Positions 1 to 64,000 of a stretch of 64,000 bases of DNA are shown one piece after another. The DNA is taken from positions 62,001 to 126,000 of the IMG/VR virus record IMGVR_UViG_3300021963_000027, one strand, 5' to 3'. Each line of letters opens with the position of its first letter. Position 1 is the first letter of the stretch. This DNA comes from a virus. The notes under the pieces are model-generated. The model was not told the DNA's origin, did no database searches, and worked only from the letters and a program-made list of their open reading frames with translations. The position numbers and the translations under genes are program-made.

Positions 1-55
1 TGAATTGCTAGAGAGTGGTGAAAGACTAATAGAGAATGTTGAAGTATATTTTAAT

Positions 56-128
56 TCCCAAGTAGCTCAGTTGGTAGAGCGCGTGACTGTTAATCACGTT
101 GTCGTAGGTTCGAACCCTACCTTGGGAG
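56..128 (+). tRNA. tRNA-Asn (GTT)
   Basis: A full cloverleaf can be folded by eye. The acceptor TCCCAAG (56-62) pairs with CTTGGGA (121-127), the anticodon stem is CGTGA/TCACG and the loop is CTGTTAA, with anticodon GTT at 89-91. The discriminator is G128 and no CCA is encoded, so maturation needs a CCA-adding enzyme, one of which is encoded at 4176-5696. It is the first of six tandem tRNA genes. Confidence 0.95.
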
Positions 129-133
129 CAGAA

Positions 134-209
134 GGGTGTGTAGCTCAGTTGGTAGAGCAAGAAGCTTTTAACTTCGTGGTCATAGGTTCAAATCCTGTCA
201 CACCCACCA
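134..209 (+). tRNA. tRNA-Lys (TTT), CCA encoded
   Basis: The acceptor GGGTGTG (134-140) pairs with CACACCC (199-205). The anticodon loop CTTTTAA carries TTT at 167-169. Discriminator A206 is followed by an encoded CCA (207-209). It lies 5 bp after tRNA-Asn, so the two are probably processed from one transcript. Confidence 0.95.
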
Positions 210-210
210 T

Positions 211-285
211 GCTTCTATCGTCTAATGGTTAGGACAGGTGGTTTTCATCCACCAAATAAGGGTTCGATTCCCTTTAGAAGTGCCA
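211..285 (+). tRNA. tRNA-Glu (TTC), CCA encoded
   Basis: The acceptor GCTTCTA (211-217) pairs with TAGAAGT (275-281, one G-T pair). The anticodon stem GGTGG/CCACC closes the loop TTTTCAT, with anticodon TTC at 244-246. Discriminator G282 is followed by CCA (283-285). Confidence 0.94.
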
Positions 286-287
286 AT

Positions 288-358
288 GCCTCCATAGTTC
301 AATGGTAGAACCCCCGATTTGTAATCGGGAGATACAGATTCGAATTCTGTTGGAGGCT
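288..358 (+). tRNA. tRNA-Thr (TGT)
   Basis: The acceptor GCCTCCA (288-294) pairs with TGGAGGC (351-357). The anticodon stem CCCGA/TCGGG closes the loop TTTGTAA, with TGT at 320-322. No CCA is encoded after discriminator T358. Confidence 0.94.
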
Positions 359-386
359 CTTGACAAAATAATTTTTATGATACAAT

Positions 387-473
387 GTGTTACCGCCAAA
401 GTTGGAGAGTTGGGAATGACTGTAAATCATTTGCCTTCGGGCTGAGTAGGTTCGAATCCTATGTAACACACCA
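387..473 (+). tRNA. tRNA-Tyr (GTA), long variable arm, CCA encoded
   Basis: The acceptor GTGTTAC (387-393) pairs with GTAACAC (463-469). The anticodon stem AATGA/TCATT closes the loop CTGTAAA, with GTA at 422-424. A class II variable arm, GCC-TTCG-GGC, follows, as expected for bacterial tRNA-Tyr. Discriminator A470 is followed by CCA (471-473). Confidence 0.93.
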
Positions 474-476
474 TAT

Positions 477-549
477 CGGGAGTTGATGTAACTTGGTAGC
501 ATGAGGCATTTGGATTGCTTTCGTCAGAGTTCAAATCTCTGGCTCCCGA
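477..549 (+). tRNA. tRNA-Pro (TGG)
   Basis: The acceptor CGGGAGT (477-483) pairs with GCTCCCG (542-548, one G-T pair). The stem AGGCA/TGCTT closes the loop TTTGGAT, with anticodon TGG at 511-513. Discriminator is A549 and no CCA is encoded. Its last 26 bp are also the antisense 3' end of the HNH endonuclease gene (stop at 524-526). Confidence 0.92.
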
Positions 550-1111
550 CTATTTTTTTCATATTCCAAAATCCATCACCAGCTAAAAAATGATCTTCTA
601 TATGACAAGTGGGACATAATATTTTTAAATTTTCTAATGTGTTATTGTGTCTATTTCTATCTATGTGATGCACTTGTAAAATTTCTGGATATTTATCATA
701 TCCACACCCAAAACATTTTTTATCATTAGCCCTAAAAGCTATATCTCTGTAATTAGTAATACCAGTTCCATAATGATCTGGTCTTATTTCTGGAAAATGA
801 TTTTCTAATCGTTGTGCATTATCTTTACACACTCTACTACAAAAATATAACCCAGATTTACTTTTATTAAGATGTGATTGTCTCCTTTTAAATAAATTTT
901 TACAAAAAGAACACGATATATTAACCATACTTCTTCGAGAAGTAGTATCTGCCCAGCATTTATGGGAACAAAAATTTTCAGAATTATTTTTGAAAATTCT
1001 TTTAGGTCTATCAGAAACTTCACCACATCCATCACATTTAAATTCTACGAATGTTCTCAACTTCCCTTCGGTATCTCTCTTTTTAAAATCTCTAATAATT
1101 AAAGTGGGCAT
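524..1111 (-). CDS. HNH homing endonuclease inserted in the tRNA cluster
   Basis: A 195-residue protein. The N-terminal half has two zinc-binding-like Cys clusters (CDGCG near residue 27 with CSHKC; CSFC with CSRVC). The C-terminal half is a classic HNH nuclease core: VHHIDRNRHNN, then LKILCPTCH. The family nicks or cuts DNA at a defined site and spreads its own gene by repair. It separates tRNA-Pro from tRNA-Gln and is antisense to both. Its last codons lie inside tRNA-Pro, so its C-terminus is dictated by tRNA sequence. No TAAATA element lies at the usual 5-nt spacing. An alternative is an immobile relic, but the HNH residues look intact. Confidence 0.85.
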   Translation of the reverse strand: MPTLIIRDFKKRDTEGKLRTFVEFKCDGCGEVSDRPKRIFKNNSENFCSHKCWADTTSRRSMVNISCSFCKNLFKRRQSHLNKSKSGLYFCSRVCKDNAQRLENHFPEIRPDHYGTGITNYRDIAFRANDKKCFGCGYDKYPEILQVHHIDRNRHNNTLENLKILCPTCHIEDHFLAGDGFWNMKKIVGSQRFEL

Positions 1112-1129
1112 AATATAATACTTACACTT

Positions 1130-1161
1130 TTATCCACTTTTTACAAATATATTTATCCACA
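1130..1161 (+). other. Two DnaA-box-like 9-mers
   Basis: TTATCCACT (1130-1138) and TTATCCACA (1153-1161) are direct repeats 23 bp apart, about two helical turns. The second matches the classic bacterial DnaA box exactly. They sit in the 58-bp AT-rich gap between the HNH gene start and tRNA-Gln. A role in replication or host DnaA titration is only an inference from two matches. Confidence 0.35.
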
Positions 1162-1169
1162 TTTTTAAT

Positions 1170-1243
1170 TGGGCGTTAGTGTAATGGTAGCACCGCAGAT
1201 TTTGATTCTGTTAGTAGAGGTTCAAGTCCTCTACGCCCTACCA
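1170..1243 (+). tRNA. tRNA-Gln (TTG), CCA encoded
   Basis: Acceptor pairs 1171-1176/1233-1238 (GGGCGT/ACGCCC), with an unpaired U1-U72 type end as is common for tRNA-Gln. The stem GCAGA/TCTGT closes the loop TTTTGAT, with anticodon TTG at 1202-1204. Discriminator A1240 is followed by CCA. It is separated from the other six tRNAs by the HNH gene. Confidence 0.93.
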
Positions 1244-1273
1244 CAATAACTTCAATTTCTCAAGTCAATATAT

Positions 1274-1279
1274 TAAATA
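1274..1279 (+). promoter_or_regulatory. Late-promoter-like TAAATA, 5 nt before gene 1285
   Basis: Hexamer TAAATA with 5 nt to the ATG. It matches the T4 late -10 element (TATAAATA) read by gp55, which is encoded at 53775-54215. The predicted start of transcription is the A of ATG. Confidence 0.65.
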
Positions 1280-1284
1280 ATATT

Positions 1285-1659
1285 ATGATTACATTTTCAA
1301 AATTTTTCGAATTGTTTTTAGAAAATTACAATGAAGTTCGGATATACAATAGTGTGGTGCGTCTTCCCATGGATAAACCTTATGGCTTTTGGATGGATAA
1401 GCATGGTAATTTCGCAGTTGTTAAAGGTGGAATGGGAGCGCATGAAAAAATTGGTAATTTGATTTTGGATCAACTTGGTATAGATTCAGGAGGAAGTGTG
1501 TATGAAACATTATTTGAAAATGGTTGGGTTCGTGTCATGTTAGACAGGGGTAAAACATATTATGAGATTCAACATGGAAGAAGATTAACTCCTATTCAAA
1601 GACGTAATTTATCTTTTATTAACGAATTCTACGAATTAAAAGGAGTTGAAGAAGGTTAA
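1285..1659 (+). CDS. Unknown protein with capsid-targeting-like N-terminus
   Basis: A 124-residue protein that I do not recognise. It opens with MITFSKFFELFLE-N, an aromatic/hydrophobic segment ending in F-L-E, like T4 internal-protein signals that end in I-A-E. The rest is a small mixed alpha/beta domain with no clear catalytic motif; the segment around residue 30 (KPYGFWMDKHGNFAVV) looks like a short beta-hairpin. It has its own TAAATA-N5-ATG element, so late expression is likely. If the peptide is a true tag, the mature protein begins near residue 14. Confidence 0.7.
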   Translation: MITFSKFFELFLENYNEVRIYNSVVRLPMDKPYGFWMDKHGNFAVVKGGMGAHEKIGNLILDQLGIDSGGSVYETLFENGWVRVMLDRGKTYYEIQHGRRLTPIQRRNLSFINEFYELKGVEEG

Positions 1660-1666
1660 TATTTTT

Positions 1667-2140
1667 ATGAGAACATTTCTAGAATCCTTTTATGATATCC
1701 AAGAGCTATCTCCGAATAGTAAGCTACAGGATATCTTGAATACTCACTATCTCAAAGTCTATCGTTCATCGGCTCGTCCCAATAAGAGTGATTATACTTC
1801 AGGTTCTCATGCAGGAACTAAACAACAAGCTCTAATTCGTGCCGATTATATGATCAATGATGAAGGGAAATACGACAAGTATTATCTTTATGAATTGACA
1901 ATTCGAATTGATAAAGTGTATCCCAAGTTACTATCTGATGATGGAACAGATCATGGATATGATTATGTAAAAGATTTAGGTGATTATGATATTGCTTTCT
2001 ATAAAAATACAGGAGAAGGTGATATCAGAAACGAAAATCTTTCCATTATCATCATCAATCCTGATAGCGTGGTTGAATCTAAAATGGTCGAAGAGATCGA
2101 TGGAGAGTATTTAACAGCAATGCAGGACGAATTATATTAA
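1667..2140 (+). CDS. Unknown protein, tag-like N-terminus, possible ADP-ribosyltransferase-like fold
   Basis: I start it at ATG 1667 rather than TTG 1646, because the ATG follows the previous stop by 7 nt and restores the pattern MRTFLESFYDIQE-L ([I]-x-E). The body contains SHAGTKQQALIRADYM and later YLYELTIRID and NLSIIIINPDSVV. That order (H-x-G-T, then strand pairs) is loosely reminiscent of small ART-like or toxin folds, but no catalytic triad can be assigned. It has no TAAATA of its own and probably shares the 1274 transcript. Confidence 0.65.
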   Translation: MRTFLESFYDIQELSPNSKLQDILNTHYLKVYRSSARPNKSDYTSGSHAGTKQQALIRADYMINDEGKYDKYYLYELTIRIDKVYPKLLSDDGTDHGYDYVKDLGDYDIAFYKNTGEGDIRNENLSIIIINPDSVVESKMVEEIDGEYLTAMQDELY

Positions 2141-2143
2141 ATA
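2138..2143 (+). promoter_or_regulatory. Late-promoter-like TAAATA, 5 nt before gene 2149
   Basis: TAAATA overlaps the stop codon of the preceding gene, and 5 nt separate it from ATG 2149. Confidence 0.65.
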
Positions 2144-2148
2144 ATAAT

Positions 2149-4179
2149 ATGAATTTTCAAGTCCAAGAACTTTATGAATCTGTGTTGATCACGGAGATGA
2201 ATCAAAAAGTTATTAATTATCTCGAACAACACACGGATGAATTACCTTTCGATCATATTTTCGGAGACAAAATGCGGGTAGCATTTCCTATTGGAACTGA
2301 CATCACTGCGCAAAATATCATCGATGATCTACGTAGAATCAAAAATTTTGATAAGATCGATCTCAAAAAAGGAGAAGTCATCCGTAAACTCAAAATCGAC
2401 CCAAAATATGGAAAGGGAGATTATCAAGAACAAAAAATTAATATAGGTAGAGCTATCTCAGCTTTGAAAATTGTAGAAGATAAAAAGAAAAAATATCTCG
2501 ATTGGTTTGCTAGATATAAAGATAATCTCGAAGCAGCTTTTGAGAAACCTGAATATGTTGTAGTATTGTCTCGTTCTCCGATTGATGTTGTTCGTATGTC
2601 CGACCATCGTAATATATCTTCATGCCATTCCCAAGGTGGTTCATATTTCTATTGTGCCATTCAAGAAGCGATAACTGGTGGGGCAGTTGCATATGTAGTA
2701 AATTCTCAAGATTTTGACGAATTGACGGAGGAAGAATTTCAAAATGATGAAATTTTTGTCGATCCTGATCGTGGGGTGAGAGGAGCTGGTTATGGTTTAA
2801 GACCACTTTCCAGATTGAGGGTTCGTCGATTAGAGGATGATGAGGGTAATGAAGTGGCAATACCCGATACTAAAATATATGGTAATCAATCGATTCCAAA
2901 CTTTTACAACTCACTTAAAAATTACCTCCAGAATAAACAATCTATAACTGCTGGTGATTTCACAGGGCAATACGAAAAAAGAGGCGGGACTTATTACGAT
3001 GATCAAATCGAAGAATTGTTAAGTGATTACTTCAGCGATGAAGATAATAAATATTATCGCCAAGACTTCCCCCGTGTGAAGCATAATCGAGATGATGATA
3101 GAGGAGAAACCAGACACAATGCTTTGAGTATTGAAGATGATTTGAGAAATATTAAAGATCGATACGAGGGTCAAATGACTCATAGTAGTGCCGATTATTA
3201 TATATTCGACGATGATGATAGAAGTTATTTCGATATGTCAGGTTATTCACAGTTAGATATTTCCAAATTTAATTTACCTGATGATATTGATATAGAAATT
3301 GAAGATGAATATTCTATTAGAAAATGGGTGGAAGGAAATTATGACGATAATTACGAATACTCAGCACTAATTCAGTATTTAAAAGATGCTTCCGAAATTC
3401 AAATTTATAGAATTGAAATGGATAATCAGTCTATCAAAATAACATTTAATGATCAGGAAACATCATCTGATCCAGATAATTTTGATTATTTTTGTCGAAA
3501 TATGAAAAGATTTGATGATAAGATAGATGACATGCTTGATGATGAAGACGAATTGTTTGAAGTATTCCTCACTGCTGGATTTATAAAGCCAGCCGAAATT
3601 GATGATAAAAATTTCACTATGATCAAAAATTATATCGATTTAGAAGAGGAGCCATTTACTCATTTATCCATATCTGGTCATGATATTAGAAAATCATTCA
3701 CTGTGAAGTTTCCAAACAGGATTTTCGTTATGCAAGGTGATTATAATGCTATTAGAGATATTAAAGGATATATTGGAGAATCTCATGTTAAACGTGTATT
3801 AAACGATATTATCATTAATTTAGCAAGAGAAACTTTCAAACCCGAATCAGACGAATACGATACCGCACAATTACAGTTTGATAAATTTTTCGAATCTTAT
3901 ACAAATCCTTTAGATGGTATAGATTATTCATTATCGTGTAACCCACATGATAATTACGGTAATTTAGAAATTAGTAATATGAGATTAAATTTCCCAAAAA
4001 TGGATAACAGAAATTATCAATTCGTTGAATTTTTAGATGATATGTATCTACATATCATCAACACATTCAAAGTGTGGGTATTAAATATTTTAAAATTTAC
4101 TAATAATTCTAGTTTCGAGGCATTAGCAAATCAATATAACTATAAACAATTATACAAACTATATAATAAATACCTATGA
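2149..4179 (+). CDS. Large acidic late protein of unknown function
   Basis: A 676-residue protein. The N-terminus MNFQVQELYESVLITE-M ends in I-T-E like the other tagged proteins. A central conserved-looking block reads VRMSDHRNISSCHSQGGSY and AYVVNSQDF, with Cys and His that could be catalytic or metal-binding. The rest is rich in D, E, Y and N. It has no membrane segment and is preceded by a late element. With the tag, a large injected head protein is a plausible role, comparable in position and size to T4 Alt, but I see no ADP-ribosyltransferase signature. Function unknown. Confidence 0.7.
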   Translation: MNFQVQELYESVLITEMNQKVINYLEQHTDELPFDHIFGDKMRVAFPIGTDITAQNIIDDLRRIKNFDKIDLKKGEVIRKLKIDPKYGKGDYQEQKINIGRAISALKIVEDKKKKYLDWFARYKDNLEAAFEKPEYVVVLSRSPIDVVRMSDHRNISSCHSQGGSYFYCAIQEAITGGAVAYVVNSQDFDELTEEEFQNDEIFVDPDRGVRGAGYGLRPLSRLRVRRLEDDEGNEVAIPDTKIYGNQSIPNFYNSLKNYLQNKQSITAGDFTGQYEKRGGTYYDDQIEELLSDYFSDEDNKYYRQDFPRVKHNRDDDRGETRHNALSIEDDLRNIKDRYEGQMTHSSADYYIFDDDDRSYFDMSGYSQLDISKFNLPDDIDIEIEDEYSIRKWVEGNYDDNYEYSALIQYLKDASEIQIYRIEMDNQSIKITFNDQETSSDPDNFDYFCRNMKRFDDKIDDMLDDEDELFEVFLTAGFIKPAEIDDKNFTMIKNYIDLEEEPFTHLSISGHDIRKSFTVKFPNRIFVMQGDYNAIRDIKGYIGESHVKRVLNDIIINLARETFKPESDEYDTAQLQFDKFFESYTNPLDGIDYSLSCNPHDNYGNLEISNMRLNFPKMDNRNYQFVEFLDDMYLHIINTFKVWVLNILKFTNNSSFEALANQYNYKQLYKLYNKYL

Positions 4180-5696
4180 AAAAATTCCATAAATTATACC
4201 ACCAACTCATGCGCGAGTATGTGGAAGACTTCGATCAGAAATGGGACAAAGCTGTTTCCGAATCGGAGGAGCTTCAGGTAGCTCTTGATTTGATGAAAAA
4301 TATCAAAGCAAAATTAAAAGGTGAAATTTATATCGTCGGTGGTGTTCCTCGTGATTTGCTCATGGGTAACGCAATTGATGATGTGGATTTGGCTACCAAT
4401 ATTCCTGTAGAACAATTGGAGAAACATTTTGAATTGAGAAATATTTCCAAGAACGATTCTCAACCAGTCTATGCTATCCTATGGAAAGGATATGTTTATG
4501 ATTTGGCAAAATTCAGAACTGATTCTGGTGATATTGGTAGACAAGCAAATGTCTCAACTGAGACTGATTCCTTCCAAGCTGATACAGAACGCAGAGATTT
4601 AACAATCAATTCTTTCGGGTTGGATGAGAATGGTAAGATCGTAGATTATCAAGGTGGTCTGGATGATTTGAAAAACAAAATCGTTCGTGCTGTAGGAGAT
4701 GCCAAGAAGAGATTCATGGAAGATGCTACAAGGATTCTTCGCGTTTTCCGATTCGCTGCCAAGATGGATTTTGAAATTGAAGACGATACTAAAAAAGCAG
4801 CAATCGAATTGAAATATTTGCTTCAAGATCCGAAAGCTATTTCCAAAGAAAGTATCTCAAAAGAATTTTATAAGTCTGCCAAGACTGGTAGAACTCTTGC
4901 CAATTTCTTGAAAAAATTACAAGACACCAAAATTCTCCATGACATTCTTCCTGAATTTACAGAGATGGAAGGTTTCGATCACGATCCTCAACATCACCCT
5001 GAAGGAGATTCTCAAGTATTGGGACACATCTATGAGTGTCTCAACGCTTCTCCCTACAAAGATCCTATTATTAATCTTGCTGTATTATTCCATGACTTTG
5101 GAAAAGCTACGACTAGAGGGAAAAAAGATAATGGATTTAGTAGCTATCATGGTCACGAAGCTGCTGGTGTTCCCATTGTCGAAGGGATATTTGAGAGACT
5201 AAGATTCAATGAATTGTCTCAACAAGATAAAAAGAATATCTTAGCGGCAGTGGATAAACACATGCTCGTTCATAATCTAGACAAACTCAATATTAAAACA
5301 CTGACTAGACTGATCCAAAATCCTGCATGGGAAACCATTAAAGCAGTTGGTTATTGCGATGAAGCATCGAGAGGCTCTGGTCTTTTCAATGAAAAAGAAT
5401 TTTGGGATAAAGTTAAAAGAGCAGAAGAAAAAGTATCCAACATCGGTGGTTCGGAAGATGAAACAAGAAAACGTCTCAAGCAATATTTCAGTGGAAATAA
5501 ATTGATGGAATGGTTTCCAGTTCTCATCAAAGACAAATCCAAGTTCAAAGATATTACAGCAGCACTACAAGAATATACTCTTGAAGAGTTGAATGCTGGT
5601 AGAGAACCAGATGATTCGGAAATGAAGACAATCGTTGCTGGTATTCTAAAGAAGAATCAATTTAATGAATGGTATAATTATTACCAGAAAAATTAA
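4176..5696 (+). CDS. CCA-adding enzyme / poly(A)-polymerase family nucleotidyltransferase with HD domain
   Basis: A 506-residue protein of the class II nucleotidyltransferase family that adds CCA to tRNA 3' ends. Visible motifs are GGVPRD (55-60), DDVDLAT with the metal-binding D69/D71, RRDLTIN (139-145), EDATRILR (about 182-189) and an HD phosphohydrolase motif, FHDFGK (305-310). About 48 residues precede the GGVPRD motif, more than bacterial enzymes need, and open with MKKFHKLYHQLMRE-Y, which fits the tag pattern. A TAAATA lies 3 nt before the ATG, inside the end of the previous gene. tRNAs Asn, Thr and Pro at the window start lack encoded CCA. CCA addition versus plain A addition cannot be settled from motifs alone. 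Confidence 0.88.
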   Translation: MKKFHKLYHQLMREYVEDFDQKWDKAVSESEELQVALDLMKNIKAKLKGEIYIVGGVPRDLLMGNAIDDVDLATNIPVEQLEKHFELRNISKNDSQPVYAILWKGYVYDLAKFRTDSGDIGRQANVSTETDSFQADTERRDLTINSFGLDENGKIVDYQGGLDDLKNKIVRAVGDAKKRFMEDATRILRVFRFAAKMDFEIEDDTKKAAIELKYLLQDPKAISKESISKEFYKSAKTGRTLANFLKKLQDTKILHDILPEFTEMEGFDHDPQHHPEGDSQVLGHIYECLNASPYKDPIINLAVLFHDFGKATTRGKKDNGFSSYHGHEAAGVPIVEGIFERLRFNELSQQDKKNILAAVDKHMLVHNLDKLNIKTLTRLIQNPAWETIKAVGYCDEASRGSGLFNEKEFWDKVKRAEEKVSNIGGSEDETRKRLKQYFSGNKLMEWFPVLIKDKSKFKDITAALQEYTLEELNAGREPDDSEMKTIVAGILKKNQFNEWYNYYQKN

Positions 5697-5917
5697 TCTT
5701 TGTGCCATTTCTCCATCTTGGAGTAATATTCTGGATCTTCTTCCACATGTTGTTTAGCAATCGTTTTTGCTAACTTCTTTCCTAACTTTGTTTTCCTCTT
5801 AGAAGGATTGACATGCTCTTGCTCTACTTCTTCCCCTTTGGAAACCTCTGGTTTAGGGAGATCTTTTTTCTTAACTTTTTTGAAGTAGTCATTAAAGAAA
5901 TCTTGGAATTTTTTCAT
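5693..5917 (-). CDS. Small basic protein, tag-like N-terminus
   Basis: A 74-residue protein starting MKKFQDFFNDYFKK and then very rich in Lys, Glu and Pro (KTKLGKKLAKTIAKQ). It may bind DNA or act as a head-core filler, but nothing identifies it. It lies 4 nt downstream of the previous minus-strand gene (TAATAATATG junction) and overlaps the CCA-enzyme stop codon, with the two stops sharing TTAA. Confidence 0.6.
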   Translation of the reverse strand: MKKFQDFFNDYFKKVKKKDLPKPEVSKGEEVEQEHVNPSKRKTKLGKKLAKTIAKQHVEEDPEYYSKMEKWHKD

Positions 5918-5921
5918 ATTA

Positions 5922-6740
5922 TTAGTGTTCAGTGTTCTCGCTTAATTTTTTACGATATCCATATTCAGCAACAGATGGGTATCCACCTGTAACGTGTTTA
6001 ACTTCTAATGGATCAACTCCTCTAAATTCCCACACCACTTTTTTCTCAAATGGTGTCATGTTGAATCCAGTATGCGCTCTCATTAGAATATCAACAATCT
6101 CATCATGTGACAATTCTGGATAGATTCTACTCTTCAATTCTTTAATTTCACCAGAAGAAGAATCTCTATAGGTGTCTCCATCATAATTAAATTTGGAAGA
6201 ATCGGAAGCAACCCAAAAAAGATCAGTTGCTTTAAAACATTTTTTTAATTCTTGGATATATTCAGGGGTGATATCTTTTTCTCTACACCAGAAAGCGATG
6301 ACTGAGACATTTTTTTTAAGTGTTTTACTTTCAATACTTTTCCAGATTCTTCCTGATTGACTTTTGATTCTCGTTTCTCCCATCGCTTGAGAACGTTGGT
6401 TCTGATTGTAGAAATCTAAATCAGACTTATTCATTTTGCCACACACTTTAACATCATAAGACTTCAACACATTTTTAGTATTATCAGGATATTGAAGTGC
6501 TTCTTTCAACCCATTGAAAATGAATAAGTGAGTTGCTCCAGTGTATAGGATAACATTTCCAATTTTAGAAAAAGCATAACCATCGGAATGAGCATAAACA
6601 CCACCGTCAAATTTCAAAGAATCGGGATTGGATTTGTTCGATGGAATTGTGACATTTTCAAATAATACAACACCTCTGGTAGCTGCACGTTCTTCCAAAA
6701 TTTTATTATAAAGTTCTCTGATGTTTAATTCGTCTCTCAT
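5922..6740 (-). CDS. Unknown late protein, tag-like N-terminus
   Basis: Start set at ATG 6740, which overlaps the upstream stop as ATGA; the longer reading frame would need TTG. The 272-residue protein begins MRDELNIRELYNKILEE-R, ending in L-E-E. The body has alternating beta and alpha segments (VILYTGATHLFIFNG; VSVIAFWCREKD) and a C-terminal stretch mentioning VVWEFRGVDPLEV. I recognise no family. Third gene of a translationally coupled set 7635 to 5922. Confidence 0.65.
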   Translation of the reverse strand: MRDELNIRELYNKILEERAATRGVVLFENVTIPSNKSNPDSLKFDGGVYAHSDGYAFSKIGNVILYTGATHLFIFNGLKEALQYPDNTKNVLKSYDVKVCGKMNKSDLDFYNQNQRSQAMGETRIKSQSGRIWKSIESKTLKKNVSVIAFWCREKDITPEYIQELKKCFKATDLFWVASDSSKFNYDGDTYRDSSSGEIKELKSRIYPELSHDEIVDILMRAHTGFNMTPFEKKVVWEFRGVDPLEVKHVTGGYPSVAEYGYRKKLSENTEH

Positions 6741-7024
6741 GTCAACCAAATTTCTTCTGTTTGTTTAAATTTATCTATCAATAATTCCAAATTTTTAGAT
6801 TGAAAATTACAATCAATCATGGTCTTTACAGTGTGCCTATTGTTGTTATTACAGAATGATAATTTGTAATTCAAATCAGCCATTTTAGGCTCGTGTTCAA
6901 CGATCATCAGGAATGTATCATACATTCCTGATGGAAGGGGAATTGGATCGCCTGTAAAAATAACTTCCACTCCATCACTATTTGGAGCATTACTCATATA
7001 TTCTTTAGGATAAATTACTATCAT
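6737..7024 (-). CDS. Unknown small protein
   Basis: A 95-residue protein without a recognisable motif. ATGA overlaps at both ends couple it to the neighbours. The sequence alternates strands and helices (VEVIFTGDPIPLP, FLMIVEHEPK). It has no tag-like N-terminus, unlike both neighbours. Confidence 0.55.
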   Translation of the reverse strand: MIVIYPKEYMSNAPNSDGVEVIFTGDPIPLPSGMYDTFLMIVEHEPKMADLNYKLSFCNNNNRHTVKTMIDCNFQSKNLELLIDKFKQTEEIWLT

Positions 7025-7635
7025 CGTGCTAATTTCATGTAAACAACCACTGTTTCAGCATTTCGGTCAATGTTGCCATCGTCGTCAAGAGAATAGGAAA
7101 TACCATTGAACACTGGATAAGGCATTGTATCATCGTTTTTATCTTTGTCAATAACAAAACCATTTCGACTGTAGAGTCTGAATAATTTTTTTGGTATGAT
7201 ATTGCCATCACCATCTTGTTCCGCAAAACAATCCAAACGTCTAGCACCATTTTTAATAGCACTTTTTACTGCCGCATCTCCCGAAGATTCTATGCCAGAA
7301 AAAACCGAAACCAATTCATCACCCTTTTTGATGCAATATCCGCTGGTATTGTTTGGTCCGATAAAACATTTCATCTCTGCGTATTCTTCGGGATCATAAA
7401 TGGTGATGTTATTTTTAATATCTTTAAACCATTCATGTTCTTTATGTTCGGGGTCAGCACGTTTAGTGTCCGATTCCATGTAAGCATTGATGATTTTATA
7501 AAATGATCTCCAATCAACTTTTTTAAATTTTTCAGAATCTTCAGGTGTTAGTTTTCTACTGATTTTTAATTGTTCAGGTGATAATTTCCCAAGATCTGAA
7601 AATGCTTCCCAAAAGAATTGATAAAATGACTTCAT
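7021..7635 (-). CDS. GNAT-like acetyltransferase candidate with tag-like N-terminus
   Basis: Start moved to ATG 7635, because TAAATA lies exactly 5 nt upstream and the protein then begins MKSFYQFFWE-A, very close to T4 MKTYQEFIAE. The C-terminal 120 residues resemble a GNAT fold: GYCIKKGDELVSVFSG (strand pair), SAIKNGARRLDCFA, then LFRLYSRNGFVI, which matches the usual L-x-x-Y-x-x-x-G-F end of GNATs. The acetyl-CoA loop (Q/R-x-x-G-x-G/A) is not convincing, so activity is uncertain. If packaged, it would be delivered with the DNA. Confidence 0.62.
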   Translation of the reverse strand: MKSFYQFFWEAFSDLGKLSPEQLKISRKLTPEDSEKFKKVDWRSFYKIINAYMESDTKRADPEHKEHEWFKDIKNNITIYDPEEYAEMKCFIGPNNTSGYCIKKGDELVSVFSGIESSGDAAVKSAIKNGARRLDCFAEQDGDGNIIPKKLFRLYSRNGFVIDKDKNDDTMPYPVFNGISYSLDDDGNIDRNAETVVVYMKLAR

Positions 7636-7640
7636 TCTAT

Positions 7641-7646
7641 TATTTA
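7641..7646 (-). promoter_or_regulatory. Late-promoter-like TAAATA, 5 nt before gene 7635
   Basis: TAAATA on the minus strand, with 5 nt to the ATG that starts the GNAT-like gene. It decides the start choice. Confidence 0.65.
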
Positions 7647-7655
7647 ATAAAATTT

Positions 7656-7934
7656 TCAACTATCTAGGTATTTGTCAATAACCATCGTAAGATAGTCGGC
7701 AAACCAACAAATAGATGATGCGTAAAATCCCCAAAGAGGGATTAGGAAAGGTGTGCCTGACCAGAACATCCCGAAGAAACATCCTACCCAAAATCCGAGA
7801 CACATGCAGCACTTGAATAATTTTTCAAAGAATTTCATTTCAGTCAAACGATTTCGAATGGGATTTAGAATTGATCCGTATTTCAGGATCAGACAAGCAC
7901 CAATTAATACAAAAGATTGAAACCAAAGACTCAT
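7656..7934 (-). CDS. Small membrane protein, DUF1360-like
   Basis: A 92-residue protein with about three hydrophobic segments (SFVLIGACLIL; CCMCLGFWVGCFFGMF; FLIPLWGFYASSICWF). The C-x-x-C-x-G-F-W-x-G motif is typical of small phage inner-membrane proteins of the DUF1360 type. The role of that family is not known to me. It overlaps the next upstream gene by 4 nt. Confidence 0.6.
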   Translation of the reverse strand: MSLWFQSFVLIGACLILKYGSILNPIRNRLTEMKFFEKLFKCCMCLGFWVGCFFGMFWSGTPFLIPLWGFYASSICWFADYLTMVIDKYLDS

Positions 7935-8128
7935 CCTAGAATAAGTTTTTGGTCATCAATCGTTTTCACACCATCTGAAATCAGGAGTGCTTCTTCTTTT
8001 CTCACGATAATTTTGTTACCAAAATCATCTGTGATTTCTACCATACCGTCTGTAAGTTCTGTGACTACTGGGCAACTTTTCCCTTTGCAGCACAACTTAA
8101 CACTATTATTATTCAGAATTTTAATCAT
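7931..8128 (-). CDS. Small Cys-containing phage protein
   Basis: A 65-residue protein with LCCKGKSCPVV followed by EITDDFGNKI, an arrangement I recall from small conserved proteins of marine T4-like phages. The Cys trio may bind metal. A TAAATA lies 8 nt upstream of the ATG. No function is known. Confidence 0.6.
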   Translation of the reverse strand: MIKILNNNSVKLCCKGKSCPVVTELTDGMVEITDDFGNKIIVRKEEALLISDGVKTIDDQKLILG

Positions 8129-8139
8129 AACAAAATTAT

Positions 8140-8523
8140 TTATCCAAAGATTTGAGAAATCAATGATTTTCTCTCTTTCAAATTATAAACAAATACTTTC
8201 AATCCTTTATTTTTAGAATAATCAATCATGTGTTTAGTGCCTTTCGATCCCCCATCCCACACAGCTACAAGAGCATCTGCATAGTCACCCATTTCCTCAT
8301 TCCTACGTGGTCCTGCCGATTTTCCAAATTTTTTCCAATTAGCAGGAAATTTTTTAATAGGGATATTGTTTTCTTTAGCCCATTGTTCTCCCATGGTGTC
8401 AACACCACAAGCTTTGCCTGAAACCACTTCAGTTATTTCAGATGACCATGGACATTCTTCCATCGCTGAAAGAATGTCCTGATATTTATTCACATCGCGT
8501 GAACCAGCTATAATACAGCGCAT
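8140..8523 (-). CDS. SLOG / DUF2493 Rossmann-like protein
   Basis: A 127-residue protein. IIAGSRD at the N-terminus, then VVSGKACGVDTMGEQWA and AGPRRNEEMGDYADALVAV are the standard DUF2493 signature within the SLOG superfamily, which binds nucleotide or nucleotide-derived ligands. In phages the job is not established. It follows the ThyX stop with a TAATATG junction, so it is co-translated or at least co-transcribed with thyX. Confidence 0.8.
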   Translation of the reverse strand: MRCIIAGSRDVNKYQDILSAMEECPWSSEITEVVSGKACGVDTMGEQWAKENNIPIKKFPANWKKFGKSAGPRRNEEMGDYADALVAVWDGGSKGTKHMIDYSKNKGLKVFVYNLKERKSLISQIFG

Positions 8524-8524
8524 A

Positions 8525-9205
8525 TTAATAGCCCCATGCTTTGAGAGTGTGTTCGAATGGATTACCGTCGATGTTTTTCACAAGCTGTAGCATTTCGTCA
8601 GCAATATCGCGAATTTCTTTTTGAGCATGTTCGCTGCGACGAAGCTTGATGAAGTTGGCAAAAGAACGCATGTTGAACATAACGTCTCCTTCAATTTGAC
8701 TGTTGTAAGTCTTGAAGAAGCGAGCGGATTCTTTTGCGCGTTTGCGTCCAAGAACAGGCTCAAGGTCTTTTAGACAAGAATGATAGAGCTTATTACCTAA
8801 TTCAGTATACCCTTCGAGAATTTGCTTCCACGTTTCATAACCACCAATAAATTCTTCAACATCTTTAGGTTGAGATAGAGACGCATTGATACCAATCCAG
8901 TCATCAGGAAGATAAAATTTATCTTCTTTTAGTTCTTTGTATCGAGCGGACTCAGCATTGATGGATGCAATACGATGTTTAAGCAAATGAATGTGACTAG
9001 CGATTTCAGTATCAACTAGGAAGTGAACCACCCCCTTTTCAAACGGTGTCTCATGACCATTGCTCCATAGCATGTCAATTAGTTTTGGGATTCGAGATTT
9101 CTTATCCTCTGTCAAATCGCGACTCGTAGATGTCCATGCACTGCAAGCGATAATTTCGTCGCTTCCATAATACCCTAGTAAGGTTACTTTATTTTTATTA
9201 TTCAT
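8525..9205 (-). CDS. thyX: Flavin-dependent thymidylate synthase ThyX
   Basis: A 226-residue protein, normal length for ThyX, which makes dTMP from dUMP with FAD, NADPH and methylene-tetrahydrofolate. The ThyX signature R-H-R-x7-S-x-R-Y is seen as KHRIASINAESARY (76-89); the first Arg is Lys. The C-terminal FKTYNSQIEGDVMFNMRSFANF region matches the FAD/dUMP-binding part (read as two short pieces). It works with NrdA/NrdB encoded downstream to supply dTTP for the AT-rich genome. Confidence 0.93.
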   Translation of the reverse strand: MNNKNKVTLLGYYGSDEIIACSAWTSTSRDLTEDKKSRIPKLIDMLWSNGHETPFEKGVVHFLVDTEIASHIHLLKHRIASINAESARYKELKEDKFYLPDDWIGINASLSQPKDVEEFIGGYETWKQILEGYTELGNKLYHSCLKDLEPVLGRKRAKESARFFKTYNSQIEGDVMFNMRSFANFIKLRRSEHAQKEIRDIADEMLQLVKNIDGNPFEHTLKAWGY

Positions 9206-9208
9206 ATT

Positions 9209-9586
9209 TTATTTTTTCTCAACAATAACTTTCATAAACATTGGATAATTCTTGATCCGTTGTTGTGCGATTTTTAAATTAGCACAAAAAACATCGATTA
9301 CAATATTATTTTTACCTAATTTTTTAGAAGCAGATCTAGCTTTCACTGCACTTCCAGTGTCAATAGCAGTCGTAGTTAGACCCATTTGTGGTATTTTTAC
9401 TTTACTACCATATGAAATAATTCTAGGATCAACTGCCACTGTTTTACCACAGATCGGTTTCTTCCCAGTAGAAGTTTGATAACCAACTTGACCACCATTG
9501 TTTGGCCAATAGTATGTAATTCTCGCCATATATTCTTCTGAATAGCAGAATGTGGTTAGTAATGATGCGATAATTATTTTCAACAT
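9209..9586 (-). CDS. Exported 3D-domain (double-psi beta-barrel) protein
   Basis: A 125-residue protein. A hydrophobic N-terminus (MLKIIIASLLTTFCYS) looks like a signal peptide with possible cleavage near residue 16. The body has VAVDPRIISYGSKV, AIDTGSAVK and IDVFCAN, the three conserved Asp positions of the 3D domain found in MltA- and RlpA-like cell-wall proteins. It probably acts on or binds peptidoglycan in the periplasm. The endolysin gene is on the opposite strand nearby, so a lysis or cell-wall role fits. Confidence 0.75.
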   Translation of the reverse strand: MLKIIIASLLTTFCYSEEYMARITYYWPNNGGQVGYQTSTGKKPICGKTVAVDPRIISYGSKVKIPQMGLTTTAIDTGSAVKARSASKKLGKNNIVIDVFCANLKIAQQRIKNYPMFMKVIVEKK

Positions 9587-9624
9587 GTTTCCAATTTAGC
9601 ACATTTTTTTAATTTGTCAAGTAC

Positions 9625-9630
9625 TAAATA
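9625..9630 (+). promoter_or_regulatory. Late-promoter-like TAAATA, 5 nt before gene 9636
   Basis: TAAATA with 5 nt to ATG 9636. It heads the DUF1353-endolysin pair. Confidence 0.65.
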
Positions 9631-9635
9631 ATAAT

Positions 9636-10043
9636 ATGGGTGAATTAAATAAAAATGTTTTTCCAGATACCATTAAATTAGAAGATTTGGGCATCATTAA
9701 AGGAACGAGAAAATTTCGTCTGTTGGAGGATTTTCGTTGTTATTTTAAAGGTAAATTACTCACCATCCCCAAAGGGTTTATTACAGATGGAATTTCTGCT
9801 CCTAAATTTGCATGGCCTATTATCGGACCTTACGGACCTGCTTTCCCCGCTGCTTTGATTCACGATTGGTGTTTCTCTCCATTCAATAAAGAATATAATT
9901 GGAAAGAATCGAATTGGCTCTTTCTAGAATTGATGAAGGAAGCTGGTGTAGGTTTTACTATGAGATGGACTATCTATTCTGCTGTTGTGGCGGGATCATA
10001 TCCCATATGGAGAAAAAGAATTGAAAGTTACGGTGATAAGTAA
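9636..10043 (+). CDS. DUF1353 family protein
   Basis: A 135-residue protein with FITDGISAPKFAWPIIGPYG and AALIHDWCF, the F-x-T-D-x-x-S-x-P and H-D-W motifs of DUF1353. This family is common in phages next to lysis genes. Its role is not settled. It is followed 4 nt later by the endolysin, consistent with one late transcript. Confidence 0.8.
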   Translation: MGELNKNVFPDTIKLEDLGIIKGTRKFRLLEDFRCYFKGKLLTIPKGFITDGISAPKFAWPIIGPYGPAFPAALIHDWCFSPFNKEYNWKESNWLFLELMKEAGVGFTMRWTIYSAVVAGSYPIWRKRIESYGDK

Positions 10044-10047
10044 TAAT

Positions 10048-10626
10048 ATGAATAGCGAAGAAATTAAAAAAATGCAGAAAAAAATCGGTGTTGTTGCTGA
10101 TGGATTCTGGGGTCCGAAATCGCAAGATGCTTGTAAAAAATATTTGCGTTCATTGATGCCTAAAAACAATCCATGGCCAAAAAGCGATCAAGCATCTCTA
10201 AGAAAATTTTACGGAAATCCAGGAGATGAATCAAATCTTGTAACGGTCACTTTACCATATCCTATGTATTACGATGGCAAATTAGTCACCAAAACTCGCG
10301 TCAATAAAAAATGTGCTGATTCTTTATTGAGAATACTCACTAATATTAAAAATATAATCCCAAAATATCCTGATATTAAAAATGAAGCTGAAGATTATGG
10401 CGGCATTTATAATTTTCGTTTGAAGCGTGGTGGTTCTTCTTATTCCCTACATGCTTACGGTGCTGCCATCGATTTAGATGCTGATGAAAATACTTTTCGC
10501 GATAGTTGGCCGATGAAAGCGGATATGCCGCTGGAAATCATGGAAGAATTTGCAAAAGAAGGTTGGATATCTGCTGGTGCGTTTTGGGGATATGATGCTA
10601 TGCACCACGAAGCAGTAAATAGATAA
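10048..10626 (+). CDS. Endolysin: peptidoglycan-binding motif plus M15-type (VanY-like) peptidase
   Basis: Start at ATG 10048 (TAATAATATG junction) gives 192 residues. Residues 5-30 (KKMQKKIGVVADGFWGPKS) match the short peptidoglycan-binding repeat. The C-terminal half has SSYSLHAYGAAIDLDA and a final DAMHHEA, the S-x-H-x-x-G-x-x-x-D and H-x-H-type zinc ligands of peptidase M15. It should cut the peptide cross-bridge or stem of host murein at lysis. It has no signal peptide, so a holin would be needed; none is recognisable here. Confidence 0.87.
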   Translation: MNSEEIKKMQKKIGVVADGFWGPKSQDACKKYLRSLMPKNNPWPKSDQASLRKFYGNPGDESNLVTVTLPYPMYYDGKLVTKTRVNKKCADSLLRILTNIKNIIPKYPDIKNEAEDYGGIYNFRLKRGGSSYSLHAYGAAIDLDADENTFRDSWPMKADMPLEIMEEFAKEGWISAGAFWGYDAMHHEAVNR

Positions 10627-10631
10627 ATTAT

Positions 10632-10677
10632 AAAAAATACCCGCCAAAGTGTGCTTACAAGTAGAGGCATGGCGGGT
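10632..10677 (-). terminator. Rho-independent terminator (minus strand)
   Basis: The inverted repeat ACCCGCCA (10639-10646) / TGGCGGGT (10670-10677), with an inner short stem, is followed on the minus strand by ATTTTTTAT. It ends gene 10686-11003 and lies between convergent genes, so it may also slow plus-strand transcripts from the endolysin. Confidence 0.7.
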
Positions 10678-10685
10678 CTGCTAAA

Positions 10686-11003
10686 TTATTTATTTGGGTT
10701 TAATCTTTCCTTTAATTTTGCAAATGCGTTTCTTATCGCATTATCAATATTATCGGAATTTCCCGTGCATTCATCTTCAACATCTTGGATGATTTTTAAA
10801 ATTCCTTCCAATTCTTCTTCTTGTTCGCCATAAACATGAGCAGTCACCATTGGAGGTGCTATTCCAATTATTTGTTTATTATAAGATAATTTAGTACCAG
10901 CTTCTTGGGGGACTTCTTGCTTCGGAACTCTTTGAGGTGGATTGAAACCACTTTGATATTCCAGAATCAAATCAGCATAGACTTGTTGTAAAAATTTATC
11001 CAT
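10686..11003 (-). CDS. Unknown late protein, tag-like N-terminus
   Basis: Start at ATG 11003, 5 nt after a minus-strand TAAATA. The 105-residue protein begins MDKFLQQVYADLILE-Y (I-L-E). A Pro/Gln-rich linker follows, then an acidic helical end (EQEEELEGILKIIQDVED). No family recognised. Divergent from the ClpP-like gene. Confidence 0.62.
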   Translation of the reverse strand: MDKFLQQVYADLILEYQSGFNPPQRVPKQEVPQEAGTKLSYNKQIIGIAPPMVTAHVYGEQEEELEGILKIIQDVEDECTGNSDNIDNAIRNAFAKLKERLNPNK

Positions 11004-11008
11004 GATAT

Positions 11009-11014
11009 TATTTA
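11009..11014 (-). promoter_or_regulatory. Late-promoter-like TAAATA, 5 nt before gene 11003
   Basis: Minus-strand TAAATA, 25 bp from a plus-strand TAAATA at 11039: a divergent promoter pair. Confidence 0.65.
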
Positions 11015-11038
11015 ATTTGATAACATAGATTTCCATGT

Positions 11039-11044
11039 TAAATA
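11039..11044 (+). promoter_or_regulatory. Late-promoter-like TAAATA, 7 nt before gene 11052
   Basis: TAAATA with 7 nt to ATG 11052, so a two-base leader at most if it is a gp55 promoter. Confidence 0.55.
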
Positions 11045-11051
11045 ATGATAT

Positions 11052-11690
11052 ATGAAAAGATGGGGATATCGAAACGAGGAGGAGAAAGAGGAAAACAACT
11101 CAAATATACCGAATATCATCATAACATCTGCGAATGAAGAGCAAACCGTTGTTAATAGTGGTATTCGAGTCATTAATAATAAAATTTTGTTTTACGCTGA
11201 TATTGATGAAGGGTCTGTTTTGGAATTGAACCGTGTTTTGCTTGAACTGGATTGTAAATTACAGAGCATTAAAAGCTTTGATGATAATTATGAACCTATT
11301 ATCCATCTCCACCTTAATACCTTTGGAGGTGTTATTTTTGCAGCATTTTCTACTGTCGATACAATCCGTAGATTGAAATCCAAAGTCTATACGTATGTTG
11401 ATGGTAATACCGCATCCGCAGGAACTCTGATTAGTCTGAGTGGTTCTAAAAGATATATGGGACAACATGCTCATTTCCTCATTCACCAATTAAGTTCTGG
11501 TGTCTATGGTAAGTTCTCGGAAATGGAGGATGAAATCGCCACATGTACCAAATTGATGAAAGTTCTGAAAGATTTTTATAAAAAACACACCAAAGTTCCA
11601 ATGAAAAAATTGGATGAGCTTATGAAGCGAGATATTTGGTTGGATGCTCAAGAATGTCTTGATTATGGAATCATCGATGAAATTCTCTAA
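11052..11690 (+). CDS. ClpP-like serine protease
   Basis: A 212-residue protein with the ClpP/crotonase-like fold. HLHLNTFGG forms the oxyanion loop, GNTASAGTLIS has the nucleophile Ser, and FLIHQLSSG carries the catalytic His. The acid is likely the Asp in IWLDAQECLDYGIID. The first 40 residues are Asn/Glu-rich and not part of the fold. No Clp ATPase is seen in the window, so it may use the host ClpX/A or act alone. A separate gp21 protease does head maturation here, making this a second protease with a late-type promoter. Confidence 0.85.
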   Translation: MKRWGYRNEEEKEENNSNIPNIIITSANEEQTVVNSGIRVINNKILFYADIDEGSVLELNRVLLELDCKLQSIKSFDDNYEPIIHLHLNTFGGVIFAAFSTVDTIRRLKSKVYTYVDGNTASAGTLISLSGSKRYMGQHAHFLIHQLSSGVYGKFSEMEDEIATCTKLMKVLKDFYKKHTKVPMKKLDELMKRDIWLDAQECLDYGIIDEIL

Positions 11691-11794
11691 AAAAGGGGGT
11701 TGATTTTTTATCGGCTCGTGGCATATTTAGCGAAACGAACGATAAAAAAATAAAAGAAAAACGAGGGAAAGTAGAGGATAAGTAATAGACGATT

Positions 11795-12769
11795 ATGAGC
11801 ATTTTTGACGAGCAAGTTAGTAGAAAACCGAACAAATATCCATGGACAACACAATTTATTGAGGCTATGCATCAAGGATTTTGGACTGATAAGGAATTTA
11901 GTTTTAAAGCAGATTACCATCAATTCAAAACGATTTTGGATGATAAAGAACGAGAAATTATTGTCCGCACACTGTCGGCAATCGGACAGATTGAAGTAGC
12001 AGTGAAAACATTCTGGTCAAAGCTTGGGGAGAATCTTCCCCATCCATCTTTGTCTGATTTGGGATTTGTCATGGCAAATGTTGAAGTGATCCACAATAAT
12101 GCCTATGAGCGTCTTTTGGATGAACTCAACATGGAAGATATTTTTGAAGAAAACCTTAAACTTGAGTGGATTCAGGGTCGTGTCAAATATCTTAAAAAGT
12201 ATACGCATCGTTTTTATAAAGATTCCAAGAAACAATATCTTTATGCTTTGATTCTTTTCACTTTATTTGTCGAGAATGTTTCCCTGTTTAGCCAATTTTA
12301 TGTGATCAATTGGTTTGCTAAAAATAAAAATGTTCTCAAAGACACTGATCAACAAGTCCGTTATACACGGAATGAAGAAGCAATTCATGCAATGGTCGGT
12401 ATGAAAATTATCGATACAATTCGCGAAGAGCATCCAGAATTATTTGACAAAGAGCTAGAAGAGCGTATACTACACGAAGCAGAACAAGCTTTCATTGCTG
12501 AAAGTAAGATCATTGACTGGATGGTTAATGGTATTGAAGAAAAAGGTCTGTCAGCACCAATTTTGAAAGAATTTATCAAGAACAGAATAAATGAATCTTT
12601 GGTTGGAATTGGATTCCCTAAAGTATTTGAAATTGATACTGATCTTCTCGATGAGACATTTTGGTTCGATGAGCAAGTTCTCGCTCCAAACATGACAGAC
12701 TTTTTCCACTCAAGACCTGTTGAATACGCTAAAAACACACAATCTTACGACGAAGACGATTTATTTTAA
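11795..12769 (+). CDS. nrdB: Ribonucleotide reductase class I, small subunit
   Basis: A 324-residue protein. The ferritin-like iron ligands are visible in ANVEVIHNNAYERLL (E-x-x-H) and NEEAIHAMVG (E-x-x-H). The C-terminal QSYDEDDLF is the usual acidic tail that docks on NrdA. It generates the radical for reduction of ribonucleotides. The 104-bp gap before it contains no clear promoter; a weak TAATAG hexamer ends 6 nt before the ATG. The nrdB-nrdA order is the reverse of T4. Confidence 0.95.
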   Translation: MSIFDEQVSRKPNKYPWTTQFIEAMHQGFWTDKEFSFKADYHQFKTILDDKEREIIVRTLSAIGQIEVAVKTFWSKLGENLPHPSLSDLGFVMANVEVIHNNAYERLLDELNMEDIFEENLKLEWIQGRVKYLKKYTHRFYKDSKKQYLYALILFTLFVENVSLFSQFYVINWFAKNKNVLKDTDQQVRYTRNEEAIHAMVGMKIIDTIREEHPELFDKELEERILHEAEQAFIAESKIIDWMVNGIEEKGLSAPILKEFIKNRINESLVGIGFPKVFEIDTDLLDETFWFDEQVLAPNMTDFFHSRPVEYAKNTQSYDEDDLF

Positions 12770-12772
12770 TAT

Positions 12773-14425
12773 ATGACAAGAGAAAAATACTACTGGTTAA
12801 ACGAGGATTCCATTAAATTCTTGGAACAAGGTTATCTCCGCGAGGGACAATCTCCATTTGAGAGAATTCAAGAAATTGCTAATACTGCACAAAAAATACT
12901 TGGTATTGACGGGTTCGCTGATAAATTTATTGATTACATGTCTCGTGGCTTTTATAGCCTTTCTACTCCTGTATGGATGAATTTTGGTAACGAAAGAGGC
13001 AATCCTATTTCTTGTTTCAATTCTCATATTGGTGATAGTGTTGAAGATTTCCTAATTAAACAAGCTGAAGTGGGAATGATGACTAAAGTTGGCGGTGGAA
13101 CGTCTGGATATTTTGGAGACATTCGCCCAAGAGGATCTAAAATTTCTACTGGTGGTGTTGCAGAGGGTTCAATCCGATGCATGGAACTATTTGATAATGT
13201 GGCTAAGATCATTAGCCAAGGGAGCGCACGTAGAGGCAGTTTTGCGGCATACTTGCCGATTGACCATGGAGACTTCGATGAGTTGATGAAGATTCGCTCT
13301 GAGGGGCATTCTATTCAAGAGATGTCTATTGGTGTCACAATTCCAGAAGGATGGATGCAATCCATGGTTGATGGTGATAAAGAGAAAAGACGCAGATGGG
13401 CTTCAGTAATTAAGAAGCGTTCTGAGACTGGTTATCCTTATGTGTTCTTCACTGATAATGCCAATAATCAAGCTCCACAGGTTTACAAAGATAAAAAATA
13501 TAAAATCAATGCAAGTAACCTTTGTTCAGAGATTTTTCTACCATCGACTAAAGACGAATCTTTTGTTTGTTGCCTTTCATCTTTGAATTTGCTGTGGTGG
13601 GATGAAATTGAAAAGACAGATGCTGTTGAAACAATGGTGATGTTTTTGGATGCCGTTATGACGGAATTCATTGAAAAAACAAAAGGCAATCGCTTGATGG
13701 AAGCTGCTCATAATTTCGCTAAGAATCATCGTGCATTGGGCATGGGTGTTTTGGGTTATCATAGCTATCTTCAATCTAAAATGATTGCATGGGAAAGTAT
13801 GGACGCTCATTTTGAGAATATCGACATCTTCCACAAAATCCGCTTACGTGCTGATGAAGCAACGAAAGAACTCGCTACGATGTTTGGTGAGCCTGAAGTA
13901 TTGAAAGGTTATGGTCGTCGTAATACAACGACTATCGCTATTGCTCCTACTACAAGCTCCAGCTTTATTCTTGGTCAAGTGAGTCCTAGTATTGAACCTC
14001 TTAACAGTAATTACTTCGTCAAGAATCTTGCCAAAGGTCAATTCACTTATCGCAATCCAAAACTCGAAGAATTATTGAAATCTAAAGGTAAAGATGATAA
14101 AGAAATTTGGAAGAGTATTTTGATTCATGGTGGTAGCGTTCAACATCTCGACTTCCTCACGGAACATGAAAAGGATGTTTTCAAAACATTTGCAGAACTT
14201 TCCCAGAAAGAAGTTGTAACCCATGCTGCTCAAAGACAACCACATATCGATCAAGGACAATCTCTCAATTTGATGATTCCTGCTGGCACAAAACCAAAAG
14301 AAATTAATGAGTTGATGATCTTCGCATGGGAGCAAGGAATCAAATCTTTGTATTACCAACGTTCATCAAATCCTTCACAGGAATTGTCTAGATCGATTAT
14401 GACATGTAAATCTTGCGAGGGTTAA
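12773..14425 (+). CDS. nrdA: Ribonucleotide reductase class I, large subunit, lacking ATP-cone
   Basis: A 550-residue protein, shorter than the roughly 750 residues of T4 or E. coli NrdA. NPISCFNSHIGD (first redox Cys), NLCSEIFLP (active-site Cys), FVCCLSSLN (second redox Cys) and the C-terminal CKSCEG redox pair are all present. The N-terminus enters the catalytic barrel directly, so the allosteric ATP-cone is absent and overall dATP inhibition is probably lost. It follows nrdB by 3 nt (TAATATATG). Reduces NDPs to dNDPs. Confidence 0.95.
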   Translation: MTREKYYWLNEDSIKFLEQGYLREGQSPFERIQEIANTAQKILGIDGFADKFIDYMSRGFYSLSTPVWMNFGNERGNPISCFNSHIGDSVEDFLIKQAEVGMMTKVGGGTSGYFGDIRPRGSKISTGGVAEGSIRCMELFDNVAKIISQGSARRGSFAAYLPIDHGDFDELMKIRSEGHSIQEMSIGVTIPEGWMQSMVDGDKEKRRRWASVIKKRSETGYPYVFFTDNANNQAPQVYKDKKYKINASNLCSEIFLPSTKDESFVCCLSSLNLLWWDEIEKTDAVETMVMFLDAVMTEFIEKTKGNRLMEAAHNFAKNHRALGMGVLGYHSYLQSKMIAWESMDAHFENIDIFHKIRLRADEATKELATMFGEPEVLKGYGRRNTTTIAIAPTTSSSFILGQVSPSIEPLNSNYFVKNLAKGQFTYRNPKLEELLKSKGKDDKEIWKSILIHGGSVQHLDFLTEHEKDVFKTFAELSQKEVVTHAAQRQPHIDQGQSLNLMIPAGTKPKEINELMIFAWEQGIKSLYYQRSSNPSQELSRSIMTCKSCEG

Positions 14426-14432
14426 TTAACCC
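14419..14432. terminator. Perfect palindrome over two abutting stop codons
   Basis: GGGTTAATTAACCC is a perfect 14-bp palindrome. Its centre holds the nrdA stop (14423-14425) and, on the other strand, the stop of gene 14426-16015. It may act as a weak two-way transcription brake, but there is no T-tract. Confidence 0.3.
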
Positions 14433-16015
14433 TTGACAGGTGTTTTCTTCTCGTGTAATTGCGCATAGGACTGAGCAACAGTGTTATGCGCATTTATTTT
14501 ATTTTTATGAGCATCTTTACGAACGTCTTCGTTTGATTCCATGAGTTTAAGAGGAATATTATTGAAATGGTGACTATGTGGATAAGTCACGATCAAATCA
14601 TGAGTTGCTTTAGCATAGACTGGATAAAATTCTCCAGCGATGTTACATTCACCGATTACCAATTGTCTGTCTTGATCGATGGCAAATTTACCAAACACTA
14701 CTGTATTTTCAGTTTGCTGCACTTCTAATGGCGCAGTAACGTGTTGAAGGTATGTTTCACCCTCTACTGCCAGTCCACCCCCTACAATTAAATTATTTTT
14801 AATTCCCATGGAAGATTCGACATACACTTGTCTATTTGTCCGAAGAATGATTGTCTTGAGGGATTGTATCTCGACATTGCTCTCTGATCCGATATTAATC
14901 CCATGAGAAGCATTCAAATTAATTTGTTTGAAACCACCTCGTAAAACAGTTCCTCCCATTTCAAAAGAACCAGTGGTTTTCATAGAAATACCACCAGAAC
15001 CCACGATTCTATTGAAAGAATTTCCGACAATTACGTGATCCTTACCACAAGGAAAATTAGAAGAATTATCAACTTCTTCGACTAGAGGAACATAATCATG
15101 ATTTTTATAAATCCCTTTATCGGATACTAACATTTCAAATGGTTGACTTCTACCCTTTTCATCAATACGAACTGATGGGAAATCATTGAAGACTGCTCCA
15201 ATTGTTTCAAATTTATTTCTTTTGGTGATGAGATGTTCATCACCACCATCACCCATTTTTTCTTCAATCTTGGTTAATTGTTCCTGAGCATCTAAAAATT
15301 GTTTATCGATGTCCAATGCATCTTGATCTTTATCCCATTCACCATTTTCCGTTGCAGCAGATTTGGAAGCACCAAATTCTAAAACACCTGGAGCTTGAGA
15401 TCCAGCACCACCAGCACTTTTTTCAATATTTTCAAGAGTAATTGATTCTTCTTTGGCTGATTTTCCACTTCTCTCAGTAACAGGAACATACGTAGCCACT
15501 TCATCAAATTTTGATGTTCTATAAGGTGTTTTAGTATATCCTTTGAATTTATTTTCAACTACAAATACCTTGGAACCGATGACAGGGTTATCATCACGAC
15601 TTCCCGATGGTGAATTGGATACACCATTAGGCAATGATAAACCACCTCTTTTTATTTTAAATTTTGAATTGTTATCAGCAATAGGTTTAACCAAATCTTT
15701 CCACTCTTGGAATGCTTGAATTTCTGATTCATCTATAAATCCTTTGTAATTATAAACCGTGCCACCAACTCTTTCATTTTTTCCACCTACTACAAATTCA
15801 CTGGAATCTCCTTTTATAGTATCAAATTTATCATTCAATACTAAAGTTTGTTTATTATTTGTCGCAAATTCAGAATTCGATACATTGTTCAGTAGAATAT
15901 TACTACCTGATCTTTGAGAAATATGTAGAGATTCATTATCAGTTGTATTGTTGATAACAATCGCTCCACCTCTTTGGTTTAACACTGTGCGGTTTCTATA
16001 TTTCTTTTTAGACAT
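14426..16015 (-). CDS. Baseplate spike-like protein (gp5 C-terminal type)
   Basis: A 529-residue protein. The first 80 residues have regularly spaced short repeats rich in N, S, V and G, then GGKNERVGGTVYNYKG, like the repeat units of gp5/VgrG spike beta-helices. The centre is low-complexity and acidic. The part from about 330 (FEMGGTVLRGGFKQINLNA) continues with beta-helix-like periodicity, and the end holds THDLIVTYPHSHHFNN, which may bind a metal. It lies 2 nt downstream of an OB-fold protein, so together they look like gp5 in two pieces, without the lysozyme domain. Confidence 0.6.
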   Translation of the reverse strand: MSKKKYRNRTVLNQRGGAIVINNTTDNESLHISQRSGSNILLNNVSNSEFATNNKQTLVLNDKFDTIKGDSSEFVVGGKNERVGGTVYNYKGFIDESEIQAFQEWKDLVKPIADNNSKFKIKRGGLSLPNGVSNSPSGSRDDNPVIGSKVFVVENKFKGYTKTPYRTSKFDEVATYVPVTERSGKSAKEESITLENIEKSAGGAGSQAPGVLEFGASKSAATENGEWDKDQDALDIDKQFLDAQEQLTKIEEKMGDGGDEHLITKRNKFETIGAVFNDFPSVRIDEKGRSQPFEMLVSDKGIYKNHDYVPLVEEVDNSSNFPCGKDHVIVGNSFNRIVGSGGISMKTTGSFEMGGTVLRGGFKQINLNASHGINIGSESNVEIQSLKTIILRTNRQVYVESSMGIKNNLIVGGGLAVEGETYLQHVTAPLEVQQTENTVVFGKFAIDQDRQLVIGECNIAGEFYPVYAKATHDLIVTYPHSHHFNNIPLKLMESNEDVRKDAHKNKINAHNTVAQSYAQLHEKKTPVKG

Positions 16016-16017
16016 AA

Positions 16018-16743
16018 TTAATTTTCAAAATCGGAAGGGTAGTAAGGGGAAATATTGGATTCGTTATCGGTTCTATTGATAAGTGTAAGGCTTCTATAAT
16101 CTTGAATAACTCCGAAATAAACGGGGAAATTCAAATCACCCATATAATGGAAAACCCATACTTTAGAACCAACTTCAGGAACGCCCATTAGTCCTTTTGT
16201 TTTATTACTAAATTTTTGTGATTTGTAACCAAATGAATATGTATTACACTTCACAGAGAATGCATCAATTGGTTTATTGAAAGCGTCTCCCATGATAGTA
16301 TCTTTGTTTTCATAGATAAATGCTGGTGAGAATGATCCTGTTTGTAATGTTGGGGGTTCTTCATCATTCACTCGAAACCCTTCTTCATAATTACAATCAG
16401 AAATAGTTGAAATACTATCTTCGTCATTTTGGTAATATCGAGCATTTCCCGATTCACCGATTATTGGATAACATGGTTCTGCCCATGGGATGGTATTGGC
16501 TATTTCTTTGAATATTGCAATGTCATTCCAATTATCAGTTGGATTATTAACACCTGCAATTTTAACATTAATCTCATCGTATTCTTCAAACCAATTATCA
16601 AAAGGTTGGTTGGATAATTCGGGAATGTAAATTTTTACTCTATTCAATTTCAAAGGGTCATCGTTCTTTACGACAATACCACTATAAAATGATTCATCAG
16701 TTCTTTTAGATTCTACACCAGAACCACTACCCCTATTAAACAT
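16018..16743 (-). CDS. Baseplate hub OB-fold protein (gp5 N-terminal type)
   Basis: A 241-residue protein. FYSGIVVKNDDPLKLNRVKI is the standard opening of gp5/VgrG OB-folds in T4-like phages, and GSKVWVFHYMGDLNFPVYFG is the matching closing part. No lysozyme domain follows. It should form the ring at the tip of the tail tube. A late element sits 5 nt upstream of its ATG. Confidence 0.72.
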   Translation of the reverse strand: MFNRGSGSGVESKRTDESFYSGIVVKNDDPLKLNRVKIYIPELSNQPFDNWFEEYDEINVKIAGVNNPTDNWNDIAIFKEIANTIPWAEPCYPIIGESGNARYYQNDEDSISTISDCNYEEGFRVNDEEPPTLQTGSFSPAFIYENKDTIMGDAFNKPIDAFSVKCNTYSFGYKSQKFSNKTKGLMGVPEVGSKVWVFHYMGDLNFPVYFGVIQDYRSLTLINRTDNESNISPYYPSDFEN

Positions 16744-16748
16744 ATTAT

Positions 16749-16754
16749 TATTTA
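16749..16754 (-). promoter_or_regulatory. Late-promoter-like TAAATA, 5 nt before gene 16743
   Basis: It begins 5 nt after a terminator hairpin on the same strand, so it restarts transcription right after the upstream operon ends. Confidence 0.68.
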
Positions 16755-16786
16755 AGAGAAAAGCACACGAATCAACCGTGTGCTTT
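16755..16786 (-). terminator. Terminator hairpin after gene 16819
   Basis: A 10-bp perfect stem, AAAGCACACG (16760-16769) / CGTGTGCTTT (16777-16786), with a 7-nt loop, followed on the minus strand by TCTCTTAAATA. A smaller hairpin (AATAAG/CTTATT, 16802-16817) lies closer to the stop codon. Confidence 0.65.
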
Positions 16787-16818
16787 CATATATAAATAAA
16801 GAATAAGAGTGCTTATTA

Positions 16819-17271
16819 TTAATATCCTAGCAATCTCTTTCTACGAGTATCAGGAGTAGATACAGAGAATGTTTCAGAGAATGCTGATGTTGGAACAGTT
16901 GCAACAGAACTCAGGAATGGGAACACGGAATATGAACCATCAGTATTCACGATAGCCATTTGAGTATTGTGAAGCGATGCTGGAATATTGAACACTGAAC
17001 CAAGAACATTCACTGTAACACTTGGATAAGCGGTGAGGGAGAATGCAGATGCAGTATTAACAGTGGAACCTACTGAAAATTGAACAGGATCGAATGCTAG
17101 ACCCACATCAGTAGTGGATAGAGAAACTACGCCTACTTGTCTAGTGGCGACGACCACATTAGCACCAGATAGGAATGTAACACCTGTTGCAGAGAGTGTT
17201 GTGTTGGTAAGATTAGGACTACCAGTTTTTTCAGCGGACAGAAGGTTTTGTTGGAACGTAAAAATGCTCAT
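16819..17271 (-). CDS. Probable virion protein, Ser/Thr/Val-rich
   Basis: Start at ATG 17271, 5 nt after TAAATA. The 150-residue protein is all-beta in appearance, low in charge until the basic end DTRRKRLLGY, and sits directly downstream of the capsid gene with its own promoter and terminator. A decoration or fibre-tip protein would fit. No family recognised. Confidence 0.62.
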   Translation of the reverse strand: MSIFTFQQNLLSAEKTGSPNLTNTTLSATGVTFLSGANVVVATRQVGVVSLSTTDVGLAFDPVQFSVGSTVNTASAFSLTAYPSVTVNVLGSVFNIPASLHNTQMAIVNTDGSYSVFPFLSSVATVPTSAFSETFSVSTPDTRRKRLLGY

Positions 17272-17276
17272 GTTAT

Positions 17277-17282
17277 TATTTA
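17277..17282 (-). promoter_or_regulatory. Late-promoter-like TAAATA, 5 nt before gene 17271
   Basis: Minus-strand TAAATA between the capsid terminator and the virion-protein gene. Confidence 0.66.
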
Positions 17283-17338
17283 GCAAAATTGATCAAATTT
17301 TAGAAATTACGAAAAAGATATTATGGATACATATAAAA

Positions 17339-17375
17339 ACGAGGAAACCCGATGCTCTTCGGTGCATCGGGTTTC
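17339..17375 (-). terminator. Strong terminator after the major capsid gene
   Basis: A 12-bp perfect stem, GAAACCCGATGC (17344-17355) / GCATCGGGTTTC (17364-17375), with an 8-nt loop containing a UUCG-type sequence. On the minus strand it is followed by CTCGTTTTTATATG. Confidence 0.85.
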
Positions 17376-17410
17376 ATAAATTTGATTAGCGTGTCTGCTA
17401 AGAGTTAGAC

Positions 17411-18898
17411 TTACAGGTAAGTGCTAACAGAACCAGGAGTAAACGCAGTACCAAGACCTTTGACAATGATCAGGTGATAATAAAGATTAGCACCGAAGAT
17501 ATTGTTTACGATACCATAACGGGTCATGAGTCCAACGCGAGGAGCGAAATCATTCGGTCCAATTGTGCGTTGCACCATAATCGGGATGTATGGGCAGTAA
17601 ATAATACCTGTGTCATAGTATTCAGAACCTTTGTAACCCAACAGAGCATACTCAACACCGCCACTGGTTTGACCAGTGTAGGGAGTGCCATAAAGGTTAG
17701 TGTTCTGAACTTCAGTCCGAGTATCACGATAAACCGTCCAGCGGCTACCAACCGTACCAACTTTAGCAATACCTACACCAGCCGTGGAAACAGTTCCATT
17801 AACTTCAAAAACTTTGAAGTCAGGAAGCATTTCAAGGATGCTGCAAACACGAGGAGTTGCGATAACAAAGTTAGCAGCACCTCTACGGTTACGAGCAGCC
17901 ATACGACCACTTTCGATAAGCAAACGTTGATAGAAGGTAAGGTTTCTTTCAGCAGTCCAACGACCATCCGCACTAACAGGACTCCAGATGGAGAAACCTG
18001 CGCCAGCACCAGCATTGAAAGCGGTTTGGATCATACGCATCACAACTTCACGGTCGATCTCAGCTTGGATCTCATACGACATTGCATTCGTAAGTTCTCC
18101 ATCGATATCGATACCGTTCATGTTTTTGATGTCTTGTTCCAACTCTACACTCCAACGAGTTGCAAGTCTACGTGTTCCAGCTTCAACAGCAGTTTTGTCA
18201 AACTTGAGTTCGATTTGAGGGATTTTACCCGTCAATTCGTAGTTGCTCAAGAGTTCAGCAATACCACGGTCTTGATCTGCGAATGTCCAGTGTTCGGTGT
18301 TACCCGAAAGGAATGCAGCAGATGTGCCAGTGAAACGTGTGTCCAGAAGTTGATAACCAAGTTCGTCGGAGGTATTAGAACCAATGGTTCCAAGACCAGC
18401 ACTACCAGTGTAAGCAGCTTTAAGCTGACTACCAAAGGAAGAACCAGTTCCGCCTTGAGAAGCGTATCCATCGATACCACCATCGCTCAGAGTATCACCT
18501 TGATAGGCATAACGGAGAGCGAAAGCAAGACCAACAGGTCCGCCCATAGGCTGAACGCCAACAATTTCGTTGGAAATCAATTCAGGGAAAGTGCGTCGAA
18601 TCATAGGAATCAGAATCTTTGGCAAACGAGCATCACCTGAAGCATAGGAGTCGCTGTTAGCGATACCTGGAACTCCAGTTGGTTGCAAAGTTGCACCAAA
18701 AACGCCGTTACTACCAGCGTTATTCGATTCTTGAAAGCACCACTGTTCTTGGTTCTCAAGCAGCATAGCGGTAGTCTTGTAAACGTGTTCGTTCTGGATA
18801 GCAGGAATCGAGTTCGAGCTATAGTCCAGCACTTTACGCCATTTAGCGACTGCGCGTTGCATTTTTGAGCCATTTAAATCAGTTTGTGGGATATTCAT
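17411..18898 (-). CDS. 23: Major capsid protein (gp23 family)
   Basis: A 495-residue HK97-fold major head protein. The stretch around residues 95-125 (RLPKILIPMIRRTFPELIS then NEIVGVQPMGGPVGLAFALR) is the hallmark of T4 gp23 relatives. An N-terminal propeptide should be removed by gp21; the LLENQEQW region near residue 47 has an L-x-x-E-like site. The start lacks a TAAATA-N5 element (CAAATA with 3 nt instead), so it may be read from the scaffold promoter. A strong terminator follows. Confidence 0.95.
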   Translation of the reverse strand: MNIPQTDLNGSKMQRAVAKWRKVLDYSSNSIPAIQNEHVYKTTAMLLENQEQWCFQESNNAGSNGVFGATLQPTGVPGIANSDSYASGDARLPKILIPMIRRTFPELISNEIVGVQPMGGPVGLAFALRYAYQGDTLSDGGIDGYASQGGTGSSFGSQLKAAYTGSAGLGTIGSNTSDELGYQLLDTRFTGTSAAFLSGNTEHWTFADQDRGIAELLSNYELTGKIPQIELKFDKTAVEAGTRRLATRWSVELEQDIKNMNGIDIDGELTNAMSYEIQAEIDREVVMRMIQTAFNAGAGAGFSIWSPVSADGRWTAERNLTFYQRLLIESGRMAARNRRGAANFVIATPRVCSILEMLPDFKVFEVNGTVSTAGVGIAKVGTVGSRWTVYRDTRTEVQNTNLYGTPYTGQTSGGVEYALLGYKGSEYYDTGIIYCPYIPIMVQRTIGPNDFAPRVGLMTRYGIVNNIFGANLYYHLIIVKGLGTAFTPGSVSTYL

Positions 18899-18960
18899 AT
18901 ATATTTGACTTTCTATTCACATTTGTTCAGGAATTAATTCCTCATAGTGCGGGGTGGAAA

Positions 18961-19845
18961 TTATCTTCTGAATTCCATCGTTTGAAGGACACTCAGATAA
19001 GGATTATTTTCCTCTACATCATTACTTACCTTTTCCGTGATAATTTTTTGATTTTTCACGAAATCTGGCTTATGTTTACGATTTTGTAGAGCTTCTTCCT
19101 TGATTACTTCAAGTTGTTTCTTCTCTTGTTTTTCAAAAAGACGCACTGTGTAATCGAAATTTTCTTTGATAAAGGTAAGAGACTTGTCACCAAGAGCTTT
19201 CTTAATGAAGTTCTTTTTAGATTCAGGATACTTGGAAGTCTTACCTTCGAGGAAGAGTTTAACTTGTGTGTTATTTTTCTCTTCAGTGATAACTTTGAGA
19301 TTGCTCTTCAAAGAAGCGTTCTCATTACGAAGTTTATCCAATTCAGTTTTACCTTGTAGAATTGCATCGGAAACAGATTCTTTCATGACAGCAGAATCAA
19401 TTGCAAACACTCTGCGAAGATTTTCCAGAACACTCATGGCAGTTTTATTCTTAACTGCTTGCTCAATATCTTTAGCAGGAATGGATTCACTCAAAAATTC
19501 TTCCAAATAAGCACTAACAGATTCAGTGAGTTGTTTTTTGAATCTGATCAGATCACTTTGTTGTTCTCTTTCGTATTTCTTAACAACTTTAACCAATTTG
19601 GCAGTCTTATCTCTATCGAAAGCTTCCATCAATTTTTTCATTTTGATGGTGCGATCTTTATCGAGAGATTCCATAACTGATCCCAATTTAGCAGCATACA
19701 CTTCATCCTGTTCAACCAATGCAGCTTCAACTGCAAGATCTACTTTAGCTTCCAAAGCTTTTTGGATAGCATTAACGGATTCGTCGGAAAGACCGAGACT
19801 TTTTTGAACGTCTTCAGAGAAAAGATTCTGTTTGTTTTTCTTCAT
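18961..19845 (-). CDS. 22: Prohead scaffolding protein (gp22-like)
   Basis: A 294-residue highly charged, helical protein directly upstream of the capsid gene, the T4 position of gp22. Long coiled-coil segments (DKDRTIKMKKLMEAFDRDK; EREQQSDLIRFKKQL) and several L/I-x-E sites fit a core protein that gp21 destroys during maturation. The end, NPYLSVLQTMEFRR, resembles the conserved gp22 C-terminus that contacts the shell. Confidence 0.88.
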   Translation of the reverse strand: MKKNKQNLFSEDVQKSLGLSDESVNAIQKALEAKVDLAVEAALVEQDEVYAAKLGSVMESLDKDRTIKMKKLMEAFDRDKTAKLVKVVKKYEREQQSDLIRFKKQLTESVSAYLEEFLSESIPAKDIEQAVKNKTAMSVLENLRRVFAIDSAVMKESVSDAILQGKTELDKLRNENASLKSNLKVITEEKNNTQVKLFLEGKTSKYPESKKNFIKKALGDKSLTFIKENFDYTVRLFEKQEKKQLEVIKEEALQNRKHKPDFVKNQKIITEKVSNDVEENNPYLSVLQTMEFRR

Positions 19846-19850
19846 AATAT

Positions 19851-19856
19851 TATTTA
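19851..19856 (-). promoter_or_regulatory. Late-promoter-like TAAATA, 5 nt before scaffold gene
   Basis: TAAATA with 5 nt to ATG 19845. Probably drives scaffold and capsid. Confidence 0.7.
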
Positions 19857-19882
19857 GAGATTTGATATAACTTTTTTATGTT

Positions 19883-20326
19883 TTAGAACAAAGGTTTTTC
19901 AATTTCTTGAGAAATTTTCTCTTGAATCTTTTTATTGATGGTATCTTTCAAATATTTATGAGCTTTAGCATGGTCTTCAGTCATGATAGCTTCGATAAAT
20001 TTGATGATAGATGCTGACTCGTTGAGTTCTTTTTTAAGTGTTTTTTGGAGTCCTCCTTTTAATTTATTTTGTTTCGGAGGAGATAATTTTTTACCTTTAT
20101 TTTCTTCACGCATACGCTTCAGATCAGCTTTTTTTACTTCGCTTGTTTCATCTTTTTTAAATTCAGCATCTTCTTCAGGTGGCTTATTCTTACGATTATA
20201 AGAACCTTTACCTTTTTCGGCTTTATGCTTCTGTGTAGAAGGTGCGAAAGCTTTACGATCCTTCACTTTAGGACCATCTAAAGTAACCTTTCCTTCTTTT
20301 TTCATATCTTTAAATGTTTTACCCAT
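19883..20326 (-). CDS. Prohead core protein, gp67/68-like
   Basis: A 147-residue Lys/Glu-rich protein. The C-terminal segment SIIKFIEAIMTEDHAKAHKYL is the pattern seen in small core proteins of T4-like phages, and the gene lies between protease and scaffold as gp67/gp68 do. It would help form the core that sets head shape and then be degraded. Confidence 0.72.
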   Translation of the reverse strand: MGKTFKDMKKEGKVTLDGPKVKDRKAFAPSTQKHKAEKGKGSYNRKNKPPEEDAEFKKDETSEVKKADLKRMREENKGKKLSPPKQNKLKGGLQKTLKKELNESASIIKFIEAIMTEDHAKAHKYLKDTINKKIQEKISQEIEKPLF

Positions 20327-20331
20327 ATTAT

Positions 20332-20337
20332 TATTTA
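20332..20337 (-). promoter_or_regulatory. Late-promoter-like TAAATA, 5 nt before core-protein gene
   Basis: TAAATA overlaps the end region of the protease gene, with 5 nt to ATG 20326. Confidence 0.68.
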
Positions 20338-21000
20338 GATACTATTGATAAATTTTATGATTTGTTGACGAAGATACGAATCAACATCACGCCTTGGAAG
20401 GGTCTTAATCGTTTGTTCAAAATTTTCATAGACTTCTTCAAAAGAACCGTCTTGCTCAATAACGAATGTTTTACTTTCCAGAATACCATTAACAAATGCT
20501 TTTGGATAAGATGGATCAGCAACAGCATCGATAGCTACCAAGTGCATGTTCTGAACCAAATTATAATCACGATTTTCCATCAATTGTCCCAATGCACGAG
20601 TGGACATACCAACTTTAACGCCATCATTGATAAGCGCACGGAGGATCTGACCAGTAGGTGTTGACAATACTTTTGCTTTACCAACAAAATAATCATTAAC
20701 TTCAGTCAATTCTGTGACCAAATGGCAAGCTCTTTCCAGATTAACATCAGCACTGGTGGGGTGATTCAACTCACCCATCGCTCTACCTGGAAGAACCATC
20801 TCGTTGATATATCTTTGAACTTCAGTTCTTGTATCATCAAGTTTATACATTCTTTTATTTTTATTCACGCTATTGCAACCAATGAATGGTCCTTTAACGT
20901 AAAGATTGGATGTGCTATTTCGATTGGATTGTTCTTCGATAACTTCAAAGTTATCAAACACATCAGGATTCTCTGCGATTAATTTAAGTTTCAACGCCAT
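20335..21000 (-). CDS. 21: Prohead core protease (gp21 family)
   Basis: A 221-residue serine protease of the herpesvirus-assemblin-like S78/S80 group. GELNHPTSADV has the catalytic His (H80) and VKVGMSTRALG the nucleophile Ser (S133). The family cleaves after L/I-x-E in capsid, core and internal proteins, which matters here because many late proteins carry such sites near their N-terminus. Confidence 0.92.
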   Translation of the reverse strand: MALKLKLIAENPDVFDNFEVIEEQSNRNSTSNLYVKGPFIGCNSVNKNKRMYKLDDTRTEVQRYINEMVLPGRAMGELNHPTSADVNLERACHLVTELTEVNDYFVGKAKVLSTPTGQILRALINDGVKVGMSTRALGQLMENRDYNLVQNMHLVAIDAVADPSYPKAFVNGILESKTFVIEQDGSFEEVYENFEQTIKTLPRRDVDSYLRQQIIKFINSI

Positions 21001-21005
21001 AATAT

Positions 21006-21011
21006 TATTTA
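21006..21011 (-). promoter_or_regulatory. Late-promoter-like TAAATA, 5 nt before gp21 gene
   Basis: TAAATA with 5 nt to ATG 21000. Confidence 0.68.
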
Positions 21012-21033
21012 TGTTTAATGTTTGTAAATTCTA

Positions 21034-21498
21034 TCAATTTAATTCTTTTTCCGTAATAATAATAAAATCCATGCCATGCTTCTTCGCAAATTCTCTAGCA
21101 AACGACCATTTATCACAATTATTCTTCCATGTTACTTGCTCATAAAGCAGGTTAGATTTCTTTTTATTTTTAGTGGCTTTTGGTTCTTGGGTCTGTTTCC
21201 AAGGTTTAACCTCTATAAGATATTTTTTAATTTTATCACCTTCTTTTATTTTTACGTAAGCATCGATAAAATATTTACGATTTTTCTTTTGAACACTGTC
21301 AAAATAAGGAATAGCAACCTCTTCACTATTCCATTCCAGAACATTCGCATTATTATCAGCCCATCGAAATAATTTTAATTCTAAACCAGATCGATAAATT
21401 ATATTATCCAATTTGCCAATATATTTGGAAGGATTTTTGGGAGCATAAAATCCTTGATAAAATTTACTATTACGTTTTGATAAGCCGAGACTGCCCAT
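21034..21498 (-). CDS. 4: Head-completion nuclease (gp4 family, TnsA-like)
   Basis: A 154-residue protein. IIYRSGLELKLFRWAD, VLEWNSEEVAIPY, KYFIDAYVKI and YLIEVKPWKQT follow the gp4 order: the E, D and E-x-K residues form the PD-(D/E)XK core. In T4 the protein trims or protects packaged DNA ends and completes the head before tail joining. It overlaps the previous stop by one base. Confidence 0.88.
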   Translation of the reverse strand: MGSLGLSKRNSKFYQGFYAPKNPSKYIGKLDNIIYRSGLELKLFRWADNNANVLEWNSEEVAIPYFDSVQKKNRKYFIDAYVKIKEGDKIKKYLIEVKPWKQTQEPKATKNKKKSNLLYEQVTWKNNCDKWSFAREFAKKHGMDFIIITEKELN

Positions 21499-21878
21499 TA
21501 CACTATATTAATAGGCTCTTCGACAATAACTTCTGGTTCTATTGTCGGTTTAGCAATTAGAGATAAAATCCCATCAATAATTTGAAATTCTCTTGTAGCA
21601 ACTGCAATCGCTGTGACTCCTTCGCTATTTGATCTATTCTTAATTTCATTTAATGCGGCAGCACTATATTCGTGATTAACGAACAATGGCATCAATTGAT
21701 CGTTGTCATATAGCTTTTGTAGAACTGCTGTCAATCTATCGTCAGGTAGACTCCAAAAAACTCGGTGTGAGTCATTAAGAGAATGTATAGCAGCATTGAC
21801 AGCATTCAAGAATGTGGTTGCTGATGCTTCTATACTGGCGATGTCAATATCTATTTGTTGTTTTGTTGTTAAGTTCAT
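21498..21878 (-). CDS. Small structural-type protein
   Basis: A 126-residue protein with FWSLPDDRLTAVLQKLYDND, a motif I associate with small tail-region proteins of marine T4-like phages. Largely helical, with an acidic Pro/Val end. It begins 3 nt after the fibre gene stop (TAAGATATG) and has no promoter element of its own. Confidence 0.5.
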   Translation of the reverse strand: MNLTTKQQIDIDIASIEASATTFLNAVNAAIHSLNDSHRVFWSLPDDRLTAVLQKLYDNDQLMPLFVNHEYSAAALNEIKNRSNSEGVTAIAVATREFQIIDGILSLIAKPTIEPEVIVEEPINIV

Positions 21879-21881
21879 ATC

Positions 21882-24839
21882 TTAAAATCTTAGTGAGTTC
21901 CAATTTGATGGTGCGGCAGAAGTTCCTGTTACTTTATAGTATAGATAATCTATGTGAAGTTGAGAACGAGATGTGTAAGTAAATTTACCGTTCTGTATGC
22001 CAATTTCATTACTTGCTCCTAAAACATATAAGTCAGCCCTTCTAGCCCATGTGCTAACTACTGGATCGGTAGCAATATTATAACTAGCTTGAAATAGAAT
22101 TACATTCTCTCTAACAATTATAATTGTTAGAACAGGTAATGCAGCAGAGCGGTCAAGCTTATAAGTTATATTCACCCATTTATCCAGTAGGTCGATAAAA
22201 TTAACGCCTGTGTCTAAGAAATCAACATTTGCTGATGTAGTTGTAAATGTGTATGGAGATGCAGTAGCGGCTTTATTAACTCCAAGAACTAAATTAGTTG
22301 CGTGTAAGTAGGGGTTAAAAATTAACCCTCCACGTAGAGATTGATCCGCGCCACCTGTCCCCCCTTTCGGTATTATTCCAATCTTGAAGTATCCTTGTGT
22401 CCTGAAATCATTACTACCTACAAATACTCGACAAGTAAATTCATCTATTCTATTTGTTAAATTATACGGTATTGTTGTTCTGTTTATACCAATATAAAAA
22501 GATTGGCTGCTTGCTGTTGGTCCTCTGACAAGAAAAATACCACGGTGAGTGTGAGCATCATTTCCATTGAAAGCAGTAACTCCTGCATTAGTAGTAGTCC
22601 ACACATCGCCAAACACCGCTGGAGACACAGCAAATGTCGTACCACCAGAAGCTGCGGCTAATGTTAGATCAGCATTATATTGATCATCAAAATCTAAAAA
22701 TTGCTCCCATGTGGTTTGAAGAAATGTGGTGTCATCTGTTATTCTTTCATTTCTGCTAGTGTATCTGGCATCAGCTAATCCTTTTGTAATTATATCAGAT
22801 GAAGCGACTGCTAATTGATTTGGTAATCTATTAGCAGTGCCATTACCAACAATATTATTAGAGAATGTCTTCACACCAGCGAGTGTTTGGTCGCCAGTCG
22901 TGTATACTAAATTGTTGGCAAATACACTACCACTAGCACTGATATTTCCTGATACAGTAAATCTTTCGTTAGGGGTAGAGGTATGTACTCCAACATTAGG
23001 AAAAGTTGAATTGACACCACCTACATGCAGTACTTCTATGTTTTGATCGATGTCGTAAAAGGATGCAATATCACCTGTTCCGTTATTACCTACCCACATA
23101 GCTGGCCCACCACCTACATGAACAACACTCAACGCGCTAGTTACAGAGAATATAGTGTTGCTAAAAGTAGTTGTTCCTAAAGCAGTTAGATTACCTTGAA
23201 TCGTAACGTTGTTGTTAAATGTTGTAGAACCTGTTACAGTTCCACCTGATAGTGGAAAAAACTTAGAATTTGTAAAATCTATAGTAGCGTAGGAAGCACT
23301 ATTAGATTGATATATAACACTTGTGTTATAAGCATCATCCCAGTTAGCACTATTAGATCTTACTAAAGTATTAACATAAGTATCATCACTACCGCCTGAA
23401 AATATTGTTAATAGATCTACTCCAGCGGACAAATACTGACCAGTTACATTCAAATCACCATTCATTGTACCGCCATCTTGGTATTGAGTGGCGTTTGTCC
23501 CCCCACCAGAAGCATAAACAGCTACATATTTTCTTAAATCAGTTTTATAATTTTCAAATTTATCGTGAATTTTTTTATTCCAATCCTTTTCGATGGAGTC
23601 CCAATCTTTAACAATTGGCTTCCCTTTTTTGGATTCTAAAATATATTCAACTGGCTTTTCATTTTTGATTTTACGGATCTCAGAAAGCAATCCATTTCTA
23701 CTTTCTTGAATAAGATCTTGAAAATATTTTCTCGCTTCATCTGTAATATCTAGAGTTTCTTCCTTTACTAAGGATAATTTTTCATCAAAATATTGCGTGA
23801 TTTCTTGTTCTGTTTCTGAGATTTTATTATCAAATTTCTCAGAAATCTCTAAAATTCTCTTATCAACATTTCCTACGCGAGAAAGAGCTTTCTGAACGCC
23901 TTTGTTTAGTGAATTATTAAGTTCAATATTGGCATCACGAATTGCATCCAATTCCCTATTAACACCTTCAATTAAAGAAACATCAGCTTTTTCATTCAAT
24001 TTATTGTTGAGATTTTTATCAATTTCTGATACTTTTTCAACAATTTCTTCAGCAATATCTTTTAATTCTTTATCGACTTTTGGGTTGATATTACTTTCAT
24101 ATAATTCTCTGACCAATTTTTTGACAGACTTATCAATCAGCTTGGAAGAATTTTGAAAATTCCCTCTGAGAGATTCATTTAGATTATCAGCAATGTCTTG
24201 AATTTTAAGATCAATGCTTTCACGAATCTCATCAAATTTATAATCATTATCTGAAATTAATTCATTTTTAATTTTTCCAGAAATGATGGTAAATTCGCCT
24301 ACAAGATTTTCTCTTGCCGATTCCAAATATTCCTTGAGAGCTTTTTCTTTTTTCCTACCCTCATTCTTAATATCTTGAATCTTTCTCGCTTTATTATGTT
24401 CTAAAATTTCAAGAGATTTCTTTATAGCATTTCTCTTTACTCTTTTTATTTCTTCGAGAATTTCTTGTTTTTTATCTTCTACAATTTCAGAATTATCGAA
24501 AGTTTCTTCGATGATCTCTCTGATCTCCAAATCTTTATCGTCATCATTCTCGATATTTGATTCAAAGATTTCAACTGGTTCGCTTTCCGAATTAAAATAA
24601 ATTTCTTGTTTTCCTTTCAGAAGTAAGAAAGGATATTGTACTTTTTCGTCTCCTTCTTCTACAAGAATAGATACAATTGGATTCCCGTTTTCTTCGGAAA
24701 TCTTCTCAGCCACATATTTATTTTCGTTTATCTGCACCTCAAAAACACCGAAAAAGACTTCTTGAAAATCTTTAACTTGAAGGATGTTTAGAGGAGAGTT
24801 AGACGAGGTAATTTTCACCTCTTCGCTAAACAGTCTCAT
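21882..24839 (-). CDS. Long tail-fibre-like protein
   Basis: A 985-residue protein in three parts. Residues 1-95 form a compact N-terminal domain (likely attachment). Residues about 95-430 form a long E/K/I-rich coiled coil. The rest is fibre-type: GGTMNGDLNVTGQYLS, LSGGTVTGSTTFNNNV and similar repeats, ADARYTSRNERI, then a C-terminal beta-rich domain ending in YLYYKVTGTSAAPSNW. This fits a trimeric fibre or whisker with a receptor-binding tip. Promoter element 6 nt upstream. Confidence 0.75.
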   Translation of the reverse strand: MRLFSEEVKITSSNSPLNILQVKDFQEVFFGVFEVQINENKYVAEKISEENGNPIVSILVEEGDEKVQYPFLLLKGKQEIYFNSESEPVEIFESNIENDDDKDLEIREIIEETFDNSEIVEDKKQEILEEIKRVKRNAIKKSLEILEHNKARKIQDIKNEGRKKEKALKEYLESARENLVGEFTIISGKIKNELISDNDYKFDEIRESIDLKIQDIADNLNESLRGNFQNSSKLIDKSVKKLVRELYESNINPKVDKELKDIAEEIVEKVSEIDKNLNNKLNEKADVSLIEGVNRELDAIRDANIELNNSLNKGVQKALSRVGNVDKRILEISEKFDNKISETEQEITQYFDEKLSLVKEETLDITDEARKYFQDLIQESRNGLLSEIRKIKNEKPVEYILESKKGKPIVKDWDSIEKDWNKKIHDKFENYKTDLRKYVAVYASGGGTNATQYQDGGTMNGDLNVTGQYLSAGVDLLTIFSGGSDDTYVNTLVRSNSANWDDAYNTSVIYQSNSASYATIDFTNSKFFPLSGGTVTGSTTFNNNVTIQGNLTALGTTTFSNTIFSVTSALSVVHVGGGPAMWVGNNGTGDIASFYDIDQNIEVLHVGGVNSTFPNVGVHTSTPNERFTVSGNISASGSVFANNLVYTTGDQTLAGVKTFSNNIVGNGTANRLPNQLAVASSDIITKGLADARYTSRNERITDDTTFLQTTWEQFLDFDDQYNADLTLAAASGGTTFAVSPAVFGDVWTTTNAGVTAFNGNDAHTHRGIFLVRGPTASSQSFYIGINRTTIPYNLTNRIDEFTCRVFVGSNDFRTQGYFKIGIIPKGGTGGADQSLRGGLIFNPYLHATNLVLGVNKAATASPYTFTTTSANVDFLDTGVNFIDLLDKWVNITYKLDRSAALPVLTIIIVRENVILFQASYNIATDPVVSTWARRADLYVLGASNEIGIQNGKFTYTSRSQLHIDYLYYKVTGTSAAPSNWNSLRF

Positions 24840-24845
24840 CTTTTA

Positions 24846-24851
24846 TATTTA
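24846..24851 (-). promoter_or_regulatory. Late-promoter-like TAAATA, 6 nt before fibre gene
   Basis: TAAATA with 6 nt to ATG 24839. Confidence 0.6.
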
Positions 24852-24863
24852 GTCAAATGGTTA

Positions 24864-25589
24864 TTATGTCAATGAATTTTTATATTCTTCGAAGGTAATT
24901 GCGAAATATTCCAAATAATCGTTATGATTAAATATGTGTATCGAATTTGATATTTTTTTGATAGTATGGTAGCCGATTATTTTTAATTTACACAGCATTG
25001 GCGATGTCAATTTTGTTCTTTGGATGAAATCACTTTCCGATGTAAAATATAATACATCTTTATTATTTATAATAATTTTAAATGGTTTCGATTTTGGTTC
25101 TACATATGTCTTTGGTTTGTATTCTTTGAGTTTTTTCCCTTTCCTTGGATGAACATAACCATCGCCATATATTTCATCTGCTGTTTTCCCCTTTCTCGGG
25201 TCTTCCCATTCAGAGTTGCTAATCCGTTCTTTCATGGATTTTCCTGTTTGACGGGCAGATATTTCAGGACATTTTTTACCCCTCCTGTAATGACCAGTGT
25301 TACTTAAATTTGCATCGTCACCACCGTCTAATATATTCGTCAAATATCCACTACAATCTATCAACTTACCACATTTCTTTATTATCTGTTTTTCTATTTG
25401 ATATGCTCTATATTCTGGGATATTCTTATAAATTACTATCCTTTTAAATTCTTTGTTTGGAAAAGTTTCCACTAATTCCGTATGTAATTTATTCCTTTTT
25501 ATATGTTGGACTCTTGCATTTGTGCCTATGCCAACATAGAAAGGTTTTTTAGTTATTGGATTGATATCTAAATATACATTAATTAACAT
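24864..25589 (-). CDS. GIY-YIG homing endonuclease with NUMOD3-like repeats
   Basis: A 241-residue protein. The N-terminus INVYLDINPITKKPFYVGIG is the GIY-YIG variant with N-V-Y and Y-V-G, followed by NARVQHIKR (catalytic Arg) and IEKQIIKKCG (catalytic Glu region). GHYRRGKKCPEIS, PRKGKTADE and HPRKGKKLKE are NUMOD3-type DNA-binding repeats. It sits between two virion genes without interrupting either. It has the same TAAATA-N5 element as its late neighbours. Confidence 0.85.
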   Translation of the reverse strand: MLINVYLDINPITKKPFYVGIGTNARVQHIKRNKLHTELVETFPNKEFKRIVIYKNIPEYRAYQIEKQIIKKCGKLIDCSGYLTNILDGGDDANLSNTGHYRRGKKCPEISARQTGKSMKERISNSEWEDPRKGKTADEIYGDGYVHPRKGKKLKEYKPKTYVEPKSKPFKIIINNKDVLYFTSESDFIQRTKLTSPMLCKLKIIGYHTIKKISNSIHIFNHNDYLEYFAITFEEYKNSLT

Positions 25590-25594
25590 ATATT

Positions 25595-25600
25595 TATTTA
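25595..25600 (-). promoter_or_regulatory. Late-promoter-like TAAATA, 5 nt before GIY-YIG gene
   Basis: A second TATTTA frame abuts it at 25591; the copy at 25595-25600 has the standard 5-nt spacing. Confidence 0.6.
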
Positions 25601-25627
25601 GTCCAAAGTTAAGGTAATTTAGAAATA

Positions 25628-26770
25628 TTACATGACTAAGAAGGATAGGGGATCGAAATCTCCGTATCCACCTTCGATTAAGAATTGTTCCAATTCTTTT
25701 TTCTCTGCAACACCTTCTGACAAAATGGAATCACCATTGATAGAACCACCACCAGGTAAATTCACACCATTAATTTTAGTGAGAATTCTACCCCACATAA
25801 CTTTGCATAAAGCAGTGGAGTATTCCAATACCCACTTTTCTTTCACCAAATCTTTGAGCGGTTTTTCCACATAACATTCCAACAAACCATAGAATGTGGT
25901 ATTTTTTGGTTGTGGTAACAAACGTAAATATTGTGTTCTAGGGTCGAAATGAATATCTCTTCTCGTGGCAAACATTTTTTCTCTGGTATCGATCCAATCT
26001 TTGACAGTATGCCAAGAAAGAATATCGAAACCATAATTCCCAAGAGAATATGCGTGGTAAGATTGTTGCGCCATGGTTTGTTCCACGGAGAACAATGTGT
26101 TCACACCAGTCGTAGAACCTTCTTCAAATGATATGACATCAACGACTTTTCGATAATCCATGATATCATAATCGAACATATTGTTGTAGGTGCGAACATC
26201 TTCTTTCGGTTCACATTGAACAGTGAAAGGTTTTTGATAAGATTGTTGGAACAACGAACTCAAAGAAGGATTGAATCCGACAAATAAGTCATAGGTAGCT
26301 TTATCAATAATTTGCATTTGTGTAATACCATCGGATGGAACTACAGCACTCAAAGACGACGAAGAAGCAAAATAAGAATTCGGTATGGTTGACAAAGAAA
26401 TATACAACGCATCGGTAATCTTCACTTCATAATCAGGATTAGGTCCGAGTTTCTTATCATTTAATTTTTCCGATGGAGTATATCCAGAATTTGCCACAGT
26501 GAAAAGAGTGTCCAGTCTGATCCCTTTACCACTTTCATATAATCCACTATTAAAAATTATATATTCTTTGGAATATCCAGCGTATTTCGTATAAAAATCC
26601 GTTGCCATCGAAATTGCTTCATAAAGTTGGTCATAATGCAACTCGACATTGATCATTGGATGTCCTAGTAATCTCAAGATTCTTTCTCCCAAACGTTGAT
26701 AACACTCGATCTTTGAATTGAGATTAGTGGACATGAAAGCTGAAATTGGTTCTACTTGACAAAGGCTCAT
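25628..26770 (-). CDS. Virion structural protein, neck/connector-type candidate
   Basis: Start at ATG 26770, 5 nt after TAAATA. The 380-residue protein contains ECYQRLGERILRLLGHPMIN and LYEAISMATDFYTKYAGYSK, an opening I associate with large conserved structural proteins of T4-like marine phages, and ends in an acidic helix. It is neighbour to the portal and gp15-like genes. Exact T4 counterpart (gp13/gp14) not established. Confidence 0.6.
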   Translation of the reverse strand: MSLCQVEPISAFMSTNLNSKIECYQRLGERILRLLGHPMINVELHYDQLYEAISMATDFYTKYAGYSKEYIIFNSGLYESGKGIRLDTLFTVANSGYTPSEKLNDKKLGPNPDYEVKITDALYISLSTIPNSYFASSSSLSAVVPSDGITQMQIIDKATYDLFVGFNPSLSSLFQQSYQKPFTVQCEPKEDVRTYNNMFDYDIMDYRKVVDVISFEEGSTTGVNTLFSVEQTMAQQSYHAYSLGNYGFDILSWHTVKDWIDTREKMFATRRDIHFDPRTQYLRLLPQPKNTTFYGLLECYVEKPLKDLVKEKWVLEYSTALCKVMWGRILTKINGVNLPGGGSINGDSILSEGVAEKKELEQFLIEGGYGDFDPLSFLVM

Positions 26771-26775
26771 AGAAT

Positions 26776-26781
26776 TATTTA
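26776..26781 (-). promoter_or_regulatory. Late-promoter-like TAAATA, 5 nt before gene 26770
   Basis: Only 6 bp separate it from the plus-strand TAAATA at 26788-26793. Two polymerases could hardly bind at the same time. Confidence 0.68.
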
Positions 26782-26787
26782 ATACGC

Positions 26788-26793
26788 TAAATA
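26788..26793 (+). promoter_or_regulatory. Late-promoter-like TAAATA, 5 nt before gene 26799
   Basis: Plus-strand half of the back-to-back pair described at 26776. Confidence 0.68.
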
Positions 26794-26798
26794 ATAAT

Positions 26799-27095
26799 AT
26801 GTCATTTGAATCCAATAATGGTTCTGTTTATTATCAACTTTCTTGCGGCGTCCCTACTGTTTCAGGGTGGAATGCCAATACTAATAATGGTTCCAAATAT
26901 TATTACCTTTCTTCCAACGATTTCATACTTTGGGGGCAAAGCACCGTTTTCACTCATCCATCGGCTAATAATGGCAGTCAATATTATTTTTATGTGTGTG
27001 ACAAATCGACTGACACTGGGTGGTCTGCTTTATCCAATAACGGAACTAAATTCTATTATAACTCAGCATTCAATCGTGTAAGCTTTTGCGGATAA
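26799..27095 (+). CDS. Four-repeat NNGS-x-YY protein
   Basis: A 98-residue protein built from four copies of a short unit: NNGSVYYQLS, NNGSKYYYLS, NNGSQYYFYV and NNGTKFYYNS, spaced about 20-27 residues apart with Trp/Phe between. It has no charge clusters and no signal peptide. The repeats suggest a small beta-repeat domain, perhaps sugar-binding or a virion appendage. It is a late gene on the strand opposite to its virion neighbours. Confidence 0.65.
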   Translation: MSFESNNGSVYYQLSCGVPTVSGWNANTNNGSKYYYLSSNDFILWGQSTVFTHPSANNGSQYYFYVCDKSTDTGWSALSNNGTKFYYNSAFNRVSFCG

Positions 27096-27098
27096 ATA
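27093..27098 (+). promoter_or_regulatory. Late-promoter-like TAAATA, 5 nt before gene 27104
   Basis: GATAAATA overlaps the stop codon of the repeat protein. Confidence 0.66.
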
Positions 27099-27103
27099 AT
27101 ATC

Positions 27104-27778
27104 ATGGATTTATGGATTTTCTTAATGCAAAACGCGCAAACTATTTCAATTGTCATTGGATTGGTAAGCACCTTCTTGGTTTTTTTCAAAAAAATTAAAA
27201 AATTTATTATTAAAAAATATGAACAACATAAAATTTATAATAAATCCAAACATGAAATACCAGAAATTTTACAAGAAATTAAATCGGGAATTGGTAATTT
27301 AGACACTCGAATGAAGAATGTTGAATATGAAATCTCCCCTAATGGTGGTGGTTCAATGAAAGATTCTCTGAAAATTATCAAAGCAGAAATAGAAGCAATG
27401 TTTTGGTTGAATCCGAAACCATCTTTTCGCACTACTTCCAAAGCAATGAACATTCAAGTTAATGAAGCATATTGTCATTTGTGCGCAACATCATCGGAAG
27501 AATTACTTCGTTTGAATTGGAAAAATTTCATAGAAGATGAAAGTCAATTGGACGATTACATGCGTAGATGGGAAGAATCTACTGATGCCTTTTCGCAATT
27601 TTCTGGTAAATTAAAATTCAAAAATTCTCGTGGAGAATCTATGGGCGAATGGCTAGTGAAAGTTCGTCCTCTTGGATCAATAGAAGAAGGAAAAGATTAT
27701 TTGTGGAACGGGTCAATTTATCCGTTCGATCAAAAATCAAAAGAGTGTGCTAGGAATTTTAATATTCCTCTGAATTAA
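27104..27778 (+). CDS. Membrane-anchored PAS-domain protein
   Basis: Start at ATG 27104, set by the upstream late element. The 224-residue protein has one membrane segment (about 10-30, ending FLVFFKKIKKF), a basic stop-transfer, a helical linker, then a PAS-type domain from about residue 97: MFWLNPKPSFRTTSKAM, IQVNEAYCHLC, EELLRLNWKNFI and WLVKVRPLG. PAS domains sense small molecules or drive protein contacts. No kinase or cyclase output domain follows. It converges on the portal gene, with overlapping stops (TTAA). Confidence 0.68.
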   Translation: MDLWIFLMQNAQTISIVIGLVSTFLVFFKKIKKFIIKKYEQHKIYNKSKHEIPEILQEIKSGIGNLDTRMKNVEYEISPNGGGSMKDSLKIIKAEIEAMFWLNPKPSFRTTSKAMNIQVNEAYCHLCATSSEELLRLNWKNFIEDESQLDDYMRRWEESTDAFSQFSGKLKFKNSRGESMGEWLVKVRPLGSIEEGKDYLWNGSIYPFDQKSKECARNFNIPLN

Positions 27779-29601
27779 ACTGGAGGTGCTTCCTCTACTG
27801 GTGGTGCTTCCTCTGCTGGAGGTGATGCTTCTCCACCGCCCAAATCAGCTTCTTCGCCACCTCCTATAGCGGCTCCTCCACCTCCGAAGTCTGGAGGCAT
27901 ACCACCTCCGCCTCCACCACCGCCACCTAAGTCGCCGCCTTCTCCTCCCGCAGCACCTTCAGCTTGTTGTGCTGCAAGTTCTTTCCAGTTAGGTCCGTTG
28001 GCTTTAATTTGCTCAATTTCGTATAGGAACTCTGCTTCATTTCTCAGGAAATGGCGATTAGCAAGAATGTCTGAATCTTTCCAGTCCAAATATTTTTTCA
28101 TGGCAAAGGTTTTGGAGACAAATTCGCTGTTTGTAATACTGGTAAAGGTGTTAATTTTTAGTTCCAATTTTTGACTTTCTCTCATGTCATAGAAATTCGT
28201 CGGAACATTAAATTCCACTTGAATATTATCTTCGAAAAGATCGTATTCTTCGAACATTTCTTTGAATTTGAGATGAGTGACAAATGCTCTTTTGATACCT
28301 TGAGCAAATCTTTGTTGTTGACGGATGATCATCTTCGCGAATTTGAGTTCTTCACGAAGCATTTCTGTTCCGTCATTATAACCCGTTTCATTGTTAAGAC
28401 GAGAAGTTGGAGTCTTCAGAGAACGATAAAGTTTCTTAATGAACCAATCCAGTGGCTCCATGTTACCATCTGATTGTTGACCACCAAATGTTTCAACAGT
28501 TGTTGCTTCCTGTCCTTGTCTCTTAGCAAACCAGAAAGAATCTAGAGTAGATTGCGGTGCATATTTTTTAACAATATCACTTTGATCCAAATCGAAAGTC
28601 TTGGTAGACCAATATTGGGATTGCAATTTTCTCAGATATGCTTCAGCTTGAGGAACTGGCAATCTACCAACATCAACATTGAAAAGGAAACGAAGAGGGG
28701 CATGAACCATTCTATGGATAACCACAGAATCTTCGATCATCGAAAGCTGTCTATAAGCTCTACGGCAATTCTCAATGAAAGGAATAATAAAATCTTTTGT
28801 TTCATTATATTGTCCGCTATTCACATAAAGAACTTGGTTCTTTTCAAATGGAATATATTCATAGCGTTCGACTTTTTTATTATCGATGCTAGAAAAAATA
28901 GGCTTTTTATAAATGAATGCTTTGACCAACATCGTCTGGATGTTGTCATAAACGGGATCAAATTGATCAGCAGGAAGATTTTTAATAGCAACAACACCTT
29001 GTTTGATATAATCATCTTTCAGAATCAATTCAAAAAAGAGTTCACCTTCAACAAGAAATTGTCGGAAATAATGCCATCCATTGTCATCCAAGTCCAACAT
29101 GGAACAGAATTTAGAAAATTCTTTTTGTAATTCTTCTTTTTTATCTGATTCTAAATCAGCGTTACGGAAATTAAGAGTTACGATTTCTCCATCTTCATCG
29201 ACGTTAATGGTTTCGTCACAAATCTCGTCCAAAGCATCTGCCACTTCAGAGTAAGCAGCAATCATACGGTAGTCTCTAAGACGACCTGGTTTTTCTTCTG
29301 ATGCTTGGGAATACATCAAATCCGTAAAGGATTTGTCTTGGTAAATTGCTGAAAACGCTGTGTTATTCCAGTCGTTATTAAGAGCTACGGAGTTCTTAGC
29401 AATCGCTTCAGGTCTACGTAACCCGATTTTTTGGAAATATTTATATTTCGTATTCTTTGCTTCATCAGGAGTTTGTTGAATAAAATTCCCACGATTCTTC
29501 AAATAGGATTGCATATTCCTATCAAAAGTAGAGCCTTTTCCATCGCTACCTTGATACTGTTTATTTGAAGATGGTGTTGTTGAACTGCCGATACCCGCCA
29601 T
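27775..29601 (-). CDS. 20: Portal protein (gp20 family)
   Basis: A 608-residue protein. The region LRDYRMIAAYSEVADALDEI then CDETINVDEDGEIV is characteristic of T4-like portals, as are FDPVYDN, YEYIPFEKNQVLYVNSG and VIHRMVHAPLRFLFNVDVG. It forms the ring at the head vertex for DNA packaging. The last 70 residues are an unusual Gly-, Pro-, Ala- and Glu-rich tail (repeats of PPAEEA and PPVEEA), absent from T4 gp20. Confidence 0.93.
   Translation of the reverse strand: MAGIGSSTTPSSNKQYQGSDGKGSTFDRNMQSYLKNRGNFIQQTPDEAKNTKYKYFQKIGLRRPEAIAKNSVALNNDWNNTAFSAIYQDKSFTDLMYSQASEEKPGRLRDYRMIAAYSEVADALDEICDETINVDEDGEIVTLNFRNADLESDKKEELQKEFSKFCSMLDLDDNGWHYFRQFLVEGELFFELILKDDYIKQGVVAIKNLPADQFDPVYDNIQTMLVKAFIYKKPIFSSIDNKKVERYEYIPFEKNQVLYVNSGQYNETKDFIIPFIENCRRAYRQLSMIEDSVVIHRMVHAPLRFLFNVDVGRLPVPQAEAYLRKLQSQYWSTKTFDLDQSDIVKKYAPQSTLDSFWFAKRQGQEATTVETFGGQQSDGNMEPLDWFIKKLYRSLKTPTSRLNNETGYNDGTEMLREELKFAKMIIRQQQRFAQGIKRAFVTHLKFKEMFEEYDLFEDNIQVEFNVPTNFYDMRESQKLELKINTFTSITNSEFVSKTFAMKKYLDWKDSDILANRHFLRNEAEFLYEIEQIKANGPNWKELAAQQAEGAAGGEGGDLGGGGGGGGGMPPDFGGGGAAIGGGEEADLGGGEASPPAEEAPPVEEAPPV
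27778..27962 (-). repeat. GC-rich low-complexity tail of the portal gene
   Basis: The plus-strand sequence repeats GGTGCTTCCTCTACTGGT-like units and runs of CCACCTCCG, coding for Gly and Pro/Ala/Glu repeats. It is clearly more GC-rich than the flanking DNA and may vary in copy number. Confidence 0.6.
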
Positions 29602-29607
29602 ACTTAT

Positions 29608-29613
29608 TATTTA
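29608..29613 (-). promoter_or_regulatory. Late-promoter-like TAAATA, 6 nt before portal gene
   Basis: TAAATA with 6 nt to ATG 29601. A TTGACA lies only 8 nt upstream, too close for a sigma70 pair. Confidence 0.6.
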
Positions 29614-29631
29614 GGGGGATTTGTCAATTAT

Positions 29632-30711
29632 TCAATGAGAACTTATCCATCCTGCATCATTAGCTGTGATAAATACAGCATTTCCATTGAAATTATTAAA
29701 ATAATCAGAACTCAAAGAAATTGTCGCAATATTATCATTCACAACCTCGATCACATTCTCTGGTAACTGGTAAGCAGAAATGGTTGGGAACTTGGCAGTA
29801 TCAATCTCCTTATAAATTAATTCGGGAATATTTCTGTTTGCCGACAGATACCAAGTGTTATTGTAACCAAATCTCTTTCCATAGAATTGGAAATTTCTTT
29901 CGTTCAACTCAGTTACAATCAAAGAATCTCCTTGATGAATACCATTGATGAAATAATTGGTGAATTCGGGATATGCACTGATTGATATACTGTCTGTTTG
30001 AACACCCTCTGCACTGATAGCATCGAAGAGATTGTAATCACAAAATCTAGTGCTGACAGGGAGGGCATGGAAGTCTGCATTCACGACATAGATCGGTGAT
30101 TGAGTCTGGTTATAATCCTTGAACAACCAACCTTTGATCGTGAATGATGTGGATGCAGAAATTCTCCATTTTGTATCAGGTGATAAATCTTTGGGATTTT
30201 CATAGGAAATATCTCCTGACCATTGAATTTCTGAACGAATCTCATCGATAAATGGTAAATTAAATTTCTCAGGAATTTTCCAAGAAACGATAATATATGG
30301 ATTACAATTTACGACGAAATTCTGGATGATCTGATCTAGATCTTCTTTAAAATAACAAATGATGTTCACATCCAGAGTGAGATTTACTGGAATTGGTGTT
30401 GGAATTTTAGCAAGTCTATTGCTAGAATCCAACTGTTTTCTATACAGAAATTGATCTTTATTTGAAATCCTAGAAGGATCACGAGCTAAACTTGTCTGCT
30501 CAATCGTTACTACTGGCAGTGTCAGTGTCTTAGCTCTATCAGAAAGATCATGAAGGACACGGTGTTTAGGTCCGTTTACATACCGAACTTCAATTTTCTC
30601 CTTCGATTGTCTGGTTTTCGCATCGTAACGATACACGAAAGCATCGTCAAATGCTGCAACGAACATATTGAGGAGTTGGGAATTTTCGAAAAAGTAATTA
30701 TAGTCCTTCAC
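29632..30711 (-). CDS. Proximal tail sheath stabiliser, gp15-like
   Basis: A 359-residue protein starting at GTG 30711. Residues about 15-125 (AFDDAFVYRYDA, KIEVRYVNGPKHRVL, IPVNLTLDVNIICYFKEDLD) and the later WRISASTSFTIKGWLFKD follow the gp15 pattern of T4-like phages, which caps the tail tube and sheath. The C-terminal 130 residues (from about 230) are an extra beta-rich part. It lies just upstream of the portal gene. Confidence 0.62.
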   Translation of the reverse strand: MKDYNYFFENSQLLNMFVAAFDDAFVYRYDAKTRQSKEKIEVRYVNGPKHRVLHDLSDRAKTLTLPVVTIEQTSLARDPSRISNKDQFLYRKQLDSSNRLAKIPTPIPVNLTLDVNIICYFKEDLDQIIQNFVVNCNPYIIVSWKIPEKFNLPFIDEIRSEIQWSGDISYENPKDLSPDTKWRISASTSFTIKGWLFKDYNQTQSPIYVVNADFHALPVSTRFCDYNLFDAISAEGVQTDSISISAYPEFTNYFINGIHQGDSLIVTELNERNFQFYGKRFGYNNTWYLSANRNIPELIYKEIDTAKFPTISAYQLPENVIEVVNDNIATISLSSDYFNNFNGNAVFITANDAGWISSH

Positions 30712-30720
30712 TCATAATAC

Positions 30721-30945
30721 TTAATCAACATCAATGTATTTAGCTTTAATCACATTATCGGCAATATCAGATAAAAGTTCAGATGCATAGATTTGGGGGT
30801 CGTCTGATTGACAAATAATCTCTCCACTGAAACAATTATATTCTTTGAAAAAATCTATTACTTTATCAAAAACGATATTGCGAATTTCTTCGGAATCTTC
30901 ATATTCCACGATAGTATCTGTATATAGGTTGTATTGTTTTCTCAT
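30721..30945 (-). CDS. Small acidic unknown protein
   Basis: Start at ATG 30945 (TAATAATATG junction with the AAA+ gene) gives 74 residues. Acidic, mostly helical, with no motif. Probably translated with the AAA+ ATPase. Confidence 0.55.
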   Translation of the reverse strand: MRKQYNLYTDTIVEYEDSEEIRNIVFDKVIDFFKEYNCFSGEIICQSDDPQIYASELLSDIADNVIKAKYIDVD

Positions 30946-30949
30946 ATTA

Positions 30950-32092
30950 TTAAAAATTTCCAAATCCAATTGCTCTTTCTTGTTGCTTCAAAGGTGAGTC
31001 GAATTCTTCAACATTGAAGACATCACACAGAGCAATTTCATCATCAAAAATATGACTGATACCGCAATGTTCTCCCAAACGATTGGCATCTTTTGCTGAA
31101 AGTTTACCGAAATGGTGAGAGATGTGGAGTCTTCCTTTTCTCAATAAAGCTGAATCAATTGCTTTGATATCAGCATTCATCGTGGCAACCACTTTGATTT
31201 TCAGTGAGTCCTTGAGGAAACCATCAGTCAAGTTCAACAAATTTGTTGTTGCTGAATTTCTATCACCACAAAGAATTTGTTCTGCGTCTTCCACGATCAA
31301 AGTGCATCCTTGATTCTGCAACATGAAAGAAACGAAGCTTGGTTCTGAGATAATACTAACCATCGAAGGTGGAACATAGATAACATCATTCTCACATTTC
31401 GTAATCATGTTCTTAATGAAGTTCGTCTTACCACATCCAGGAGGTCCGTAAAATACCATGAGATTATTTGATTTATCGTCAAAGAATTTCATGATCTTTT
31501 CATATGGAAATTCATCTCCATAATACAAAGGATACTCACCGTCTTTAATTTCAATATTATTGAAAGTGGTCTTTTGTTTATACAAACCTTGAGCATTCTG
31601 AGCGATCATGTAAAAGTTCTTCTCCGAATCGGGAACGAAAAGAACGTTCATATCAATTAACTCCACCAACAATTGTTCGATAGCATTTTTATTTTTAAGA
31701 AGAGGGCAAAATGATATGGAAACAACACCGCTTTCCAAGCCAACAAATTCTACATCTTCATCATCCTCTTTATCAATTTTGTTTTCAGGTAAACCGAAAT
31801 TACAACGAACCATCAAATATAAAAATTCGTTGAAATAATATCCAGCTTTGAAATCATTGATTTTATATTGATGGGTGACATCAAATTTCCATTTTCTGAA
31901 AAGATCATGGATATCATTAAGTCTTCGAGCATCTACTAGATAATCATCGAGAATAATAGTGTTCAGAGAAATATTTCCGAACTTCTGTTCAAATTCTTGA
32001 GGATAGTCAGAAGGATTCTTAAATTCACCAACTGAATTCACCCAATAGGTTCTCTCCAGTGCTTTTTTGATTGTTTCTTTTAATTTGCTCAT
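30950..32092 (-). CDS. AAA+ ATPase, BCS1-like
   Basis: A 380-residue protein. An N-terminal half without known motif is followed by Walker A GPPGCGKTN, Walker B CTLIVEDAE, sensor 1 VVATMNAD and an Arg-finger region ALLRKGRLH. Such single-ring AAA+ proteins remodel other proteins. It lies 1 nt after a helicase gene stop, so it may work with it. The target is unknown. Confidence 0.8.
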   Translation of the reverse strand: MSKLKETIKKALERTYWVNSVGEFKNPSDYPQEFEQKFGNISLNTIILDDYLVDARRLNDIHDLFRKWKFDVTHQYKINDFKAGYYFNEFLYLMVRCNFGLPENKIDKEDDEDVEFVGLESGVVSISFCPLLKNKNAIEQLLVELIDMNVLFVPDSEKNFYMIAQNAQGLYKQKTTFNNIEIKDGEYPLYYGDEFPYEKIMKFFDDKSNNLMVFYGPPGCGKTNFIKNMITKCENDVIYVPPSMVSIISEPSFVSFMLQNQGCTLIVEDAEQILCGDRNSATTNLLNLTDGFLKDSLKIKVVATMNADIKAIDSALLRKGRLHISHHFGKLSAKDANRLGEHCGISHIFDDEIALCDVFNVEEFDSPLKQQERAIGFGNF

Positions 32093-32093
32093 A

Positions 32094-33719
32094 TCAGTTA
32101 AATCTGTCTAGGAAGAACTTGGGAAGCTTCTTCTTGTTTCTATTAATAGCATCAAAAATGCTCCCGTCAAGTATATATGTTTCACACCAGTCATCATGGG
32201 CGCGAACACTACGACCACAAGCCTGAAGCAGAGTCTTGAGCATAGCATTACCATACCAATCCTTATCAATTTTCATCAGCTTCTCTACTCGAACATCCTT
32301 TGTCGGTAGCCATGGTGCTTTCAGAATGATTTGGAAGCGAGACAAATCACCTTTCAAATCCACGCCATATGTCATTGAAGGAGATACCAAAATGGTCGGT
32401 TCACTGGACGATTCATGGATTTCCAAAAGCTGTTCATTATTCACTCCTGCTTCTCTACAAAGCAAACGATCTGATTTTATATTTTCTCGAATATAATCTG
32501 CCAAATATTGAGTGTGCGTGTGGATGATACCTTTTTCATCTTTATGATGTTCCATAATACCTTTGATCTGTTTCACCAAAGTTGGAAGCATGGATTTTAG
32601 ATTTTGGAAATTTAATTTCTGTTTCGCCATGATGTGAATCGGTGACTTCTCTGGATTGAAGTCTGTTCCAATATGGATATATTCATGATCTTTAATACCA
32701 AGAGCTTTACAATAAGCATCAGGATCAATAATCGTCGCAGAAAGAATGACTACCTTTTCAGCATAATCAAACAAATATTTTGAAAGAACATCAACTTTCA
32801 AAGGAATAAATCGAATGGCATTTTCCAATCGTTCTACGATGTAGTCGCTATCATAGAAAGTATCAACCAACAATTGCAAGGAATTTTGAAGATTGGTGAG
32901 TTTGGTGTATTCCTGTTTCTTTTTATTGAAAGTGATGATATCCTTTTTATTACTATTCTCACCAAACCAACTTTTGTATTCTTCTACGGAATTTGTTACA
33001 CTGTCTGCAACCTTGCTAATCCATGCCAACACCTTGGTTTTGTTATTATCATCATTAGGGAATGGCGTGACGAGTGTTTGAGTCTTCATGAGAAATGGGA
33101 TATCCACTTCACATGTAAATTGACCAACTAACTGCTCTTCCAATTCCGAACCCTCATCACATACAATGATTTGTCTTTTCTTGAGATGGTTGGGGAGAGA
33201 GAAAAACATACTGTAATTCAAAGCAGAAAACTTTGATGTTAGCATGTTATTGCGAGAATTGTAATATGGGCAACGATTAGCTTTCCAACACTCATTCTTC
33301 TGATTGGCAACGTAAATACATGGTGCAACATCAACTGATAATGTATCATCCACATCACACTGGTAGTTACTCTTACCTTTCAGAACTCCCGTATCATCGA
33401 AAGTATTCTGGTATTGGTCTTGGAGTGATTTGGTAATCGTCAAAGAATAGCAACCAAATGAATCGATGTCTTTCATCAATTCTGCACCATTTTCAGCAAA
33501 TACGCTATAATTCTTTACGAGCCGTTCAAATTCAACGGGAACATCTTTAGATACATTCCCAAGGGTTTTAGCTAAGTGTGTCTTACCTACCCCCGTGTCT
33601 GCATGGACGATTATGAATTTTTTACCATTCTCAAATGCTTTTTCAATGGCATTGAGAGCTTTCGCTTGTTTATCACGAGGGTTAAATCCCTCTGGGAAGT
33701 TTAATATTAAGTTACGCAT
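32094..33719 (-). CDS. XPD/DinG-like superfamily 2 helicase with probable Fe-S cluster
   Basis: A 541-residue protein. Walker A is HADTGVGKTHLA, motif II is IIVCDEGSELEEQ, motif III VVILSATI, motif V MTYGVDLKGD and motif VI QACGRSVRAHDDW. Four Cys between motifs Ia and II (C-D-V-D-D, A-P-C-I-Y, N-E-C-W-K, N-R-C-P-Y) match the Fe-S cluster of the XPD/DinG group. It should unwind DNA 5' to 3'. T4 has no close equivalent. Confidence 0.85.
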   Translation of the reverse strand: MRNLILNFPEGFNPRDKQAKALNAIEKAFENGKKFIIVHADTGVGKTHLAKTLGNVSKDVPVEFERLVKNYSVFAENGAELMKDIDSFGCYSLTITKSLQDQYQNTFDDTGVLKGKSNYQCDVDDTLSVDVAPCIYVANQKNECWKANRCPYYNSRNNMLTSKFSALNYSMFFSLPNHLKKRQIIVCDEGSELEEQLVGQFTCEVDIPFLMKTQTLVTPFPNDDNNKTKVLAWISKVADSVTNSVEEYKSWFGENSNKKDIITFNKKKQEYTKLTNLQNSLQLLVDTFYDSDYIVERLENAIRFIPLKVDVLSKYLFDYAEKVVILSATIIDPDAYCKALGIKDHEYIHIGTDFNPEKSPIHIMAKQKLNFQNLKSMLPTLVKQIKGIMEHHKDEKGIIHTHTQYLADYIRENIKSDRLLCREAGVNNEQLLEIHESSSEPTILVSPSMTYGVDLKGDLSRFQIILKAPWLPTKDVRVEKLMKIDKDWYGNAMLKTLLQACGRSVRAHDDWCETYILDGSIFDAINRNKKKLPKFFLDRFN

Positions 33720-33779
33720 TTTTTAAGATTTCAATTTCACATCAAAATACATTTGATATGGAAATCCTACCACGTAATT

Positions 33780-34109
33780 TTAAGATGTCAAGACGTAAAG
33801 ATAATTATCGAAAAATTTGGAAGCATCTGACTTGTTGATTGCTTTCATCTTCCAATAAACTTCTTCAGTTCTTGGACAGAATGCGCTCAGAGCATAATCA
33901 AAAATAAATCCATTTTCGATTTTTTTAATATCATAAGGATAAGAGATTTCCCATTCTTTGGTTTCATTATCTTCCTCAATTTTAAATCTTACAAAATTTT
34001 GTTTTGTGTTAAACATTTGTATTTTACCCCCTTTGATTGTTCGGGAATTCAAAACAAATTTCACATCACGGAAAATTAATTTTTTTAAATGTTCTTCGAT
34101 TCTGTTCAT
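33780..34109 (-). CDS. Unknown small protein
   Basis: A 109-residue basic, beta-rich protein with no recognised motif. It begins at an ATGA overlap with the upstream gene. The 60 bp after its stop hold nothing recognisable. Confidence 0.55.
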   Translation of the reverse strand: MNRIEEHLKKLIFRDVKFVLNSRTIKGGKIQMFNTKQNFVRFKIEEDNETKEWEISYPYDIKKIENGFIFDYALSAFCPRTEEVYWKMKAINKSDASKFFDNYLYVLTS

Positions 34110-34519
34110 GGATAAGGGTCGAGATTGAGTTCGTTGTCCATGTATCGCAATTTCTCGTTTGGACTCATGGGGAATATATTTTCATTGAAAAACTTCCAAA
34201 AGTTATCATCTGCTGGGATTTTTTGGACGAGGTAGCACATGTCCATTGAGACATTTCTAAAGTCCTGCATGAAGATATCCCAAGTGACAACCAGATCATG
34301 TCTACGCTCATCAACTTTTTTGGGGTCGAAAGAACCTGAAAAGTTCAAAGTTGTCTTACCATTATAAGAATTGAGAATCTCCATACTGTTCGTACACAAC
34401 ATCTGACGAATATAAGGTCGTCCTGGTGAGCGTTCAGGTCGCCTACGAACAATTAATAAATCGCAAATATTACTTTTCAGCAATCTTTGCAATTCACTTC
34501 GTCTTAATTTTTTCAGCAT
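34106..34519 (-). CDS. Unknown protein, possibly DUF2693-like
   Basis: A 137-residue protein. YIRQMLCTNSMEILNSYNGK followed by LVVTWDIFMQDFRNVSMD looks like the DUF2693 pattern (a small beta domain ending in V-W-D-x-x-x-x-x-x-R), recalled rather than tested. It overlaps the cochaperonin gene by 26 bp in another frame and has no promoter of its own. Confidence 0.5.
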   Translation of the reverse strand: MLKKLRRSELQRLLKSNICDLLIVRRRPERSPGRPYIRQMLCTNSMEILNSYNGKTTLNFSGSFDPKKVDERRHDLVVTWDIFMQDFRNVSMDMCYLVQKIPADDNFWKFFNENIFPMSPNEKLRYMDNELNLDPYP

Positions 34520-34922
34520 TTACTTCACAAACGCCAAACATGCGCTGTTCATTCAAGAACAAACCGTTCTTCACTTTACCGTGACCTGTTACTTCCAAAT
34601 TGGTGATTGGAATACCCATATTATTGGGGAACACTACGATATCACCGACTTCAGTGTATCGCACGTTTGGTCCTTTGAGGATGACTTTACCTTTTCTCCA
34701 AGCATTATGAACTTGAGCAACAGGAATTGCAATTCCTCCACGTAGGATATAGTCACCTGTTTCTTCTCCTGTGACCAAATCACAATATTCAAGAAGCATC
34801 ACATCGTCAAAAAGTTTGGATAGACTATAATCATCCAAACCAAAATCACTTGGTAGTGCTTTATCACTAAGGTCAATGTGGGATTTTTGAGGGGCTAAAA
34901 CATCAATAGATACTTTCGACAT
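34494..34922 (-). CDS. 31: GroES-like cochaperonin (gp31-type)
   Basis: A 142-residue protein. LLEYCDLVTGEETGDYIL (mobile-loop region), GGIAIPVAQVHNAWRKGKVI and VGDIVVFPNNMGIPI are the GroES beta-barrel segments. In T4, gp31 replaces GroES so that GroEL can fold gp23. The upstream sequence has both TTGACA and TAAATA 16 nt apart, so it may be transcribed early and late. Confidence 0.85.
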   Translation of the reverse strand: MSKVSIDVLAPQKSHIDLSDKALPSDFGLDDYSLSKLFDDVMLLEYCDLVTGEETGDYILRGGIAIPVAQVHNAWRKGKVILKGPNVRYTEVGDIVVFPNNMGIPITNLEVTGHGKVKNGLFLNEQRMFGVCEVNAEKIKTK

Positions 34923-34927
34923 GAATA

Positions 34928-34933
34928 TATTTA
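34928..34933 (-). promoter_or_regulatory. TAAATA 5 nt before cochaperonin, with TTGACA at -35
   Basis: TTGACA (minus strand, 34950-34955), 16-nt spacer, TAAATA, 5 nt, ATG. The element could serve both host sigma70 and gp55. Confidence 0.6.
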
Positions 34934-34944
34934 TTCATATTACT

Positions 34945-35715
34945 TTATATGTCAAATATAATTTTTCCTTCTGATAAAGATTTAACAGAAATTGGTGTTT
35001 TACCTCTTTCAATAAAAAGATCTCTCATATTTATGAATTTTTGAAATTCTTCATAATCTGGTTTGATTTCAAAAATACCACCACAATTGAGAGATTTCAA
35101 TTGTTGCTCTGCAATAGCGGGAAGTTTTGATTCATCACCTATACAAGATAAATGATAATTTATAGCTCCAAAATTATAAACAAAATGTATATTTTCTTCA
35201 TCTTTGATCGCTATTTTTTTATCATTCGATATTTTACCATAAAAAACAGAATCGCCTCCCGAATTTTTTGAAAAATGTTGATAACCTTTAATATCAAAAT
35301 ACAAATCTGGTGTATAAGCTATCGCGTTCGGAGCATTCACGCCTTCTTCAAATTTTCCACCATACACAATATATGATCTGATATTTCTATACATTTGTAT
35401 ATGAGGATTTTCTTGAAATTTCCTAACGTGATATGATATTTGTTCAGGAAAAAATATATCATCGTCATCCAATGGCATGATCAAATCATAATCTTTACCC
35501 ATGACTGCACCGATATTTTTTTTAACATCTAATATCAATTTCTTATTGATGTTTAGGATGAATACCCTCTCATGATCAAATTTGATATTAACATTTGGAT
35601 CATCATTTATTATCACCAAATCTGAATTTTCATGTGTTTGTGATAAAAATGATGCTACCATTCTTCCCAAAAAAGGAAGTCTGCCATAAGTTGGAGTGAC
35701 TACTAATACTTTCAT
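34945..35715 (-). CDS. Glycosyltransferase family 2
   Basis: A 256-residue GT-A protein: LVVTPTYGRLPFLGRMV at the N-terminus (nucleotide-binding strand), VIINDDPN, and LIMPLDDDDIFFPEQI with the D-x-D metal site. Last gene of the long minus-strand sugar-transfer run and overlapping gp62 by 4 nt. Acceptor unknown. Confidence 0.82.
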   Translation of the reverse strand: MKVLVVTPTYGRLPFLGRMVASFLSQTHENSDLVIINDDPNVNIKFDHERVFILNINKKLILDVKKNIGAVMGKDYDLIMPLDDDDIFFPEQISYHVRKFQENPHIQMYRNIRSYIVYGGKFEEGVNAPNAIAYTPDLYFDIKGYQHFSKNSGGDSVFYGKISNDKKIAIKDEENIHFVYNFGAINYHLSCIGDESKLPAIAEQQLKSLNCGGIFEIKPDYEEFQKFINMRDLFIERGKTPISVKSLSEGKIIFDI

Positions 35716-35972
35716 AAATTTTTTCTTTTAGATATATATTTGATATTTTTTCTTTTCAATTTGGGAATTACATTTTCAAAGAATCGAAATGTTTCTTCGT
35801 CGGTATCGAATATCTGTGAGTATCTATTTACTGTCTCGTTAGCATATTTCAACAGATCTTTATCATAGAAACTTAAGTAACGAGTGACCATGTATGGTGA
35901 AAATTCTTCCAACAATTCATTGGTCATCTCACTTTTCTTATCGAAAAGAATATGATTTATGGTGTTAAACAT
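35712..35972 (-). CDS. Clamp-loader small subunit, gp62-like
   Basis: An 86-residue protein. INHILFDKKSEM, FSPYMVTRYLSFYDKDLLKY and VIPKLKRKNIKYISKRK follow the order of the short gp62 (clamp-loader A subunit) of T4-like phages: a Y-x-x-x-x-R-x-L-S core and a basic K-R-x-K-Y-I end. T4 gp62 is longer (187 residues). It helps gp44 load the sliding clamp. Confidence 0.6.
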   Translation of the reverse strand: MFNTINHILFDKKSEMTNELLEEFSPYMVTRYLSFYDKDLLKYANETVNRYSQIFDTDEETFRFFENVIPKLKRKNIKYISKRKNL

Positions 35973-36736
35973 AAGCGATTATTGATGATGTTTAGATACT
36001 CCTCACTGATCTCACTACCTAAAAAGTTTCTATTATTTTTAATAGCCATTTTAGCAGTAGTCCCACTTCCCATAAATGGATCGTATACCAAATCGCCTTC
36101 ATTTGACCAGCTTAAAATATGATCTTCTGCTAATTTTTCAGGAAAGATTGCTGGATGTTTGTATGCAATTTTATCATCAGAACCATAACCACCTCCTTGG
36201 GTATACTTCCAAATATTACGTCGAATACCAAATTCAGGAGCGATCTTACTTTCATATTTCTCACCCATAGTCCCATCTGCTTTTCTACGCTGGCGAGTCT
36301 TACCCCAACGCTCTCTCCATTTATTTGGTCTGTCGCAAATAGGATTGAATGTTTTGACTTTATCTTTAGATAAAACAAACATATATTCAAATGCAGGGTA
36401 ATATCTATTTTTCACTGGCGAGACTCCGCTCTTTTCATAAATGATGACATCATGTAATTTGAAACCAATTTCTTTGAAGTAAAGAGCTTGTCGAAAACTC
36501 GTTCCAGATTTATCACCATCTTTAGTCTGATCACCAACTACCCAAACAACAACTCCACCTTTTTTAGTGACTTTAAAAAGTCCTTTGGCTACATTTTCAA
36601 AATCAAATGAATAACCATTATAAGTTCTCAAATCATCATATGGAGGACTGGTAACAGTTAAATCGATAGATTCTTCTGGCATCCTATTCATAGTATCCAG
36701 ACAATTTTCATTATATATTTTATTAATTTCAAACAT
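35957..36736 (-). CDS. DNA methyltransferase, N6-adenine/N4-cytosine type
   Basis: Start at ATG 36736, overlapping the upstream stop by 8 nt; the longer frame is a shadow. The 259-residue protein has motif IV TSPPYDDLR at the N-terminus and motif I VYDPFMGSGTTAK near the C-terminus (beta-class order). It likely methylates phage DNA against host restriction. No partner nuclease nearby. A second enzyme of this class is at 50241. Confidence 0.88.
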   Translation of the reverse strand: MFEINKIYNENCLDTMNRMPEESIDLTVTSPPYDDLRTYNGYSFDFENVAKGLFKVTKKGGVVVWVVGDQTKDGDKSGTSFRQALYFKEIGFKLHDVIIYEKSGVSPVKNRYYPAFEYMFVLSKDKVKTFNPICDRPNKWRERWGKTRQRRKADGTMGEKYESKIAPEFGIRRNIWKYTQGGGYGSDDKIAYKHPAIFPEKLAEDHILSWSNEGDLVYDPFMGSGTTAKMAIKNNRNFLGSEISEEYLNIINNRLCLTP

Positions 36737-37496
36737 CAACTTTAAACATTTTATCGTGGTAAATATCAATCGCTTCTCTACCATTCGGGAACCACTTGGA
36801 AGGGAAATAAGATATCTTATTTCCAATCAAAGCTGCCCACCAAGAAAAAGTAGAGTTGCTCCCCACTACGATATCACACTTCGACATATATGCAAGCTCT
36901 TTAATATCAGATTCTGATTTCATTATAATAAATTCTTTACCTTTAAATTCTTCTAAAACAATTTCAGGTGAATCTGTGAATACAATAATTTTATTCCCCT
37001 TCACATCTTCAGGTGTGAAAGTATCGAATAATTTATTAAAGTATTCAGTTTTACATACATAATGTATAGGAGCATGAACGATATAATCACCTCTTCTTAT
37101 ATGAAATGCAACGTTCAGATTGTCTCCATATCTGGGAAGACTATCAACTTCTGGTAAGTTCAATAAAGAAATAAATTCATCTTTATATTCTTCAAAGTAT
37201 TTCAAAGATTGGAAATATCCGCTCAATGATACAGACCCCTCATGGAACGGTAATTCATCATAATTAAATCTTTTTTCACGGATACCAATCACATCTCTAG
37301 TGAGACGATTACCATATTCAAAATTCTTGAAGATCGTATCTTTATACACCAAAGGATTAGTTCCTTGACCAGCAAACCAATTATAAGGGTTGATGATCAA
37401 TTTCTTACCATGTTTCTTAGCATAAGCATAACCAGCAGCTATTTGAAATAACTGATTACCCACGCCACCAATAACATTTACATAACAATTAGACAT
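36729..37496 (-). CDS. Alpha-1,2-fucosyltransferase-like (GT11)
   Basis: Start at ATG 37496. The 255-residue protein has GGVGNQLFQIAAGYAYAKK, FHIRRGDYI (the GDP-fucose H-x-R-R-x-D motif) and GSNSTFSWWAALIG, all GT11 signatures. It transfers fucose to galactose in glycans. It lies within the sugar-transfer run, overlapping its neighbours at both ends. Confidence 0.87.
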   Translation of the reverse strand: MSNCYVNVIGGVGNQLFQIAAGYAYAKKHGKKLIINPYNWFAGQGTNPLVYKDTIFKNFEYGNRLTRDVIGIREKRFNYDELPFHEGSVSLSGYFQSLKYFEEYKDEFISLLNLPEVDSLPRYGDNLNVAFHIRRGDYIVHAPIHYVCKTEYFNKLFDTFTPEDVKGNKIIVFTDSPEIVLEEFKGKEFIIMKSESDIKELAYMSKCDIVVGSNSTFSWWAALIGNKISYFPSKWFPNGREAIDIYHDKMFKVDV

Positions 37497-38172
37497 ATTT
37501 AAAATCGTAATAATGATTTCTATTTCTTTCAACATCGATATCATCTACGTGATGAGAATATCCTATATGTTTAACATATCCATCCATTAATGTCACAAAT
37601 TTATGATTAAATTTGTTTTTTAAAAAGTGTCCTATTTTAGTTTCACCGCCAATTTTATAATAATTACCTAATTTATCATAATCTGATTTTCTAATCAAAG
37701 AAGGATTGAATGTGAACCCCGAATAAATACCTTCCCACATAGGGAGTAGTTCTTTAAATTCTACACCATCATATTCTTCAATTTCATTTAATGTGGGGTG
37801 ATTATGATCATTTCGATCTCTAATCCAACATTGGAAAATATTTGAATCGCTTTCCAATAACTTTAAACTTTTATTTAAATATCCAGATTTGAAAAATAAC
37901 CAATCATCTTCACAATGGAAGATGTATTCAGTATCAACATGTGAATACATTTTATCAATACTTTTTATCTGACCAATTCTTTCGTCATTTGTTATCAATT
38001 CTACAAATTGATATTTTTCTCTAATGTTTGAATGGCATTGACTATCAGTAGAATCATCAATTATAATGAATTTTTCGATATCGTAATCACATGTCTGTAA
38101 AAAAGATGATAAAGTTTGATCTAATAAATCAAATCTCCCGCAAGATGTCATACAAAATGTTATTTTTTTCAT
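37489..38172 (-). CDS. Glycosyltransferase family 2
   Basis: A 227-residue protein with TFCMTSCGRFDLLDQTL, FIIIDDSTDS and EYIFHCEDDWLF (D-x-D-like E-D-D). A short GT-A enzyme. Start ATG lies in a poly-A tract after the upstream stop. Sugar and acceptor unknown. Confidence 0.75.
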   Translation of the reverse strand: MKKITFCMTSCGRFDLLDQTLSSFLQTCDYDIEKFIIIDDSTDSQCHSNIREKYQFVELITNDERIGQIKSIDKMYSHVDTEYIFHCEDDWLFFKSGYLNKSLKLLESDSNIFQCWIRDRNDHNHPTLNEIEEYDGVEFKELLPMWEGIYSGFTFNPSLIRKSDYDKLGNYYKIGGETKIGHFLKNKFNHKFVTLMDGYVKHIGYSHHVDDIDVERNRNHYYDFKYV

Positions 38173-38178
38173 TTTTTT

Positions 38179-38772
38179 TTATTTTTTTCTTAGAATCAAT
38201 CTAATAGATTTGTAAACATTTGACCATCCTTCGTGAGTTGGGTTAATATCTTCGGACATTTTAATCACATCAAAATATTTTTTAAATTTATTAAGCAATT
38301 TGACATCATCTATTACAAGATGATCATCAGAAGACACTGTTCTCAAATCATAATAAATCCAGAATTCACCATTATCATTTAATGAATTAAAAATTTTATC
38401 AACAAAATTGTAATCAGGATCATTGAAATGATCTATCACATTCAAACAAATAATAAAATCGAATTTATCATCGATATTTGAATATAAAATATTATCACTC
38501 AATATTTTATATTTATTCAAAAATTCATATCGTTGAATTTTTGATAATTTGTTTAAAAGTGGATCTAGTAATACCAATCTTCCAGAAAGATCAATATCAT
38601 TGTATTCACTGATTGGACATCCACCACACCCAATTTCTAAAATATTCCCCGATGATATTTTTTCAAATGGGAAAAATTCTTTATAAAATTTTTCATGGTG
38701 AAAGGGCATTTTATGACCATTAATCCAATAATTTAATTCATGATTTTGTAAATATTCGTCACTGTAATTCAT
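38179..38772 (-). CDS. SAM-dependent methyltransferase
   Basis: A 197-residue class I methyltransferase: NILEIGCGGCPIS (motif I), LVLLDPLLNK (motif II) and FDFIICLNVIDHFND (motif IV). In a glycosyltransferase cluster it may methylate a sugar, but the substrate is not visible. Confidence 0.8.
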   Translation of the reverse strand: MNYSDEYLQNHELNYWINGHKMPFHHEKFYKEFFPFEKISSGNILEIGCGGCPISEYNDIDLSGRLVLLDPLLNKLSKIQRYEFLNKYKILSDNILYSNIDDKFDFIICLNVIDHFNDPDYNFVDKIFNSLNDNGEFWIYYDLRTVSSDDHLVIDDVKLLNKFKKYFDVIKMSEDINPTHEGWSNVYKSIRLILRKK

Positions 38773-39556
38773 ATTTTTCGTTTTGTTCTTTTAATCTCGT
38801 GTCTATGATATCTCCAACTTCAAAAGCATTGAAATATCGCCAATTTCTAGCATCATCTGGATGCCAGTTATTGACATCACCTCTAGGCATTTTAACCTTT
38901 TGCCAAAATTCTTTAGATTGTGTCGGGTAATGATTGATAATCATATCATAATCATTTTCAGCATTTGTCAAGTTTATATTAGAAGAACTAGAAACTTTAT
39001 GAATTTCTAAATTTTTATTATTAAACTTTTTAGTGTTAAGTATATATTTCAAACTTGCAGCGTTTTGCTCAACCCATTCACCGTTTGGTAACGGGGCATA
39101 TATAGTTTGATTTTCATCCATTCTCTTAACACATGAAGAAACGATAGATTTTGGATGATCAACGTTGCCATTTGAATTAAAATTAAACCAATTATTATAC
39201 ACAACTTCATAATTATAATATCGATTTAATGTGTCACTTAATAATAGATTATTCGGGGAATATACAAATTCATCTAAATCGTTGATCATAAACCATTCCG
39301 ATTCACCGATCACTGGTGTTAAAAATTTATTATAAGCTATACTCTGTCTGTTTGGAATTTTGGGAATATCATTTTTAAAAATAGTTATTTTTCCTTCTTC
39401 TTGGAATGGTTGTATGATTTCTTGATAATCATCGTCGCTATTATCATCTATCATGTAAATATGCTCAACCCCTCTATTGAGATAATGGGTGACCCATTCT
39501 CTCATATTAAGAGATTCATTTTTAAATATGCAACCTAAAGTTAATTTATATTTCAT
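38759..39556 (-). CDS. Glycosyltransferase, GT92/DUF23-like
   Basis: Start at ATG 39556. The 265-residue protein has CIFKNESLNMREWVTHYLNR, HIYMIDDNSDD and EWFMINDLDEFVYSP (D-x-D), the motifs of the GT92-type family. The start overlaps the GT6 gene end by 11 bp. Confidence 0.78.
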   Translation of the reverse strand: MKYKLTLGCIFKNESLNMREWVTHYLNRGVEHIYMIDDNSDDDYQEIIQPFQEEGKITIFKNDIPKIPNRQSIAYNKFLTPVIGESEWFMINDLDEFVYSPNNLLLSDTLNRYYNYEVVYNNWFNFNSNGNVDHPKSIVSSCVKRMDENQTIYAPLPNGEWVEQNAASLKYILNTKKFNNKNLEIHKVSSSSNINLTNAENDYDMIINHYPTQSKEFWQKVKMPRGDVNNWHPDDARNWRYFNAFEVGDIIDTRLKEQNEKYELQ

Positions 39557-40259
39557 GACCTGTTCCCTCAAATCTTGGATATTCTGACATATTTTTATCT
39601 TTATGAATTATTTTTTTTTCGACTTCCAATGACCATTTTTCAGGATATGCATACCCCGAATCTAAGACTGTAATTTCATCTATAGGAATACTTGAAAAGT
39701 ATTTATTCAAATGGGATTCATCATGCCAAACGGCAACGATATTATTTCGTAAATCGATATCAATATTTTTATTTAGATTATCAATTAAATTGCAAATATT
39801 TAATGATTTACCACCCCATAAACAACCTTGTATGTATGGTCTATCGGTTTTAAAAGGTAGATAAGCAGTGGATTTCGAATTCTTCTCAGTAGTCCAAAAA
39901 GAATTATCAAAAATATTAGCAGGATGGGATACGCCAAAAATAGATGTATTTGGCATTTCATCTATTTTCGAATTTATTATTAAATCACAATCCATATAAA
40001 TGATATAATCATATTGTGACAATTTTTCAATTTGAGAATTGAAAAATTTAAATCTCTGTAAAGTTATAAATGGCCAAGATTGATGCCCTATTTTATTAAA
40101 AATTATGTTATTTTTTTCACTATGGAAAATATTTTCATCCGAAAATGTGAAGATATCCTTTTCGTAATTAGTTAAAAAATATTCATCAATCGATTTGATC
40201 AAATCACATAAAAGTGATTTGTAATTATTAGTCGCTATTGTTAGTATTGCAATTTTCAT
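39546..40259 (-). CDS. GT6 family (ABO-type) glycosyltransferase
   Basis: Start at ATG 40259. The 237-residue protein shows QRFKFF, YIIYMDCDLII (D-x-D), FGVSHPANI, YIQGCLWGGKSL, VWHDESHLNKYF and LDSGYAYPEKW, the ordered motifs of GT6 (alpha-1,3-Gal/GalNAc transferases of the blood-group family). GT6 is rare outside animals; bacterial and cyanophage members are known. Here D-x-D is kept, unlike the N-x-N of many bacterial GT6. Confidence 0.85.
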   Translation of the reverse strand: MKIAILTIATNNYKSLLCDLIKSIDEYFLTNYEKDIFTFSDENIFHSEKNNIIFNKIGHQSWPFITLQRFKFFNSQIEKLSQYDYIIYMDCDLIINSKIDEMPNTSIFGVSHPANIFDNSFWTTEKNSKSTAYLPFKTDRPYIQGCLWGGKSLNICNLIDNLNKNIDIDLRNNIVAVWHDESHLNKYFSSIPIDEITVLDSGYAYPEKWSLEVEKKIIHKDKNMSEYPRFEGTGHEI

Positions 40260-40260
40260 A

Positions 40261-41076
40261 TCAAATAATCCAACTTTTAGTATATTGTTCCAACTCCTCC
40301 CGCTTAGTATTACCACAAACAAAATCAGAATGTCTCCGATTATTATCGTAATACGGATGCTTTTCTCTTACAGTATTCTCGTGTGGTAAATGCCATGCGA
40401 TTGCATTTTTATCTTCAACTCTATCGATAAAACACCCCATTTTATTAAATCTAGCTAAAATCTCATCGTCTTCATAACCCCATCCTTTAAAATTTGGATT
40501 ATAACCATTGCAACGAATAAATGTTTCTTTGCTGAACATCACCATACCACCTTTGCTATGTGGATGCGCTACTAGGAAATTATCATCCTGATCATAAGGG
40601 ATCGGCTTCAATGATTGAGACTTTTCCAATAGATCAACCAAGGATTGATTTTCCGCAAATTTTTCAAACATTGGTTGCTTCAAATGGATAAACATTCCAT
40701 TATAAGGGTAAATGATTCTACCCTTACCGTACTTTTCGAATTTATATTTAGCTTCATGTAAAAATACTGGATCGACAATCACATCCGTATCACCAGCAAT
40801 CAGATAATCCACATCCAAAATTTTGGACATCTCATTGAATGCCTTGGTTCTCCAATAGACATCATGGTTTACCATGAACAGACCTTTACAGTCATATTGC
40901 TTACAAAGTCTCTTGAAGTCCTTATCCAATTCCTTGTCGTCATTTAGAATGGCGATCTGGAGATTTTCTGAGTTCTCTCGATAAAATTTCACAACCATTT
41001 CCAGATTGCGAAAGCGGTCATCCACATCCCTACGGAAATGGATCATCAAGCCAATGTTATTAAGGTCTGTTTTCAC
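40261..41076 (-). CDS. Glycosyltransferase, beta-galactosyltransferase-type (GT7 C-terminal motif)
   Basis: Starts at GTG 41076. The 271-residue protein has DYLIAGDTDVIVDPVF (D-x-D) and GGMVMFSKETFIRCNGYN then GWGYEDDEILARF, the G-W-G-x-E-D-D motif of GT7/beta4-galactosyltransferases. Acceptor unknown. Confidence 0.82.
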   Translation of the reverse strand: MKTDLNNIGLMIHFRRDVDDRFRNLEMVVKFYRENSENLQIAILNDDKELDKDFKRLCKQYDCKGLFMVNHDVYWRTKAFNEMSKILDVDYLIAGDTDVIVDPVFLHEAKYKFEKYGKGRIIYPYNGMFIHLKQPMFEKFAENQSLVDLLEKSQSLKPIPYDQDDNFLVAHPHSKGGMVMFSKETFIRCNGYNPNFKGWGYEDDEILARFNKMGCFIDRVEDKNAIAWHLPHENTVREKHPYYDNNRRHSDFVCGNTKREELEQYTKSWII

Positions 41077-41077
41077 T

Positions 41078-41899
41078 TCAATTATTTTTCTTATTTTTCA
41101 AAAAAGTCAATACTTCTTTTTCATCTGTATCAGAAACACCGTCTCTTCCAAATGGATAAATACCGAATTTTTCCTTGAAGTATTCCATGGAACTCCGAAT
41201 ATTACTCCCCCATTTCTGCATGGATTCTGGAGTCTTGATGGATGAATTTTCCTCTGAACACGCTTGCTCTTCAATGTAATTCGAAGAATTTGCCAGATCA
41301 GTCCACCACCAATAAGGAGTGGAATATCCTTTCAGGGCAAGCTCATAGCTATGGGAAACATGATCAAAAGCATTTCGGAATTGCTCATCAATCAGACCGA
41401 CATCTTCTAGACACTTGCGGGAATAGTAACAGAACGCTCCCACACAATGCTGGTTGAAAGCTAAGGAGAAATCTCCATAATCCACCACCAATCGGGGGGA
41501 TGGCTTGCCTTTGGAGATACCGTTCTTATTGGCTGGTCCGTGATAGCCGAACATCAGGTGTTGGATTCCGCTTTTCTTTGAAGCATTGATATATGCTCGA
41601 AAGATATTGGGGTCTTTGATGAGCATATCATCTTCAATTAGAAAGATGTGATCACATCCCTTATCTAAAAGATGTTGCAATGCTTGATTCTTTGAAATAG
41701 CAACGCCAGTATTGTCTGTATGCTGTATTAGATCCACAGTATTTGAATAAATTGTAGGAGTGACGGCATAAGGATTACCGTCATTCACTACAACATATTC
41801 ATCAATATGGTTAGAGCATAGCTCCAAAGATTTCCAACATTTCCAGAAAAAATCTTCTCTATCTTTGGTTATAACACCAACACCAATTTTCCCGCTCAT
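41078..41899 (-). CDS. Glycosyltransferase family 2
   Basis: A 273-residue protein: GVGVITKDREDFFWKCWKSL, EYVVVNDGNPYA, HIFLIEDDMLIKDP (E-D-D) and later WWWTDLAN. It follows the NAMPT-like gene with TGATATG spacing, so the sugar genes probably read through from the NAD module. Confidence 0.8.
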   Translation of the reverse strand: MSGKIGVGVITKDREDFFWKCWKSLELCSNHIDEYVVVNDGNPYAVTPTIYSNTVDLIQHTDNTGVAISKNQALQHLLDKGCDHIFLIEDDMLIKDPNIFRAYINASKKSGIQHLMFGYHGPANKNGISKGKPSPRLVVDYGDFSLAFNQHCVGAFCYYSRKCLEDVGLIDEQFRNAFDHVSHSYELALKGYSTPYWWWTDLANSSNYIEEQACSEENSSIKTPESMQKWGSNIRSSMEYFKEKFGIYPFGRDGVSDTDEKEVLTFLKNKKNN

Positions 41900-41900
41900 A

Positions 41901-43460
41901 TCAAAAATTATTAGATACTAATTCTCGGATTTCACTCAATGTCCAGTCTTTAATAAGCTCTCCATTCTTGAAAACATTCACGAATGCGCAATTTTTCACA
42001 TCATCCCAAGTCGCTTGATCTTTCATAGTGAAACCATTTTCAGTTTCATACACAGCGATCAAACCTTTGGCAGATTTTTTAAGTCCATCATCAGTTTTAG
42101 GATCTTTGAAGATTTCAATACCTTTGCGTTCACCGTTCACTAGAACTTCACCATAAGTAGATTTGACTGCAAATCCGTGAGTATCTCTAGTGATAATAGC
42201 ATCAGGATTTATAGCACCTTGATAGGTAAAGCTGCCAATACCAAAGACAATGTTAGTCGATGCAAAGCCTTTATCAGCGAGACGTTGGCAGATTTGCTCT
42301 GCGCGCTCAAGAGTAATGCTATCACCATAGATTGCTCCAATGTGAGAGTCGAGCATCTTATAGCCAGTCGAAGAGACTGTGCCACCAAAGATCTCCCAGA
42401 GGCAAACAATCAGGCCCTTACGCTCAAGTTCCGATGGCAATGTAACGCCACCGCTATAACTACGAGCATGTTCAAGGGCCGTCCATTCTTCATCAGTATA
42501 GCCAGTAACAATCTTCACTGGATCACCACTGTCAGGACGAATGACAACCTTGCCATCACGAGCCATGATCAAATCTTTAAGCTGAGCACAAATGCCGCCA
42601 TCAGGATTGACTACGTTCCAGAAGTCCCAGGTATCAGAGACGATACTGACAATGCCATTTGGATAAAGTTCGGTGATGAGACGTTTAAAAGTTCCGACTT
42701 CATCTTCAAGTCCACCCATGCACATCACACTGTGTTCCGTAGCTGAGACGCTACCACCAACGAGTTCTTTATCAGAATTTGCGTTGTAATACTCTTCAAG
42801 GTAGTCAATGGCAGGAACAGTGTCAGTTCCAGTAAATGCCAGCAAGTGACCAGCACCACTCATAACAGCGGCATCGAATCCAAAGTGTCCACGGAAACTG
42901 AAGTCATGACCTTGCCATGGCACGAAATCAATCATTTCGGGACTGGTTTTTTTGCACCACTCATTGAGAATTTTACGATACATAACTGCCGTAGTAGAAC
43001 TTGTGCATGGACCCCAAAGATTGGAACTGATGATAGTTTCGATTGCATTCGTCAACCAGAAAAAATTATCGTTAGTATTCCACATGACAAGCATGGGAAC
43101 TCTCAAATTAACAGCAGAACCTTCTGGCAATGCCCAAATTTCCAATGGGAGATGTCCAAGAGCATGAAGATCACGGATATGTTGCTCGCCAATACCATTC
43201 GGTCCGAGATAATTTTTCAGACGACGATTGTAATCAGCAACTACTTCTTCAACATCTTTTTGGAAGAATTCTTCATTCCATTCCTTAATAAGATGTTCTT
43301 TGATAAACGCTTGAAGTCCGAAGAAAATAACTTTATCAAGTCCTTTCACGCGACTACCACGAGCGGTCATATTGCTATAAACAAGCAAGCTATTTTCTGG
43401 ATATTGACGACGATGATCACATTTGTATCCATCGAAGCTGAGATGCGGTTTCTTTTTCAT
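41901..43460 (-). CDS. Nicotinamide phosphoribosyltransferase-like (NAMPT/NadV; possible Namat)
   Basis: A 519-residue protein of NAMPT length. NSLLVYSNMTARGSR, DFSFRGHFGFDAAVMSGAGH, FTGTDTVPA, SVSATEHSVM and VVIRPDSGDPVKIV match NAMPT active-site segments. It joins nicotinamide to PRPP to make NMN, or, if it is a Namat, to ADP-ribose-pyrophosphate to make NAD directly. The gene lies two genes after a PRPP-synthetase homologue, the arrangement used by phages to rebuild NAD. Confidence 0.9.
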   Translation of the reverse strand: MKKKPHLSFDGYKCDHRRQYPENSLLVYSNMTARGSRVKGLDKVIFFGLQAFIKEHLIKEWNEEFFQKDVEEVVADYNRRLKNYLGPNGIGEQHIRDLHALGHLPLEIWALPEGSAVNLRVPMLVMWNTNDNFFWLTNAIETIISSNLWGPCTSSTTAVMYRKILNEWCKKTSPEMIDFVPWQGHDFSFRGHFGFDAAVMSGAGHLLAFTGTDTVPAIDYLEEYYNANSDKELVGGSVSATEHSVMCMGGLEDEVGTFKRLITELYPNGIVSIVSDTWDFWNVVNPDGGICAQLKDLIMARDGKVVIRPDSGDPVKIVTGYTDEEWTALEHARSYSGGVTLPSELERKGLIVCLWEIFGGTVSSTGYKMLDSHIGAIYGDSITLERAEQICQRLADKGFASTNIVFGIGSFTYQGAINPDAIITRDTHGFAVKSTYGEVLVNGERKGIEIFKDPKTDDGLKKSAKGLIAVYETENGFTMKDQATWDDVKNCAFVNVFKNGELIKDWTLSEIRELVSNNF

Positions 43461-43462
43461 AT

Positions 43463-43873
43463 TTATTTTGTATTTTTGTTTATTTTTTCTAAGAGTATTT
43501 CTAAAGTTTCTAGAGCTTGTCCTAAACCCGCTCTATCACAAAGTAAAAGATTATAGTAAATCTTACCATCGTTTCCAATTTTGTCTAGTAAATTTTTGTT
43601 AAGTCCTTCAATTTTAATAAGGTTGTCTTCAAAAAATTGTTCAATTTTTTCAAATCTTTCTTTCTCCGAAGCAGTGAAAACAATTAATTTGAAATTATTT
43701 TCATTACATCTTTTCAAGATATTGATAACTTCTGAGGTATCATAATCGTCTTTATAAGGGCAAACTGTGTCATCAAAGTCTACTGCAATAATTAAAGAGT
43801 TATGCTCTTTCCATTGTTGGAATAATCTCTCTGCACAATTTTCAGATTTCGTAAAAGGATGATTATATCTCAT
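43463..43873 (-). CDS. HAD-superfamily hydrolase, small
   Basis: A 136-residue protein. IIAVDFDDTVCPYKDD is HAD motif I (D-x-D-x-T), FKLIVFTASEKER is motif II, and LLCDRAGLG could be the motif IV region. Likely a phosphatase on a small molecule. TGATG overlap with the PRPP-synthetase gene and a gap of 2 nt to NAMPT suggest a shared pathway. Confidence 0.75.
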   Translation of the reverse strand: MRYNHPFTKSENCAERLFQQWKEHNSLIIAVDFDDTVCPYKDDYDTSEVINILKRCNENNFKLIVFTASEKERFEKIEQFFEDNLIKIEGLNKNLLDKIGNDGKIYYNLLLCDRAGLGQALETLEILLEKINKNTK

Positions 43874-44799
43874 CAGTATTTGATTTTATAAGTTGTCAAA
43901 TCAGCGAATTTTAAGATATCTGACCAATTTTGCTTACTATTGGTCGTGAAAACGAAGTCAAATTTACGTGAAACATTTTCAACCCCTTCTTGGCAATCAC
44001 TGTGCGTAGTGAACAATCCCAAAGAACCACATTTTTTCTCTCTCAATTTTTCAGCAAGACCTAAGAATGTCCCACCTTTACAATTGATATCATCGATTAT
44101 CAATGTCGGTGCGCCCTCAACAAGTCCTTCACCAACGTAAAATTCTTTCAAAGAACCATCTTTAACGTCTCGAATTTTTTCACATCGAACGAGATGATAA
44201 TGATGAGTTCTATCTTGATTGGATAGATATTCAATGATTTTCTGAACTCTTTTACCAGCACCAGCATCAGGACATACGATATTAACATCCTTACCATTCG
44301 ACATTTGCAAAACGCTTTGCAACATGAATTCACGTTCATCTAAAATATGAACATTGTTGATCAATGCTGGTGTGACATCACTATGCGGACACAGAATAGA
44401 TACCTTATCGAATCCACAAGAGTTGATCATATCTGCGAAGATTTTCAAAGTAAAGGCTTCTCCTGTATTGCAGATTCTATCTTGTCTTGCCGCTGGGAAA
44501 TAGGGTATAAACAATTCAATATTTTTAATTCCCATACGACGAACAGCATCATTGGCTATTACGATATCGATCAAATCGGACACCGAATTGATACGATGCG
44601 TGATCACCATATTACCATTATATAATGGTGATTCGATTTTAAAATTTGGTTCTCCTGCTGGAAAAAGTCCTTTGGAAAAATTAACTTTAAAAATTCCATT
44701 AAAATAATCCGCAAAAGGATCAAAATTTTGATCCAGATTGAGAACATAAAGCTCCTCACTTTCGTTTTTCCAAGTAATGTGATTTTGTTGTTTCGTCAT
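43873..44799 (-). CDS. Ribose-phosphate pyrophosphokinase-like (Prs; possible Adps)
   Basis: A 308-residue protein, normal length. FIPYFPAARQDRICNTGEAF (ATP-binding), ILCPHSDVTPALI and TLIIDDINCKGGTF (PRPP loop; usual form D-D-x-x-x-T-G-G-T) are present. Makes PRPP from ribose-5-phosphate and ATP, or ADPR-PP in the NARP1-type system. A TACAAT box ends 6 nt before the ATG, so the message is probably leaderless. Confidence 0.9.
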   Translation of the reverse strand: MTKQQNHITWKNESEELYVLNLDQNFDPFADYFNGIFKVNFSKGLFPAGEPNFKIESPLYNGNMVITHRINSVSDLIDIVIANDAVRRMGIKNIELFIPYFPAARQDRICNTGEAFTLKIFADMINSCGFDKVSILCPHSDVTPALINNVHILDEREFMLQSVLQMSNGKDVNIVCPDAGAGKRVQKIIEYLSNQDRTHHYHLVRCEKIRDVKDGSLKEFYVGEGLVEGAPTLIIDDINCKGGTFLGLAEKLREKKCGSLGLFTTHSDCQEGVENVSRKFDFVFTTNSKQNWSDILKFADLTTYKIKY

Positions 44800-44805
44800 G
44801 TTGCG

Positions 44806-44811
44806 ATTGTA
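44806..44811 (-). promoter_or_regulatory. -10-like TACAAT, 6 nt before prs-like gene
   Basis: Minus-strand TACAAT then CGCAAC then ATG. The -35 is weak (TTCAAA at 17 nt). It lies in the end of the upstream kinase gene. Confidence 0.5.
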
Positions 44812-44820
44812 ATCTAGTTT

Positions 44821-45558
44821 TTAAATTTTGAAATTCTTGATCTGATTCGTCAGATTCTTGAATTGGTTATCTTTTTCCATCCATTGACTCTGTTCTCTCA
44901 GCATTTCTTCCATCATGTCTAGATTTTTAGGATCAAGGACACTTTCTTGTGTTTCAATCAATTCGCCTTTTTGGTCGATAAATTCTCCTACCCAAGCAAT
45001 TCGATCATCGAGATTCGGGATATTTTCAATGGGGATAATTGCTGGCATATCGTCAGCAATGAAGAATGGTGTGTTCTCCAGATGATCAGAATATTGCTCA
45101 TAAAGACCTGAAAAGATGTCGTCAATCTCCTTGATATAATTCAAATTAGTATCGCGTAATCCATCTTCCACGACTTTGATGGTGGGATCGTATTTAATCC
45201 AAAAAATAATATCAAGGTTCTTTAGAGAACGTCGAACAATATCTACAGTAATTCCGAGAACATCTTCCGACACCAAATCTTTTTCCGTGGCATGAAGCGT
45301 GTATGCCAAATTATCCAAAGGACAACGATCATACACGACATATTTCTCATCCTTATTAACTTCTAGGGTCTGTGTCATCCAATCCAAGATAAGCAATTGT
45401 GTCTCTGCCGTGGTATTGGAAGAATGTTTCAAATCTTTTTCTTTGATAATATCTCTGTATGTTTTCAACGGTGTTTTATACATCTGCCATTTCTGTAAAA
45501 ATGACTTGATTAATGTGCTTTTCCCGACATTACCGCTACCACTAAACGCAATTTTCAT
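44821..45558 (-). CDS. P-loop kinase, NadR-type (AAA_28) candidate
   Basis: A 245-residue protein. IAFSGSGNVGKSTLI is Walker A; YVVYDRCPLDNLAYTLHA resembles the D-R-x-x-x-D segment of nicotinamide riboside kinases and related AAA_28 proteins; IIFWIKYDP follows. The last 50 residues are Gln/Glu-rich and helical. First gene of the NAD/sugar run. A TTGATT-16-TAAATT promoter precedes it by 7 nt. Could phosphorylate nicotinamide riboside, but this rests on context. Confidence 0.68.
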   Translation of the reverse strand: MKIAFSGSGNVGKSTLIKSFLQKWQMYKTPLKTYRDIIKEKDLKHSSNTTAETQLLILDWMTQTLEVNKDEKYVVYDRCPLDNLAYTLHATEKDLVSEDVLGITVDIVRRSLKNLDIIFWIKYDPTIKVVEDGLRDTNLNYIKEIDDIFSGLYEQYSDHLENTPFFIADDMPAIIPIENIPNLDDRIAWVGEFIDQKGELIETQESVLDPKNLDMMEEMLREQSQWMEKDNQFKNLTNQIKNFKI

Positions 45559-45565
45559 ATTAATT

Positions 45566-45593
45566 AATTTACCACCATATTCTCAGAAATCAA
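45566..45593 (-). promoter_or_regulatory. Sigma70-like promoter of the NAD module
   Basis: Minus strand TTGATT (45588-45593), 16-nt spacer, TAAATT (45566-45571), 7 nt, ATG 45558. Confidence 0.45.
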
Positions 45594-45604
45594 GTGATTT
45601 TTGT

Positions 45605-45610
45605 TAAATA
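45605..45610 (+). promoter_or_regulatory. Late-promoter-like TAAATA, 9 nt before phoH
   Basis: TAAATA with 9 nt to ATG 45620; longer than the usual 5. Confidence 0.45.
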
Positions 45611-45619
45611 ATAATACAT

Positions 45620-46360
45620 ATGTCAGTTAAAAAGACACCTCCTCGTAAGAGGAAAGAGCGGGATGTGACAGAGGAATTTACCGAACACATCAAAAAGGGG
45701 TTTGATCTATCAAATTTATATTTGAAAAATAATTATCCAATGACTGATAACCAACAGAAATTTTATTATATGTCGCAAAGTCCGAGGAATAATATGGTTT
45801 TTGTCAACGGACCAGCAGGGAGTGCAAAGACTCACTTAGCTGTATTTTCAGCACTAGAACTTCTAAGGAGTGGACATGTTGATAAAATCATCTACATTCG
45901 TTCCGTGGTAGAGAGTTCTTCACGTTCGATTGGATTTCTAAAAGGGGATGAGAATGAGAAGTTCTTACCTTATATTATGCCAATGTTGGATAAATTAAAT
46001 GAAATTTTATCTAAAGCAGATATTACTCATTTGATGGATAACGAATACATTAAAGCAATACCAGTGAACTTTGTAAGGGGTCTTACCTTCCATCGCTGTG
46101 CTGTCATTATTGACGAAGCACAAAACATGACAAGGGGAGAGCTAACCACCATCCTCACACGTTTTGGTAAACATTCTCGATACTTCGTGTTGGGTGATGC
46201 TGCTCAAGCAGATATCAAGGATTCAGGATTTATTTCCGTATATGAATCTTTTGATACCGATTTCTCAAGAAAAAATGAGATCCAATGTGTCGAATTCGAC
46301 ACGAGTGATATCGTGAGATCGCAAATACTCAAGCATATCACCGCAGTACTCAAGGTGTAA
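45620..46360 (+). CDS. phoH: PhoH-like ATPase
   Basis: A 246-residue protein with Walker A FVNGPAGSAKTHLAV, the PhoH segment RSVVESSSRSIGFLKGD, Walker B CAVIIDEAQNMT and FVLGDAAQADI. The family is an SF1-like ATPase/RNA helicase common in marine phages; its role during infection is unclear. An N-terminal 30-residue basic region precedes the domain. Isolated plus-strand gene. Confidence 0.92.
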   Translation: MSVKKTPPRKRKERDVTEEFTEHIKKGFDLSNLYLKNNYPMTDNQQKFYYMSQSPRNNMVFVNGPAGSAKTHLAVFSALELLRSGHVDKIIYIRSVVESSSRSIGFLKGDENEKFLPYIMPMLDKLNEILSKADITHLMDNEYIKAIPVNFVRGLTFHRCAVIIDEAQNMTRGELTTILTRFGKHSRYFVLGDAAQADIKDSGFISVYESFDTDFSRKNEIQCVEFDTSDIVRSQILKHITAVLKV

Positions 46361-46531
46361 TTACTTCGCCCCCCAAGAAGTTCCGTTAAACCACGAAAGA
46401 CCTTTTGGATTTTCCAAAGTTGGTTGTGGTTTTTCTTCTTTGATTGGTTGCTCGACAGCTTTCGGCGTTTCTTCTTCACCGTTTACGATCTTAAAATTCT
46501 CATCCTCTTTCACCACGATTTCTATGTTCAT
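46361..46531 (-). CDS. Small acidic unknown protein
   Basis: Start at ATG 46531, 5 nt after a perfect TATAAATA. The 56-residue protein is Glu/Pro-rich and ends in GLSWFNGTSWGAK. No family known. Its stop abuts the phoH stop. Confidence 0.55.
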   Translation of the reverse strand: MNIEIVVKEDENFKIVNGEEETPKAVEQPIKEEKPQPTLENPKGLSWFNGTSWGAK

Positions 46532-46536
46532 GGTGA

Positions 46537-46544
46537 TATTTATA
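46537..46544 (-). promoter_or_regulatory. Perfect T4 late promoter octamer TATAAATA
   Basis: The minus-strand octamer is identical to the T4 late consensus, with 5 nt to ATG 46531. The best single match in the window, and it supports reading the shorter TAAATA elements as late promoters. Confidence 0.8.
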
Positions 46545-46559
46545 GGCTTCAATTATTTG

Positions 46560-47117
46560 TCAAGGATTTCTTTGTTGAGAAGTTTGTTCTCCCTCTGGTC
46601 TAGCTGTTTCATCCCAATATTGATCCTGATTATTTAGTTTCATGAATACGTCCGTTCTAGGTTTGATAACCCATTCAAAGATATCTTTATCTTTATCAAA
46701 AAGAATAATTGCTTGAGGATATCTATATTTTTTACCAGCAACAGATTCACCTTCTGGTGTAACACCTTTTTGAGCCACTTTAACCAGATAGTGCTGCCCC
46801 TTTGGGGTATTTTTTCCAGTTTTAATTTTTTCATTAGGAATTGGCACTATACCTTGTTCATCCATCCAATCCAAAATTCTTTCTTCTATAGTTTGATAGG
46901 CTTGACCCACTCTTTGTATAATACCTCTACCTGCTGATCTTATATTAGCAAGTTTAGAGCTAGTATCAGGCGCGACAACTTTACCAAATTCTTTACCTAA
47001 TTGATAAGCTGATTTAGCAAATCTACCGATTTTAGAATTGGCGACTTTTGCTTTAGTTTTTTTAAAAGAATCCCAAAGTCCTTCTTCCAATAATTCTCTT
47101 TGTGATAACTTATACAT
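46560..47117 (-). CDS. Unknown late protein, tag-like N-terminus
   Basis: A 185-residue basic protein starting MYKLSQRELLEE-G (L-E-E). It has a long amphipathic helical section (SKIGRFAKSAYQLGKEFG), then a small beta domain (HYLVKVAQKGVTPEGE; AIILFDKDKDIFEWVIK). No family recognised. It overlaps the protease-like gene by 8 nt. Confidence 0.62.
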   Translation of the reverse strand: MYKLSQRELLEEGLWDSFKKTKAKVANSKIGRFAKSAYQLGKEFGKVVAPDTSSKLANIRSAGRGIIQRVGQAYQTIEERILDWMDEQGIVPIPNEKIKTGKNTPKGQHYLVKVAQKGVTPEGESVAGKKYRYPQAIILFDKDKDIFEWVIKPRTDVFMKLNNQDQYWDETARPEGEQTSQQRNP

Positions 47118-47568
47118 CGACTGATAATTGTTTGTCTGCTACATTATTTAATGCCACATCAATTAGGGCATCCAATTCATTTTTAATAAAGTCTTTCCCG
47201 ATCAAAACCTTGTGATCATTTGTGGATCGATTACTAATAGAAAAGGGGATACTTTTAAATTTTTTACCCCCTATGACGCAATCGAAAAGACACACAGGTC
47301 TTTCAACAGTATTTCCTTCTCCGATATTAATTATAATTGTATCTTCTGTGGGTTTTTCTAATCTCATGGAATTGGTGGTTGTGAATCTTACTATCTTCTC
47401 GCCTGTTTTCTTATCCTTGCCAAATTCAACATCTTCTCCATGTAATACATTGTAAGCACCGTTACCAGTATCCAATTTAGCGGAAATAGTCCCGACACCA
47501 TCAACAATGATATCTTCTACTAGACCGAAGATATTTTTTTCCACAAAGAATTGTTTGAAACTTGTCAT
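47110..47568 (-). CDS. Retropepsin-like aspartic protease candidate with tag-like N-terminus
   Basis: A 152-residue protein. It opens with MTSFKQFFVE-K, one of the closest matches to the T4 signal MKTYQEFIAE. Then VGTISAKLDTGNGAYNVLHG contains the D-T-G catalytic triad of single-domain (retropepsin/RimB-like) aspartic proteases, and FSISNRSTNDHKVLIGKDFI matches the family's N-R and V-L-I-G-x-x-F signature. Such enzymes act as dimers. If packaged, it could process host proteins after injection. Confidence 0.65.
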   Translation of the reverse strand: MTSFKQFFVEKNIFGLVEDIIVDGVGTISAKLDTGNGAYNVLHGEDVEFGKDKKTGEKIVRFTTTNSMRLEKPTEDTIIINIGEGNTVERPVCLFDCVIGGKKFKSIPFSISNRSTNDHKVLIGKDFIKNELDALIDVALNNVADKQLSVDV

Positions 47569-47583
47569 TCATTTATAAAATTA

Positions 47584-48051
47584 TTAATAATCACGGGACT
47601 GATCGAAACCAGTATTCGCAAAATCAGCTTTAGCATCAAGACGATGCCAAACATCGGAAACATAAGTCGAAGAAATAGTAATCGCTGAAACCATCCAATC
47701 TTCAAATTCACAATCGTTTCTCATTTCATACAAACGATTAGCATATTCAGCGAGTTTTTTCAACTCAGATACAAGAACCTCATTGACTTCATGTTTTTCC
47801 ACAGGACTAATTGGATCAAATTCCATAACCATCCCATGTGCTTCAGGCTCATCGTCGTCACCGAAGTCATCACCCTCACTATCAAATCCACCCTCACCGA
47901 AATCTGGATCATCGTCCATCATTCCATAATCATCATCATCACCCATGTCATCACCAAAGTCATCATCCATCTCGTCATCGAATCTTTCGTTCATAACTCC
48001 ACCACGGAAAGATTCCCAAATCACTTTATTTTCTTCTCCTTTGAATTTCAT
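47584..48051 (-). CDS. Acidic late protein
   Basis: A 155-residue protein. Residues about 23-75 are a run of Asp, Gly, Met and Glu (for example DDDFGDDMGDDDDYGMMDDD). The C-terminal helical domain KKLAEYANRLYEMRNDCEFE then DWMVSAITISSTYVSDVWH is a pattern I know from small conserved proteins of T4-like phages. The acidic part could mimic DNA. Late element at 5 nt. Confidence 0.62.
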   Translation of the reverse strand: MKFKGEENKVIWESFRGGVMNERFDDEMDDDFGDDMGDDDDYGMMDDDPDFGEGGFDSEGDDFGDDDEPEAHGMVMEFDPISPVEKHEVNEVLVSELKKLAEYANRLYEMRNDCEFEDWMVSAITISSTYVSDVWHRLDAKADFANTGFDQSRDY

Positions 48052-48056
48052 AATAT

Positions 48057-48062
48057 TATTTA
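48057..48062 (-). promoter_or_regulatory. Late-promoter-like TAAATA, 5 nt before gene 48051
   Basis: TAAATA overlaps the stop region of the preceding gene. Confidence 0.66.
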
Positions 48063-48473
48063 GTCAATCGCGTTTAAATTCTGTGCTTCTTCTTTATCAT
48101 TCTGAATTGCGTTGATAATTGGTAGAATTTCTTCTTCATAAAATTCTTTACCAGTCTTTCCAGTCTGTTGTAGTAATTTTTGAGCCTCGTCATCATCCTG
48201 CAAAGCAACTTCAAGTTCTTTCAGATTTGATTTATCTGCTTCTGACACGTTAGTAGTTGTTGCGTATAACAATGCCATCACAACATGCTTAATGTAATTA
48301 ATTTCTGCTATGGAAGTCAGAGGAACAGGATTAGCTTCTTCCGCTGGTGGTGCTTCAGGTGCTGGTTGCCCCTCTTGAGGAGGTGCTTGTTCCATACCAG
48401 CATTAGGATCTTGCTCGTCTTGTTCAAGAAGACGACTATATTTTTCAATTAATTGTAATGTTTTTGATTTCAT
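48060..48473 (-). CDS. Unknown protein, tag-like N-terminus and Pro-rich linker
   Basis: Start at ATG 48473, right after the upstream stop (TTAATATG). The 137-residue protein begins MKSKTLQLIEKYSRLLE-Q, then a Pro/Glu/Ala linker, then a helical domain around INYIKHVVMALLYATTTNVS. No known family. Part of the 48939-48060 late pair. Confidence 0.58.
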   Translation of the reverse strand: MKSKTLQLIEKYSRLLEQDEQDPNAGMEQAPPQEGQPAPEAPPAEEANPVPLTSIAEINYIKHVVMALLYATTTNVSEADKSNLKELEVALQDDDEAQKLLQQTGKTGKEFYEEEILPIINAIQNDKEEAQNLNAID

Positions 48474-48474
48474 A

Positions 48475-48939
48475 TTAATAAGTTCTTCCAACTGCGGATT
48501 GTTTTACTGCTTGTAATCCTTTTTTAATTCTCACGGAACCTTTTCTGTAAGCATCAACAGCTTGTCCAGCAAGATTTTGTCTTTCTTTAACTGCTGATTT
48601 TGCTTTTTGTGCGGAAGTGCCAAACAATTTACCTGCAAGACCTTTCAAGCCACTGGAAGCTTTACCTGCCAAACCTTCAACTTCTTTATCGACTTCATAC
48701 GTACCTGTTCCAGCATCAATAGATTCGTCTTCTTCAGCGTATTTTTTCTTTTTGAGACGTTTTTTCTTTTCATGCAAGAGCATTTTAGCTTTGAAAGCAT
48801 CTTCCCTTTTCTGCTCATTAGCTGGATCATATTGCTCCAGAATTTCTAAAAATTTGCTTTTTTTAGCTTTGGAAGAATCATCCATTTTACGCTTAGTAGC
48901 TGGATCATGTTCTTCGATAATTTTCAAAAATTTATTCAT
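48475..48939 (-). CDS. Late protein with a doubled tag-like segment
   Basis: A 154-residue protein. Residues 1-12 (MNKFLKIIEEHD) and about 29-39 (KFLEILEQYDP) are near repeats of one unit, K-F-L-x-I-x-E-x-x-D-P-A, each ending in I-x-E or L-x-Q. The rest is Lys-rich, then Ala/Gly-rich (GLAGKLFGTSAQKAK). It resembles a gp21-processed internal or core protein with two sites. Confidence 0.62.
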   Translation of the reverse strand: MNKFLKIIEEHDPATKRKMDDSSKAKKSKFLEILEQYDPANEQKREDAFKAKMLLHEKKKRLKKKKYAEEDESIDAGTGTYEVDKEVEGLAGKASSGLKGLAGKLFGTSAQKAKSAVKERQNLAGQAVDAYRKGSVRIKKGLQAVKQSAVGRTY

Positions 48940-48943
48940 AGCA

Positions 48944-49441
48944 TTATTTAATCAAAATAGTCATCTTATTGACAACTTCTTGGAAATATTGCTCATTGAG
49001 AAAAGTCAGACCCTCTTTCTCCAAATATTTAGATATTTTTCGGAATGATGGTGTTTTTCTATTTTGAAATGCTGATTCAAATTCTGAGATAACTTCAGCA
49101 TTCCAAATTTTCAAAAGATATTCTAATTTTTCAAAGTCGAAATTCTTCTCGATGATATTGATTTTGAAAATTCTACGAACTTTTTTCAAAAGCTGATTGC
49201 GGAATTTATCCTTTGTCAGTGTATTGGAGAAAAATACAAAATCTTGTCGTGTATATTTCAAAAATTCGGTGAATGTCTTGATGAATTCATGAGTATACAA
49301 TTTCTGGTTATTTCTTTTAGAGAAATCAAAAGTTGTAGTCAATCCTAGACTTTCCAGAAGAGTTGCGAAATTTTCATTTGTTTCTTTGAAAACCTCATCA
49401 ATATCGATGATTTTCTTATTTTGAAAATAAATTCTACTCAC
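48944..49441 (-). CDS. Unknown helical protein
   Basis: A 165-residue protein that starts with GTG, overlapping the upstream stop (GTGA). Rich in F, K, E and L, helical, no motif. Coupled to the GIY-YIG-like gene. Confidence 0.5.
   Translation of the reverse strand: MSRIYFQNKKIIDIDEVFKETNENFATLLESLGLTTTFDFSKRNNQKLYTHEFIKTFTEFLKYTRQDFVFFSNTLTKDKFRNQLLKKVRRIFKINIIEKNFDFEKLEYLLKIWNAEVISEFESAFQNRKTPSFRKISKYLEKEGLTFLNEQYFQEVVNKMTILIK
48945..48950 (-). promoter_or_regulatory. Late-promoter-like TAAATA, 5 nt before gene 48939
   Basis: Minus-strand TAAATA inside the end of the upstream gene 48944. Confidence 0.66.
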
Positions 49442-49902
49442 AACCCAAGAGTAACAGGGTCACGTTCGATGTCAACATAATTTTTGGGAATGACACCTAA
49501 GCGGACATTTAGAATGCCATTGTAGTATTTTTGATCCATCAATGCATTGCATTTAATTTGCCAAATCAATTCTCCGTAGGTCATATGGAATTTTGATTGA
49601 CAGACTTCTATCACTTCTCTGGAAAAATGCTCAATACCGTATTTCTCAATGTCTGCAAGCAATTCCTTGGACGATCCCCAATACTTTTCAACATCGTTGT
49701 CCACATAAGAAATTCTATTGCGTGTCTTACCTTTCAATGGTTTCCTTTTTACTTTCTTGAGCAATTTCTTTTGCCCAATGTAGTATTTTTTCTTGGAATC
49801 TGGATGATTATTGCGAATGAGGTAAACAAATCCTACAACACCTTCCGTATCGGTTGGGAAATTTTTCCATGAGCTTTGGGGTTGACTTTCTGATTTTTGC
49901 AT
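49438..49902 (-). CDS. GIY-YIG-like nuclease-fold protein
   Basis: A 154-residue protein. GFVYLIRNN and KKYYIGQKKL take the place of the GIY and YIG motifs; YWGSSKELLADIEKYGIEHF and YGELIWQIKCNALM follow, with a possible catalytic Glu. This is the short form common in T4-like phages without extra DNA-binding domains. It may be a true nuclease or a domesticated fold. TAAATA lies 3 nt upstream. Confidence 0.65.
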   Translation of the reverse strand: MQKSESQPQSSWKNFPTDTEGVVGFVYLIRNNHPDSKKKYYIGQKKLLKKVKRKPLKGKTRNRISYVDNDVEKYWGSSKELLADIEKYGIEHFSREVIEVCQSKFHMTYGELIWQIKCNALMDQKYYNGILNVRLGVIPKNYVDIERDPVTLGL

Positions 49903-50094
49903 TTATATTTAATTATAATTGATTCTGATTTATTATATTTATTGTACATTAATCTTAATCAATAGATAATGATAAGAAGATTGATTTTAATTAATTTTTT
50001 TTCTTTTGTTTCTTTCTTTAGTTATCTTTAATCATAGTTAATATCTAATCTATATCTAATAATAAGATAATTAATTATAATAATAGAATAGCCA

Positions 50095-50121
50095 TTGACA
50101 AATGAATATGGTGTGTATAAT
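50095..50121 (+). promoter_or_regulatory. Sigma70-like promoter P1
   Basis: TTGACA (50095-50100), 15-nt spacer, perfect TATAAT (50116-50121). The spacer is short by 2. Transcription would begin in or next to the G-run GGGAGGGGGGTGGG. Confidence 0.6.
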
Positions 50122-50206
50122 TAATGGGAGGGGGGTGGGAATAGATGTACAATATAATAAGGAAATTTAGTTAAATTTAATCGCCAGAAAATTGAAAAAC
50201 ATCCGT

Positions 50207-50234
50207 TTGACATCCAAAAAATTTGTGCTACATT
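50207..50234 (+). promoter_or_regulatory. Sigma70-like promoter P2, leaderless
   Basis: TTGACA (50207-50212), 16-nt spacer with TGC before the -10, TACATT (50229-50234), then 6 nt to ATG 50241, so +1 falls on the A of the start codon. Confidence 0.62.
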
Positions 50235-50240
50235 CCAAAC

Positions 50241-51167
50241 ATGGAACTGAATTACATCAAAAATATTGACGCAATGACTGGATTGAAGGAATTGCCCGAC
50301 AAATCGATCCATTGTTGTCTCACATCACCTCCTTACTACAACCTTCGTCAATACACAGATGATGAAAATGAATTTGGATTGGCAGAGACACCTGAAGAAT
50401 TTGTCAATGGATTATGTGATTACTACGATGAAGTTTACCGTGTAATGCGAGATGATGGTGTGGTATTTGTGAACTTGGGAGACACATATCTTGGAAGTGG
50501 TAAAGGTGTTTGGAAAAACAAAGAAGAACCTCAAAAAGAGTCATTCAAATTTCGAGAAAAACCCAAAGAAAAATTGGGTGGTTGGAGAAAACCCAAACAA
50601 TTGGCACTAATTCCTTTCCGTTTTGCCATTGAGATGCAGAACAGAGGTTGGATTTTGAGAAATAATATCGTGTGGCATAAAGGAAATGCCCTTCCACAGA
50701 GCGTTACAGATCGTTTCGTCGTTGATTTTGAATCGGTGTTCATGTTTGTGAAAAGTAAATCGTATTATTTCAAACAACAAATTGAACCATTTGCCAATTC
50801 TTCCAATCCTGATGAAGTATATACAGGAGAGGCTACGAAGGATTATGAGTCTCAGAAGGCTCAGAACCCAAGTGATACGAAGAGAAGGATTCTGGACGCA
50901 ATGCGTAAGCGAGGAGGACGCTCCATGAGAGCAGTTTGGAAAATTAATACCAAACCCAACAAGTCCGTTCACACGGCTACATTTCCTGAAGAATTGGTGG
51001 AACGTATGTTGAAGAGTGGATGTCCTGAAAACGGTATCGTATTGGACTTCTTCATGGGTTCAGGAACAACAGGAGCAGTTGCCAAACAATTAGGTATGAA
51101 TTATATCGGCTTCGATTTGAATTCCGAATATTGTGAAGTAGCGAGAAAGAGAATTAATTCTTTTTAA
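50241..51167 (+). CDS. DNA methyltransferase, N6-adenine/N4-cytosine type
   Basis: Start at ATG 50241, set by promoter P2. The 308-residue protein has CCLTSPPYYNLRQY (motif IV), VVFVNLGDTYLGSG, and near the end VLDFFMGSGTTGAVA (motif I) and YIGFDLNSEYCEVA. The middle 100 residues form a variable target-recognition region. Likely protects phage DNA or marks it. No matching endonuclease gene nearby. Confidence 0.9.
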   Translation: MELNYIKNIDAMTGLKELPDKSIHCCLTSPPYYNLRQYTDDENEFGLAETPEEFVNGLCDYYDEVYRVMRDDGVVFVNLGDTYLGSGKGVWKNKEEPQKESFKFREKPKEKLGGWRKPKQLALIPFRFAIEMQNRGWILRNNIVWHKGNALPQSVTDRFVVDFESVFMFVKSKSYYFKQQIEPFANSSNPDEVYTGEATKDYESQKAQNPSDTKRRILDAMRKRGGRSMRAVWKINTKPNKSVHTATFPEELVERMLKSGCPENGIVLDFFMGSGTTGAVAKQLGMNYIGFDLNSEYCEVARKRINSF

Positions 51168-51390
51168 TTTTCTTCTTACGTTTTCTATTTTTCAATTTAC
51201 CTCTTCTGGTGGTGACACCCATCCCATAAGGATTCCTTGCATCTCCTGGCGCAAACCAATCGGTATTTTCAATACCAGCATGTCCAGCAACATCCCCCCC
51301 ATATACATCACCAGCAGTCATATCTTCGTTCAACATTTGTTGATAAATGTTGGCGATTTCATTTTTATCGTTGACAAAGGGTTGGTTCAT
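51154..51390 (-). CDS. Small late protein, tag-like N-terminus and basic tail
   Basis: A 78-residue protein. NEIANIYQQMLNE-D (residues about 10-22) ends in L-N-E, and the remainder TAGDVYGGDVAGHAG, WFAPGDARNPYG and a strongly basic end RKRKKKIKKN resembles small late proteins of T4-like phages. The tail suggests DNA contact. It overlaps the methylase 3' end by 14 bp. Confidence 0.62.
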   Translation of the reverse strand: MNQPFVNDKNEIANIYQQMLNEDMTAGDVYGGDVAGHAGIENTDWFAPGDARNPYGMGVTTRRGKLKNRKRKKKIKKN

Positions 51391-51398
51391 GTTATTAT
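51371..51398 (+). promoter_or_regulatory. Sigma70-like promoter for the recombination operon
   Basis: TTGACA (51371-51376), 16-nt spacer, TATTAT (51393-51398), 8 nt to ATG 51407. It overlaps the late promoter of the opposite gene. Confidence 0.55.
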
Positions 51399-51401
51399 TT
51401 A
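51396..51401 (-). promoter_or_regulatory. Late-promoter-like TAAATA, 5 nt before gene 51390
   Basis: It shares bases with the plus-strand -10 TATTAT (51393-51398): early and late promoters overlap on opposite strands. Confidence 0.62.
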
Positions 51402-51406
51402 ACTAA

Positions 51407-51763
51407 ATGATGCGAGTAGTGAATAAGTCAAAACATAAGCCAACTCCCGATGATTTTTATATTGGGCGTGGCTCTGTATTGGGCAACCCTTACCACTCTA
51501 AAGAATCCGATCATCCTCAAGCTCTCTATAAAGTGGAAACCACTGAAGAAGCTATTGAAGGGTATCAAGAATATTTTAGAAATAAATTTTCATCAACTGA
51601 TGAAGGATTTCGAAGACAGGTTCAAAATATTATTGAGAGAGAATTAAACGATAAGGATACGAATCTTGTTTGTTACTGCGCCCCTAATAAATGTCACGGT
51701 GACTTTATTAAAAAATTTGTCGAAGATGCAGCGAATCAAATCCGCTGGTCTTCTTTTATGTAA
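51407..51763 (+). CDS. DUF4326 family protein
   Basis: A 118-residue protein. YIGRGSVLGNPYH, then LVCYCAPNKCHGDFI, is the DUF4326 signature (R-x-S-x-x-G-N-P and C-x-C-x-P-x-x-C-H-G-D). The family is frequent in phages; function unknown. It may start at either of two adjacent ATGs. First gene of the recombination operon. Confidence 0.8.
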   Translation: MMRVVNKSKHKPTPDDFYIGRGSVLGNPYHSKESDHPQALYKVETTEEAIEGYQEYFRNKFSSTDEGFRRQVQNIIERELNDKDTNLVCYCAPNKCHGDFIKKFVEDAANQIRWSSFM

Positions 51764-51767
51764 AATT

Positions 51768-52166
51768 ATGAGTTACGAATTAATTAAAAAATATCAACAA
51801 CAATACGAAGAATTTGCCAAAATAAATGACTTCAATCTCGAAAATGTGACTCGCAGAGTTCCCTCCGAGAAGCACTTTTGGGTGTGCCGTCTCATTGATG
51901 CAAAGATCGATAAGGATAAACTTTACAAACTCAAAGCATCCACTAAGCACACTCTTCAAAAGAAGCTTATGGAAGAATCTCCTGTGGCACTCAATAAGCA
52001 ATATTTGGATGATCTGGATAAGACTCCATCATTGGAGGCAATCAATCAAAAAATTAAAGAGCAAGAGTATCTTATTGAATATCTGGAAAAATTGGTAAGT
52101 CAGATTACATTCATTGGTAACGACATTAAGAACATTTTGGAACTGCGGAAACTACAGGAATTATGA
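51768..52166 (+). CDS. UvsY-like recombination mediator candidate
   Basis: Start at ATG 51768. The 132-residue all-helical protein has KHFWVCRLIDAKIDKDKLYK and PSLEAINQKIKEQEYLIEYL then IKNILELRKLQEL, and sits directly before uvsW as in T4-type operons. UvsY loads UvsX on gp32-coated single strands. Sequence similarity is weak; size, helicity and position carry the call. Confidence 0.55.
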   Translation: MSYELIKKYQQQYEEFAKINDFNLENVTRRVPSEKHFWVCRLIDAKIDKDKLYKLKASTKHTLQKKLMEESPVALNKQYLDDLDKTPSLEAINQKIKEQEYLIEYLEKLVSQITFIGNDIKNILELRKLQEL

Positions 52167-52369
52167 ATAAATACGAATTAAATCCAGAAGAATCTTTTTA
52201 CGAAAATATCATTCGCGTTTTTCATATGAAAATGGAACACCAAAAAATCAAATTCGATTATATTAATCCCAATATGATGGCAGAAATTCTTGAAAAATTG
52301 GAGAATTATGGTAGATTTGAGGCTGATGAAGAAATTTGGGAATGGATACAAGATATGTATGGAGCATGA
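52163..52369 (+). CDS. Small acidic unknown protein
   Basis: A 68-residue helical, acidic protein between the UvsY candidate and uvsW. ATGA-type overlaps at both ends imply coupling. No motif. Confidence 0.6.
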   Translation: MNKYELNPEESFYENIIRVFHMKMEHQKIKFDYINPNMMAEILEKLENYGRFEADEEIWEWIQDMYGA

Positions 52370-53778
52370 TAACATTTGATTATAAACCAACTAAGCGACA
52401 GGCGCAATTGATTACGGATTCCGAAACACTCGGTATGATCCGTAATCATTTTTCTGTTAAGAATGACGGTGCTTCTTTCGCTAAGAAGAAAGGACATCGT
52501 TTTGTAAAAGACCGTAAGTATGCAATCACGCCCACTGGTTTGTTTGACTTCGGATTTTATGGGGAGATTCTAAAACATCTAAGAGATAACCAAATTACCG
52601 ATATCACATTCACTGATGAATTTCGTGATAGATTGAAATGTGGCATTGGGAAATTCGAGTTCAAAGATGAACTTAAATATGATGCTCGTTATTATCAAAA
52701 AGATTCTATCATAGCTGGACTAGAGAAAGGTTATGGTGTTTTTCTATTAGCAACAGGAGCAGGTAAATCTCTAGCTCAAGCATTACTGATAGAAAATTAT
52801 ATGGAAAACGTATCAAATGATACATTCAAATGTCTTATCGTAGTTCCAGGTCTTTCTCTTGTAAATCAGTTACAAAAAGATTTCGAGGACTACCAAGTCA
52901 CATTCTCATATTCAGGTTGGACTGGTGAAAGTCCTTTGCAAGATACTCAAGTTGTTATATGCAATACTCAGAATTTAGGTTCCAAATTTACTGATAATCC
53001 TTGGATACTTGATGTGAATTTATTGATAGTCGATGAGTGTCACGGTGTCAATAGTGATGCCAATTTGTCAAAAATTATTAATAAAATTAAAACACCAAAC
53101 AAGTTCGGTTTTACAGGGACATTATCTGATAAACCATTGAATCAATGGAAAACGCTTGGTGTCTTTGGACCAGTGATTTATGAGAAGAAATCCAAAGAAT
53201 TGAGAGATGAGAAATATCTATCAAATGTTAATATAAATGTTTTAAAATTGAAACATTCAAAAACATATAAATTAAATTATAAACAAGAATTAGAATACTT
53301 ATATAAAAATGAAAAACGGAATGATTTTATTTGTAAATTGGCTGGCAAACTTAATGGTAACGTTCTTATTATGGTTAATCACTTGGAACATGGCGATTCT
53401 TTACTATCTGTTTTGTCTAATAAATTGGATAGACATATATATTTTGTCAAAGGTGAAGTCGATGTTCAAGAAAGACAAAAAATAATTGACATGATGGAAA
53501 AGAATGATAATATCATTTGTATTGCGATGTCATCTATCTTTTCCACAGGTATCAACATTAAAAATCTTCCAAATATTATGTTTGTTGGATTGGGTAAGAG
53601 CTTTATTCGTGTTGTTCAGTCAATTGGTAGAGGACTTCGTTTGCATGAAAGTAAAGACAAATTGAGGATATTTGATGTTGTCGATGATACCAAATATTCA
53701 TCTTCCCATGCCGAATACAGACAAGAAATTTATGATAAAGAAGATATCCAATGGACGGAAAGAACAATTGAAATATGA
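52366..53778 (+). CDS. uvsW: UvsW-type DNA/RNA helicase
   Basis: Start at ATG 52366 (ATGA overlap). The 470-residue SF2 helicase has Walker A LLATGAGKSLAQA, motif Ia IVVPGLSLVNQ, motif II LLIVDECHGVN, motif III FGFTGTL and motif VI QSIGRGLRLHES. In T4, UvsW removes R-loops and processes forks and recombination intermediates, shutting off origin-dependent replication. N-terminal domain as in T4. Confidence 0.92.
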   Translation: MITFDYKPTKRQAQLITDSETLGMIRNHFSVKNDGASFAKKKGHRFVKDRKYAITPTGLFDFGFYGEILKHLRDNQITDITFTDEFRDRLKCGIGKFEFKDELKYDARYYQKDSIIAGLEKGYGVFLLATGAGKSLAQALLIENYMENVSNDTFKCLIVVPGLSLVNQLQKDFEDYQVTFSYSGWTGESPLQDTQVVICNTQNLGSKFTDNPWILDVNLLIVDECHGVNSDANLSKIINKIKTPNKFGFTGTLSDKPLNQWKTLGVFGPVIYEKKSKELRDEKYLSNVNINVLKLKHSKTYKLNYKQELEYLYKNEKRNDFICKLAGKLNGNVLIMVNHLEHGDSLLSVLSNKLDRHIYFVKGEVDVQERQKIIDMMEKNDNIICIAMSSIFSTGINIKNLPNIMFVGLGKSFIRVVQSIGRGLRLHESKDKLRIFDVVDDTKYSSSHAEYRQEIYDKEDIQWTERTIEI

Positions 53779-54215
53779 GTAATAAAAATGAGTATTATGT
53801 AAACTCTAAAGAGTTTCGAGAACAATTAACATATTATTATGAGTCGGATAAGATGACTAATAATCTAGCATCTAACATTGTTAAAATAGCAGAGGGATTA
53901 TCATACAATCATCGATTTATTCGATATTCTCGAAGCTGGAAAGAAGAAATGGTGGGAGATGCGATTGTAAAAATGTATCATGCTTTGGAGAAAAAATTAT
54001 ATAATATTGAATCGGAATTCAACCCTTTCTCTTACTTTAATCGGATAGCATGGAACGCTTTTACGAACCGTATCAATAAGGAAAAAGGTCAACATGAAGG
54101 GTTGAACGAATATAAGGAGATGGTGTATATGGAAAACATGTCTGGTCCTGATGCAATGGGTCATGTGTATGTGAAACCAGTGATGGAGGGAGATGAATAC
54201 GATGATAATGATTAA
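53775..54215 (+). CDS. 55: Late-transcription sigma factor gp55
   Basis: A 146-residue protein. YYVNSKEFREQLTYYYESD, NLASNIVKIAEGLSYNHRF and GDAIVKMYHALEKKLY, then FNPFSYFNRIAWNAF are the gp55 sequence landmarks. It directs RNA polymerase to TATAAATA promoters, and the TAAATA elements across this window are its probable targets. Coupled to uvsW by ATGA. Confidence 0.92.
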   Translation: MSNKNEYYVNSKEFREQLTYYYESDKMTNNLASNIVKIAEGLSYNHRFIRYSRSWKEEMVGDAIVKMYHALEKKLYNIESEFNPFSYFNRIAWNAFTNRINKEKGQHEGLNEYKEMVYMENMSGPDAMGHVYVKPVMEGDEYDDND

Positions 54216-55227
54216 GAAACCGAACGTAGCAATATTCTCTGACCTACACTTAGGTCTATATGGAAATTCGACAGAGTGGCACGAAATCGCTCTCAAGTGG
54301 GCAGATTGGATGGTTTCCGATTTGAAGAAAAAGAAAATCACAGACATTTTTTTCCTTGGTGACTTTTTCCATAACCGTTCAGAAATCTCTGTGCAGACAA
54401 TCCACGTTGCATCCGAATTGATTGCCAAATTCAAGAACTTTAATATGTTCATGGTGATTGGAAATCACGATGCTTTCTATAAAAATCGTAGTGATGTCCA
54501 TAGCTTGGGATTCCTCAAGGGTCATGACAATATCACTATTATTGATCAGAACTTGGAATTGGATGCGTTTGGTAAGAAGTTACTATTCGTCCCATGGAAT
54601 CACGAATTACCTGATGGTAAATTTGATCACATCTTTGGACACTTTGAAATCCAGACATTTCAGATGAACAATTACAAGGTCTGTGATCATGGATTCCAAG
54701 TTATGGATTTCCTCGCATCACGAACCACCAATGTTTGGTCTGGTCACTTCCATACTAAGAGTATCAAGAAATACAATGAAGGAACGATTCGATACATTGG
54801 TAATACTTTTCATCACGATTTCAACGATTGTGGAGATGACAAGGGTTATCACATTCTGAATCTGGAAGATGATTCCGTTGAATTTGTGAAGAATACGATG
54901 TCTCCTGAATTTATTAAAATTCCTCTGACTAAGATCAAGAATTATAAAGCAGAGGATATTGAAGGAAACATTATCAAGCTCATAGTTGACAAAGACATTG
55001 AAGATGATAAGGTGGAGAAGTTCAAAGTCTACCTGTCCAACTTCGCTCCTTTCCGTCTCACCACGGAATACAACGTGGCAACCAAGACAATCGGAGATGT
55101 TGAACAAGTCGATTCCATTGATATTGTTGGAATGTTTGATGAGTTCTACGAACAACTCAAGCTGGATGATGAGCAATTGGTAAGAGTGAAGAAAATAAAT
55201 GATGAGTTATACGAAAAGTGTAAATGA
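54202..55227 (+). CDS. 47: Recombination endonuclease subunit gp47 (Mre11/SbcD-like)
   Basis: Metallophosphoesterase motifs in order: IFSDLHLG, FLGDFFHNR, VIGNHDAF, HIFGHFE and WSGHFHTK. It forms the nuclease half of the gp46/47 complex that resects DNA ends. The start is uncertain among ATGs at 54193, 54202 and 54208; GGAGGG (54185-54190) favours 54202. It overlaps the end of gp55. Confidence 0.92.
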   Translation: MIMIKKPNVAIFSDLHLGLYGNSTEWHEIALKWADWMVSDLKKKKITDIFFLGDFFHNRSEISVQTIHVASELIAKFKNFNMFMVIGNHDAFYKNRSDVHSLGFLKGHDNITIIDQNLELDAFGKKLLFVPWNHELPDGKFDHIFGHFEIQTFQMNNYKVCDHGFQVMDFLASRTTNVWSGHFHTKSIKKYNEGTIRYIGNTFHHDFNDCGDDKGYHILNLEDDSVEFVKNTMSPEFIKIPLTKIKNYKAEDIEGNIIKLIVDKDIEDDKVEKFKVYLSNFAPFRLTTEYNVATKTIGDVEQVDSIDIVGMFDEFYEQLKLDDEQLVRVKKINDELYEKCK

Positions 55228-56141
55228 AAAAAATCTTATATAAAAATTTATCGGGTCAGAATTTCCTCAGTATTGGAAACGACCAGATTGTGATTGATTT
55301 CCAATCTGGTTTTAACCTGATTACTGGAAAGAATCTGGATAATCCAGATCGTGTAAACGGTATTGGGAAAAGCTGCATCGCAGAACTTTTCTACTATGCT
55401 CTGTTTGGTAAAACCATCCGTGATATCAAAAAAGAATTCATCATCAACAATATCACCAAAGGAAAGGGTGCTATTGAGCTTACGTTCGACGTAGAGACTG
55501 ACAATGACACTCAGACATATACAATCAAGCGACAACTCAAACCAAGCTCTGTGACGCTCCTGAGAGGCGAAGAAGACATTACCAAGGACTCCATTGCCAA
55601 CACTGATAAATTCATCTGTGATTTGATTGGTTCCAATCCTGTGATTTGCCGTAGCTGTGATATTTTGTCATTGTCTGATAATGTCCCATTCATGGCAAAG
55701 AAGCCTGAAGAGAAGCGCAAATTCATCAATGATATTTTCTCTCTGGAAGTCTTTGGTAAGATGAGCAACGAATTGAAGAATCTGATCCGCGAAAACAAAT
55801 CGGACATGAATATTTCTTCTGCTAAATTGGAGGAAATTGATAACACTCTGGAAACCCTGAACAGACAACAGGAGGATTACCAAAAGAAAGTCCAAGAGCG
55901 AGAAGAAATTCTTGAACAAAAACGCAAGGAGATCCAAGAGAAGATCGACGAAACAGTGGAAAAGATTGCTAAAATATCCATAACAGATGTCTCATCAATA
56001 CAATTGGAGCAAGAGAAGTATCATGAAGCTTGGAGAAAATTGGATGGAAAGATCGGTCATGTGAACGATGCGATTTCATCCAAGGAGACTTTGAGAAAAT
56101 TGAAGGTGAAAGAAATTGAACAAATTGAGAAAGTTATATGA
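55224..56141 (+). CDS. 46: gp46 (Rad50/SbcC-like), N-terminal half of a split gene
   Basis: A 305-residue protein with the ATP-binding N-lobe: FQSGFNLITGKN then NGIGKSCIAEL (Walker A, residues 45-55), QLKPSSVTL, and SLSDNVPFMAKKPEEKRKF, followed by the first strand of the coiled coil. It stops at EIEQIEKVI, exactly where the zinc hook should follow. The stop overlaps the next start (ATGA), so both halves can be made from one message. Confidence 0.88.
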   Translation: MKKILYKNLSGQNFLSIGNDQIVIDFQSGFNLITGKNLDNPDRVNGIGKSCIAELFYYALFGKTIRDIKKEFIINNITKGKGAIELTFDVETDNDTQTYTIKRQLKPSSVTLLRGEEDITKDSIANTDKFICDLIGSNPVICRSCDILSLSDNVPFMAKKPEEKRKFINDIFSLEVFGKMSNELKNLIRENKSDMNISSAKLEEIDNTLETLNRQQEDYQKKVQEREEILEQKRKEIQEKIDETVEKIAKISITDVSSIQLEQEKYHEAWRKLDGKIGHVNDAISSKETLRKLKVKEIEQIEKVI

Positions 56142-57214
56142 TAAGATTTGTTAAAAGAGATATAGGGAAATGGAGAAATCACGAAGGAAAAATACCTGAT
56201 AAAATTATGGAATTTGATAATGAAGATTCATTGTTAAAATACATAAAAACACTTTTCCCGAAAATGGAAAACGATGAAAAATTCCCACTTCATATCAAAG
56301 ACAATATGGTAATTCAATGGACAGTTATAGGATATATAAAAAAAATTATGATTAAATGTGATAAGTGCCTCCAAGATGTTCCCCATACTCATGTGGAACA
56401 TCTGGAGAAGATGAAAGAACAATATCAATCGGAATTGGATGATATTGTCAAGGAAATTGATGAATTGAAAGAACAAAAATCTCAATTCCATTCGAAAAAA
56501 GAAAAGGTTCAAGCTAAGGTAGCTGAGTTTCAGGATCAAATCAATGAATCGAAAGTCACCAAACAAAAATTGGAAGGTTTGGAAAATAGTCTCAAGCAAT
56601 ACAAAGATTCTTTGAACAACTTGAAGCTGGAAGAATTACCTAAACCAAATTTTGAGGAAAGTATTCAAAATACTTGGGTGAGACAAAATACTGAGAATGA
56701 TAATTTCCGAATGCTTAAACAGAAATCAGATGATTATGAAATCTGTAAATTTGTTCTTGGTGAAGAAGGTGTTCGTAGCTTTGTGGTGAAGAGACTTCTT
56801 TCCATGATGAACGCAAGCATTCAGCAATACATCAACGATCTTGGTATGTCCATCCGTTGCAAATTTGACGAATACTTTGATGAGCAGCTTTCCAATGACA
56901 AAGGTAAGGAGATTTCCTACTGGAACTTGAGCGGTGGTGAACGTAGAACAGTTGACCTCGCGTGTGCGTGGGCGTTCAAGGACTTGAAGAGAAAGATTTC
57001 TGGAGTGTCGTCTAATGTGGAATTTTTCGATGAATACCTTGATTCCACTTTAGATTCCATGGGAATTGATAAGTTAATCGAACAAATCAAACAACGAATT
57101 GATAGATTTGATCTTTCTGTTTATGTGATTTCTCATAGAACAGAAACCGCCAAACATGTTACTGGTGAAATTGTTGAACTTTCGAAAGAAAATGGTATAA
57201 CATCGAGAAAATAA
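56138..57214 (+). CDS. 46: gp46 C-terminal half with a 70-residue foreign N-terminus
   Basis: A 358-residue protein. Residues 1-70 match nothing in gp46 (for example GKWRNHEGKIPDKIMEFDNE). From MIKCDKCLQDVPHTHVEHLE on it is gp46: zinc-hook C-x-x-C (74-77), returning coiled coil, signature LSGGERRTVD, Walker B NVEFFDEYLDST, and VISHR. The inserted DNA is flanked by similar words (TTATATGATAAG and TTATGATTAAA), suggesting insertion at the hook. The C-terminal 33 codons are one of three related tails in this area. Confidence 0.85.
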   Translation: MIRFVKRDIGKWRNHEGKIPDKIMEFDNEDSLLKYIKTLFPKMENDEKFPLHIKDNMVIQWTVIGYIKKIMIKCDKCLQDVPHTHVEHLEKMKEQYQSELDDIVKEIDELKEQKSQFHSKKEKVQAKVAEFQDQINESKVTKQKLEGLENSLKQYKDSLNNLKLEELPKPNFEESIQNTWVRQNTENDNFRMLKQKSDDYEICKFVLGEEGVRSFVVKRLLSMMNASIQQYINDLGMSIRCKFDEYFDEQLSNDKGKEISYWNLSGGERRTVDLACAWAFKDLKRKISGVSSNVEFFDEYLDSTLDSMGIDKLIEQIKQRIDRFDLSVYVISHRTETAKHVTGEIVELSKENGITSRK

Positions 57215-57239
57215 CCAGCATTTGATTAAGTAGGATTAT

Positions 57240-58253
57240 ATGGAATATGTAATTACTAAAAAAATCAACGGTGGTAGGTTGGTCGGGGAAGAACAAAATA
57301 TTTTGAAAATGTATTATGATGATGGTCTATCTTTTCCTAAAATATCCGAAATTTATAATTATAAAGATTCCAAATTTATAAGAAAATTTTTTAAAGATAA
57401 TGGGTATAAATCAAGATCATCGGGAGAATATCATATACACGATATATGTATTAATCACAAAGATGATATTATAGAAATGTATTTGAATAACGAATCAAGT
57501 GTTGATATCGCTAATAAATATGATATTGATGTCGGAACGGTTTTAAATTGTTTACGAAGAAATAATATTAAAATAAGAAATTTTATCGAAGCTAGAAACA
57601 CTGAAAAGGTTAGGGGGTTGTGTAATAAGTTTAAAATTTCAGATGACGAAAGTATAAATTATATTGTAGAATCTTATAAAAGTGGTAAGACTGTTGATGA
57701 TTTGGCTAAAGAATTTTCTTGTGATAATATAACACTTAAAAAAATATTATTGAGAAATAACGCGACAATCAGAGGACTTGATAAATGTCAAACCGATGAA
57801 TCTAATAATAAAAGACAAAAAACTCTACAATGTAGATACGGTGTAAACGGTGTAATGCAAAATGAAGATTTTTTTGTAAAACAGCAAAAATCAGCCAAAA
57901 AATATAAAAAAGCTATAATCGATGGGGTTGAAATTGTTTATCAGGGATATGAATTAAAGGCTATTTACAGGCTGATCGATGAAGGTTATAACATAAGGGA
58001 AATTGAAAACGGGAAATATAAAGTTCCGAAATTTGAATATTCGTGGAATGGTAAAAAAAGAGTGTATTACCCAGATATATACATACCTAAAGATAATAGA
58101 ATTGTGGAGGTAAAGTCTTCTTATTTTTACGAAAAAGAGATGGAGAGGAATCTTGCAAAACGAGATTCAGTGTTAAAAGCTGGTTACAAATTCGATTTTT
58201 ATATTATGGATACATATGAGAAAGAAAATGGGATAACTAGAAGAGTGAATTAA
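57240..58253 (+). CDS. Free-standing homing endonuclease, PD-(D/E)XK (VSR-like) type
   Basis: A 337-residue protein. The N-terminal two thirds hold repeated helix-turn-helix-like units (YYDDGLSFPKISEIY; YLNNESSVDIANKYDID; YKSGKTVDDLAKEF), fitting long-site DNA recognition. The C-terminal nuclease domain has YQGYELKAIYRLIDEGYN, VYYPDIYIPKDNRIVEVKSS (D and E-x-K) and YKFDFYIMD. The last codons (EKENGITRRVN) copy the end of gp46, so its own stop is gp46-derived and carries a late promoter for the next gene. Confidence 0.82.
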   Translation: MEYVITKKINGGRLVGEEQNILKMYYDDGLSFPKISEIYNYKDSKFIRKFFKDNGYKSRSSGEYHIHDICINHKDDIIEMYLNNESSVDIANKYDIDVGTVLNCLRRNNIKIRNFIEARNTEKVRGLCNKFKISDDESINYIVESYKSGKTVDDLAKEFSCDNITLKKILLRNNATIRGLDKCQTDESNNKRQKTLQCRYGVNGVMQNEDFFVKQQKSAKKYKKAIIDGVEIVYQGYELKAIYRLIDEGYNIREIENGKYKVPKFEYSWNGKKRVYYPDIYIPKDNRIVEVKSSYFYEKEMERNLAKRDSVLKAGYKFDFYIMDTYEKENGITRRVN

Positions 58254-58256
58254 ATA
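58251..58256 (+). promoter_or_regulatory. Late-promoter-like TAAATA, 5 nt before gene 58262
   Basis: Formed by the stop codon and following bases of the gp46-like tail at the end of the endonuclease gene. Confidence 0.66.
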
Positions 58257-58261
58257 TTATA

Positions 58262-58636
58262 ATGAATGATATTATGAATATAGGTTTGATTTATGAGTCG
58301 ATAAATCAAAATTTTTTATACCACGCTACCTACAAACCATTAATTAAAAATATTAAAAAATTTGGATTGGGTGGTAATCCGAAAAAAAGAAAAAATTGGG
58401 AGGATTCCAAAGATGTTGTGTATTTGGCGAATGATCCTGATGTTGCGGAATCATATGCAGAAGAATCAGAATTGGTTAATGAAGATTGGTTGGATGAAAT
58501 TGTTATTTTCAAAATTGATACCAATAATTTAGATATTAATTTGTTAAAAAATGATGAAAACGTTAGAAATGATGATCAAGATACGTTCGAGTATTATGGA
58601 ATAATACCGTATGATTTTTTATTGAGGATTAAATAA
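58262..58636 (+). CDS. ADP-ribosyltransferase-like fold protein
   Basis: A 124-residue protein. FLYHATYKPLIKNIKKFGLG (Y-H-x-T, NAD-binding-like), VVYLANDPDVAESYAEES (Y-L-x-x-D-x-x-x-A-x-x-Y-A) and a final EYYGIIPYDFLLRI follow the small ART-like/toxin fold. A conserved late Glu is not certain. N-terminus MNIGLIYESINQ is a weak tag-like variant. It lies between two copies of the gp46 tail, so it appears to be a recent cassette. Confidence 0.65.
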   Translation: MNDIMNIGLIYESINQNFLYHATYKPLIKNIKKFGLGGNPKKRKNWEDSKDVVYLANDPDVAESYAEESELVNEDWLDEIVIFKIDTNNLDINLLKNDENVRNDDQDTFEYYGIIPYDFLLRIK

Positions 58637-58758
58637 TTGATAAAAATTCGTTATCCGTCTATGCCATCTCTCATAGAAAGGAAATGGAGAAGCATGTTAC
58701 TGGTGAAATTGTCTTCCTTGAAAAAGAAATGGGAGTTACTAGAAGACTAAATATATAA
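58633..58758 (+). pseudogene. Remnant of the original gp46 3' end
   Basis: A 41-codon fragment, with no start codon at its head, that reads IDKNSLSVYAISHRKEMEKH then VTGEIVFLEKEMGVTRRLNI and stops at 58756-58758. It matches the live gp46 C-terminus (LSVYVISHRTETAKHVTGEI). Twenty bases (CATGTTACTGGTGAAATTGT) are identical in both. It was left behind when the endonuclease/ART-like block entered upstream. Confidence 0.85.
58748..58753 (+). promoter_or_regulatory. Late-promoter-like TAAATA, 5 nt before gene 58759
   Basis: It lies inside the last codons of the gp46 remnant, so the promoter was originally embedded in gene 46. Confidence 0.68.
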
Positions 58759-59406
58759 GTGAAAAGTAAAAATTATTTCTCAGATATTGCAAACATTTAT
58801 TCGAGGATTATAAACGAATCTCCCGATAATATTACAATTATCGATGATAATGGTCATCGTAAATATCTTTCGTATGATAGCACTCCAAATGCTTATACAG
58901 GTCTTATCGGTAGAGATGGTGAATATGTCTTGTCTAAAGACATTGTGGGGCATAGTAATTTGATTGCTGCTATTAATAGTAGTGATGACGATATTATTCA
59001 AAAATTAATAACTAATGCTGATGATGTCGAAGATTTGAAAAGATTGGCAAGAGAAAGAATAAAAATAAGAATCTGGAAAAATCAAAAAGTTTATAGCATG
59101 TGGGATAAATATGATCCTTCATATGAAGATGCTATTAAAGATTCTCTGAAAGCAATAGGCGAAAATTATCAAGATTATAAATATGATAATGAATATGAAG
59201 AGTATGCAAATTTTCGTGACGCTGATACTTTTTTTGTAAACACTTTAACAGATGAACAAAAAGAAGAGAAAATGAAAGCTGAAATGGAAAAACGTGCAGC
59301 CGATAGAGCTTTAGCAGATAGAATAGCTGGTGTCAGACGAAAAGCTTCGAGTGATTATGACGCTCCTTATAAAAAACCTTCTTGGATGAATAGAGAAGGG
59401 GATTGA
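58759..59406 (+). CDS. Unknown late protein, tag-like N-terminus, GTG start
   Basis: A 215-residue protein starting at GTG 58759, 5 nt after TAAATA. It begins MKSKNYFSDIANIYSRIINE-S (I-N-E). The middle is acidic and beta-like; the end is helical with a run of charged residues (KAEMEKRAADRALADRI), then Pro-containing PYKKPSW. No family recognised. Confidence 0.62.
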   Translation: MKSKNYFSDIANIYSRIINESPDNITIIDDNGHRKYLSYDSTPNAYTGLIGRDGEYVLSKDIVGHSNLIAAINSSDDDIIQKLITNADDVEDLKRLARERIKIRIWKNQKVYSMWDKYDPSYEDAIKDSLKAIGENYQDYKYDNEYEEYANFRDADTFFVNTLTDEQKEEKMKAEMEKRAADRALADRIAGVRRKASSDYDAPYKKPSWMNREGD

Positions 59407-59434
59407 CATTTCAGATTAATACATAATTAATATT

Positions 59435-60622
59435 ATGTTTAATAATCAACCATTCGCATCTCCTTTCCCAACGACTCCTTTTCAAACACCAAATAAAAAT
59501 AAAGAAGAACCCAAAAAAGGTAATGTTTATTTAAATTTTGTAGCGGATCGTCAGGGATGTGGACAATGGCGAGTAGGTTGGCCTGAACATCACATCAATA
59601 TGAATAATCTTGGTGAGTCTACATCACTCACTAAGATGATTTTCGATAAAAATTGGTTTCGAGATATTAAAACTGTCAAATTGCAAAGACAAGCATCTAC
59701 CCCTCAAAAACAATATTTTGAATTTCTCAAGAGCATTCAAGCAGAAATGGGATTCAAGATTATCTATGAAGTGGATGATGTTGTATTTCGTGAAGAGATT
59801 CCTGATTATAATTCAGGAAAACCATCGTTCGATAATGACGAAATCCGTCAAAATTGCGTTGACATGATGCGAATGGCAGATGAAGTCACAGTCACATGCA
59901 AGTTCATGCGTGATCTGTTTATCGAGAAAACAGGTCAAGGAAAAATCTCTGTGATTCCAAATTTTCCACCTGAATGGTGGATTGGACATTATTACGATTC
60001 TTATAAAATTGCTAAAAATTATGATAAAAATCGTAAAAAACCAAGAATCTTGTATTCTGGTTCAGGAGCGCACTTCGATGTGAAGAATGGTGGACAAGAT
60101 GATTTTTCTCATGTGTTGAAATTTATTATCGATAATAGATATAAATATCAATTCATTTTCATCGGCGCATTCCCTCCACAATTGCATCCATACATTCAAA
60201 ATGGAGAAATTGAATTCCATCATTGGCAGACATTGACGAATTATCCGAAATTTATTTCCGAATTAAACGTGCAGTTGACTCTTGCACCTTTGATGGATAA
60301 TAATTTCAATAAATCGAAGTCAGATATCAAATATATTGAAGGTGCTGTTTTGGGTATCCCTTGCATGTGTCAGGATTTAGTGACTTATGCAGATGTTCCT
60401 GATTTTCTGAAATTTAAAAATTCAGAGGACTTAGCTCTAAAAGTAGAGCAATTACTGAATTATAAAAATCGTGATCGTTATCACAATTTATCCAAAGAAT
60501 TGAGAAAACTTGGTGAAACGAGATTCCTCGAAAGACCTGAAAATATTGGAGCGTTTCTAGAATCAATGAATACACCATTTGGTGATCCATCTCGAAGATT
60601 TATGAAATACTGGAATGATTGA
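59435..60622 (+). CDS. Glycosyltransferase, GT-B type (GT4-like)
   Basis: A 395-residue protein. After a 35-residue Pro-rich head, GCGQWRVGWPEHHIN, KIIYEVDDVVF, VIPNFPPEWW, RILYSGSGAHFD, YQFIFIGAFP, YIEGAVLGIPCMCQD fit a GT-B enzyme with the usual E-x7-E-like end (IEGAVLGIP). Similar proteins occur in marine T4-like phages. Substrate not known. It stands apart from the main sugar-transfer cluster. Confidence 0.72.
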   Translation: MFNNQPFASPFPTTPFQTPNKNKEEPKKGNVYLNFVADRQGCGQWRVGWPEHHINMNNLGESTSLTKMIFDKNWFRDIKTVKLQRQASTPQKQYFEFLKSIQAEMGFKIIYEVDDVVFREEIPDYNSGKPSFDNDEIRQNCVDMMRMADEVTVTCKFMRDLFIEKTGQGKISVIPNFPPEWWIGHYYDSYKIAKNYDKNRKKPRILYSGSGAHFDVKNGGQDDFSHVLKFIIDNRYKYQFIFIGAFPPQLHPYIQNGEIEFHHWQTLTNYPKFISELNVQLTLAPLMDNNFNKSKSDIKYIEGAVLGIPCMCQDLVTYADVPDFLKFKNSEDLALKVEQLLNYKNRDRYHNLSKELRKLGETRFLERPENIGAFLESMNTPFGDPSRRFMKYWND

Positions 60623-60623
60623 T

Positions 60624-62039
60624 TTATCGGCTTATTTCCTCCCAGTCCATAGAAGCATATAACCCCGTAGTTCCGCTAGAACTATTAACACCAGCAACCA
60701 ATGTTAGCTCATAAGGAGTATTGGTAAATGAATTTCTCTCTAATTGAAATTTAAATAATGCTTCTTTTAGAATATCTACACCTGAAGAGCTTTGATTGTT
60801 AGAAGATATATACCCGCTAGCTAATACTCTACCACCAGCAAAACTTGTACCACTGATGTTGTATTCTACGGAACTATTTATTCCTGCACTTAACCAAGAT
60901 CCTCCTGTTGTTGTTCCACTGGCTACAACTCTCCAATTATAGACTTTATTATCTCCTGCACCTAAAATAGATAATGCAGTTAAAATAACAATAGCATCTA
61001 ATCTATCTGGAGAAGATCTTAGTTTAATAGAAACAATTGGATAATATGTATTTGCAGCCGCAAAGGTTCTTGGGGTATCAATTGGGATAGATGCTGCTTG
61101 TTGTAAGCCTCTTAACTCGTAACCACCTTCAGATATAGCAGTGCTACAAACTTGTTTTAATTTACTCGGTCCTGAAGTTGCAGCTTTATTTTCAATTTCA
61201 TATCTAAGCGGTAGTGATGCTGTTGTAATGTATGTTGAGTCAATTAAGTTAGCATGGTGAAAGTAATGGCAAGCTACAAACTGACCATTGATAACAAATC
61301 CTGTTCTCACAGTACCTAGACCGAGCCATTCAATGTCAGCCCATAGAATCTGCGCTTTTGTGATGTCTAGAGTAATTCCAGATTTTCCTGATCCGTCTAA
61401 GCGATCTACATTCCATTGTGATTGAGGGATACGGTTGGATGAAAGCGATCCAGAAGTAATGCTACGTTCAACCATGTAAAGAGTGCTATCGTCTAACTCT
61501 AAGTAGATACCATTATCAACACCAAAATAACCAACACGTTGTCTAAGATTTGTCTTGGCTTGGTTGAAGGTGAATGTATTTAACAGCTGTAAGCTCTTAC
61601 CAGGTTGATATGCAAATACTTTAGTAGTTTCGCGGTACACTTTAGAGCCGCTTAGAGCGTCAACTTTCAATTCTACAAGACCTTGATTTTGAACGAATTC
61701 CGCAGAAGCAGAGGTTGTTGTAGTTCCACCTGTTAATGTTGCCCAAAGGTTGTTATCCGCATATCTATGAGACGAGTCAAAAAGAGTCAAAGGACTTGAT
61801 GTTCTCGTTCTTCCGAATGCGTCACTTGCCATGTTGAAATTGCCACTAAAGTTGCTTGTCGTGTCATCAATATTTTTTACCAAAACAGCATATTTTGGAT
61901 ATTCGACTATTTGGGGAGAACCGAAAGATGGATCTGCCATTGCCGATGTTGCTGGAAATCTGACATCATTTACAATCTCAACAAATTTACCGCTTTCGGT
62001 ATTTGCAGCGTTTGTCCATACTTTAGTATTAATTGGCAT
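60624..62039 (-). CDS. Virion structural protein, tail/fibre-type
   Basis: A 471-residue all-beta protein. RQRVGYFGVDNGIYLELDDS, WNVDRLDGSGKSGITLDITK and QILWADIEWLGLGTVRTGFV form a block I know from structural proteins of marine T4-like phages, perhaps a tail or fibre carbohydrate-binding part. Late element at 5 nt. It lies between the GT-B gene and gene 43. Confidence 0.68.
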   Translation of the reverse strand: MPINTKVWTNAANTESGKFVEIVNDVRFPATSAMADPSFGSPQIVEYPKYAVLVKNIDDTTSNFSGNFNMASDAFGRTRTSSPLTLFDSSHRYADNNLWATLTGGTTTTSASAEFVQNQGLVELKVDALSGSKVYRETTKVFAYQPGKSLQLLNTFTFNQAKTNLRQRVGYFGVDNGIYLELDDSTLYMVERSITSGSLSSNRIPQSQWNVDRLDGSGKSGITLDITKAQILWADIEWLGLGTVRTGFVINGQFVACHYFHHANLIDSTYITTASLPLRYEIENKAATSGPSKLKQVCSTAISEGGYELRGLQQAASIPIDTPRTFAAANTYYPIVSIKLRSSPDRLDAIVILTALSILGAGDNKVYNWRVVASGTTTGGSWLSAGINSSVEYNISGTSFAGGRVLASGYISSNNQSSSGVDILKEALFKFQLERNSFTNTPYELTLVAGVNSSSGTTGLYASMDWEEISR

Positions 62040-62044
62040 ATTTT

Positions 62045-62050
62045 TATTTA
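62045..62050 (-). promoter_or_regulatory. Late-promoter-like TAAATA, 5 nt before gene 62039
   Basis: Minus-strand TAAATA with 5 nt to ATG 62039; divergent from the early gp43 promoter. Confidence 0.66.
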
Positions 62051-62075
62051 ATCATTTGATGAGGTTAATATCGTA

Positions 62076-62103
62076 TTGACTTTTGCATTTCGTGGTTTAT
62101 CAT
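62076..62103 (+). promoter_or_regulatory. Sigma70-like promoter of gene 43, leaderless
   Basis: TTGACT (62076-62081), 16-nt spacer, TATCAT (62098-62103), then seven... six T residues and ATG at 62110, so +1 coincides with the start codon. Confidence 0.6.
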
Positions 62104-62109
62104 TTTTTT

Positions 62110-62502
62110 ATGTATAGGAATTGTATTTACAACAACCGTGAGCGTAAGATTTTCTTATGGACATGGGATGAAAACGGAGAGCGTGTAAAAGAAGAACACG
62201 ACTTCAAACCATATATTCTTTTAGAGGATAAAGGTGGTAAAGAGAAATCCATCTATGGGACTCCTCTCAAAAAGAAAGAATTTGCTTCTTCGTATGACAG
62301 AAATAATTTCGTAAAAGATAGTAATATCAAGCGAATCTACGAAAACCTTCCCCCATATCAACAATTTTTGATTGATAATTATTGGTCAGTTTGTGAGGAT
62401 GACAATTTCTCCCAATATCCTTTGAAGGTTGCTTATCTAGACATCGAGTGTCCATGTTCTAATTATACAAGTGATCATGAAGTTAAAATACGTAAAAAAT
62501 AG
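62110..62502 (+). CDS. 43: DNA polymerase gp43, N-terminal piece
   Basis: Start at ATG 62110. The 130-residue piece covers the N-terminal domain (IFLWTWDENGERVKEEHDF, YILLED) and the first exonuclease motif, VAYLDIECP (D-x-E). It then runs PCSNYTSDHEVKIRKK and stops. The rest of gp43 resumes at 63377. Family B replicative polymerase with 3'-5' proofreading. The split separates Exo I from Exo II. Confidence 0.85.
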   Translation: MYRNCIYNNRERKIFLWTWDENGERVKEEHDFKPYILLEDKGGKEKSIYGTPLKKKEFASSYDRNNFVKDSNIKRIYENLPPYQQFLIDNYWSVCEDDNFSQYPLKVAYLDIECPCSNYTSDHEVKIRKK

Positions 62503-62504
62503 AA

Positions 62505-62529
62505 TTTAGATATCGAATGTCCTAAATAG
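62505..62529 (+). pseudogene. Short copy of the gp43 Exo I motif
   Basis: TTAGATATCGAATGTCCT (62506-62523) encodes L-D-I-E-C-P and repeats 62437-62454 of the gp43 N-piece with synonymous changes; it is followed by AAA TAG. The TAAATA of the next gene overlaps its end. It is a scar of gene-43 sequence brought in with the endonuclease. Confidence 0.75.
62523..62528 (+). promoter_or_regulatory. Late-promoter-like TAAATA, 5 nt before HNH gene 62534
   Basis: TAAATA with 5 nt to ATG 62534, embedded in the gp43 scar. Confidence 0.62.
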
Positions 62530-62533
62530 TAAT

Positions 62534-63406
62534 ATGGACTATCAATATCAATACGATAATTTAATCAAAACATATAAAAATCGCGAATCAGAAGTAATTA
62601 AAGATTATTATGAGACACATCATATAACTCCTATCTGTAAGGGTGGGAATAATGATATTACTAATTTAGTGAAATTATCTGCTAAAGCACATTATGTCGC
62701 ACACCATTTATTATGTATGATATATCCCAACGACTACCAGTTAGCATGTGCGTTCAACGGTATGTGCGCTAAAAATACAAAAAATAGTAAAAGGGAATAT
62801 TCTGCAAGAATGTACCAAACAGCGAGAAAACATTTTTCTAAAAATCACCCGTGTAAACGACCTGAAATTAAACAGAAATCTGCTGAAACTCGTAACAAAA
62901 ACTATGAGATAAATAAGAAAAAAAGATCAGAAAAGACGATTATTAGCTTAATCAATAAATATAATGAATCGGGTATTAATCATGATGGGGGATATTTGAG
63001 GTGTGAAAATTGTAATAATAAAATACCTCATGATCATAAAAGATTTTGTGGTAAGCTGTGTCACGATATTTTTCAAACTAAAAACTTTCATAGAAGTGAT
63101 ATCCAACACCAAAAGATGGTTGAAAACATTAATAAATATTTCACCAATCTACCAGAAGATAAATTGAAAAAACATCTTGAAAATTCTATTCACTCTGATA
63201 AAGTTGATCATGTTAAACGAGGTTTAGAAATTTCAAAAGCTAAAAAAGGTAAATCGACAAATCAAAATGAAATTATGGGTAAGAGATTTGCCGTAATGAG
63301 TGATTCAGAATTCGACAAACATTTAGAAACATTATCACCTTGGGTACATACTAGATTTAAAAAATTGAGAGAAAAATGGAAAAACATATTACAGTCGGAG
63401 AGTTGA
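62534..63406 (+). CDS. HNH homing endonuclease interrupting gene 43
   Basis: A 290-residue protein. The N-terminal HNH core is ETHHITPICKGGNNDITN, then LSAKAHYVAHHLLCMIYP. The middle has a Cys cluster (CENCNN, CGKLCHD) and NUMOD-like basic segments (RPEIKQKSAETRNKNY; GLEISKAKKGKST). Its last 30 bp overlap the start of the gp43 C-piece in another frame. There is no room for a group I intron, so this is a split-gene insertion. Confidence 0.85.
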   Translation: MDYQYQYDNLIKTYKNRESEVIKDYYETHHITPICKGGNNDITNLVKLSAKAHYVAHHLLCMIYPNDYQLACAFNGMCAKNTKNSKREYSARMYQTARKHFSKNHPCKRPEIKQKSAETRNKNYEINKKKRSEKTIISLINKYNESGINHDGGYLRCENCNNKIPHDHKRFCGKLCHDIFQTKNFHRSDIQHQKMVENINKYFTNLPEDKLKKHLENSIHSDKVDHVKRGLEISKAKKGKSTNQNEIMGKRFAVMSDSEFDKHLETLSPWVHTRFKKLREKWKNILQSES

Positions 63407-64000
63407 GGTCATATATTGGCGAATATGAGGTTTGGGATGAAGAACGTGGTAGATGGGTTGATATCACTGATTCGTGTTACTTGAAAAAAGGTGGTTTTCC
63501 AGAACCAGAAACAGCAGAAGCAGTGATAAATCTGATCACTGTGTTCGATTCATTTTCTAAAATGTATCATGTCTTCGGTCTGAAGAATTACCACACAACC
63601 AGAGATGATGTTCGATATTATTTTTGTAAATCAGAAGAAGATTTGCTCAAATCATTTATCAAGTATTTCAGAAAAGAGGGATTTGATGTGATTAGTGGAT
63701 GGAACATAGCAGGATTCGATATCCCATACTTGATCAACAGAATCACATTTGAATTGGGAGAAGAATGGGCGAAGAAATTGTCACCAATTGAAAGGATTTA
63801 CGAAAAGACAAATCCAAATGGTAAATTTGGAATGCCTACCAAGGAGTATGTGATCGAAGGAATTTCTATTTTGGATTATTATGTGATGTATATGAAATTC
63901 AGCTTAGAGAAGCAAGAATCATACAAGTTGGATAATATCGGAGAAGTTGAATTAGGTATCAATAAAATTCAGCATGAAGGTAATCTATGGGAATTGGCTA
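63377..64000 (+). CDS. 43: DNA polymerase gp43, C-terminal piece (continues past the window)
   Basis: Open from ATG 63377 to the window end (208 codons). It begins MEKHITVGELRSYIGEYEVW, then FPEPETAEAVINLITVFDSF, VFGLKNYHTT, Exo II VISGWNIAGFDIPYLINRI and SILDYYVMYMKF, all in the order of T4 gp43. A GAGAG lies 8 nt upstream as a weak ribosome site. Whether the two pieces assemble into an active enzyme cannot be told from sequence. Confidence 0.85.

What the first reader, a model, noticed from the sequence alone, without database searches (positions are those of the whole stretch)
4176..5696. CCA-adding enzyme carrying a head-targeting-like tag
The nucleotidyltransferase has about 48 residues before its first motif, opening with MKKFHKLYHQLMRE, and a TAAATA 3 nt upstream of its ATG. 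A tRNA-end repair enzyme delivered with the DNA could restore tRNA 3' ends damaged by host anti-phage nucleases at the first minutes of infection, and mature the three phage tRNAs (Asn, Thr, Pro) that lack CCA. I know of no described injected CCA enzyme.
Basis: inference. Interest (0 to 1): 0.8.

Follow-up and report, generated by a model that had tools for sequence, protein, structure and literature searches.

The report
Phage tRNA-end enzyme tagged for packaging
This phage's CCA-adding enzyme, which rebuilds the 3' ends of tRNAs, begins with a short portable leader that unrelated neighbouring phage proteins also carry and that resembles phage T4's head-packaging signal, so it is probably loaded into virus particles and injected ready to repair tRNAs; the injection itself has not been shown.

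Summary
ORF 4176..5696 is a complete class II CCA-adding enzyme (506 aa) with an extra N-terminal segment, MKKFHKLYHQLMRE-YVEDF. Evidence for a portable head-packaging-type leader: (1) bacterial and the sampled named-phage CCA enzymes lack it (strict pattern in 1 of 79 bacterial homologues). (2) CCA enzymes of many uncultured phages, 30-95% identical, carry leaders of the T4 capsid-targeting kind, such as MKFENYINE|AR (T4: MKTYQEFIAE|A). (3) In relative L067 one 13-residue leader heads nine genes with unrelated bodies, the CCA gene among them. (4) In three relatives another domain sits between leader and CCA core, with a second leader-like stretch at the junction. (5) The phage is T4-like (Gp23, S77 prohead protease), and TAAATA before the ATG belongs to a genome-wide late-gene-type element, exactly 5 nt from the ATG in 43 of 56 genes. 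Against: the T4-type pattern is not enriched in the window's own genome, the T4-type protease is no commoner in tagged than in untagged phages sampled, and there is no virion proteomics. Most likely the enzyme is made late, packaged, trimmed and injected. Repair of tRNA 3' ends, for example after Cas12a3-type tail cleavage, is a reasonable but unproven role.

The parts
4176..5696 (+). CCA-adding enzyme (class II tRNA nucleotidyltransferase with HD domain), 506 aa, N-terminally tagged
   Evidence: Pfam; catalytic D69/D71, RRD 139-141, EDxxR 182-186 invariant in 28 phage sequences; AF2 model matches CCA enzymes, 1miv E 2e-17
4176..4217 (+). Capsid-targeting-like leader, residues 1-14 MKKFHKLYHQLMRE; proposed cut after Glu14
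   Evidence: Conserved in kind in relatives; low model confidence at residues 1-20; leader portable in L067. Cutting is inferred
4218..4325 (+). Linker and helices before motif A (residues 15-50)
   Evidence: Alignment and model
4326..4688 (+). Nucleotidyltransferase head domain (residues 51-171)
   Evidence: PF01743, 5e-25
5070..5306 (+). HD domain (residues 299-377)
   Evidence: PF01966, 26.9 bits, above cut-off
4167..4172 (+). TAAATA late-gene-type element, 3 nt before the ATG
   Evidence: Genome-wide element at 5 nt in 43 genes; 3 nt here, 5 nt in several relatives; transcription not tested
20335..21000 (-). T4-type prohead protease (Peptidase_S77, gp21-like)
   Evidence: PF03420, 4e-29
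17411..18898 (-). Major capsid protein (Gp23)
   Evidence: PF07068, 1e-85
18961..19845 (-). Probable gp22-like scaffold core protein
   Evidence: Inference from position next to gp23 and protease and from composition; not tested by profile
1285..1659 (+). Other leader-bearing ORF: MITFSKFFELFLEN; TAAATA at 5 nt
2149..4179 (+). Other leader-bearing ORF: MNFQVQELYESVLITE; TAAATA at 5 nt
5922..6749 (-). Other leader-bearing ORF: NIRELYNKILEE near the N-terminus
7021..7659 (-). Other leader-bearing ORF: MKSFYQFFWEAF; TAAATA at 5 nt
10686..11036 (-). Other leader-bearing ORF: MDKFLQQVYADLILE; TAAATA at 5 nt
47110..47568 (-). Other leader-bearing ORF: MTSFKQFFVEK, body a Zn_protease-family protein
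   Evidence: PF05618, 6e-10
51154..51390 (-). Other leader-bearing ORF: EIANIYQQMLNE; TAAATA at 5 nt
58759..59406 (+). Other leader-bearing ORF: DIANIYSRIINE; TAAATA at 5 nt
56..550 (+). tRNA cluster; Asn, Thr and Pro genes end without CCA

Best explanation
The first 14 or so residues are a removable capsid-targeting leader of the T4 internal-protein type. The CCA-adding enzyme is made late, drawn into the prohead core by the leader, probably cut free by the S77 prohead protease after a hydrophobic-x-Glu site (Glu14), held in the head and injected with the DNA. In the new cell it can from the first minute add or restore CCA on host and phage tRNAs, offsetting host tRNA-end damage and finishing phage tRNAs without encoded CCA. 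Shown by sequence: intact enzyme, portable leader, late-gene-type element, T4-type protease and capsid in the same genome. Inferred: packaging, cleavage, ejection and biological target.
For: Leader absent from bacterial and seven named-phage CCA enzymes. T4-CTS-like leaders on CCA enzymes 30-40% identical and on a 31% identical one in another lineage; hydrophobic-x-Glu in 27/27. Nine genes with unrelated bodies share the leader in L067, CCA included. Leader at the front of three N-terminally extended forms, with a second leader-like stretch at the junction. Strict pattern at 18/278 starts against 1/744 internal Met in independent T4-like genome G013, clustered around CCA. Late-gene-type element. 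S77 protease and Gp23 in G000. T4 CTS rules: PMC9026906.
Against: No virion proteomics. The T4-type 10-mer is not enriched in G000 (3/288 against 3/632); the window-type 11-mer was defined on the same genes and is borderline on non-homologous genes of relatives (p=0.056). S77/Gp23 found in 6 of 12 tagged-CCA records and 8 of 18 untagged ones: no association in this sample, though many records are incomplete. P3 residue in the window is Met, not Leu/Ile. The element here is at 3 nt, not 5.
Confidence: 0.68

Rival explanations
1. The leader is a real portable tag, but its destination is not the inside of the head: it docks proteins to another late structure, or to the scaffold without packaging and ejection.
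For: Packaging is not shown; T4-type protease and capsid are not found in several tagged-CCA records.
Against: Resemblance in length, aromatic positions and hydrophobic-x-Glu to the T4 capsid targeting sequence; late-gene-type element.
Confidence: 0.17
2. The enzyme is an ordinary late or early phage CCA enzyme that matures phage tRNAs in the cell where it is made; the leader is an incidental N-terminal helix or a remnant of fusion to an upstream domain.
For: Fused forms exist (L005, L007, L064) and several phage tRNAs lack CCA.
Against: Nine unrelated genes carry the leader in L067; leader kind conserved at 30-40% identity; the X domain alone has its own leaders.
Confidence: 0.1
3. The leader resemblance is chance from a short degenerate pattern.
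For: Short pattern; T4-type 10-mer not enriched in the window's own genome.
Confidence: 0.03

Closest known systems
T4 internal proteins IPI-IPIII and Alt with the capsid targeting sequence (PMC9026906, PMC12373910)
   Same: Short N-terminal leader with aromatic positions and a hydrophobic-x-Glu site, shared by otherwise unrelated proteins of a T4-like phage with Gp23 and S77 protease
   Different: Cargo is a tRNA nucleotidyltransferase, not a restriction inhibitor or ADP-ribosyltransferase; the leader here is 14 residues with Met at P3; packaging not shown
Phage and bacterial class II CCA-adding enzymes (PF01743; phrog_2244; PMC7824862)
   Same: Same catalytic motifs, fold and HD domain
   Different: Extra 20-25 residue N-terminal leader; some relatives have further domains between leader and core, and one a C-terminal NUDIX domain
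Polyvalent proteins of phages (PMC5512222; title and abstract only)
   Same: Multidomain phage proteins carrying several enzymes, as in leader-X-CCA-NUDIX of L007
   Different: The window protein is a single enzyme; the leader is of the T4 type
Ejected virion enzymes such as N4 vRNAP (PMC12633501; abstract only)
   Same: Proposed: enzyme packaged and injected to act at once
   Different: Unrelated enzyme and packaging signal

Membership tests
T4-type capsid targeting sequence (CTS) cargo | N-terminal leader of 10-19 residues | tested here: met
   14-residue leader, absent from bacterial homologues
T4-type capsid targeting sequence (CTS) cargo | Leader shared by proteins with unrelated bodies | tested here: met
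   L067 nine genes; G013 18 starts. In the window's own genome only a degenerate version
T4-type capsid targeting sequence (CTS) cargo | Aromatic or hydrophobic residues at positions about 4 and 7 | tested here: met
   F4, L7/Y8; across 27 N-termini F/Y/L at 3 or 4 in 23
T4-type capsid targeting sequence (CTS) cargo | L/I-x-E cleavage site | tested here: inconclusive
   M-R-E in the window; I-Q-E, I-K-E and I/L-x-E in relatives
T4-type capsid targeting sequence (CTS) cargo | Phage encodes S77 prohead protease and Gp23 head | tested here: met
   G000 yes; 6 of 12 tagged-CCA records overall, 8 of 18 untagged
T4-type capsid targeting sequence (CTS) cargo | Protein is in the virion, trimmed and ejected | not testable with these tools
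   Needs virion proteomics
Class II CCA-adding enzyme | Catalytic carboxylates, RRD and EDxxR motifs | tested here: met
   Invariant in alignment A5
Class II CCA-adding enzyme | Fold of CCA-adding enzymes | tested here: met
   1miv E 2.4e-17, TM 0.75 by target length
Class II CCA-adding enzyme | Adds CCA in vitro (not A only or poly(A)) | not testable with these tools
   Needs assay
Late-gene set of this phage | TAAATA element just before the ATG | tested here: met
   Present at 3 nt here, 5 nt in several relatives; transcription not tested

The most novel reading that the evidence does not exclude
Several lineages of T4-like and other large phages pack a CCA-adding enzyme into the head as an injected antidote against host immunity that removes tRNA 3' tails, such as Cas12a3, as one item of a large leader-tagged cargo; its HD domain may clean damaged 3' ends before CCA is added.
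Probability: 0.35. Interest if true: 0.9.

Novelty: new variant of a known kind. Interest (0 to 1): 0.74.

Why it matters
The T4 internal proteins with known targets inhibit restriction enzymes. A leader-tagged CCA enzyme in several phage lineages would add tRNA repair to the functions delivered at time zero, and would be a direct counterpart to the newly described defence that cuts tRNA CCA tails (Cas12a3, PMC12851939, one orthologue from a Bacteroidetes bacterium). The leader could also let the injected protein set of uncultured phages be listed from sequence alone.

Tried and rejected
TAAATA as coincidence inside the upstream coding sequence: rejected, since the element recurs at fixed spacing before many genes and in relatives with other upstream sequence. 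Leader as an ordinary CCA-enzyme extension: rejected by bacterial and named-phage comparison. Leader as a fusion remnant only: not favoured. Strict T4 10-mer enrichment in G000: negative. Association of tagged CCA with S77 protease across phages: none in the sample (6/12 against 8/18). Fold of the X domain: AF2 model poor (54), only insignificant 8-oxoguanine-glycosylase-like matches (E 0.7 or worse). PNK-type kinase in G000: none over cut-off. X domain in G000: no match. A named cultured phage with a tagged CCA enzyme: none seen among the hits listed.

Full report
THE OBSERVATION. The window is part (62001-126000) of a 184,181-base IMG/VR virus record. ORF 4176..5696 (+) encodes 506 aa beginning MKKFHKLYHQLMREYVEDFDQKW. 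Pfam finds a PolyA_pol head domain (51-171) and an HD domain (299-377). Over 28 phage sequences the catalytic D69/D71, RRD (139-141) and EDxxR (182-186) residues are invariant, and an AlphaFold model (mean pLDDT 89) matches CCA-adding enzymes (1miv, E 2e-17). The enzyme is complete. In the model residues 1-20 are poorly determined (53-59; below 50 at residues 10-14): a loose helix followed by a break.

THE LEADER IS NOT PART OF THE NORMAL ENZYME. Of 79 bacterial homologues with a located motif A, one matched the strict leader pattern, and the median length before motif A is 24 residues; the strict pattern is on 18 of 77 viral ones. CCA enzymes of seven named phages (phiN3, phiM12, Vibrio D181, RHph_I1_18, helene 12B3, Av-05, Tunturi_5) start 3-30 residues before motif A with no leader. 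Solved CCA enzymes align from query residue 24 onwards at the earliest.

IT RECURS, IN KIND, ACROSS DIVERGED PHAGES. Close relatives keep FHKLYxxLMRE or FDGSYLLLIQE. A wider scan found CCA enzymes about 30-37% identical that begin MKFENYINEAR, MKFLKYLNEAQ, MRLTRYLNEAK, MRFKRYLAEAR, MKFIQYINES and the like, and one at about 31% with MKFKQWLFSEE. These resemble the T4 capsid targeting sequence MKTYQEFIAE|A (the T4 letters are own knowledge; the rules, 10-19 residues, positions 4 and 7 for targeting, L/I-x-E for cleavage by gp21, come from PMC9026906). In 27 of 27 extended N-termini a hydrophobic-x-Glu falls in residues 6-17; shuffling gives 10.9 on average and never more than 20 (the sequences are related, so this is not a strict probability).

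IT IS PORTABLE. In L067 nine genes within 11.5 kb share the leader M[RK][SN]KDQI[LI]LE[NGS][LI]Y; beyond it their bodies show no similarity better than E 0.36. They include the CCA enzyme, two GNAT acetyltransferases and a protein with an HExxH motif. In L005 and L007 the CCA enzyme is fused behind a domain X of about 315 residues; the fused protein starts with the leader (MKRFNSLYKKLME, MRRFHGLYKKLMA) and has a second leader-like stretch at the junction (FDQEYEMLMRE-YVEDF in L007). L015 has X and the junction without CCA. L064 has a different insert between leader and CCA. X stands alone with its own leaders in L012 (MINFTEFFEE) and L036-L040 (MNFKQWFFNE). In an independent T4-like genome (G013, the L079 contig) a strict pattern marks 18 of 278 gene starts against 1 of 744 internal methionines (p=6e-10; several start codons per gene were tried, so p is approximate), clustered around its CCA gene.

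LATE-TYPE EXPRESSION SIGNAL. In 56 of 288 predicted genes TAAATA lies within 14 nt of a start, in 43 at exactly 5 nt. These include the prohead protease gene, core and tail genes and many leader-bearing genes. That the element is a late promoter is an inference from this gene set and from the T4 late promoter TATAAATA (own knowledge). The window's CCA gene has it at 3 nt, inside the end of the preceding ORF. L003/L004, L006, L011 and L067 have it at 5 nt with other upstream sequence, and so does the L007 fusion; L005 and L015 have TAAGTA there. The phage carries a Peptidase_S77 prohead protease and Gp23.

MECHANISM. The most economical reading is that the enzyme is made late, packaged through the leader, freed by the prohead protease and injected. 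Being made late yet useful early is what injection would solve. Possible work: finishing phage tRNAs without encoded CCA (Asn, Thr, Pro in the window; Met, Gly and a second Met outside it), and restoring tRNA ends cut by the host. Cas12a3 nucleases cleave tRNA CCA tails after sensing phage RNA, and one orthologue is from a Bacteroidetes bacterium (PMC12851939). Only 11 of 288 genes here have an SD-like sequence, which would fit a Bacteroidota-type host (inference). An RNA ligase (PF09414) sits in the early-type region without a leader. The HD domain might remove 3' phosphates, as in the E. coli enzyme (own knowledge, not tested).

LIMITS. In G000 itself the T4-type 10-mer is not enriched (3/288 against 3/632). 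The window-type 11-mer is, but it was defined on these genes, and its test on non-homologous genes of relatives was borderline (p=0.056). T4-type protease and Gp23 were found in 6 of 12 tagged-CCA records and 8 of 18 untagged ones, so the expected association was not seen; many records may be incomplete, or use another protease. Packaging, cleavage, ejection and target are untested.

NOVELTY. Leader-tagged injected proteins are known (T4 IPs; PMC12373910), and phage CCA enzymes are known (PMC7824862). In the papers searched I found no description of a CCA enzyme with a packaging leader; the library is incomplete. I rate it a new variant of a known kind.

Noticed in passing
L007 8987-11908: Four-part protein: leader, domain X, CCA-adding enzyme and a C-terminal NUDIX domain (974 aa open frame); resembles a multi-enzyme cargo protein.
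   Followed up: partly
L103 4416-6401: Untagged phage CCA enzyme fused behind a P-loop kinase-like domain (RGVPGSGKSTLA), suggesting a tRNA-repair fusion.
   Followed up: no
L015 3820-4782; L012 8207-9322 (-); L036 5896-7065: Unknown domain X, always leader-tagged; no Pfam or PHROG match, weak insignificant fold likeness to 8-oxoguanine DNA glycosylases.
   Followed up: partly
L067 273-9073: Nine neighbouring genes with one shared leader M[RK][SN]KDQI[LI]LE and unrelated bodies, including two GNAT acetyltransferases and an HExxH protein.
   Followed up: yes
L071, L074, L079, L085 (whole loci): Whole runs of small genes start with the same leader type, such as MSFEKYLKE, MRFKDYLSEA, MKFKHLLNEK; a large putative injected protein set.
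   Followed up: partly
G000 1-62000 (L018-L021): Many early-region genes have AGAATACAATTGAGAC-like sequence abutting the ATG, and SD-like sequences are nearly absent (11 of 288 genes): possible promoters abutting the start codon and leaderless mRNAs.
   Followed up: partly
window 47110-47568 (-): Leader-bearing (MTSFKQFFVEK) protein of the Zn_protease family PF05618.
   Followed up: no
G000 23282-24661: RNA ligase (PF09414) without leader in the early-type region, so the phage has other RNA-repair capacity.
   Followed up: no
window 34945-41899 (-): Run of glycosyltransferase-like and methyltransferase-like ORFs between structural and nucleotide-metabolism genes (impression from the translations only).
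   Followed up: no
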